Source: Lautropia sp.
GTDB lineage: Bacteria; Pseudomonadota; Gammaproteobacteria; Burkholderiales; Burkholderiaceae_E
Length of the DNA stretch: 32,498 nt
Assembly: GCA_030523825.1 (NCBI GenBank)
Contig: JAUNHU010000019.1
Coordinates: forward strand, 1 to 32,498
Direction of reading: 5' to 3'
Shown: piece after piece, positions 1-32,498 of the stretch
How positions within the stretch are numbered: the stretch's first letter is position 1
Layout: the number at the start of each line of letters is the position of its first letter
Notes under the pieces: generated by a model
What the model was told of the DNA's origin: nothing
Database searches by the model: none
What the model saw: only the letters and a program-made list of their open reading frames with translations
Made by a program: the position numbers and the translations under genes

Positions 1-3000
1 TCACCTGGGAAACCCAGCAGACCGACTATCCGCGCACCCGCCCCGATCTGCCCAATCACGAGCCGCGTGGCTGTCCGCGTGGTGCTTCGTACAGCTGGTA
101 TGTGTACTCGGCACAGCGCGTGAAGTACCCGATGATGCGCGGCAAGCTGATGGAGCTGTGGCGTGAGGCCAGGAAGACGATGGACCCCATCGCTGCCTGG
201 CAGTCGATCTGTGAAGATCCCGAGAAATCGCGCTCCTACAAGCGCATTCGCGGTCTGGGTGGCTTTGTGCGCACCGACTGGGACACGGCTACCGAAATGA
301 TTGCGGCGGCCAATGCCTACACCATCAGGAAATACGGCCCGGATCGTGTCATCGGCTTTTCGCCCATTCCGGCGATGTCGATGATCAGCTATGCCTCGGG
401 CGCCCGTTATCTGCAGCTGTTGGGCGGTGTCTGCCTCAGCTTCTATGACTGGTACTGCGACCTGCCGCCTGCCAGTCCGCAGGTGTGGGGCGAGCAGACC
501 GACGTGCCCGAATCGGCCGACTGGTACAACTCGGGCTATCTGATCGTCTGGGGCTCGAACGTGCCGCAGACCCGCACGCCCGATGCGCACTTCTATACCG
601 AGGTGCGCTACAAGGGCACGAAAACGGTTGCCATTTCGTCGGACTACGGCGAGATGGTGAAGTTTGGCGACATCTGGCTGGCACCGCGTCAGGGAACCGA
701 TGCGGCACTGGCGCTGGCGATGGGTCACGTTGTGCTCACCGAATTCCACCGTGACAACCCGTCGCCGTACTTCCGCGATTACATCAAGCAGTACACCGAC
801 ATGCCCATGCTGGTGACGCTGAAGGACAATGGCGGCAAGCTGGTTCCGGAATACTTCCTGCGAGCCTCGCACCTGCCCGACAATCTGGGCGAAGCCAACA
901 ACCCCGAGTGGAAGACGGTTCTGGTCGACGAGAAGTCCGGCGAACTGGTGGCGCCCAATGGCAGCATCGGTTATCGCTGGGGCGAGGACAAGGCCAATAC
1001 CGGCAAGGTGGGGCGCTGGAACCTCGAAAAACGCGATGGCGGCAGTGGCCGCGAGATCGAGCCCCTGCTCAGCCTGAAGGGCGTGCACGACGAGGTGGCG
1101 GCCGTGTCCTTTGCCTATTTTGGCGCCGACAAGGACGAAATGATCGAGCGTAACGTGCCGGTGAAGCGCGTGACGCTGGCCGATGGCAGCACGGCGCTGG
1201 TCGCCACCGTCTACGACCTGCAACTGGCCAACTACGGTGTCGATCAGGGGCTGGGCGGCGGCAACGTGGCGAAGTCCTATGAAGACGACGTGCCCTGCAC
1301 GCCGGCCTGGCAGGAAAAGCACACGGGCGTCCGTCCGGCCCTGGTCACGCAGGTGGCGCGCGAGTTTGCGCAGAATGCGCACGATACGAAGGGCCGCAGC
1401 ATGGTCATCATCGGCGCGGGCCTCAACCACTGGTTCCACACCGACATGGCCTATCGTGGCGTCATCAATCTGCTGATGATGTGCGGCAGCATCGGCCAGA
1501 GCGGTGGCGGCTGGGCGCACTATGTGGGTCAGGAAAAGCTGCGCCCGCAGTTTGGCTGGACGCCGCTCACCTTTGCGCTCGACTGGGTGCGTCCGCCGCG
1601 TCAGATGAACGGCACGAGTTTCTTCTACGCACACACGGGGCAGTGGGCTCACGAGCAGCTGCGGGTGGAAGAAATCCTCTCGCCCTCGGCAGACAGGGAA
1701 AAACTCTCGCCGATGTCGCTCATCGATTACAACGCCAAGGCCGAGCGTCTGGGGTGGTTGCCTTCTGCGCCCCAGCTCGAAACCAATCCGCTGGATGTGG
1801 TCGACATGGCGGAAAAGGCCGGCGAGGAGGCAGTGCCCTTCCTCGTGAAGGGGCTGAAGGACGGCAGCATCCGCATGAGCTGCGACGACCCGGAAAATCC
1901 GCTGAACTTCCCGCGCAACATGTTCGTCTGGCGTTCCAACATCCTGGGCTCCAGCGGCAAGGGCCACGAGTATTTCCTCAAGTATCTGCTGGGCACGCAG
2001 AACGCGGTGTTCAGCGACGAGAAGGATTGCGTGCGTCCCTCCGAGATTAAAGTGCCCGAGCAGATGCCGGAGGACGGCAAGCTCGATCTCGTCACGGTGC
2101 TGGATTTCCGCATGAGCACCACCTGTCTCTATGGTGACATCGTGCTGCCTACCGCCACATGGTACGAGAAGGACGATCTCAACACCTCCGACATGCACCC
2201 TTTCATCCATCCGCTGTCGGAGGCGGTGCAGCCGCTGTGGGAAAGCAAGACCGACTGGGAGATCTACAAGCTGATCGCGAAGCGCTTCACCGAGATCGGC
2301 GGTCCGTATCTGGGCACCCGCAAGGACATCGTGCTCACGCCGCTGATGCACGACACGCCGGGTGAGCTGGGGCAGCCTTTCGATCCGAAGGACTGGAAGA
2401 AGGGCGAGTGCGAGCTGATTCCCGGCAAGACCGCACCAACGATGACGGTGGTGGAACGCAACTACAACGAGATCTATCAGAAATTCACTTCCATCGGTCC
2501 GTTGCTGGACAAGCTGGGCAACGGCGGCAAGGGCATCACCTGGGACACGAAGCACGAGATTCACGACCTGGCCGGTTTCAACAAGGTGGTGACGACGCCC
2601 GGTGTGGCCCAGGGGCGGCCGCGGCTGGATACTGCCATCGATGCCGCAGAGATGGTGCTGACGCTGGCGCCCGAAACCAACGGCCATGTGTCCGTGAAGG
2701 CGTGGGAGGCGCTCTCGAAGATCACCGGGCGCGACCACACGCACCTGGCGGTGGGCCGCGAGCACGACAAGATCCATTTCCGCGACATCCAGGCGCAGCC
2801 GCGCAAGATCATCTCGGCGCCCACCTGGTCGGGACTGGAATCCGAAGAAGTGAGCTACAACGCCGGCTATACCAACGTGCACGAGCTGATTCCCTGGCGC
2901 ACGCTCACCGGTCGCCAGCATTTCTACATGGATCACCGCTGGATGATGGATTTCGGTGAGGGCTTCTGCAATTACCGTCCTGCCATCGACACGAAGACCA

Positions 3001-3623
3001 TCGACGTGGTGCATGGCAAGAAGCCCAATGGCAATCCCGAGATCCTGCTGAACTGGCTGACGCCGCACCAGAAATGGGGCATCCACAGCACCTATTCCGA
3101 CAATCTGCGCATGCTGACGCTGGGCAGGTCGGGGCCGAGCGTGTGGATTTCGGAAGAAGACGCACGGCTTGCCGGCGTGGAAGACAACGACTGGGTGGAA
3201 GCCTTCAATGCCAATGGCACGGTGGCTGCCCGGGCCATCGTCAGCCAGCGCATTCCGAAAGGCATGTGCCTGATGTATCACGCGCAGGAGAAGATCGTGA
3301 ACACGCCGGGGGCCGAGATGAGCGGCAAGCGCGGCGGCATTCACAACTCGATCACCCGCACGGTGCTGAAACCCACGCACATGATCGGTGGCTATGCGCA
3401 GTTTGCCTATGGTTTCAACTACTACGGCACCATCGGCAGCAACCGCGACGAGTTCATCGTGCTGCGCAAGATGAAGGAAGTGAAGTGGCTGGATGAACCG
3501 GCCGATGAAGGCGCTGAGGCAAACAGCGCGCTGATGGAGGGTGTGGCAGCTGCCGGTGCGGCAGGCCAGACTCAGGTTTCCCGGTCGGCAACGTCCGAAG
3601 CGGCAGATGGAGGTGCAAGATGA
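1..3623 (+). CDS. narG: Respiratory nitrate reductase alpha subunit NarG (5' partial)
   Basis: Catalytic subunit of the membrane-bound nitrate reductase. It carries Mo-bis-MGD and the FS0 [4Fe-4S] cluster and reduces nitrate to nitrite on the cytoplasmic face. The reading frame is open from base 3 with no start, so the gene begins upstream; by comparison with E. coli NarG about 70 N-terminal residues are missing. The visible part begins TWETQQTDYPRTRPDLPNHE. It retains the last FS0 cysteine (codon 72-74, motif CPRG) and the Mo-ligand aspartate in QTRTPDAHF (codon 582-584). Family-typical stretches such as GAGLNHW, GQSGGGWAHYVGQEKLRP, TATWYEKDD, ITGRDHTHLA and TPHQKWGIHSTYSDNL follow in order. 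The C-terminus has an Ala/Ser-rich tail of roughly 35 residues beyond the conserved end. The stop overlaps the narH start (ATGA), which suggests translational coupling. Identity is essentially certain. Confidence 0.98.
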   Translation, partial: TWETQQTDYPRTRPDLPNHEPRGCPRGASYSWYVYSAQRVKYPMMRGKLMELWREARKTMDPIAAWQSICEDPEKSRSYKRIRGLGGFVRTDWDTATEMIAAANAYTIRKYGPDRVIGFSPIPAMSMISYASGARYLQLLGGVCLSFYDWYCDLPPASPQVWGEQTDVPESADWYNSGYLIVWGSNVPQTRTPDAHFYTEVRYKGTKTVAISSDYGEMVKFGDIWLAPRQGTDAALALAMGHVVLTEFHRDNPSPYFRDYIKQYTDMPMLVTLKDNGGKLVPEYFLRASHLPDNLGEANNPEWKTVLVDEKSGELVAPNGSIGYRWGEDKANTGKVGRWNLEKRDGGSGREIEPLLSLKGVHDEVAAVSFAYFGADKDEMIERNVPVKRVTLADGSTALVATVYDLQLANYGVDQGLGGGNVAKSYEDDVPCTPAWQEKHTGVRPALVTQVAREFAQNAHDTKGRSMVIIGAGLNHWFHTDMAYRGVINLLMMCGSIGQSGGGWAHYVGQEKLRPQFGWTPLTFALDWVRPPRQMNGTSFFYAHTGQWAHEQLRVEEILSPSADREKLSPMSLIDYNAKAERLGWLPSAPQLETNPLDVVDMAEKAGEEAVPFLVKGLKDGSIRMSCDDPENPLNFPRNMFVWRSNILGSSGKGHEYFLKYLLGTQNAVFSDEKDCVRPSEIKVPEQMPEDGKLDLVTVLDFRMSTTCLYGDIVLPTATWYEKDDLNTSDMHPFIHPLSEAVQPLWESKTDWEIYKLIAKRFTEIGGPYLGTRKDIVLTPLMHDTPGELGQPFDPKDWKKGECELIPGKTAPTMTVVERNYNEIYQKFTSIGPLLDKLGNGGKGITWDTKHEIHDLAGFNKVVTTPGVAQGRPRLDTAIDAAEMVLTLAPETNGHVSVKAWEALSKITGRDHTHLAVGREHDKIHFRDIQAQPRKIISAPTWSGLESEEVSYNAGYTNVHELIPWRTLTGRQHFYMDHRWMMDFGEGFCNYRPAIDTKTIDVVHGKKPNGNPEILLNWLTPHQKWGIHSTYSDNLRMLTLGRSGPSVWISEEDARLAGVEDNDWVEAFNANGTVAARAIVSQRIPKGMCLMYHAQEKIVNTPGAEMSGKRGGIHNSITRTVLKPTHMIGGYAQFAYGFNYYGTIGSNRDEFIVLRKMKEVKWLDEPADEGAEANSALMEGVAAAGAAGQTQVSRSATSEAADGGAR

Positions 3624-5197
3624 AAGTACGCGCGCAGATCGGCATGGTGCTGAACCTGGACAAGTGCATCGGATGCCATACCTGTTCGGTGACCTGCAAG
3701 AACGTGTGGACCAGCCGCGATGGCGTGGAATATGCGTGGTTCAACAACGTCGAGACCAAGCCCGGCATCGGTTATCCCAAGCAGTGGGAAAACCAGAAGA
3801 AGTGGAATGGTGGCTGGGTGCGCAGTTCCAGCGGCAAGCTGGAACCGCGTCAGGGGGGCAAGTTGCGCATTCTTGCCAACATCTTTGCCAACCCCAACCT
3901 GCCGCAGATCGACGACTACTACGAACCCTTCACCTTCGACTATGCGCATCTGCAGAATGCGCCGCAGATGAAGACACCGCCCACGGCGAGGCCCGTGTCG
4001 GTAATCACCGGCGAGAAGATGGAGAAGATCGAGTGGGGCCCGAACTGGGAGGACGACCTGGGTGGCGAGTTCAGCAAGCGCGCCCAGGACCACCTGTTCG
4101 AGGGCGTGCAGAAGGAAATGTACTCGACCTTCGAGAACACCTTCATGATGTATCTGCCCCGCCTGTGCGAGCACTGCCTGAATCCCACCTGCGTGGCGTC
4201 GTGCCCGTCGGGTTCGGTGTACAAGCGCGAGGAAGACGGCATCGTGCTGGTGGACCAGGACAAATGCCGTGGCTGGCGGATGTGCATCTCGGGCTGCCCC
4301 TACAAGAAGATCTACTTCAACTGGCAGTCGGGCAAGGCCGAGAAATGCCTGTTCTGCTATCCGCGCATCGAGGCGGGGCAGCCCACCGTGTGCTCGGAAA
4401 CCTGCGTGGGCCGCATCCGTTATCTGGGCGTGATGCTGTATGACGCCGACAGGATCGAGGCGGCCGCGTCCATGCCCGATGAAAAGCAGCTCTACAAGGC
4501 GCAGCTGGAGTGCTTCCTCGATCCGAACGATCCGGCGGTGATCGAGGCGGCACGCAAGGAAGGCATTCCCGAGACCTGGCTGGAAGCTGCGCGCAAGTCG
4601 CCGGTGTACCGGATGGCAATCGACTGGGAGGTGGCTTTCCCGCTGCACCCGGAATATCGGACCCTGCCGATGGTCTGGTACATCCCGCCGCTGTCACCCA
4701 TCCAGAGCGCCGCTGAAAACCGGCAGATGCCGCACGAAACGGTGGAAGGCAGCATCATTCCCAACGTGAAGAGTCTGCGCATTCCGGTGCGCTATCTGGC
4801 CAACCTGCTCACGGCGGGGGACGAGGCACCGATCATCAAGGCGCTGGACCGGATGATTGCGATGCGTGCCTTCAAGCGTGGCGAGATGATCAATGGCAAG
4901 GGCAGTCAGGAAGTGATCGACCGCGTGGGGCTGGACGCTGCCACCGTGGAAGACATGTATCAGACGATGGCGATTGCCAATTACGAAGACCGCTTCGTGA
5001 TTCCGACGACGCACAAGGCTGCCATCGAGGCCAATTTCAGTGAGACCGGCGCCTGCGGTTTCAGCTTTGGCAATGGCTGCTCGTCGGGTGTGTCGAACGA
5101 GTCGCTCTTTGGCAAGAAGTCGCGCGTGGACGTGATCCACCTGCAGCTGAAGCGGCCGCGTACCGGCTCCGCCGAGAAAGAGAAGGAGCCGACATGA
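3620..5197 (+). CDS. narH: Nitrate reductase beta subunit NarH
   Basis: Iron-sulfur electron-transfer subunit that passes electrons from the NarI hemes to NarG. The 525-residue length is usual for the family. The first cluster motif has cysteines at 16, 19, 22 and 26, as in E. coli NarH. A second cysteine set follows in CEHCLNPTCVASCP, then DKCRGWRMCISGC, where a Trp takes a Cys position and gives the [3Fe-4S] cluster known for this family. A last set lies in KAEKCLFC and CSETCVG. The start ATG at 3620 overlaps the narG stop, and the stop overlaps the narJ start, so the three are one translationally coupled unit. The protein has no signal peptide, as expected for a cytoplasmic-side subunit. 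Confidence 0.98.
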   Translation: MKVRAQIGMVLNLDKCIGCHTCSVTCKNVWTSRDGVEYAWFNNVETKPGIGYPKQWENQKKWNGGWVRSSSGKLEPRQGGKLRILANIFANPNLPQIDDYYEPFTFDYAHLQNAPQMKTPPTARPVSVITGEKMEKIEWGPNWEDDLGGEFSKRAQDHLFEGVQKEMYSTFENTFMMYLPRLCEHCLNPTCVASCPSGSVYKREEDGIVLVDQDKCRGWRMCISGCPYKKIYFNWQSGKAEKCLFCYPRIEAGQPTVCSETCVGRIRYLGVMLYDADRIEAAASMPDEKQLYKAQLECFLDPNDPAVIEAARKEGIPETWLEAARKSPVYRMAIDWEVAFPLHPEYRTLPMVWYIPPLSPIQSAAENRQMPHETVEGSIIPNVKSLRIPVRYLANLLTAGDEAPIIKALDRMIAMRAFKRGEMINGKGSQEVIDRVGLDAATVEDMYQTMAIANYEDRFVIPTTHKAAIEANFSETGACGFSFGNGCSSGVSNESLFGKKSRVDVIHLQLKRPRTGSAEKEKEPT

Positions 5198-5835
5198 TTT
5201 CCATCTATCGTGTTCTTTCGGCGCTGATGTCGTATCCCGAGCCGGAGCTGATCGAGGCGCTGCCCGAGATCGACGCCGCACTCGATGCGCACCCGCTTTT
5301 CCGGCATCAGTTGCAGCCGCTGCTGAAGCATCTGGGATCGAAAGCGCTGGTTTCGCTGCAGGAAGACTATGTGGCCACCTTCGACCGCTCCCGTCACCAT
5401 TCGTTGCACCTGTTCGAGCACATCCACGGCGAAAACCGTGAGCGCGGTGATGCACTGCTGGATCTGCTGAACGAGTACCGACGCAATGGTTTCGTGCCCA
5501 GCGAGGACGACGGTCTGAAGGAAATGCCGGACTATCTGCCGCTGTTTCTGGAGTATCTGTCGCAGCAACCCGAAGCAGACGCCGCGCGCCTGCTGGGCGA
5601 TGCGGTTCATGTCATTGCACTGGTTGGCAAGCGCCTGGCCGAGCGCAACCATCCCTACACGGTGCTGTTCTCGATTCTCGAAGACCTGTCGCCCGTGCAG
5701 GCCCGCGAGATGGAGGATGCCCCGGCACGAGACATGGAAACGCTGCTGGAAACCGAAGGTCCGTCGCCGGATGGCAGTGAGCCGCTGCTGAAACCGGACA
5801 ACGGCATGATCAAGACCATCCGTTTCTATCGCTGA
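5194..5835 (+). CDS. narJ: Nitrate reductase assembly chaperone NarJ
   Basis: System-specific chaperone of the TorD/DmsD/NarJ type that binds apo-NarG and is needed for Mo-cofactor insertion and membrane attachment. It is not part of the final enzyme. The 213-residue product begins MISIYRVLSALMSYPEPEL, a typical NarJ opening, and contains SLQEDYVATFDRSRHHSLHL and PDYLPLFLEYLS, both recognisable family segments. It is slightly shorter than E. coli NarJ (about 236 residues). The start overlaps the narH stop by 4 bp. A perfect hairpin follows 15 bp after the stop, before narI. Confidence 0.97.
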   Translation: MISIYRVLSALMSYPEPELIEALPEIDAALDAHPLFRHQLQPLLKHLGSKALVSLQEDYVATFDRSRHHSLHLFEHIHGENRERGDALLDLLNEYRRNGFVPSEDDGLKEMPDYLPLFLEYLSQQPEADAARLLGDAVHVIALVGKRLAERNHPYTVLFSILEDLSPVQAREMEDAPARDMETLLETEGPSPDGSEPLLKPDNGMIKTIRFYR

Positions 5836-5850
5836 CAGGACCGGACATTC

Positions 5851-5876
5851 ATGCCCCCGGCGTGCTCCGGGGGCAT
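5851..5876 (+). promoter_or_regulatory. Perfect 10-bp hairpin between narJ and narI
   Basis: ATGCCCCCGG at 5851-5860 pairs perfectly with CCGGGGGCAT at 5867-5876 around the 6-nt loop CGTGCT. No T-tract follows, so this is not a standard terminator. The narI ribosome-binding site AGGAG begins two bases after the stem. The hairpin could act in mRNA processing, 3'-end protection of narGHJ, or tuning of narI translation. The structure is seen directly; the role is inferred. Confidence 0.6.
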
Positions 5877-5889
5877 CAGGAGATTCATC

Positions 5890-6573
5890 ATGAGTTACTG
5901 GCACACGTTCTTTTTCGGGATCTACCCGTACATCGCGCTCAGCGTGTTCCTGCTGGGCAGCCTGGTGCGCTTCGAGCGCGAGCAGTACAGCTGGAAGAGC
6001 GACAGCTCGCAGGTGCTCTACACAGGCGACCTGCGGCTGGGCAACATCCTGTTCCATGTGGGCATCATCGGCCTGTTCTTCGGGCATCTGGTGGGCCTGC
6101 TCACCCCGGTGGCCATTTGGGATGCGCTGGGCGTGACGCACTCGGCCAAGCAGGTCTTTGCGATGGCGGCCGGCGGCATCATGGGCACCATCTGTCTGGC
6201 GGGGCTCGTCATCCTGCTGCGTCGCCGCCTCACCAACCCGCGCATCCGGGCCGTCACGTCCACCGGCGACAAGGTGCTGCTGATCTGGATCCTGCTGACG
6301 CTGCTGCTGGGTCTTCTCAGCATCTTCGTGTCGGCAGGCCACATGGACGGGCACGAGATGGTGCGGCTGATGACCTGGTGCCAGTACATCATCACCTTCA
6401 ATGGTGATGCGGCAGCGCAGATCGTTGGTGTCAGCCCGGTGTTCAAGGCACACATGTTCATGGGGATGACGCTGTTCATCATCTTCCCGTTCACCCGTCT
6501 GGTGCATGTGTGGAGCGGGTTTGCTTCCATCATGTATCTGGGGCGTGCCTGGCAGCTGGTGCGGCCGCGTTGA
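5890..6573 (+). CDS. narI: Nitrate reductase gamma subunit NarI (cytochrome b)
   Basis: Membrane anchor and quinol oxidase of the NarGHI complex. It holds two b-type hemes between transmembrane helices and delivers electrons to NarH. I chose ATG 5890 (product MSYWHTFFFGIYPYIALSVF..., 227 residues) because AGGAG at 5878-5882 lies 7 nt upstream. The in-frame ATG at 5851 lies inside a hairpin and would add 13 residues not typical of NarI. About five hydrophobic helices are visible. Heme-ligand histidines fall at 56, 66, 188 and 206, matching E. coli His56, His66, His187 and His205 within one position. It follows narJ by 54 bp. Confidence 0.97.
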   Translation: MSYWHTFFFGIYPYIALSVFLLGSLVRFEREQYSWKSDSSQVLYTGDLRLGNILFHVGIIGLFFGHLVGLLTPVAIWDALGVTHSAKQVFAMAAGGIMGTICLAGLVILLRRRLTNPRIRAVTSTGDKVLLIWILLTLLLGLLSIFVSAGHMDGHEMVRLMTWCQYIITFNGDAAAQIVGVSPVFKAHMFMGMTLFIIFPFTRLVHVWSGFASIMYLGRAWQLVRPR

Positions 6574-6748
6574 ATCCGACTGGGGCGCGTGCTGCTGCCA
6601 GGCTGCACCGCCCCGGTTGGCCGGTTTTCCGTCGGGGCGAATGCCTGCGTACCCGGCACCCCTGCCGGCCCGGCCGGGCGGGTTTCCGGCAAGTGTCTCG
6701 CCTGCCGTCGGACAGCCGATTGATACCGAAGAATCTCAGGAGCAGGAA

Positions 6749-7495
6749 ATGCCCATTGTCGTGAATGGATATGAGATCACCGATGCCGAGGTGGAGGCCG
6801 AGCTTCCGCTGCATCAGGGTGGGCCGGAGCCATTGCGCACGGCCTGCATCACGCTGGTGCTGAAGCGCGCGCTGCTGGATGAGGCACGCGAGCTGGGACA
6901 TGCCACCGACGACCCCGAGGACGCCGCAGACTGGCTGCTGGCGACGCAGGTGAAGCTGCCGGAGGTGTCTGAAGACACCTGTCGACGGCATTACGAACAG
7001 CATCCCTCGCATTTCACGGTGGGCGGCTGGGTGGATGCCAGCCACATCCTGTTTGCCGTGTCCTCGAACGCCCCGCTGGCTGCATTGCGCGAGATGGCAC
7101 AGGATACGCTGGCCACGCTGAAGAAGCATCCCGAACGTTTCGAGGCACTGGCCGGAGAACTGTCCAACTGTCCGTCGTCGGTGAATGGTGGTTCGCTGGG
7201 GCAGATGAAGCGTGGCCAGTGTGTGCCGGAATTTGATGCAGCGTTGTGGCGGATCGTGCCCGGCACCATTGCCGACACCCTGATCGAGACTCGTCATGGG
7301 CTGCACATCGTGCGGGTGAACCAGCGCTATGACGGGCAGCAGTTGCCTTTCGAGCAGGTGAAGGACAGCATCGCACATGCCTTGTCCGCGATGAACCAGG
7401 ATGCGGCCTGGCGGCAGTACGTGCAGTTGCTGCTGGGGCGTGCAAAGGTGACAGGCATCGAACTGGAAGCTGCCGGGACGCCGCTGGTGCAGTAG
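6749..7495 (+). CDS. PpiC-type (parvulin) peptidyl-prolyl cis-trans isomerase of the nar operon
   Basis: Predicted 248-residue isomerase. The start ATG 6749 is preceded by AGGAG at 6738-6742; the longer in-frame extension upstream reads through GC-rich intergenic sequence and is not supported. Residues 1-80 are a helical N-terminal part (MPIVVNGYEITDAEVEAEL). Residues about 92-195 form a rotamase domain with the parvulin signatures VDASHILFAV, GGSLGQMKRGQCVPEFDAAL and TRHGLHIVRV. It has no signal peptide or membrane segment, so it is likely cytoplasmic, like NifM-type isomerases. Parvulins directly after narGHJI are known in Pseudomonas and other beta/gammaproteobacteria. The context suggests a role in folding or maturing the reductase, but that is inference. 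It lies 175 bp after narI. Confidence 0.88.
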   Translation: MPIVVNGYEITDAEVEAELPLHQGGPEPLRTACITLVLKRALLDEARELGHATDDPEDAADWLLATQVKLPEVSEDTCRRHYEQHPSHFTVGGWVDASHILFAVSSNAPLAALREMAQDTLATLKKHPERFEALAGELSNCPSSVNGGSLGQMKRGQCVPEFDAALWRIVPGTIADTLIETRHGLHIVRVNQRYDGQQLPFEQVKDSIAHALSAMNQDAAWRQYVQLLLGRAKVTGIELEAAGTPLVQ

Positions 7496-7506
7496 TAATC
7501 CCGATG

Positions 7507-7535
7507 GATTTTCTCGGCAAAGAGAGAATCTTTCT
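7507..7535 (+). terminator. Probable intrinsic terminator after the nar operon isomerase gene
   Basis: GATTTTCTC (7507-7515) pairs with GAGAGAATC (7522-7530), with one G-U wobble, around a 6-nt loop, and is followed by TTTCT. It lies 12 bp after the isomerase stop. The stem is AT-rich for this genome and therefore only moderately stable. It would separate narGHJI-ppiC from narXL. Confidence 0.55.
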
Positions 7536-7628
7536 GCAGGGGGCGTTAAAAGGACAGGTTGTTCTGTTCGCAGTATGGCCGGGGAGCAGTGTGCATTGGC
7601 CGTACCGGCTCAAACGGGGGAGAGGTGG

Positions 7629-9632
7629 ATGATGGCGCAGGCCATGTCGCTGGACGAGAACCAGACAACGGTCGGGGTGTCGAGGCTTCAGGAGCGCCCA
7701 GCCACGCCGAGGTCCGAAATTTCTGCGCGCCGGCCGGTGTCGTGGCGGCACCGCCTGGCTACCCGCATCGTCAGTCTGTCCATCGTGGCTTTCATGCTGG
7801 TGCTCAGCATGATCGGCTGGACCCTGTGGCTGTCGTGGCAGCTGGAAGGGGCTGCGGCTGCCATCAACGATACCGGCAGCCTGCGGATGCGGGCCAATCG
7901 TGTCGGTCTTGAACTCCTGCGCCCCGGTGGTGCCGATCAGGATCAGGTGCGCGCCGACCTGCAGAAGCAGGCTGACATTCTGGGGCGCTTTGCCGACGGC
8001 GTGCCCGACCGTCCCCATTTCATGACGCACGACAGCGAGATCAGCCTGCAGGTGCAGCTGGTGACACAGCGCTGGAACGACGAATTGGCTCCGCTGGCCA
8101 CGAGCGCCCTGCAGGACAGACAGGTGGAGCCCTATCTGGCCAAGCTGCCGGTATTCGTGACCGAGGCCGATCGGCTCGTGCGCATGCTTGAAATCGACAA
8201 TGCTGGCAAGACCACGCTGTTGCGGCTGTCGCAGGCGGTGCTGATTGCCCTGGCCGTCATCGGCACGCTGGCCGTGGTTTATCTGCTCTACCGCTGGATC
8301 ATCCGGCCGGTGGCATCGCTGCATGGCGGCATCCTGCGCATGGCCGACCGGGATTTCTCGGTGCGCCTGCCGGTGAACAGCAGTGATGAGCTGGGCGCGC
8401 TGGCACAGGGCTTCAACCACATGGCGAGTCAGTTGCAGAGCCTGTACGAAGACCTGGGCGAGCATGTCCGCCAGAAAACGGCCGAGCTTGAGCGCCAGAA
8501 TCGTCATCTGAGTGCGCTCTACAACATGTCGGTTTTCCTGAATCAGCCGATCGACATCGACGCGCTGTGTCATGGATTCATCGAGCGGGTGATGAAGGAG
8601 TTTTATGCCGACGGTGGCAGCATCCGCGTGCTCGACCCCTCGGGCGAGCGGCTGCACATCGTGGTGTCGGTGGGGTTCTCGGAGGCGCTCGAAGACAGTG
8701 AGCATTGCATGCGCACGGATGCCTGCGTGTGTGGCGAAGCAACCCGGCAGGGCACCGTGGTCATCCGCGACTTCAGGGAGATGAAGCGCCTGGAGGGCAT
8801 CGGCTGTGTACGGGAAGGGTTCCGGGGGCTGTCGGTGTTTCAGATCATGACACCCGATGCCCTGCTGGGTTCCTATTCGCTGCATTTCAAGACACGCACG
8901 CAGATTCCCGAGCGGGAGGTGCAGGTGCTGGAAATGCTGGGCCAGCATCTGGGTGCGGCGCTCGACAATCGGCGCCTGAGTGTGAAGGCACGCGAGCTGG
9001 CGGTGGCCGAGGAGCGCAATCTGGTGGCGCAGGGGCTGCATGACAGCCTTGCCCAGGGACTGAATTTCCTGAACCTGCAGACGCAGATGCTGGGCAGTGC
9101 CGTGCAGAAGCGTGACTGGAAGGAAGTGTCGGATATCGTGCCACTTCTGAAAACCGGCGTGACCGAAAGCTATCAGGATGTGCGGGAGCTGTTGCAGAAT
9201 TTCCGCACGCGCCTTGGTGGCGAGTCATTGCGCAAGGCCGTGGAAGAAACCATCGCCCGTTTCCGGCGGCAGAGTGCTGTACAGGTCAGCCTGCGGGTAA
9301 ATGACCGCGACGGTGCGCCCCTGCATCCCGAGCAGCAGTTGCAGGTGTTGTTCATCCTGCAGGAGGCGCTGTCCAACATCCGCAAGCATGCCAATGCCAG
9401 TCTCGTCGTCGTGCGTATCGACAATGACAGGGATTTCGAGATGAGCATCCGGGACGATGGAAAGGGCTATGATCCCGAGGCCGTGGCCGGAGCCGGTGAA
9501 TCGCATGTTGGCATCAGCATCATGCAGGAGCGTGCGGCGCGCCTGCGCGGACGCCTGCAGCTGGTGAGTGCACCGGGGCAGGGGACGGAAGTGAGTCTGT
9601 TCCTGTCTCAGCAGGACAGGCTGGCCGCCTGA
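7629..9632 (+). CDS. narX: Nitrate/nitrite sensor histidine kinase NarX
   Basis: Inner-membrane sensor that autophosphorylates in response to periplasmic nitrate or nitrite and phosphorylates NarL. ATG 7629 or 7632 follows the purine-rich GAGAGGTGG; the in-frame ATG at 7575 lacks a convincing ribosome-binding site. Numbering from 7629: transmembrane segment 1 spans about 46-68, followed by a NarX-type P-box (INDTGSLRMRANR, about 78-90) that forms the ligand site. Transmembrane segment 2 spans about 204-225, then a HAMP domain. A GAF-like central region contains a cysteine cluster (CMRTDACVCG, about 360-370), which is typical of NarX/NarQ. A HisKA_3 dimerisation domain carries the phospho-acceptor His471 in LHDSLAQGLNFL. 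The ATPase domain has an N-box (EALSNIRKHAN) and DDGKGYD. narL follows 4 bp after the stop. Confidence 0.93.
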   Translation: MMAQAMSLDENQTTVGVSRLQERPATPRSEISARRPVSWRHRLATRIVSLSIVAFMLVLSMIGWTLWLSWQLEGAAAAINDTGSLRMRANRVGLELLRPGGADQDQVRADLQKQADILGRFADGVPDRPHFMTHDSEISLQVQLVTQRWNDELAPLATSALQDRQVEPYLAKLPVFVTEADRLVRMLEIDNAGKTTLLRLSQAVLIALAVIGTLAVVYLLYRWIIRPVASLHGGILRMADRDFSVRLPVNSSDELGALAQGFNHMASQLQSLYEDLGEHVRQKTAELERQNRHLSALYNMSVFLNQPIDIDALCHGFIERVMKEFYADGGSIRVLDPSGERLHIVVSVGFSEALEDSEHCMRTDACVCGEATRQGTVVIRDFREMKRLEGIGCVREGFRGLSVFQIMTPDALLGSYSLHFKTRTQIPEREVQVLEMLGQHLGAALDNRRLSVKARELAVAEERNLVAQGLHDSLAQGLNFLNLQTQMLGSAVQKRDWKEVSDIVPLLKTGVTESYQDVRELLQNFRTRLGGESLRKAVEETIARFRRQSAVQVSLRVNDRDGAPLHPEQQLQVLFILQEALSNIRKHANASLVVVRIDNDRDFEMSIRDDGKGYDPEAVAGAGESHVGISIMQERAARLRGRLQLVSAPGQGTEVSLFLSQQDRLAA

Positions 9633-9636
9633 CGAC

Positions 9637-10428
9637 ATGGATTTCATGATGACCATCAGCATTCTGCTTATCGACGATCACAATCTGTTCCGCTCCGGCG
9701 TTCGTCAGCTATTGGAGCGTGAGACGGACATGCGGATCGTGGCCGAAGCGGCGGATGGGTTCGAGGGGGTCAAGCGCGCGCGCTCGCTGAAGCCGGACGT
9801 GATCCTGCTGGATCTGAACATGCCGGGCATGTCGGGTCTGGAAACCCTGCAGCTGCTTACGCAGGACGTGCCTGATTCGCGCGTCATCATCCTGACCGTG
9901 TCGGAAGAAACCGATGAGCTGACCCTGGCGCTGCGTGCCGGTGCCTGCGGCTACCTGACGAAGGACATTGAGGCCGAGACGCTGGTGGTGGCCATCCGCA
10001 AGGCGTATCAGGGGCATCCGGTCATTGCCGACAGCATGACGGCGAAGCTCGTCGAACAGCTGCGGCAGCAGGGAGGTGTCGGGGGCATGACAGATGGCCG
10101 TATCGGCAGGCCCACAGCTCCGCATGTGCCTGTGGCGCCCTTGCATCGGACAATCGACACGGCGGCGGCCATCGGAGATTCCGTGTCGGTTGCAGGCCAT
10201 TTGCCGGCAGAGGCGCGTCTCACCACGCGCGAGCGCGAGATTATGCAGTATCTGGCCCGGGGGCAGAGCAACAAGGAAATCGCCCGTCAGCTGGATGTGG
10301 CTGAAAGCACCGTGAAGATCCACGTGCAGAACATCATGAAGAAACTCAATCTGAGCAGCCGTGTGCAGATTGCCGTCTATGCGGTGGAGCATGGCCTTTC
10401 CGGTGCTGCGCCCCACGATCCTGCCTGA
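9637..10428 (+). CDS. narL: Nitrate/nitrite response regulator NarL
   Basis: Response regulator that NarX phosphorylates and that then controls nitrate-respiration promoters. The receiver domain has Asp13/Asp14, the phospho-acceptor Asp59 (LLDLNMPG), Thr87 and Lys109. The C-terminal LuxR-type helix-turn-helix starts near residue 194 (LTTREREIMQYLARGQSNKE) and contains AESTVKIHVQNIMKKL. The product is 263 residues, against about 216-219 in well-known NarL proteins. The extra length is a Gly/Pro/Ala-rich linker at about residues 135-190. The start is uncertain: ATG 9637 has no strong ribosome-binding site, and ATG 9646 or 9649 would remove 3-4 residues. Only 4 bp separate it from narX, so the two are co-transcribed. 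Confidence 0.93.
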   Translation: MDFMMTISILLIDDHNLFRSGVRQLLERETDMRIVAEAADGFEGVKRARSLKPDVILLDLNMPGMSGLETLQLLTQDVPDSRVIILTVSEETDELTLALRAGACGYLTKDIEAETLVVAIRKAYQGHPVIADSMTAKLVEQLRQQGGVGGMTDGRIGRPTAPHVPVAPLHRTIDTAAAIGDSVSVAGHLPAEARLTTREREIMQYLARGQSNKEIARQLDVAESTVKIHVQNIMKKLNLSSRVQIAVYAVEHGLSGAAPHDPA

Positions 10429-10553
10429 TCGGCTCATGCCGCCATGTCGCGCCTGATGGCGTGTCAGCCTCTGACGACGGCAGGCCAGCGTGGTGCCCGG
10501 CATGTCGTTCGGCGGCTTTCAGCGATGTGAGCATGGCCGACAGATTGCTGCTC

Positions 10554-11219
10554 TCAGACCACGCGCCCCTCACGCAGCGAGATGATGTGCTGCCCAAGGT
10601 GTTCAGCGTCCGTGTTGTCGTGAGTGATCAGGATCATGGGTACGCGCAGCCGTTGCTGCAATGCGAGCAGCTCGTTGCGCATGCCGGTGCGCAGGTCGTG
10701 GTCCAGCGCCGAAAAGGGCTCGTCGAGCAGCAGTGCACGCGGCTGAGTGACCAGCGCGCGGGCGAGGGCAGTCCGCTGGCGCTGGCCGCCGGAGAGTTCG
10801 GCCGGATACTGGTCGGCAACCGGTGTCAGCTGGAAGGTGTCAAGCCAGTGATCGACTTCGGGAAAGCGCTGCTGGCGGCCGGGATTCTTCCACCAGTGCC
10901 GGGTACTGGCAAAGCCGATGTTCTGCCGTACCGTGAGGTGCGGAAAGAGCGCGTAGTCCTGAAACACGTAGGCCATGTTGCGCTGGCGAGGGGGCAGATG
11001 AATGCCCGCCTGTGCATCGAACAGTCTGTGTTCGCGTACCAGGATGTGGCCGGCATCCGGGCGCAGCAGCCCGGCAATCATCTTGAGCAGCAGGCTTTTT
11101 CCCGAGCCCGAAGGGCCGACGATGACGATGCGCTCGCTGTCGGAACGGATCTGCACGTCCAGCGTGAAACGGTGGCGGCCGTTGTCGAGTGCCTTGCGGA
11201 TGTTCAGGTCGAATGTCAT
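10554..11219 (-). CDS. modC: Molybdate ABC transporter ATP-binding protein ModC (short form)
   Basis: Cytoplasmic ATPase that powers molybdate import through ModB. ABC signatures are complete: Walker A GPSGSGKS, Q-loop in VFQDYALFPHLTV, signature LSGGQRQR, Walker B LLLDEPFSALD and switch histidine in LITHD. I chose ATG 11219 (MTFDLNIRKAL, 221 residues), which lies 23 bp after the modB stop. The in-frame ATG at 11309 would run into modB. The protein ends soon after the ATPase core and lacks the C-terminal TOBE/Mop molybdate-binding domain of E. coli ModC (about 352 residues). Assignment to molybdate rests on the adjacent modA and modB. The gene is convergent with narL across 125 bp. Confidence 0.88.
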   Translation of the reverse strand: MTFDLNIRKALDNGRHRFTLDVQIRSDSERIVIVGPSGSGKSLLLKMIAGLLRPDAGHILVREHRLFDAQAGIHLPPRQRNMAYVFQDYALFPHLTVRQNIGFASTRHWWKNPGRQQRFPEVDHWLDTFQLTPVADQYPAELSGGQRQRTALARALVTQPRALLLDEPFSALDHDLRTGMRNELLALQQRLRVPMILITHDNTDAEHLGQHIISLREGRVV

Positions 11220-11242
11220 CGTGAGCCAAACCCGTATCGTGC

Positions 11243-11923
11243 CTACGGCTGATGCCTGCGCGCGTGGCCTGGTGCCAGATGGCTGGCCGTGAACAGGATG
11301 AGCACGCACACGGCGGATGTGATGAGCACCAGCAGGTTGGCGGTGCTGTCGTCACCTGCCTGCACGGCTTCGTAGATGGCAACCGACAGCGTCTGGGTCT
11401 TGCCGGGAATGCTGCCGGCCACCATGAGGGTGGCACCAAATTCTCCCAGTGCGCGGGCAAAACCGAGCAACAGCCCTGCCATGATGCCGCGCCATGCCAG
11501 TGGCAGCGTGACGCGGAAAAAAACCGCCATGTCCGACAGACCCAGCACGCGCGCGGCCTGTTCCAGCTGCGGATCGACATTCTCGAAGGCGGCACGTGCC
11601 GGCTTGAAGACCAGCGGAAAGACGACCACCGAGGCGGCCAGCACCGCCCCCTGCCAGGAAAAGATCAGGTTGATGCCGAAAGTGTCGTGCAGCCAGCTGC
11701 CGAAAGTGCTGCGCCGGCCGATGAGCACCAGCAGGTAATAGCCGAGCACCGTGGGGGGCATCACCATCGGCAGGGTCAGCAGGGTATCGAGCAGGTTTCG
11801 TCCCGGAAAGCGCACACGCGCCAGCAGATAGCCCACGCCGACTCCCAGCACCAGATTGATGGCGGTGGCCCAGCCGGCAACCTTCAGCGAAAGGCCCAGT
11901 GCGGGCCAGAGGGTGTCCATCAT
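11243..11923 (-). CDS. modB: Molybdate ABC transporter permease ModB
   Basis: Inner-membrane channel subunit of the molybdate importer. The 226-residue protein has about five to six hydrophobic helices, for example SLKVAGWATAINLVLGVGVG and TLLTLPMVMPPTVLGYYLLV. An EAA-type cytoplasmic loop that contacts ModC is visible around VDPQLEQAARVLGLSD and RALGEFGATLMVAGSIPGKT, both typical of ModB. Two adjacent start codons (11923 and 11920) are possible. The first overlaps the modA stop by 4 bp, so translation is probably coupled. Confidence 0.95.
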   Translation of the reverse strand: MMDTLWPALGLSLKVAGWATAINLVLGVGVGYLLARVRFPGRNLLDTLLTLPMVMPPTVLGYYLLVLIGRRSTFGSWLHDTFGINLIFSWQGAVLAASVVVFPLVFKPARAAFENVDPQLEQAARVLGLSDMAVFFRVTLPLAWRGIMAGLLLGFARALGEFGATLMVAGSIPGKTQTLSVAIYEAVQAGDDSTANLLVLITSAVCVLILFTASHLAPGHARRHQP

Positions 11924-12744
11924 GGTTTCCGGAAGCCGAATTTTTTCAGCACGGCCTGACCTTCGGGCGAGAGCACGTGGGCGATGAAGCGTCTGGCTTC
12001 GGTCTCGTCTGCCGCATGACGGGTGAGCGCGATCGGATAGGTGACAGGGACGCCTGCAGGAACCTGGAAGGCGGTTTTCACCTTGTCCTTGCCGATGTGT
12101 GCATCGGTGGCGTAGACGAAACCGGCATCCACTTCACCACGTGACACGTAATCGAGCGACTGGCGCACGTTCTGGGTGTGGATGAACTTGCCGGACAGGG
12201 CGTTCCAGTGGCCGGTGGATTCGAGCGAGGTTTTTGCGTAGCGGCCCGCAGGAACGCTGGCGGGGTTGCCGAGGGCGATCTTCTGTACGTCGGGTGAATG
12301 CAGGCTGGCCAGCGTGGTGAGCGACAGCCTGCTGTCGGCGGGGGTGATGACCACCAGTTGGTTGGCGGTGAAATCCTGTCGGGAACCGGGGGCGATCAAG
12401 CCCTGTTGCTCGGCCCTGTTCATGGTTTCCTGATCGGCCGTGGCAAGGACATCGACCGGCGCGCCCCTGCCGATTTGCGCCAGCAGGGCACCGGATGCCG
12501 CGAAATTCAGCGATACGCTGGCATCCGGGTGCCTGGCTTCGTAGTTCCGTGCGATTTCGCTGAATGCCTGGGTGAGACTGGATGCGGCCGACACGGTGAT
12601 CTCACCGGCGGTTGCGCTGATGCTGGTGCAGGAGAAAAGCAGGGCAGCGGAAAGCCGGACGAGGGCGACGCGCGTTTCCCGGTTCTGATGCAGGGAACTG
12701 CAGGGGCGAGAAGATGGGAGTGGACCGGGGAGGGTGAAGGGCAT
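11920..12744 (-). CDS. modA: Periplasmic molybdate-binding protein ModA
   Basis: Periplasmic substrate-binding protein that captures molybdate (and usually tungstate) for ModBC. After a signal peptide ending near SISATAGE, the mature protein begins ITVSAASSLTQAFSEIA. It contains the family segments NFAASGALLAQIGRGAPVDV, NPASVPAGRYA and VDAGFVYATDA, in which the Ser, Ala and Tyr oxyanion ligands are found. The N-terminus as read from ATG 12744 has about 25 residues before the hydrophobic stretch, longer than usual. No better ATG, GTG or TTG was seen in frame, so the exact start is uncertain. It is the first gene of modABC. The 184 bp upstream show no clear ModE operator. Confidence 0.94.
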   Translation of the reverse strand: MPFTLPGPLPSSRPCSSLHQNRETRVALVRLSAALLFSCTSISATAGEITVSAASSLTQAFSEIARNYEARHPDASVSLNFAASGALLAQIGRGAPVDVLATADQETMNRAEQQGLIAPGSRQDFTANQLVVITPADSRLSLTTLASLHSPDVQKIALGNPASVPAGRYAKTSLESTGHWNALSGKFIHTQNVRQSLDYVSRGEVDAGFVYATDAHIGKDKVKTAFQVPAGVPVTYPIALTRHAADETEARRFIAHVLSPEGQAVLKKFGFRKP

Positions 12745-12928
12745 GAGGGCTTCTCAGGCGTCGTCATGCTCGTGAATATACAACGTGCCACGCAGGGAGG
12801 CTCATGCGCTCAACCACGGTGCGCGATGGCTGGCGTGTGCGCGTCGGGATGGGGTTGCGCGAGGACGAACAAGTGCGCAAGACGCTCCGGGAGTCCGGGA
12901 GAAAGGCGGACGGGGCCCGAAGACGGCT

Positions 12929-13552
12929 TCATTCGGTCGGGAGCAGGGAAAACTGTTCGGAGCGATCTGCATGGGGGCTGGTCTGCCCGGCCGGGATGCC
13001 TTCCAGCCTGAGCAGTGCCACCTTGGTGGGCAGACCGCCGCCGAAGCCGACGAGTGATCCGTTGGCGCCGATGACGCGGTGGCAGGGGATGATGATGGGA
13101 ATGGGATTCCTGCCGTTGGCAGCGCCCACGGCGCGCATGCCCTTCGGGTTGCCGATGTGCTGTGCCAGTTGCAGGTAACTCCAGGTGTGGCCGAAGGGAA
13201 TGTCTCGGAGTGCCTGCCAGACACGGCGCTGGAATGCCGTGCCCTGTGGCGCCAGCGGCAGATCGAAGTCACGGCGTGTTCCGGCGAAATATTCGTCGAG
13301 TTGCTGTCGGGTGCGGATGAGGATGGCGATGGCGTCGTGTTGACCGGATTCTGTGGGGTTGCTGGTGATGCCCTGCGCAGCGCAAGCCGCCTGCCATTGC
13401 GGGTGATCGGACACATCGACCCATTTGCCGTCTCGCGCAACCGGATGGCGGTTTTCGGGAAACTCGATGGCGTGCAGGCCGTCTTCCGTGGCCGCGATCA
13501 TCAGTTGGCCGATGGGGCTGTGAATGTGGGTGAAGTGGATGAGGTCGGGCAT
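12929..13552 (-). CDS. ogt: Methylated-DNA--[protein]-cysteine S-methyltransferase (Ogt type)
   Basis: Suicide repair protein that removes methyl groups from O6-methylguanine and O4-methylthymine. From ATG 13552 the product is 207 residues. It begins [20 protein letters not shown], which is typical for the family. The acceptor Cys157 lies in IPCHRVIG, preceded by [20 protein letters not shown] (helix-turn-helix and arginine-finger region) and followed by [19 protein letters not shown]. Longer frames upstream to 13789 read through low-complexity intergenic sequence and are not supported. It lies 155 bp downstream of the Ada-AlkA gene on the same strand, so the two alkylation-repair genes may be co-expressed. 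Confidence 0.95.
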
Positions 13553-13707
13553 CGGAGGTCTCCGGTTTCTGTGCAAGGCACGGTTTGCGTGATTCCGGCA
13601 GGCAGTCAGGTTTTCTCGTGCTTGCGTGCTGTTTGTTCGTGATGATGATGGCTGTTGCGGTACAGGTGGGGTTGTATTGAGGCGAGCTTGCTGTCGTGCA
13701 GGAGCTG

Positions 13708-15582
13708 TCAGCGGTCCCTGATTGCTTCCGCCTGCGTGCTGGCAGCATGCCACAGGTGGATGACGGCGTAGGCACGCCACGGGCGCCACGCTTCGGCACG
13801 CTGCAGGAGTTGCTTCGTGGAGATGAGGGAGGGGGCGCCGTTTGTGCCGGTCGATGGGCTGGCTTGGCGGGCGGACGCCTTGCGGGAAGTTTTGTGTTCC
13901 AGGGGGACCGTGTTTTCGGATGACAGCGTCATTTGCTTGCGCAGCACCAGATCGCCAGCGGGAAAGGCGTCGGGGTGCGAGAGGGCACGCATGGCGATGT
14001 AATGTGCAGTCCAGTCGCCAATGCCCGGCAACCGGGTCAGCTGCGCGATGAATTCCTCCAGTGGCGGCGGGTTTTCTAGGCTGATCCGGCCCTCGCAGAG
14101 CGCACGGGAAAACTCCAGCAGCGTGCCGGCGCGACGCTGCGGCAGACCGATGCTGCGGATGTCATCGACACTGAGCGATGCGATGCGCTCCGGCGATGGA
14201 AAAAGGCTGTGGAGATGTATGGGGGTGTTGCCGTGTGTACCGGGAATGAGGATGTTGGTGTGCAGCGGCTGGCCGTATCGGGTGACGAGCCGCCGTGCCA
14301 GCGTGATGCCAGCGGCAACGCTTACCTGTTGGCCCAGAATGGCGCGGGCCACCACTTCAAAGCCCTGCCAGCCACCGGGCAGGCGCAGGCCGGGGCGGGC
14401 ACTGACGAGTGGTGCCAGGGCGGGGTCTTTGCCCAACTGATCCTGAATGGCCTGCGGATTCGCATCCAGGTCGAAAACGCGGCGCACATGCTGCACGACG
14501 CCTGCCAGTGCGGAAGGGCGAAGGTGGTGTACCTGCAATTTCAGTGCGGGCACCTCGTCATCCCAGGCGCTGACCGATAACCAGGCGCCATCGGCATCGA
14601 ACAGGCGGACATAACAGGTGTCGTCGATGTGCTCCACGCCGGGCAGGGCGCGCAGGCGCAGGAACTTCAGCGCAGCGCTGAAATCGAAAGGTGGCCGATA
14701 GGCGAGTTTCAGCGTGAGGGTTTCGGCATGCTGACGGAGTGTGGCAGATGACGCCGGCTCTGGCGATGCGCTATGCGTGGAAGCATGTCGGGAGGTTTTC
14801 TGTCGTGCATCGGGAGGGCGGGTGTCGCCGCTGTCTGCGTCTCCTGTTCCTGACTTGCGGATGCGGCTGGGGGGCATGCCGTAGGCATTGAGGAAGGCGT
14901 CGTTGAAGCGGCGCAGGCTGCCGAAACCTGCGGCCTCTGCCACCTGGATGACGGACAGGCGAGTTTCGGTGAGCAATTGCTTGGCAAAAAGCAATCGGCG
15001 GGTGTCGTGAACCTGCTGCGGGCTGACTCCGAAACTTTCCTGAAACAGCCTGCGGAGATGACGTTCGCTGATGTGCAGGCGTCGGGCGATGGCGGTTATG
15101 GAAAGGCGTGGGGCGGAGGCAGGCGTTTCGCGGCTGGCCTGTGCGGCAGGTAGGAACTCGCATGCTTCGGGTTCAAGGGTTTTCCTTTCCCCGGCTCCGC
15201 TGGTGGTTCTCTTGGCGGGGGGGCTGGAAAGCGATGAGGTGGCGGCCGACGATGTTCCGGGGGATGTGGCGTGGCAAGTCGGGCAGGTGTCTTCCATCAT
15301 GCGCAGCGCGCGGGAAACGAGCGTGTCGGCGCGTCGCCAGCTGGTGCCTGCCGGGGACAGTTCCGGGCGACAGCGCAGGCAGGGGCGGAAGCCTGCGGCT
15401 TCGGCGCTGGCTGCGCTGGGGTGGTACTCGACGTTTTCTGCCCTGGGAGCTGGTGCAGGGCAGACCGGGCGGCAATAGATGCCGGTGGTTTTCACGGCCG
15501 TGAAGAACAGGCCGTCGAAGCGTGCATCGCGCGTAAGTCGGGCCTGTTCACAGACCTGCAGTGGTGGCAGGGTCGATGTCAT
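13708..15582 (-). CDS. Ada N-domain / AraC / AlkA fusion: DNA-3-methyladenine glycosylase with alkylation-sensing regulator
   Basis: A 624-residue alkylation-response protein with three modules. Residues 1-75 are the Ada zinc domain; cysteines 37, 41, 68 and 71 match E. coli Ada Cys38, 42, 69 and 72, the methylphosphotriester acceptor and zinc ligands. Residues about 157-245 are an AraC-type DNA-binding domain ([20 protein letters not shown] and [19 protein letters not shown]). From about 289 comes an AlkA domain ([16 protein letters not shown]) with helix-hairpin-helix [20 protein letters not shown] and the catalytic Asp near 544 in [11 protein letters not shown]. The architecture is known in proteobacteria. 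The odd feature is low-complexity Ser/Thr/Ala-rich insertions at about 105-150, 255-285 and 555-590, the last within the glycosylase domain. It probably senses alkyl damage, activates repair genes and excises 3-methyladenine. Confidence 0.9.
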
Positions 15583-15684
15583 GCCGGCAGACTAACACCG
15601 TTTGGGATGCCAGACTCGCCAGAAACGGACATCAATGATCAGGGGGCGTGAGCTTGCTGAAGCACGACTGGAGGACGGGCGCCA

Positions 15685-16323
15685 TCAGCGGATGATGTCG
15701 GCGATGAGGCGAAGGGCAAAGAGCATCAGCAGCAGGCCCATGAGGCGCTCGAACCAGTGGCCGAGACGCAGGAATGCCTGGCGCACGGCCTTGCCGGAAA
15801 ACAGGGTGGCCACCAGCGAAAACCAGATCATGTTGAGCATGCACATCCAGAGCCCGTAGCCCGCCTGCACGATGAGCGGGGTTTGTGCGCTGACGACACT
15901 GGTGAAGATGGCGAGAAAGAACAGCGTGACCTTGGGATTGGTGGCGTTGGTGAAGAATCCCATCAGGAACAGCTTGCGCGCGCTGTCCTGGGGAACGCCT
16001 GCACCGTTGTTGGCGGGGTCGAGGGAGGCAGGTTTTGCCCGCATCATGTGGAGGGCAATCCAGGCGATGTAGGCAGCGCCCAAGGCGCGGGCGACGTTGA
16101 GCAGCCAGGGCAGCGCGTGCATCAGGGCTCCCACACCCAGCACGGTGTACAGGATGTGTACCGAAAGCCCGGCGGCGATGCCCGCCGCAATCCAGATGCC
16201 CGCTGCACGACCCTGACGCACGCTCTGGGCGATGACGAGTGCGAAGTCCGGGCCGGGGGCAATCATGGCCAGGGCGTGCATGCTGGCGAGGGTGAGGAAT
16301 TCGGGGAGCAGGTCGTGTGGCAT
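15685..16323 (-). CDS. LysE/RhtB family amino-acid exporter
   Basis: Predicted inner-membrane exporter of 212 residues (start ATG 16323, MPHDLLPEFLTLASMHALAM). About six hydrophobic segments are visible. The N-terminal signature APGPDFALVIAQSVRQGRAAG is diagnostic of the LysE/RhtB superfamily, and FFTNATNPKVTLFFLAIFTS is the second conserved block. The superfamily exports amino acids such as threonine, homoserine, lysine or cysteine derivatives. The substrate cannot be told from sequence. Longer frames to 16497 are not supported because no hydrophobic or conserved sequence lies there. The gene stands alone between the Ada-AlkA gene (102 bp) and the unknown gene (170 bp). Confidence 0.9.
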   Translation of the reverse strand: MPHDLLPEFLTLASMHALAMIAPGPDFALVIAQSVRQGRAAGIWIAAGIAAGLSVHILYTVLGVGALMHALPWLLNVARALGAAYIAWIALHMMRAKPASLDPANNGAGVPQDSARKLFLMGFFTNATNPKVTLFFLAIFTSVVSAQTPLIVQAGYGLWMCMLNMIWFSLVATLFSGKAVRQAFLRLGHWFERLMGLLLMLFALRLIADIIR

Positions 16324-16493
16324 GGGGGGCGAGACAACGTTGGGGCGGGCCGGCGTGGTTCCTTGTCTGGCAGCGCACCGTCTGGCGTGCAGCATGGGCC
16401 ATTTCAGCCGTGCAAGGCCCGGCCGTGACCGAGGGTCATGATAGCGCTTCGATGCGCTGGCGCCGGACGCTACACGTGCAGGCAGGTGTGTTG

Positions 16494-17273
16494 TCATGTG
16501 CCCCGGTCTGGCCGGGTCGCTTCGTGATGCGGCCAGACCGCATGCAGGCCCTGTTGCAGGGCGGCAGTCAGGTCATCGAGTCGGGGGAAGCGGGCCATGT
16601 CGGGAACATCGTACTTGACGAGTACCTTGCGGAGCCGGCCTGCGCCGAGATCCTGTTGCAGCTGCAGGCGATTGGCTTCGGCGCCGTCGATGCGCTCGTA
16701 GTCGGCGCCGGATTGTCGCTGCACGTGGTAATAAAGAGGTGGCTGGATGGGAACCATGAGCACACGGTTCTGCAGGGCCAGTGTCTGTCCACTGCGTTTG
16801 CGTTCGATGCAGCTGATTTCGACTGAAATGCCCAGCGGCGTGACGCGGCTGATATCGCTGCCGGTTTTTGCATGGCCTGCACCGGGGAGCCTGCTGTCGT
16901 CGGTGTCGCTAGTGCCGCGGCCTGTGTCGGCGAGCGTGGTACCGCCGAAAAGGCGCAGGGCGATGCCGGGTTGTCCGGGCGGGTCATCGGGATGATTGAA
17001 GTAGACCCAGAAGTGTGGCCGGGCGATTTGCGCCTGGTTCATCCAGTGGCTGACCCTGTCCATCTGGAGGAGCGCGCCACCGGGAGACTGATGTGCCACC
17101 GCGGTGGCGAAGTGTTCGGCCAGTTGTCCGAAGCACTGGCGCGCCGCCTGGGCCCTTGCTCGCAGCGCGTTCATGGCCTCCTGCCGGGGGCCGGCCTTTT
17201 CCGGTGCGATGTACTTTTCGCCGCGATGTGGCGCGAAATCAATCAGGGGCTGGGCAGACCAGGAGGTGTGCAT
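16494..17273 (-). CDS. Hypothetical protein, 259 residues
   Basis: I do not recognise this protein. ATG 17273 (MHTSWSAQPLIDFAPHRGEK) is the preferred start; the open frame continues to 17513, but that part crosses the terminator of the next gene. The product is soluble-looking, with no signal peptide or transmembrane segment. Residues about 20-100 are helix-rich (RQEAMNALRARAQAARQCFG). An aromatic block, ARPHFWVYFNHPDD, is followed by a hydrophilic Gly/Asp/Ser loop and then strand-like segments (VEISCIERKRS, RVLMVPIQPPLYYHV). The C-terminus is charged. Coding is supported by a long open frame with ordinary amino-acid composition and by its position on the same strand as its neighbours. Confidence 0.7.
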   Translation of the reverse strand: MHTSWSAQPLIDFAPHRGEKYIAPEKAGPRQEAMNALRARAQAARQCFGQLAEHFATAVAHQSPGGALLQMDRVSHWMNQAQIARPHFWVYFNHPDDPPGQPGIALRLFGGTTLADTGRGTSDTDDSRLPGAGHAKTGSDISRVTPLGISVEISCIERKRSGQTLALQNRVLMVPIQPPLYYHVQRQSGADYERIDGAEANRLQLQQDLGAGRLRKVLVKYDVPDMARFPRLDDLTAALQQGLHAVWPHHEATRPDRGT

Positions 17274-17390
17274 GGCGTGCTGTGGGAAGGAGAAGCCGAA
17301 GGCGCAGCATACCGTATCCGGGATGGTGGTGCCGGTCGTGCCCTGGCGCACGATGAGGTGGGTGCGGAGCCTGACTGGGCCTGACACATG

Positions 17391-17418
17391 AAAAAGGGGC
17401 ACCACTGTGGGCGCCCCT
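17391..17418 (-). terminator. Intrinsic terminator of the beta-propeller gene
   Basis: On the minus strand, AGGGGC pairs with GCCCCT, and the stem extends by two further base pairs past one mismatch. It is followed directly by TTTTT. It lies about 40 bp after the stop of the 17458-19086 gene and before the start of the next minus-strand gene at 17273. This is the clearest intrinsic terminator in the window. Confidence 0.8.
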
Positions 17419-17457
17419 GTCGATGCTTCCTGCCATCTCCGGCTGGAAGATGCCTGC

Positions 17458-19086
17458 TTACATCTGCTGCAGACGCTCGCGGCCCGCTTCTGCCGAGCGG
17501 AGGTTCTTTCCAAGGTATTTCAGCCAGTGGCCGTAGCTCTCGGCTTCTTCCTTCTGTCTGGCGATTTTTGCCTGGGTCTCGGCATCAGGCGTTTCGCCGG
17601 CCCTGCGTTCGGCGCGCACGATCTCTGCTCGCATCTTCGCCACCCGCGCCTGGGCTCGTTGCTGATCCTTCCTGATATCGGCGATGACGCGCTCGATGTC
17701 CTTGCGGGCCTGCTTCATGCTTTGCTTGCTGTCGAGGATCTTGCAGGCAACCGGCCTGGACAGTTTGCGGGTGCGCATGTCGAAGGTGGTGATGGTGCAG
17801 GCGCCCCGTCTGGCGAGGCCCTCGACCCCCTGAACTTTTGGCGCGATGTGGATGCGGTGCAGACGGGCGCCCCTGATGAGATTGGCCCTGGGCTCCCAGT
17901 GCTTGACGGCGACGAAGACATCGGTGCCCTTGTGGGTGCGGCGGGTTTGCAGGGTGGCAGCTTCGCCGTCGAGGACGATGTTGGCAAATTCTCCGGGGAC
18001 GAATTCACCTTCGTCTGACAGCATGGCCACGGAGAGCGTGTGGCTCTCGTAGTTGGTGCCGAAAACCTGACGGGCTTCTGGCACCCAGCCGAGTTCCACT
18101 GTGTTGAGCGCGGTGAAGATCTCGCTGCGGTGCTCGCCGGTGGCCGGGTCGATGACGACCATGTTGGGGTGTGCGGCTGCATTGTAGTTGCTGCCGAGCA
18201 GGGTGCCGCCGGGGCCGGGGATGTAGTTGTAGAAGTTGTTGTCCTGACTGGATTCGCCCAGGCTGCTGACTTCGCCGGTTTTGGCATCGACGGCTTTCAG
18301 GCCGTGATTGCCGGTGTAGAGCTTGCCGTCGTGATATTTCAGCGGGATGACCATGCCACCTTTTTCGGTGATGTTGACATCGAAGTCGCTGGCATGCTGA
18401 CCGTCGGGGGTGTATTTCATCACCATGCCGCCGGACTGGCCGGTGAAGACGTTGTAGTTGATGTAGAAGTTGCCCTGCTCATCGAGTTCCACATAGCGGC
18501 CCTTGTGTTCGAGGCCATCGACGGTGGTGTCGGGCCTGTGGCAGGTGGCGCTGCCGTCTTCGAGGTTGATGAGGCTGAAGGCGTTGGCTGCGGTGTGGGT
18601 AGCCACCATGCGCTTGCCATCGTTGCTGAGGGCCAGGGCGTGGGTGGCAAAGGGCAGCCTGATGGCCTTTTTCAGGGTGAAGGTGTCGGCATCGAAGGCA
18701 AGGACGGCACCGGGTGTGGAGCCCTTGGCCGAATGGCCGCCGAAGGCTGCATAAAGGGTGCCTTCATGTTCACGCATCTGGTAGAAGCCCCAGACGTATT
18801 CGTGCAGTTCGCCATCGGGAGATGCCTTGGGGGTTTTGCGGTTCAGCCCATAGTTGTCTCCGTGGGAGGCCCAGTCGGGGTCATAGCCTTTCACGGCTTC
18901 GCAGCCGGTGGTGGGCTTGAAGCGGGGCGAGGGGGCTTTGGGGGCTGGATCGCCGGATTTGACGAGCGAGGCGGCGGCTTCCAGCGCCTTGTTGACGGCG
19001 TCCTCGTTGCTGTCGGCGGCGAAGGCCGGGCCGCAGGCCAGGCCGATGGCGGCTGCCAGTACGGTGGGGGAGAAACGGATGGTCAT
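17458..19086 (-). CDS. Secreted beta-propeller-like protein with C-terminal coiled coil
   Basis: Predicted exported protein of 542 residues of unknown function. The start ATG 19086 gives a signal peptide (MTIRFSPTVLAAAIGLACGP, ending near AFAAD). Residues about 90-440 contain repeated strand-rich blocks of propeller type, such as TLYAAFGGHS, LALSNDGKRMVATHTAANAF, FYINYNVFTGQSGGMVMKY, DGKLYTGNHGLKAVDAKTGE and PNMVVIDPATGEH. These resemble YncE/quinoprotein-like propellers, but no cofactor or metal motif is evident. Residues about 450-542 are strongly charged and predicted coiled coil (KQARKDIERVIADIRKDQQR). Four cysteines (in GCEAV, TCHRP, ACTIT and ACKIL) could form disulfides in the periplasm. 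A Fur-like repeat lies 28-43 bp upstream of the start and a terminator follows the stop, so it is likely a single-gene unit. Confidence 0.8.
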   Translation of the reverse strand: MTIRFSPTVLAAAIGLACGPAFAADSNEDAVNKALEAAASLVKSGDPAPKAPSPRFKPTTGCEAVKGYDPDWASHGDNYGLNRKTPKASPDGELHEYVWGFYQMREHEGTLYAAFGGHSAKGSTPGAVLAFDADTFTLKKAIRLPFATHALALSNDGKRMVATHTAANAFSLINLEDGSATCHRPDTTVDGLEHKGRYVELDEQGNFYINYNVFTGQSGGMVMKYTPDGQHASDFDVNITEKGGMVIPLKYHDGKLYTGNHGLKAVDAKTGEVSSLGESSQDNNFYNYIPGPGGTLLGSNYNAAAHPNMVVIDPATGEHRSEIFTALNTVELGWVPEARQVFGTNYESHTLSVAMLSDEGEFVPGEFANIVLDGEAATLQTRRTHKGTDVFVAVKHWEPRANLIRGARLHRIHIAPKVQGVEGLARRGACTITTFDMRTRKLSRPVACKILDSKQSMKQARKDIERVIADIRKDQQRAQARVAKMRAEIVRAERRAGETPDAETQAKIARQKEEAESYGHWLKYLGKNLRSAEAGRERLQQM

Positions 19087-19113
19087 GGAATGGTCCTGTG
19101 CTGTCGAGCGTGA

Positions 19114-19129
19114 TGATTCATGAGAATCA
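19114..19129. promoter_or_regulatory. Fur-box-like inverted repeat upstream of the beta-propeller gene
   Basis: TGATTC and GAATCA flank ATGA as a perfect inverted repeat, 28 bp upstream of the start at 19086. The core ATGAGAATCA matches typical proteobacterial Fur boxes, while the flanks match only partly. Iron control of the downstream gene is inferred. Confidence 0.4.
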
Positions 19130-19250
19130 GACGCATTATTTTGCCTGAAAACCGGGAAGGCTCCGAAACAGGGCTGCACTGTGCCGGGGACAGGCGCCTG
19201 TTGGGGGCGTTGTGCAGGGAGAGCCAGGAGGGTTTGCCCGGCTGCGTCGG

Positions 19251-19275
19251 CTGGCGCCGCGAGGAACGGCGCCAG
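19251..19275 (-). terminator. GC-rich hairpin after the last giant surface-protein gene
   Basis: CTGGCGCCG (19251-19259) is perfectly complementary to CGGCGCCAG (19267-19275) with a 7-nt loop. It lies 12 bp after the stop at 19288. No T-tract follows on the minus strand, so it may be a 3'-end stabilising or rho-assisted structure rather than a classical terminator. Confidence 0.5.
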
Positions 19276-19287
19276 CGGGGACGAAGC

Positions 19288-22200
19288 TCAGTGCCGCGTG
19301 GTGGCGGGGACTTTCTGACTGTGGTCGGTGCCCTGCTGGCGGGGCCTTGCCTGCATGCCACGCTTGCTGTCGAGCATGAGCATCGGGTGCTGGTCTTCGG
19401 TCTGCACGCTGGTGTTGGCGCCCTGCTGCTGACGGGCCTTCACCTGTGCGACGACGAAGTTGCTGCACGAGCCTTCAATGAAATCGGCCCGGTGCAGCAT
19501 GCCCTTCTTCGCGTCGATGAACAGGCTCTGGGCATCGCCCGAGTTCTGGGCGCTGCTGGTGACGAGACGCGCGCGGTGGGGCAGGGTGCGGCTGTCGACC
19601 TTCAGCACATGGGTGCGCGGGCGCAGACCGCAGTGGCTGTACTTGCCCTGCTCATCGGACACCATCCAGGTGCCGTTCTGCAGGTAGAGGCGAACGCCGG
19701 GGATGCCGAGTTCCTCGCGGTCCTTCATCGAGTTGCCGTTGCAGTCCACATAGATCTGGCCGGCGATGCAGGTTTCCTGGGTGAAGACGCCATCGGTGAC
19801 TTCGATTTTCCAGCGCGACTCATTGGAGCACTGTGCGCGGGCATTGCGATTGGAAGGCATGGGACATTCGACATGGACACGGTTGATGCCATCCCCTTCC
19901 TGTGACCCCACGCCCAGACGTGCGCGGTAGGTGACGATGATCTGGCTTGCGGGGCTGCTGGCATTGCCTGTGGCATTCCGGTTGCCGGGAATGTCGTCGA
20001 GCTGGATCTGCAGAACCCGGTTGCCGATGAGTTTCACGCGCGATGTACCCAGCTGCGTGACCGGCCCGCTGGTGCCATGTTGTACCCGTACCGAGCCGGG
20101 GTCGAGGCGAAAGCCTGCGGGCAAACGGTCTACAACCATCGGCCGCAGCACCGGCGTGCCATTCTGGTTGAGGATGCGCAGGCGGTAGGTGACGAGATCG
20201 CCGACTTCGGCTGAACGGGTGGTGCTGGTTTTCTCGATGGCAAGCGAGCCGGGAGGAATGGGGAGCGGGGTCGGGCTGCAGGCCTGGGCGGCACTCTCCT
20301 GGTTGCCGGCTGTGGTCGCAATGGCCGCGTTGGGCGTGGTGCCATTCAGCATGGCCAGGCTCACATCGTTTCGGGTTGTCAGCCTGACCTGGTTGAACAG
20401 GCCTCTGCCGGCGGTGCCGGTACAGGCATTGTTGGCTTCATCACTGCCAAAAGGCACCCGCACGCGGAATCTCATCGTGTAGATATGGGTTGCGCCGCTC
20501 AGGATGGGGCGCTGGCTGGCGAGCTGCCACTGACCGTTTTCCTCGCTGACGGGCAACGTGGTTTCGGCGGTGCCATCATGGAAATGGGCGCTCTCACCAA
20601 GAATCTCGACATTCGGGTCAAAACCGGGGGAGTCCAGCAGATCATAGTACCCATCGGAGGAGCCTTCTGCCGCGCCAGGGATGTCGCTGCGGTTCTTCAC
20701 CGTGATCCGGTATTCGATGTCGTACTCGTTGCCGGTACCGGCGACGGGTTTTGCACCATCGGTGGTTTTCGTCACCTGCTCCAGCACGGTGTTCTTGCGC
20801 TGGCGGATGACTTCGCAGCTGATGCCGCCCAGTTCTTCGGTGAGTGTGAATTCGGCGGGCAGTGTCTGGCCGTTCTGATCCCTGCAGGTGGCGGTGCTGG
20901 TGTAGCCAGGTACCTGCGAAACCGAGTAGCGGTATTGTCCGTCCCTGACGAGAAACTCGCGGCCCAGTTCCTCGTTCGTGAGGTGTCGGCCACCATCGGG
21001 CAGGGGAGTGCGTTCGACTTCTGCGGCATTCCGGATGCGGCTGATGAACACCCGTGCGGGCGGAAGTTGTGCTGCCTGGGCAATGGCGGCCGCGTTGCCG
21101 GTGGTCTGGCCGGTGGCACGGTCTTCCACGACTTCATTGCTCTGCACGATGGTGAGGGCAATGAAGAAGGGATTGTCGGTGTTGGTGATGGTGCAGGTCG
21201 TGTTTCGGCCCAGGTTCAGCGTGAGGATGTTTCCCGGTTCCATCGGGGCAATTTCACTGGTGCCGTCGGTCTTCACGGTTGTGCAAGACCAGGCGCTGGC
21301 CGTGTAGTTGGGCAGATTGGTTTCGGCAAGCCGATAGCGACCGGGAGGGAGGGGGCGGCTGGAGATCGGGGTGTCACCCGTGCGGCCGCTGACGGGGTGC
21401 AAGCCATTGCCGGTGATGGCGTTGCCTGCTGCATCCACCGGGGTGGCACTCAGCTCGAAGTCCCGTTCCGTGGCCGAACGCCCGTGACGCGTGCTCAGCT
21501 TCTTCGTCAGTGTGAGAAACGACGGCTGGTCGTCGAAATGCACGGTACAGACGGCGTCGTCTCCCCAGTTCAGGACAAGCTCATTGATGTCCTGCCCGGA
21601 CAGGGTTGCAGGGCGGCCGTCGATGGTGCATGCCCACGGTTTGCCGAGATAGCCGTCGGGATGGTCGTGATTCAGGGTGAAGGTGCCGGCCGGAAGCTCG
21701 ATCCGGTGCCATGCCCCGCTGTCCGATGCCGATGCGAGGTGAAACGATTCGCCCGTGGCTGTCTGTGCGCTGCTGGCATCCATCGCCAGTGGGGTCGTGC
21801 CGGGCAGCAGGGTGCCACCGTTGTCGTTGGTGACGTCATCCTGCAGCGTGAGCCTCGCCTTGACGGGCGTGCGCGTGAAATCGTAGCCGGTGGCATTCGT
21901 GCCTTCTCCCGGCAGTACGATGTTGGTGATGGTGTCGGTGGCTGCATCGCCGCCGGCACTGCCAGCCCTGCTCTGTCCGGTGGAGAGCCTGTCGATCGTG
22001 CCGGTGGCCGACACGGTATAGGTGCCTGCGAGCAGGCCGGAGAAGTGCGCAATGGCCGTGCCGCTGCAATTGGACGATGGGAACACCGTGCCGCCGGCCG
22101 CATCGAGGGATTCGGTGGCAAAAAGATATTTGCCGTCCTGGTCTGTGTACGTCGAGTAACTGACCTGCTGGCCCCGGCTGGTGGTGCCGGACAGGCTCAC

Positions 22201-25200
22201 GCACTGGCTGGCGATGCCCCAATCCCTTGCGTCCCGGCTCAGGTTGCGGTTGGCATCGGCAAAGAGGGTGCCGCTGATGCTGCTGTAATGGGTGCCAATT
22301 CGCGCATGCACGTTGGGTGCGGACGTGACATAGAGCAGCGTTCCAGCCGGTGATACCGGGCGCAGGCCCACGCGGTTGGCAAAGATGTCGTCCTTGTGGG
22401 TCAGCAGGGCGCTGGTTTGCATGCTGACGGTGACCCTGTAGGGCTGATTGGCCTTCATGACCGGAATGCCGGGCGAAAGGCGGAAGGCAGTTGATTCCCC
22501 GATGTTTGCCGGGCACCCGGCAGAACCCAGCTCGTTTTCAAGACACCAGCGCGTGCTGCCACCAGGAATGGCATTGCTGGCATCGCGTGGGTCGTTGTGG
22601 ATTTCGGTGGGGGAGCGGCGGGTGTAATAGACCTTCGCCGTGGGGTCGGAGGCAGGTGGTGTCACGGCTGCCAGCTGGATGGCACCGGGCTGGAAGCGTG
22701 AGGCCGGGCTGCGCGCACCGCGCTCCAGTGCGTCGTCTGCCTTGCCGTCCCCGTTGAAGGGCAGGATGTCGATGTGGTCGGGGATGCCGGGGGCCGCCAG
22801 ATCCTTCGCCATCGAGGTGGCCTGGATCACGTAGTCAAAGCGGCTGCCAGCTTCCACCAGCGGAGTGGAAACCGTTTTCCTGACGGAAAAGCCTTCGTCC
22901 GTGTGAATCCTGATGTCGGCCTGTGCGCCCTTGTGGCAAGCGCCCAGGCTGTTGTCGGCCGGTACGTACTGGCAGTCGGATTCTGTATCGTAGCGGCCCC
23001 CAGAGACGTGTGCCAGATTGCGCAGCACCGTGCCGTTCATCAGCGAAATATCCAGATGGGCCTGAAATTCGATGGCAGGAAGCCGTGCCTGCGCGTCGTC
23101 ATGGTAGCCCAGATGGGCGGTGATGTTCGGGAAGCGCCAGACGAGGGAGGTGAGCCCTGTCTGCGGCGTATCGGGCCTGATCTCGTCGGGTTCTCTGGGC
23201 TGTCCGCCCACCGTGCTGCTTCCTGCCACGTAGCTCACGTTGGCCGGCAGGATGTCGATGACTTCGATGGTGGTTGGCTGGGGCGGATACAGCGTGGCGT
23301 GGCCAGCCTGCAGCCGGTAGGTGACATTGCTGTCGGCAGGCACTGCCGAGCTGGTGACAGCCCGGGCCGGCGCAATCACCTGTTTGCTCAGGCGCGAGGT
23401 GGTCAGCGTGGGCACGACAACCAGGTGGTCCTTGAACGACCAGTCACTGAAGTGGGGGTTCTGGTCGGAATGGATGTGAGCCCTGTTGCGCAGGATGGAG
23501 CCGAACCTGATTTTCTCTCCCTGGCGGCGGGTTTCGGCAACAGGTTCCTGCACGTCAATGGTAGCTGCCCAGGTCTCGCGCAGTTGAAGGCCCCGGATCC
23601 GGGTGTAGGCGAGCAGGCCTCCCTTCAGTTGCGGGTAGGTGATGCGCACGGCCATCAGGCCGCCAGCAGCTTCTGCGCCATTCCTGCTGTCATGCCAGGA
23701 AATGCCCTCACCATCCTTGCAGCGGGCCTGGCTGTAATCTGAACTGCCATCGGGGGCGCCGGGCCGATTGGCGCTCAGCTCGTCCGTGGCGGAGTCGGTA
23801 CTGGCAAAGTAGGGGCCACCCGCTCGTGCGCCATATTCGATCCTGACCCTGGAAACGTCCCCGGATCTGGCGATGACGGGCGTCACGCTGAAATGGGGGG
23901 CCAGATCAAAGGCCGTGCGGTCGATGAGTTCGCACATCACGACATTGGTGTGCGTACTGGTGCCGGTATTGTGATAGCGGAGCGTGGCCGTCACGCTCTG
24001 GCCTGGTGCCATGGCGTTCACATGGTCATCATCGTCGATACGTGCGTCACGAACCGTGGCGTAGGGGGGCTTCAGCTTCCTGTCGTTGTCGTCTGGCTGG
24101 TAGAACGTCCGCGCGAGGGCACCCGTGCTTCGCTGCAGATTGACGCTGTAGCCGTCATTGCCCGTGTCCAGGTTCCTCATGGCCTGACCGCTGATGGACG
24201 TGCCACTGAAGCTGTGCAGCGACAGCGGGTGGCTGAGCATGACATTGCTGGGGTAATCGTCGATGTCTGTCCACAGGAGCAGTGCCTTGTTGGCTACCCA
24301 GTAGTCGGTGGCTGGAAGCGGACTGCCGTTGGTGGTCCGGGTGGGGGCGTGGGCAAGGGTGGTGTTCGTGTCCACCAGTTCCACCGTGACATGGTTGCGG
24401 CTGCTGGACTGCACCTTGCAGGTGCCGCCGTTCAGTACCGTGTCAGGGCTCCAGCTGTCTTTGGGGGCCGCGTCATTCACGCGCTCGTACAGGTTGATGG
24501 TATCGCCAAAGAGCAGGTGCGGCTTGTTGTTCCAGTCCCTTCCGTTACCGCAGCCATTGGCATAGGTTCCGGGGTTGTCGCGGAAATTGGCCACGCGCAC
24601 GGAGGCTGGATACTGACTCAGATCCAGCGTGGCCGTGATAGAGCCCTGCAGCTGTTCCACGCCTTTCTTGCCGTTGCCGTTGGGGTTTCTGGCAAGCAGG
24701 CCCAGCATGGGACGGTGATAGAAGCCGTCGTGGTTGTCGGGAGCCGGGCCGGATTCGGCCGAAAAGCCATGCGAGGCAGGATTGCCCGGATAGCTTTCCT
24801 GCACGACGAAATCATAGAAAGGGGCTGCCGATACCGTGAGGCTGGGGGCGGTGGTGGACAGCGCCTGCGCACCCGAGCCGGCCGAAATGACCCGGATGTC
24901 GGGCGGCGGAATGATGGCGCCGTTGGGAACTGTGCCGGGTACCGAGATCTCGAAGGTCAGACTGGTTGTGCCCGAATCGGGAATGTCGCCGACCAGACAG
25001 TCGATGCGCAGGTTGTCCTTGCTGGAGGCGCTGGGTTTGCAGGCACCGGGCAACTCCTTCCAGTGGGCCACGATCTTGCCCTGGGGGGTCGGTATCGTTG
25101 CCTGTATGCGCACGTCGGTTTCGGGGCCGGATGTGCTGAAGGAAACCACATAGGCGGCGCTGTCATGCGTGCGCACGATGCGGTTCTGCGGCCCTGTATC

Positions 25201-25377
25201 GAATCCGGCGCCAGCAGCGGGGTCCCAGCCGGGGGTGCCGTCACTTTGCAGGACAAGCTCCACCGCACGGACGGCGCCGTCTGCGCTGGAGGGCAGGGCG
25301 GTGCCAACAAGCAGCGTCATGGATGCAGCCAGGGAGGCTGCCTTGAGGGCGGGAAGATTCCGGGTGAACTTTCGCAT
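19288..25377 (-). CDS. Giant exported DUF11/SdrD-B-type protein, copy A
   Basis: Predicted surface or secreted protein of 2029 residues from ATG 25377, which gives a signal peptide MRKFTRNLPALKAASLAASM... ending near SSADGA. An in-frame ATG at 25497 would add 40 residues and overlap copy B. Order of regions: an N-terminal module (QSDGTPGWDP, RIVRTHDSAAYVVSFS); several DUF11-like domains (one near 836, KTVSTPLVEAGSRFDYV); an SdrD-B-like domain near 1036 (SGTLFADANRNLSRDARDWG); SpaA/Cna-B-like domains near 1300 (LTKKLSTRHGRS, GRYRLAETNLPNY); a DUF11/isopeptide-type domain near 1711 (SLAIEKTSTTRSAEVGDLVT); and a cysteine-containing SdrD-B-like module near 1869 (CIAGQIYVDCNGNSMKDREE). A conserved C-terminal tail with FIDAKKGMLHRADFIEGSCS follows. 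No LPXTG, autotransporter barrel or terminal membrane anchor is seen. It is the last gene of the tandem array. Adhesin or matrix protein is the likely role, by family only. Confidence 0.85.
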   Translation of the reverse strand: MRKFTRNLPALKAASLAASMTLLVGTALPSSADGAVRAVELVLQSDGTPGWDPAAGAGFDTGPQNRIVRTHDSAAYVVSFSTSGPETDVRIQATIPTPQGKIVAHWKELPGACKPSASSKDNLRIDCLVGDIPDSGTTSLTFEISVPGTVPNGAIIPPPDIRVISAGSGAQALSTTAPSLTVSAAPFYDFVVQESYPGNPASHGFSAESGPAPDNHDGFYHRPMLGLLARNPNGNGKKGVEQLQGSITATLDLSQYPASVRVANFRDNPGTYANGCGNGRDWNNKPHLLFGDTINLYERVNDAAPKDSWSPDTVLNGGTCKVQSSSRNHVTVELVDTNTTLAHAPTRTTNGSPLPATDYWVANKALLLWTDIDDYPSNVMLSHPLSLHSFSGTSISGQAMRNLDTGNDGYSVNLQRSTGALARTFYQPDDNDRKLKPPYATVRDARIDDDDHVNAMAPGQSVTATLRYHNTGTSTHTNVVMCELIDRTAFDLAPHFSVTPVIARSGDVSRVRIEYGARAGGPYFASTDSATDELSANRPGAPDGSSDYSQARCKDGEGISWHDSRNGAEAAGGLMAVRITYPQLKGGLLAYTRIRGLQLRETWAATIDVQEPVAETRRQGEKIRFGSILRNRAHIHSDQNPHFSDWSFKDHLVVVPTLTTSRLSKQVIAPARAVTSSAVPADSNVTYRLQAGHATLYPPQPTTIEVIDILPANVSYVAGSSTVGGQPREPDEIRPDTPQTGLTSLVWRFPNITAHLGYHDDAQARLPAIEFQAHLDISLMNGTVLRNLAHVSGGRYDTESDCQYVPADNSLGACHKGAQADIRIHTDEGFSVRKTVSTPLVEAGSRFDYVIQATSMAKDLAAPGIPDHIDILPFNGDGKADDALERGARSPASRFQPGAIQLAAVTPPASDPTAKVYYTRRSPTEIHNDPRDASNAIPGGSTRWCLENELGSAGCPANIGESTAFRLSPGIPVMKANQPYRVTVSMQTSALLTHKDDIFANRVGLRPVSPAGTLLYVTSAPNVHARIGTHYSSISGTLFADANRNLSRDARDWGIASQCVSLSGTTSRGQQVSYSTYTDQDGKYLFATESLDAAGGTVFPSSNCSGTAIAHFSGLLAGTYTVSATGTIDRLSTGQSRAGSAGGDAATDTITNIVLPGEGTNATGYDFTRTPVKARLTLQDDVTNDNGGTLLPGTTPLAMDASSAQTATGESFHLASASDSGAWHRIELPAGTFTLNHDHPDGYLGKPWACTIDGRPATLSGQDINELVLNWGDDAVCTVHFDDQPSFLTLTKKLSTRHGRSATERDFELSATPVDAAGNAITGNGLHPVSGRTGDTPISSRPLPPGRYRLAETNLPNYTASAWSCTTVKTDGTSEIAPMEPGNILTLNLGRNTTCTITNTDNPFFIALTIVQSNEVVEDRATGQTTGNAAAIAQAAQLPPARVFISRIRNAAEVERTPLPDGGRHLTNEELGREFLVRDGQYRYSVSQVPGYTSTATCRDQNGQTLPAEFTLTEELGGISCEVIRQRKNTVLEQVTKTTDGAKPVAGTGNEYDIEYRITVKNRSDIPGAAEGSSDGYYDLLDSPGFDPNVEILGESAHFHDGTAETTLPVSEENGQWQLASQRPILSGATHIYTMRFRVRVPFGSDEANNACTGTAGRGLFNQVRLTTRNDVSLAMLNGTTPNAAIATTAGNQESAAQACSPTPLPIPPGSLAIEKTSTTRSAEVGDLVTYRLRILNQNGTPVLRPMVVDRLPAGFRLDPGSVRVQHGTSGPVTQLGTSRVKLIGNRVLQIQLDDIPGNRNATGNASSPASQIIVTYRARLGVGSQEGDGINRVHVECPMPSNRNARAQCSNESRWKIEVTDGVFTQETCIAGQIYVDCNGNSMKDREELGIPGVRLYLQNGTWMVSDEQGKYSHCGLRPRTHVLKVDSRTLPHRARLVTSSAQNSGDAQSLFIDAKKGMLHRADFIEGSCSNFVVAQVKARQQQGANTSVQTEDQHPMLMLDSKRGMQARPRQQGTDHSQKVPATTRH
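20688..20792 (-). repeat. 105-bp near-identical internal segment, copy A
   Basis: It matches 26896-27000 with one mismatch (73 identical bases, one difference, 31 identical bases). It encodes the segment around VLEQVTKTTDGAKPVAGTGN and EYDIEYRITVKNR. Flanking sequence of copies A and B is clearly more diverged. Confidence 0.85.
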
Positions 25378-25417
25378 GAGAGAGTTTCTGCTCGCTGCCG
25401 CTTTCCAGTCTCCTGTT

Positions 25418-28400
25418 TCAGCGGCCCTGATGTTGCAGGGGGACAGGAGAGGGTTGCCGGTGAAGGATGTCCTGCCAGTGCGGGTGTGCCGCTTCATGAC
25501 GCCCGCTGTCCGTGCGTGGCTGTTGCCTGCCTGATGCACCCGGCAGCGAACCGCGCTTGCTGTCGAGTGTCAGCAGGGGCTTTGCAGTCTCGGTCTGCAC
25601 GCTGGTGTTGGCGCCTTGCTGCTGACGGGCCTTCACCTGCTCGACGACGAAGTTGCTGCACGAGCCCTCGATGAAATCGGCCCGGTGCAGCATGCCCTTC
25701 TTCGCGTCGATGAACAGGCTGTGGGCATCGCCGACGTTTTGCGCGCTGCTGGTGACGAGGCGCGAGCTGCGGGGCAGGGTGCGGCTGTCGACCTTCAGCA
25801 CGTGGGTGCGGGGCCGCAGGCCACAGTGGCTGTACTTGCCCTGTTCGTCGGACACCATCCAGGTACCGTTCTGCAGGTAGAGGCGAACGCCCGGAATGCC
25901 GAGTTCCTCGTGGTCCTTCACCGAGTTGCCGTTGCAGTCCACATAGATCTGGCCGGCCACACAGGCTTCTTCGGAAAAGACGCCATCGGTGACTTCGATT
26001 TTCCAGCGCGACTCATTGGAGCATTGCGCGCGGGCATTGCGGTTGGTGGGCACGGGGCATTCGACATGGGCGCGGTTGATGCCGTCACCTTCCTGTGAAC
26101 CCACACCCAACCGAGCCCGGTAGCTCAGCGTGATTTCGCCGGAGCTGGTGCCTGCATTTCCGGTTCGGGACGAGGCGCCGGCGTTGCCCTGGGCGGGCAG
26201 GTCATCAAGCTGGATCTGCAGCACGCGATTGCCGAGAAGCGTCACACGGGATGAATCGAGTCGGGTGACAGTATTGCTGCCACCGTGCTGCACGCGCACC
26301 GAGCCGGGCTCCATGCGGAAACCGGCGGGCAGACGGTCGACAACCATCGGCCGCAGGGCAGGAGTGTTGCCCAGATTGCGGATGCGCAGCCGGTAGGTGA
26401 CGAGATCACCGACTTCGGCGCTGCGGGTGGTGCTGGTTTTCTCGATGGCAAGCGAACTGGAAACGACCGGCGCGGGCGTTGGGCTGCAAGCCTGTGCCGT
26501 ACTCTGCTGATTGCCGGCGGCTGCCGTGGCGGCGGAGTTGATCGGGTTGCCGTTCAGCAGGGCCTGGCTCACGTCGTTACGGGTGGCGAGCTGCACCTGA
26601 TTGAACAGGCCACTGCCTGCCGAGCCGGTGCAGGCATCATTGGCTGCATCGCTGCCGAAGGGCACGCGCACACGGAACTGCATGGCGTAGGTGTGTGTGG
26701 CACCGGCCGCGATGGGGCGCTGACTGGCGAGCTGCCATTGCGCGCCCTGTTCTGCGATGGGCAGGGCGCTTTCGGTGCTGCCATCGTCAAACAGGATGCG
26801 CTGGCTGATGATCTCCACGTTCGGATCGAAGTCCGGCGTGTCGAGCAGATCATAGTATCCATCGGAGGAGCCTTCTGCCGTACCGGGGATGTCGTTGCGG
26901 TTCTTCACCGTGATCCGGTATTCGATGTCGTACTCGTTGCCGGTACCGGCGACGGGTTTTGCACCATCAGTGGTTTTCGTCACCTGCTCCAGCACGGTGT
27001 CCTTGCGCTGGCGAATGACTTCGCAACTGATGCCGCCCAGGTCTTCGGTGAGCGTGAATTCGGCGGGCAGCGTGTTGCCGTGGCGGTCACGGCAGATGGC
27101 GGTACTGGTATAGCCGGACAACTCGGTGGTGGCGTAGCGGTATTGGTTGTCCTTCACGAGGAAGGTGTGTCCCAGTTCGTCGTTGGTGAGGTACCTGCCG
27201 TTGTCGGGCAGGGGAACGCGCCCGCTTTCCTTCCCGTTCTGGATGCGGGTGATGAAGATCTGCCCGGGCGGCAGCTTTGCAACCTGGGCGATGGCGGCAG
27301 CGCTGCCCGTGCGCTGGCCGGTGGACAGATTCTCCACCACCTCGTTGGTCTGCACGGCCGTGAAGGCGATGAAGAAAGGTTCGTCGGTGTTGGTGATGGT
27401 GCAACTGATGGCGCGACCCAGGCCCAGCGACAGGATGTTGCCGGGTTCGAGGGGGGCGATTTCGGCGCTGCCGTCGGCCTTGGTCGTGCTGCACGACCAG
27501 GCGCTGGCGGTGTAACCGCGCAGGTTGTCTTCCGTCAGCCGGTAGCGGCCGGGCAGGAGGCGCTTGCCGGTGATGTCGGCATCACCGGTGCGGCCGCTGA
27601 CGGGTTGCAGGTTGCCGGCAGTGACGGGCTCACCGGCTGCGTCCACTGGCGTGGCGTTGAGCGTGAAATCGCGTTCGGTGGCCGAACGGCCGTGATTGAT
27701 GGTGAGCTTCTTCACCAGCGTCAGCGACGCAGGCTGGTCATCGAAATGTGCCGTGCAGACGGCTTCGCTTCCCCAGTCGAGCACGAGCTGGTTCCCTGCC
27801 TGCCCGGCAAGCGGGGCAGGGCGGCCGTCGATGGTGCACGCCCAGCTGCCGATATAGCCGTCGGGATGTTCATGGCCCAGCGACAGGGTGCCGGCGGGCA
27901 CTTCCACCCGTTGCAGCGTGCTGTTGCCGGGAACAAGAGCGAGATGCACGGCTTCGCCGGTGACGGTCTGGGGGCCATCGGCATCCACGGCCAGCCGGGT
28001 CGCGCCGGGTTGCAGCGTGCCGCCGTCATCGTTGGTGATCCTGTCCTGCAGCGTGAGCCTTGGCTTCAGGGGTGTGCGGGTAAAGTCATAGCCGCTGGCG
28101 CTTGCACCTTCCGTGGGCAGCACGATGTCGGTGATGGTGTCGGTGGCTGCGTTGCCTCCGGCATTGCCCGCCTGGCTCTGGCCTGCGGCAAACCTGTCGA
28201 TGGGAGCCGTGGCCGAGACCGCATAGGTGCCGGCGAGCAGTCCCGGAAAGTGTGCAATGGCCGTGCCGCTGCAATCGGCCGATGCAAACACCGTGCCGCC
28301 GGGTGAATCAAATTGTTCGGTGGCAAACAGGTATTTGCCGTCCTTGTCTGTGCGAGTCGAATGGGTGACGGCCTGGCCTTTGGCTGTGGTGCCGGTGAGG

Positions 28401-31400
28401 GTTACGCACTGATCCGCGATGCCCCAGTCGATGCCATCCCGCGTCAGGTTGCGGTTGGGGTCGGCGTAGAGCATGCCGGCGATGCTGCTGTGGTTCGTGC
28501 CGATGCGGGCATGCACGTCCGCGGCCGATGTCACGTAGAGCAGGGCACGCGCACCGGCTGCCGAGGAAGGGCGCAGGCCCACGCGGTTGGCGAAGATGTC
28601 GTCCTTGCGGCTCAGCAGAGCGTCGGTCTGCATGCTGACCGTGACCTGATAGGGCTGGTTTGCCTTCATGACCGACAGGCCGGGCGAGAGCCGGAAGGCG
28701 GTGGATTCACCGATGCTTGCCGGACAGCCGGGGCTGCCAAACTCGTTCTCAAGACACCAGCGCGTGCTGCCGCCGGGAATGGCGTTGCTGGCGTCGTGCG
28801 GGTCGTTGTGAATCTCGGTAGGCTTGCGCCGGGTGTAATAAACCCGTGCGGTGTGGTCGGAGGCCGGTGGCGTGACCGTGGCCAGCCGGATGGCACCGGG
28901 GCGGAAACGCGATGCCGGATTGCGGGCGCCGCGCTCCAGGGCGCCATCGGCCTGGCCATCACCGTTGAAGGGAAGGATGTCGATGTGATCGGGAATGCCC
29001 GGTGCCGTGAGGTCTTTTGCCATCGAGGTGGCCCGGATCACGTAATCGACGCGATCACCGGCCTCAACCAGCGGTGTGGCAACCGTCTTCCTCACCGAGA
29101 AGCCTTCTTCGGTGTGGATGCTGATGGAGGTTTCTGCGCTCTTGGCACAGTTGCCCAGGTTCTGCGTGGCAGGCACATACTGGCAGTCGGGGTCTGCGTC
29201 ATGACTTCCGGCCGACACGTGCGCAAGGTTGCGCAGTACCGTGCCGTTCAGCAATGAAATGTCCAGATATGCCTGAAACTCGATGGGGGGAAGCTGTGCG
29301 CCGGCATCGGCGCTGTTGCCGAGGTGTGCGGTGGTGTCGGGGAAGCGCCAGACGAGCGTGGTGAGCCCGGTCTGCGGTGTGTCGGGCCTGATTTCGTCCG
29401 GTTCCCTGGCCTGTCCGCCGACCGTGCTGCTGCCAGGCACATAGCTCATCCTGGCGGGCAGGATGTCGGTGATCGTGACCGTGGCTGGCTTTGGCGGATA
29501 TTGGGTGGCGTGGCTGGCCCGCAGCCGGTAGGTGATGGTGCTGTCGGCAGGCACGGATGAGCCGGCGGCGGCCCGAGCGGGCGCAATCACCTGCTTGGTG
29601 ATGCGCGACGTGGTGAGCGCAGCCACCACGCCCAGATGGTCCTTGAACGACCACCAGCGGTAGTTGGGATGCTGGTCGGAATAGACCTGCGCCCTGTTGC
29701 GCAGGATGGTGCCGGCGCTGATGGGCTCTCCCTGTCGGCGGATGCCGGCAACGGGCTCGCGCACATTGATGGTGGCGGCCCAGGTGTCGCGCAGTTTCAG
29801 GCCGCGGATCTGGGTGTAGGAGAGCAGGCCGCCTTTCAGTTGCGGGTAGGTGATGCGTACCGCCATCAGGCCGCCCGCCGCTTCTGCCTGCGCCTTGCTG
29901 GCATGCCAGGTGATGCCCTGGCCATCCCGGCAATCGGCCTTGGTGTAATCGGAGCTGCCTCCCGGTGCGGCGGGCGCATCATAGGCCAGCACGTTGGTGG
30001 CCGAATCGGTGCTGGCGAAGTAGGGGCCGCCAGCCTTCGTGCCGTATTCGACCTTCACTGTCGAGGAATCTCCTCCCCGGGCGATGTTGGGGGTCACGCT
30101 GAAGTGCGGTGCCAGGTCGAATGCCGTGCGGTCGATGATGTCGCATACCACCACATTGGTGTGTGTGTTGGTGCCGGTGTTGCTGTAGCGCAGCGTGGCC
30201 ATCACGCTTTGTCCCGGTGCCATCGCATTGACATGATCGTCACCGCTGACGTTCGGGTCGCGCACGGTGGCGAGGGGCGCTTTCAGCTTGCCATTGTCAT
30301 TGTCGGCCTGATAGAGCTTCTGAGCAGTGGCGCCGGATTTCTGCCGCAGGTTGACACTGTAGCCATCGTTTGTGGTGTCCAGATTCATCATGGCCTGGCC
30401 GCTGATGGAGGTGCCGCTGAAGCTCTGCAACGACAGCGGATGAGCGACCTCGGTCGTGCCGGGGTAGTCGGCGATGTCCGTCCACAGCACCAGCGCCTTG
30501 TTGGCCACCCAGTACTGGTTGGCTGGCAGGGCATCGCCGTTGGTGGTGTGGGTGGGGGTACGGGCGAGGGTGGTGTCCGTGTTGGTCAGCTCTACCGTGA
30601 CATGGTTGCGGCTGCTGGATTGAACGTGGCAGTGGCCGCCATTGCTCACGGTGCTGCTGTTGCTGGAAGGTGCTGGGCCGGTGTCATTCACACGCTGGTG
30701 CAGGTTGATGACATCACCAAACAGCTGATTCGGCTTGTTGTTCCAGGCCAGACCGTTGCCGCAGCCATCAGCATAGGTGCCTGTGCTGGGGTGGAAATTG
30801 GCAACGCGCACGGAGGCGGGATAACCGCTGAGATTCAGGGTGGCCGTGATGGAGCCCTGGAGCTGTTCCACGCCCTTCTTGCCATTGCCGTTGGGGTTTC
30901 GGGCGATCAGGCCCAGCATGGGGCGGTGGTAGAAGCCATCATGCCTGCCAGGGGCTGGCCCGGGCCCGGATTCGGCCGAGAATCCGTGCGAGGTAGGATT
31001 GCCCGGATAGCTTTCCTGCACGAAGAAATCGTAGAAGGGGGCTGCCGATACCCTGACCGGGGGCGGTACGGACGACAGCGTCAGCGTGCCGGATTCCGTC
31101 GAGCTGGCCTCGACGCGGGGCGACGGAATGATGGCGTCATTGGGAGTCGTGCCGGGTACTACCGCTTCCAGCGTGAGGTTGGTGGCACCGATGGCGCTGA
31201 TGTCTCCCAGCAGGCAGTCGATTTCCAGCCCGTTGGACTCGAAGCGGGAACCTGGCTGCTTGCAGGCGCCGGGCAGGTCTTTCCACCGCGCCACGATGGC
31301 GCCCTGGGGGGAGGTCGGCATGGTGGCGCGTACCCGCACGCCGGTTGCCGGGCCGGTGGTGCTGAAGGCCACGGCATACCTGACGGAGTCGTGCGTGCGC

Positions 31401-31606
31401 ACGATCCGGTTGTTTGGCCCGGAATCGAAACCCGGGCCGTCAACCGGGTCCCAGCCCGGGGTGCCGTCACTTTGTAGCAGGAATTCCACCGCGCGGATTC
31501 TGGCCTCTGCCCCGGAGGGCAGGGCGGCCCCTGCCAGCAGCAGCGCTACCGGCACTACCTGGGAAACAATCTTGAGCACGGGGGAGTGTCGTCTGGTTTC
31601 ACGCAT
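25418..31606 (-). CDS. Giant exported DUF11/SdrD-B-type protein, copy B
   Basis: Predicted surface or secreted protein of 2062 residues, collinear with copy A. The start ATG 31606 gives MRETRRHSPVLKIVSQVVPV and a signal peptide ending near SGAEA. Landmarks: N-terminal QSDGTPGWDP and RIVRTHDSVRYAVAFS; DUF11-like domains near 672 (ITKQVIAPARAAAG) and 835 (KTVATPLVEAGDRVDYV); SdrD-B-like near 1039 (AGMLYADPNRNLTRDG); SpaA-like near 1298-1370 with Lys1299/Lys1300 and Glu1359 in GRYRLTEDN; VLEQVTKTTDG near 1539; SLAIEKTSTTRS near 1722; CVAGQIYVDCNGNSVKDHEE near 1882; then FIDAKKGMLHRADFIEGSCS. The last about 43 residues after LDSKRG differ from the 22-28-residue tails of copies A and C and may reflect a lost stop. 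Copy A starts 41 bp after its stop, with AGGAG just beyond, so the genes are probably one operon. Ribosome-binding sites are weak. Confidence 0.85.
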   Translation of the reverse strand: MRETRRHSPVLKIVSQVVPVALLLAGAALPSGAEARIRAVEFLLQSDGTPGWDPVDGPGFDSGPNNRIVRTHDSVRYAVAFSTTGPATGVRVRATMPTSPQGAIVARWKDLPGACKQPGSRFESNGLEIDCLLGDISAIGATNLTLEAVVPGTTPNDAIIPSPRVEASSTESGTLTLSSVPPPVRVSAAPFYDFFVQESYPGNPTSHGFSAESGPGPAPGRHDGFYHRPMLGLIARNPNGNGKKGVEQLQGSITATLNLSGYPASVRVANFHPSTGTYADGCGNGLAWNNKPNQLFGDVINLHQRVNDTGPAPSSNSSTVSNGGHCHVQSSSRNHVTVELTNTDTTLARTPTHTTNGDALPANQYWVANKALVLWTDIADYPGTTEVAHPLSLQSFSGTSISGQAMMNLDTTNDGYSVNLRQKSGATAQKLYQADNDNGKLKAPLATVRDPNVSGDDHVNAMAPGQSVMATLRYSNTGTNTHTNVVVCDIIDRTAFDLAPHFSVTPNIARGGDSSTVKVEYGTKAGGPYFASTDSATNVLAYDAPAAPGGSSDYTKADCRDGQGITWHASKAQAEAAGGLMAVRITYPQLKGGLLSYTQIRGLKLRDTWAATINVREPVAGIRRQGEPISAGTILRNRAQVYSDQHPNYRWWSFKDHLGVVAALTTSRITKQVIAPARAAAGSSVPADSTITYRLRASHATQYPPKPATVTITDILPARMSYVPGSSTVGGQAREPDEIRPDTPQTGLTTLVWRFPDTTAHLGNSADAGAQLPPIEFQAYLDISLLNGTVLRNLAHVSAGSHDADPDCQYVPATQNLGNCAKSAETSISIHTEEGFSVRKTVATPLVEAGDRVDYVIRATSMAKDLTAPGIPDHIDILPFNGDGQADGALERGARNPASRFRPGAIRLATVTPPASDHTARVYYTRRKPTEIHNDPHDASNAIPGGSTRWCLENEFGSPGCPASIGESTAFRLSPGLSVMKANQPYQVTVSMQTDALLSRKDDIFANRVGLRPSSAAGARALLYVTSAADVHARIGTNHSSIAGMLYADPNRNLTRDGIDWGIADQCVTLTGTTAKGQAVTHSTRTDKDGKYLFATEQFDSPGGTVFASADCSGTAIAHFPGLLAGTYAVSATAPIDRFAAGQSQAGNAGGNAATDTITDIVLPTEGASASGYDFTRTPLKPRLTLQDRITNDDGGTLQPGATRLAVDADGPQTVTGEAVHLALVPGNSTLQRVEVPAGTLSLGHEHPDGYIGSWACTIDGRPAPLAGQAGNQLVLDWGSEAVCTAHFDDQPASLTLVKKLTINHGRSATERDFTLNATPVDAAGEPVTAGNLQPVSGRTGDADITGKRLLPGRYRLTEDNLRGYTASAWSCSTTKADGSAEIAPLEPGNILSLGLGRAISCTITNTDEPFFIAFTAVQTNEVVENLSTGQRTGSAAAIAQVAKLPPGQIFITRIQNGKESGRVPLPDNGRYLTNDELGHTFLVKDNQYRYATTELSGYTSTAICRDRHGNTLPAEFTLTEDLGGISCEVIRQRKDTVLEQVTKTTDGAKPVAGTGNEYDIEYRITVKNRNDIPGTAEGSSDGYYDLLDTPDFDPNVEIISQRILFDDGSTESALPIAEQGAQWQLASQRPIAAGATHTYAMQFRVRVPFGSDAANDACTGSAGSGLFNQVQLATRNDVSQALLNGNPINSAATAAAGNQQSTAQACSPTPAPVVSSSLAIEKTSTTRSAEVGDLVTYRLRIRNLGNTPALRPMVVDRLPAGFRMEPGSVRVQHGGSNTVTRLDSSRVTLLGNRVLQIQLDDLPAQGNAGASSRTGNAGTSSGEITLSYRARLGVGSQEGDGINRAHVECPVPTNRNARAQCSNESRWKIEVTDGVFSEEACVAGQIYVDCNGNSVKDHEELGIPGVRLYLQNGTWMVSDEQGKYSHCGLRPRTHVLKVDSRTLPRSSRLVTSSAQNVGDAHSLFIDAKKGMLHRADFIEGSCSNFVVEQVKARQQQGANTSVQTETAKPLLTLDSKRGSLPGASGRQQPRTDSGRHEAAHPHWQDILHRQPSPVPLQHQGR
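25589..26098 (-). repeat. 510-bp near-identical 3' segment, copy B
   Basis: It aligns without gaps to 31774-32283, offset 6185 bp. Bases 25589-25816 (228 bp) are identical, and about 17 differences, counted by eye, occur in the rest. The segment covers the region from GSQEGDGIN to the C-terminal tail. Confidence 0.9.
26896..27000 (-). repeat. 105-bp near-identical internal segment, copy B
   Basis: Partner of 20688-20792, with one mismatch in 105 bases. It lies in frame at the equivalent position of the paralogous gene. Confidence 0.85.
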
Positions 31607-31656
31607 GGGATTTTCTGGCTGACCGGGTTTTCAGGCGTCAGGCATGTGCTGTTTTT

Positions 31657-32498
31657 TCAAGGGGCCGGGTGTCGTGCGGTGGCGGGCAGTTTCTGTGCGC
31701 GATCGGTACCCTGTTGCAGGGGCCGGGCGTGGAGGCCGTGCTTGCTGTCGAGGGTGAGGGGTGACTGGCCGCGCTCGGTCTGCACGCTGGTGTTGGCGCC
31801 TTGCTGCTGACGGGCCTTCACCTGCTCGACGACGAAGTTGCTGCACGAGCCCTCGATGAAATCGGCCCGGTGCAGCATGCCCTTCTTCGCGTCGATGAAC
31901 AGGCTGTGGGCATCGCCGACGTTTTGCGCGCTGCTGGTGACGAGGCGCGAGCTGCGGGGCAGGGTGCGGCTGTCGACCTTCAGCACGTGGGTGCGGGGCC
32001 GAAGGCCGCAGTGGCTGTATTTGCCCTGTTCGTCGGACACCATCCAGGTGCCGTTCTGCAGGTAGAAGCGAACGCCGGGGATGCCGAGTTCCTCGTGCTC
32101 CTTCACCGAGTTGCCGTTGCAGTCCACATAGATCTGGCCGGCCACGCAGGCTTCTTCAGAAAAGACGCCATCGGTGACTTCGATTTTCCAGCGCGACTCG
32201 TTGGAGCACTGCACGCGGGCATTGCGGTTGGTGGGCATCGGGCATTCGACATGGACACGGTTGATGCCGTCACCTTCCTGTGAGCCGGTGCCCACGCGCA
32301 CGCGGTAGGAGATGAGGGTTTCACCACTGGTGTCGCCGGTGTTGGCCGTGGCGGGGTCGATGCGGTCGAGGCTGAACTGCACGATGCGGCCGCTTTGTGA
32401 GAAGCCGACCTGGCGGGCGTTCTGGACGCGCACCGAGCCGGGTTCGATGCGGAAGCCACGCGGCAGGCGATCGACCACCACCGGCGAGAGGGCAGGGC
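31657..32498 (-). CDS. Giant exported DUF11/SdrD-B-type protein, copy C (3' end only)
   Basis: C-terminal 280 or so residues of a third paralogue; the frame is still open at the window edge (PALSPVVVDRLPRGFRIEPG), so the start lies beyond 32498. The visible part begins in the last DUF11/isopeptide-type domain. It continues into the cysteine-containing SdrD-B-like module (CVAGQIYVDCNGNSVKEHEE, YSHCGLRPRTHVLKVD), then FIDAKKGMLHRADFIEGSCS and a tail ending ATARHPAP. From GSQEGDGIN onward it is almost identical to copy B, with about six residue changes in about 170. Immediately before that point the two are strongly diverged. Copy B starts 51 bp after its stop with no terminator between. Function is as unknown as for copies A and B. 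Confidence 0.85.
   Translation of the reverse strand, partial: PALSPVVVDRLPRGFRIEPGSVRVQNARQVGFSQSGRIVQFSLDRIDPATANTGDTSGETLISYRVRVGTGSQEGDGINRVHVECPMPTNRNARVQCSNESRWKIEVTDGVFSEEACVAGQIYVDCNGNSVKEHEELGIPGVRFYLQNGTWMVSDEQGKYSHCGLRPRTHVLKVDSRTLPRSSRLVTSSAQNVGDAHSLFIDAKKGMLHRADFIEGSCSNFVVEQVKARQQQGANTSVQTERGQSPLTLDSKHGLHARPLQQGTDRAQKLPATARHPAP
31774..32283 (-). repeat. 510-bp near-identical 3' segment, copy C
   Basis: Partner of 25589-26098 in direct orientation. Bases 31774-32001 are identical to 25589-25816. Similarity falls sharply on both sides: at the tail codons below 31774, and beyond 32283. Confidence 0.9.

Follow-up and report, generated by a model that had tools for sequence, protein, structure and literature searches.

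The question raised by this locus was how three giant, exported-looking proteins encoded side by side in a Lautropia sp. might reach the cell surface, and with which partners. The window, i.e. the whole stretch of DNA analyzed, is a contig of 32,498 nt, and its right-hand part carries on one strand three genes, here termed passenger copies C, B, and A, with the following features.

31657–32498, minus strand: 3′ end of passenger copy C, the remainder of which lies on contig C156 (626–5883)
31607–31656: C-B intergenic gap, 50 nt, without hairpin signal
25418–31606, minus strand: passenger copy B, 2062 aa
25378–25417: B-A intergenic gap, 40 nt, without hairpin signal
19288–25377, minus strand: passenger copy A, 2029 aa, likely start ATG 25377
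19225–19287, minus strand: strong hairpin 3′ of A, -36.2 kcal/mol, z -4.3, a candidate operon end without T-run

Minus-strand open frames were found at 19288–25539 and 25418–31606, together with an open-ended one at 31657–32496. The GTG at 25539 was rejected as the start of A, being too early, since homology with B begins only at ATG 25377. A and B were collinear and shared 73% identity over 2030 aa (E=0) with the main domain families common to both, and C shared 76% identity with A across the part visible in the window. The initial annotation, which had described two collinear, exported-looking paralogues of about 2030–2060 residues and a third copy belonging to the family at its 3′ end, all on a single strand with a spacing of 40–50 nt, was thus borne out, the gaps being 40 and 50 nt after the start of A had been moved. 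The end of contig C156 overlapped exactly, by 55 nt, with the end of the window and supplied the missing 5′ part of C, including its own ATG (626) and a signal-like N-terminus; C is therefore more than a fragment. The upstream extension that had been proposed for counting copies completed C in this way, and further copies were found on other contigs. Over residues 28–1700, A and B differed at 28% of positions and C differed from both at about 51–52%. As the three copies differ this strongly, and their frames are long and open, the assembly collapse or duplication artefact feared earlier is unlikely.

A scan of 19000–32498 detected no coding-strand terminator-like site; five terminator-like sites, fewer than in shuffles, were all on the opposite strand. 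Folding at the B-A and C-B junctions was no better than in shuffles and the only strong hairpin followed A, in agreement with the earlier claim that no terminator separates the copies. Separate promoters for each copy, which had been named as an observation that would speak against a tandem operon, were looked for as sigma-70-like sites, and none was found in the same interval. On C156, inspection by eye of the region 5′ of C showed sequence resembling a tRNA 3′ end, as well as a hairpin that has a bulge and a T-run; ARAGORN gave no tRNA at that site, the terminator scan 5′ of C reported none, and Rfam at gathering scores returned nothing for 17000–32498. C, B, and A form a probable operon, and since C begins behind this tRNA- and terminator-like sequence, the array is probably complete as C-B-A.

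The window genome (a 3.36-Mb draft) contained seven passenger genes in three loci, amounting to about 45 kb or 1.3% of its bases, with C and F each counted once across contig overlaps. Besides the array, these were D on contig C205, E and F on C283, and Y on C84; the 3′ end of F lies on the same contig as Y, C84 sharing an exact 55-nt overlap with C283. In F, an SdrD_B-like unit of about 400–417 nt occurs at least four times in succession. The previous estimate of more than 13 kb for one protein family was exceeded by these four additional paralogues in two other loci. Passengers were also found in seven of eight other Lautropia genomes, none being found in G004, a 720-contig draft. Their numbers, which are lower bounds from the best six candidates per genome, were at least 2–3 in G001 (one passenger being split over two frames), 1 in G002, 4 in G003, 5 in G005, 2 in G006, and 3 each in G007 and G008. 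That the copies arose as an assembly artefact or are pseudogenes is a very remote prospect: the genome is in draft form (293 contigs, 80.7% complete) and contig breaks interrupt copies, but the frames are long and open, the copies differ at 28–62% of residues 28–1700, and similar passenger arrays occur in the single-contig genome G007.

Within the passengers, the following parts were distinguished.

31502–31606, minus strand: signal-peptide-like N-terminus of B (by eye)
28562–31522, minus strand: N-terminal half of B (residues 29–1015), a string of beta domains in the predicted model
28064–28486, minus strand: SdrD_B-like unit of B (about residues 1041–1181), aligned with A and with the repeat of paralogue F (C283)
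27395–27739, minus strand: SpaA_2 domain of B (residues 1290–1404), with K/E/N isopeptide-type residues nearby that are partly conserved in the family
25532–26476, minus strand: C-terminal module of B (residues 1711–2025), consisting of DUF11, SdrD_B, and the start of the tail
19324–20247, minus strand: C-terminal module of A, with the family tail (HRADF ... QQGTD)

Pfam matches comprised two stretches of SpaA_2, two of SdrD_B, and DUF11, domain types that are indeed familiar from Gram-positive surface proteins, as had been stated. The Lys-Asp-Asn triad of DUF11 (CLIPPER) is in register in B (K1723, D1757, and N1844) and an isopeptide bond is predicted there; in an alignment of 27 rows, K1723 and D1757 were kept in 26 of 26 and N1844 in 25 of 25 covering rows, and the K/E/N residues of the SpaA_2 region in 13–18 of 27. 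A DUF11 isopeptide bond has been demonstrated in a Gram-negative fibrillar adhesin, as described in an excerpt of PMC12617251. Of the 26 cysteines in B, 24 were invariant in all covering rows, compared with 39 of 172 Gly and 8 of 207 Ala in the same rows, and the remaining two were replaced only in the split gene of G001; such conservation would suit disulfide-stiffened extracellular proteins. The N-terminal half of B was modeled as a string of beta domains (pLDDT 83.9, pTM 0.57). Its fold matches in the PDB were to beta proteins with several domains, integrin alpha chains for example, and with TM values no higher than 0.2 they are too weak to point to a ligand; a PDB sequence search with this half gave no match. 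No adhesive family was matched in the passengers (Pfam), nor any known anchor family (Pfam and NCBIfam). With their great length and repeated stalk domains, they have the build of fibrillar adhesins.

The tail that follows the module was conserved across genera. From 52 of 79 module frames with an excisable tail, in which one contig is duplicated (L071 and L171), a consensus was derived, and a TDxANQ-like motif, picked after viewing the tails, was present in 42 of the 52 and in none of 139,144 other residues. The corresponding sequences of A and C, GTDHSQ and GTDRAQ, both fail the strict motif. The last ~45 residues of B did not match the family tail, and in at least six Lautropia passengers the tail is divergent or short.

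The initial annotation had seen no secretion partner or outer-membrane anchor, which proved true of the window only, as a gene for a barrel-like protein is present on C205 upstream of copy D. This gene (P0004) is a 1214-aa open frame, single-copy in the window genome, located directly upstream of D on the same strand. It contained a Big_1/invasin-like domain below the Pfam cut-off, and a PDB sequence search with this part gave one weak match to invasin (E 0.022). One barrel gene was found in seven of nine Lautropia genomes (G000, G001, G002, G003, G005, G007, and G008), in each case immediately 5′ of a passenger gene of the same orientation, while in the draft G006, with two passengers, none was found. 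An AlphaFold model of the barrel at locus L101 of G005, built on an alignment of 55 rows (from 78 suitable barrel stretches, and also used for the tree described below), had pLDDT 68.5 and pTM 0.62 and showed 32 strands of at least eight residues between positions 376 and 1073. Its best Foldseek matches in the PDB were mostly outer-membrane barrels, with an S-layer complex and SlpA among the weak ones; since TM values stayed at 0.13–0.20, the model suggests a large outer-membrane barrel at class level only. No Pfam or NCBIfam family was above the cut-off.

The search for an OmpA-type partner, also recommended earlier, was successful, as C215 encodes an OmpA-family protein belonging to this cassette family. 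The window genome therefore holds all parts of the cassette: module (C168), barrel (C205), and OmpA protein (C215). Near full-length homologues located away from the barrel were present in G000, G001, G002, and G005 among six Lautropia genomes searched, and the protein of G000 has a lipobox-like start (by eye). A propeller-like gene beside the array (17458–19086) was considered as another partner and rejected, being present in only five of nine Lautropia genomes and situated ~30 kb from the nearest passenger of G007.

Relatives of the barrel were sought in other genera. In the searched genome contigs, 445 barrel stretches were found and 80 loci were kept for analysis; a scan of genome contigs with the whole of B found no relative. 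A module gene was present on the same strand in 71 of the 80 loci, 63 times before the barrel and eight times after it (five Lautropia and three Lysobacter-like loci); in one locus module and barrel were fused, and in eight no module was seen within the locus. Among these last eight, L105, L122, and L176 have a passenger N-terminal half downstream that runs off the locus. In the 63 passenger-first loci, the passenger frame ends 23–414 nt before the barrel domain. Module and barrel share one open frame in L072, L073, L074, L077, and L136, and are neighboring genes in L071 (on the same contig as L171), L075, and L076. In 70 of the 77 loci with room, an OmpA-family gene starts no more than 1.2 kb past the barrel (search model built from three of the loci counted; PF00691 for the three scanned), a count by domain position that supersedes the 45 of 63 passenger-first loci given by a cruder rule; the seven loci without it include five from Lautropia. 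Thus, the usual cassette in Burkholderiales and Xanthomonadales consists of one passenger, one barrel, and one OmpA protein. A plasmid of Acinetobacter haemolyticus encodes a relative that bears the annotation "DUF11 domain-containing protein".

Module and barrel also occurred together at the genome level. In 250 Burkholderiales genomes drawn evenly across the order (completeness at least 90, the window genome being included though below 90), the module (A4) was found in 33, the barrel (A2) in 35, and both in 32 at 100 bits (by eye), with a Fisher p of 8e-36 that is indicative only, related genomes not being independent. G188 had a module and no barrel, and G125, G157, and G196 had a barrel with a module below 100 bits. 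Copy numbers, which are lower bounds from the best nine module and three barrel candidates per genome, were equal in all 29 non-Lautropia genomes with both (27 at 1:1 and two at 2:2), the exception being Lautropia, with up to seven passengers for one barrel. Among eight genomes reached through loci, L. dentalis had two strong modules and one barrel, and in each of the other seven a single strong module (384–519 bits) accompanied a single strong barrel, save that G281 had two barrels of equal score; extra, weaker, and more distant modules and barrels lay close together on one contig in G283, G284, G285, and G287. The arrangement of several passengers with one barrel was not found in the other genera sampled.

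On balance we favor, with rather better than even confidence, the reading that C-B-A is an operon of giant fibrillar passengers belonging to a barrel and OmpA display cassette, and that the passengers of this genome share one barrel. From the sequences we infer display, docking, export route, ligands, and adhesion along the following lines. The passengers would be exported via Sec, judging from their signal-like N-termini (by eye). Each would consist of a variable beta-domain rod, namely an N-terminal part of ~1000 aa followed by a stalk of SdrD_B and SpaA_2 type, and a common C-terminal module of DUF11, SdrD_B, and conserved tail that may be the part recognized by the barrel; as the common module is taken to be this part, the seven passengers could share the single barrel. 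They would then be displayed as alternative or mixed surface fibrils through or on it, the OmpA protein probably tying the complex to peptidoglycan, and the probable role of the rods would be to mediate adhesion or co-aggregation within dental plaque.

The division into variable rods and common ends was evident from the paralogue alignment, from which three fragments had been left out (the 3′-terminal pieces present on C84 and in the window, plus a G001 frame of 881 aa). Between genomes, identity per 100 residues was 0.38–0.53 over 1–1700 and 0.57, 0.61, and 0.82 in the last three bins. After three of the 27 rows without module and two without a same-genome mate were dropped, 17 of 22 C-terminal modules had their nearest relative within their own genome (matched in 0 of 2000 shuffles), as against six of 22 N-terminal halves (p 0.10; five of 22 without same-locus pairs). 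In a G007 pair 230 kb apart, nucleotide identity was 0.52–0.69 to codon 1500 and 0.88–0.99 from 1501 to 2000, the third positions changing from 0.41–0.64 to 0.83–0.98; in the draft G005, two passengers on different contigs were 100% identical in codons 1201–2000 and 0.47–0.61 before. By any ordinary reading of these sequences, both cases are clear examples of gene conversion, a process that may help the common ends to stay compatible with the barrel as the rods diverge. Homogenization is only weakly indicated for the window genome: the closest C-terminal relative was a same-genome copy for A, B, D, and F but not for E and Y, and B became clearly more similar in nucleotides to D, E, and F only in the last ~100 codons (0.83–0.91), which are also conserved between genomes (0.79–0.90).

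Alternatively, the C-termini could have been homogenized as a side effect of their high similarity: recombination would act passively where paralogues are most alike, and the arrays would mainly store variant rods for antigenic or ligand variation. This is consistent with tracts of varying length, one of which, in a G007 pair, starts near codon 701 and is not confined to the module, and with the C-terminus being most conserved between genomes as well (0.82 versus about 0.4). We regard it as quite improbable as the main account, for it leaves the conservation of the module across orders and its pairing with the barrel unexplained, and it is compatible with the shared-barrel reading, not exclusive of it. 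According to another possibility, which we consider unlikely, dependence on the barrel is ancestral only: the barrel-adjacent copy alone would use it and the extra Lautropia passengers would be released or form an S-layer-like or matrix coat. In its favor, the majority of copies in the window genome lie away from the barrel gene, the tails of some passengers diverge, the near-invariant cysteines would suit a rigid coat, and the S-layer complex and SlpA appear among the weak fold matches of the barrel. However, the family tail is retained in many copies without barrel linkage, and such copies have been homogenized with the linked one in G007 and G005, which would be needless for a released protein. 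Returning to the shared-barrel reading, its broader form, to which we give slightly less than even weight, would be a hitherto undescribed outer-membrane display system of two proteobacterial orders with a C-terminal sorting or docking module, a barrel of 30-plus strands, and an OmpA-type link to peptidoglycan, with Lautropia as a conversion-maintained variant of "one barrel, many interchangeable fibrils".

Several known systems resemble parts of this arrangement. Fibrillar adhesins with DUF11 (CLIPPER), SdrD_B, and SpaA_2 stalks, as far as portions of PMC12617251 and PMC9210967 describe them, are similar in length, signal-like start, and isopeptide-type stalk domains, whereas the Lautropia passengers have no known C-terminal anchor family, a module paired with a separate barrel, and several passengers per barrel. 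Type V secretion likewise pairs a surface protein with a barrel, and some relatives of the cassette have the passenger N-terminal to the barrel in one frame; however, the three barrels scanned matched no autotransporter, POTRA, Omp85, DUF560, or Plug/TonB-dependent family, and the presumed recognized end is C-terminal. Specifically, no type Va autotransporter beta-domain was found in the passengers or barrels scanned, the genes being separate in Lautropia, and no match was obtained to a type Vb (two-partner secretion) TpsB family with POTRA and Omp85-type domains. Type XI systems (DUF560/Slam) share a dedicated outer-membrane barrel with neighboring cargo, according to an excerpt of PMC12282271, but the cassette barrels lack a DUF560 match; the "DUF11" encountered in the same excerpt was mostly a word-start match to DUF1194 and was discarded. 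Likeness to TonB-dependent receptors was limited to weak fold resemblance, without a sequence-family match in the barrels. Staphylococcal SdrC/SdrD (MSCRAMM) share SdrD_B domains, and a Stenotrophomonas passenger gave partial NCBIfam matches, far below cut-off, to SdrC/SdrD-type models, whereas B has no LPXTG-type motif in its last 120 residues. No description of the passenger-barrel-OmpA cassette was found in open-licence PMC literature, and the earlier suggestion of an undescribed surface system is probable within that scope.

The passengers are probably surface-displayed and probably adhesive proteins of oral-type Lautropia, a genus that thereby gains a concrete set of candidate adhesins; if the model is true, removal of the single barrel gene should strip the passengers from the surface. 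Plaque consortia of the "cauliflower" type are reported to have Lautropia at their center (Mark Welch et al. 2016, as reported in part of the review PMC8306857), which is ecological context, not evidence of function. Beyond this genus, a conserved three-gene cassette is named in Burkholderiales and Xanthomonadales, with a barrel that has no Pfam or NCBIfam family above cut-off.

As regards the origin of the Lautropia barrel, a midpoint-rooted FastTree of the 55 barrels placed Lautropia apart from other Burkholderiales and grouped it, with local support of 1.0, with six sequences, five from Lysobacteraceae (Lysobacter, Pseudoxanthomonas, and others) and one from a Pseudomonadota bin. Genomes of other genera in the same family gave no barrel match in 27 of 28 cases and one weaker match (E 2e-28). 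The barrel-first order was seen in this clade wherever a passenger was visible (L104, L105, L106, and L122), and L104, L105/L176, and L122 also share the passenger N-terminal half (30–39% identity). These sequence relationships suggest a likely transfer between the orders, in either direction.

A further paralogue, F, of the giant exported-looking proteins, or passengers, carries an expanded SdrD_B-like unit, one of the stalk-type domains of this family:

L054 1-7958 (contig C283 of the window genome), paralogue F, SdrD_B-like unit expanded

The unit is present in at least four tandem, near-regular copies, and paralogue F is a predicted stalk-length variant. In L. dentalis, one of the passengers is split between two frames of 1802 and 881 aa (L066 and L067) whose regions of homology overlap, indicating either a disrupted gene or a sequence error. 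The proposed partner, an outer-membrane-barrel-like protein, was not found in the draft genome G006, which has two passengers and is the only passenger-bearing Lautropia among the nine genomes to lack it; incompleteness may be the cause. On an Acinetobacter haemolyticus plasmid (CP085288.1 196648-199470), a protein annotated as DUF11, a domain of the passenger C-terminal module, contains a distant relative of the barrel (33.5% over 88%).

By eye, the array starts downstream of a tRNA 3'-end-like sequence and a terminator-like hairpin (L004 1-100); in this stretch, ARAGORN predicted no tRNA and a terminator scan no terminator. The 3' end of a tRNA is a common insertion site.

Other genes in the window, named from their translations or by eye, were as follows:

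17458-19086, exported-looking propeller-like protein, C-terminal tail charged and coiled-coil-looking
3-10428, plus strand, narGHJI-like genes, PpiC-like chaperone gene and NarXL-like two-component pair
10554-12744, minus strand, genes like those for the ATPase, permease and binding protein of a molybdate transporter

A Pfam scan of the propeller-like protein gave nothing above the cut-off, and its gene was present in five of the nine genomes. The putative molybdate transporter would be fitting beside the predicted nitrate reductase genes.
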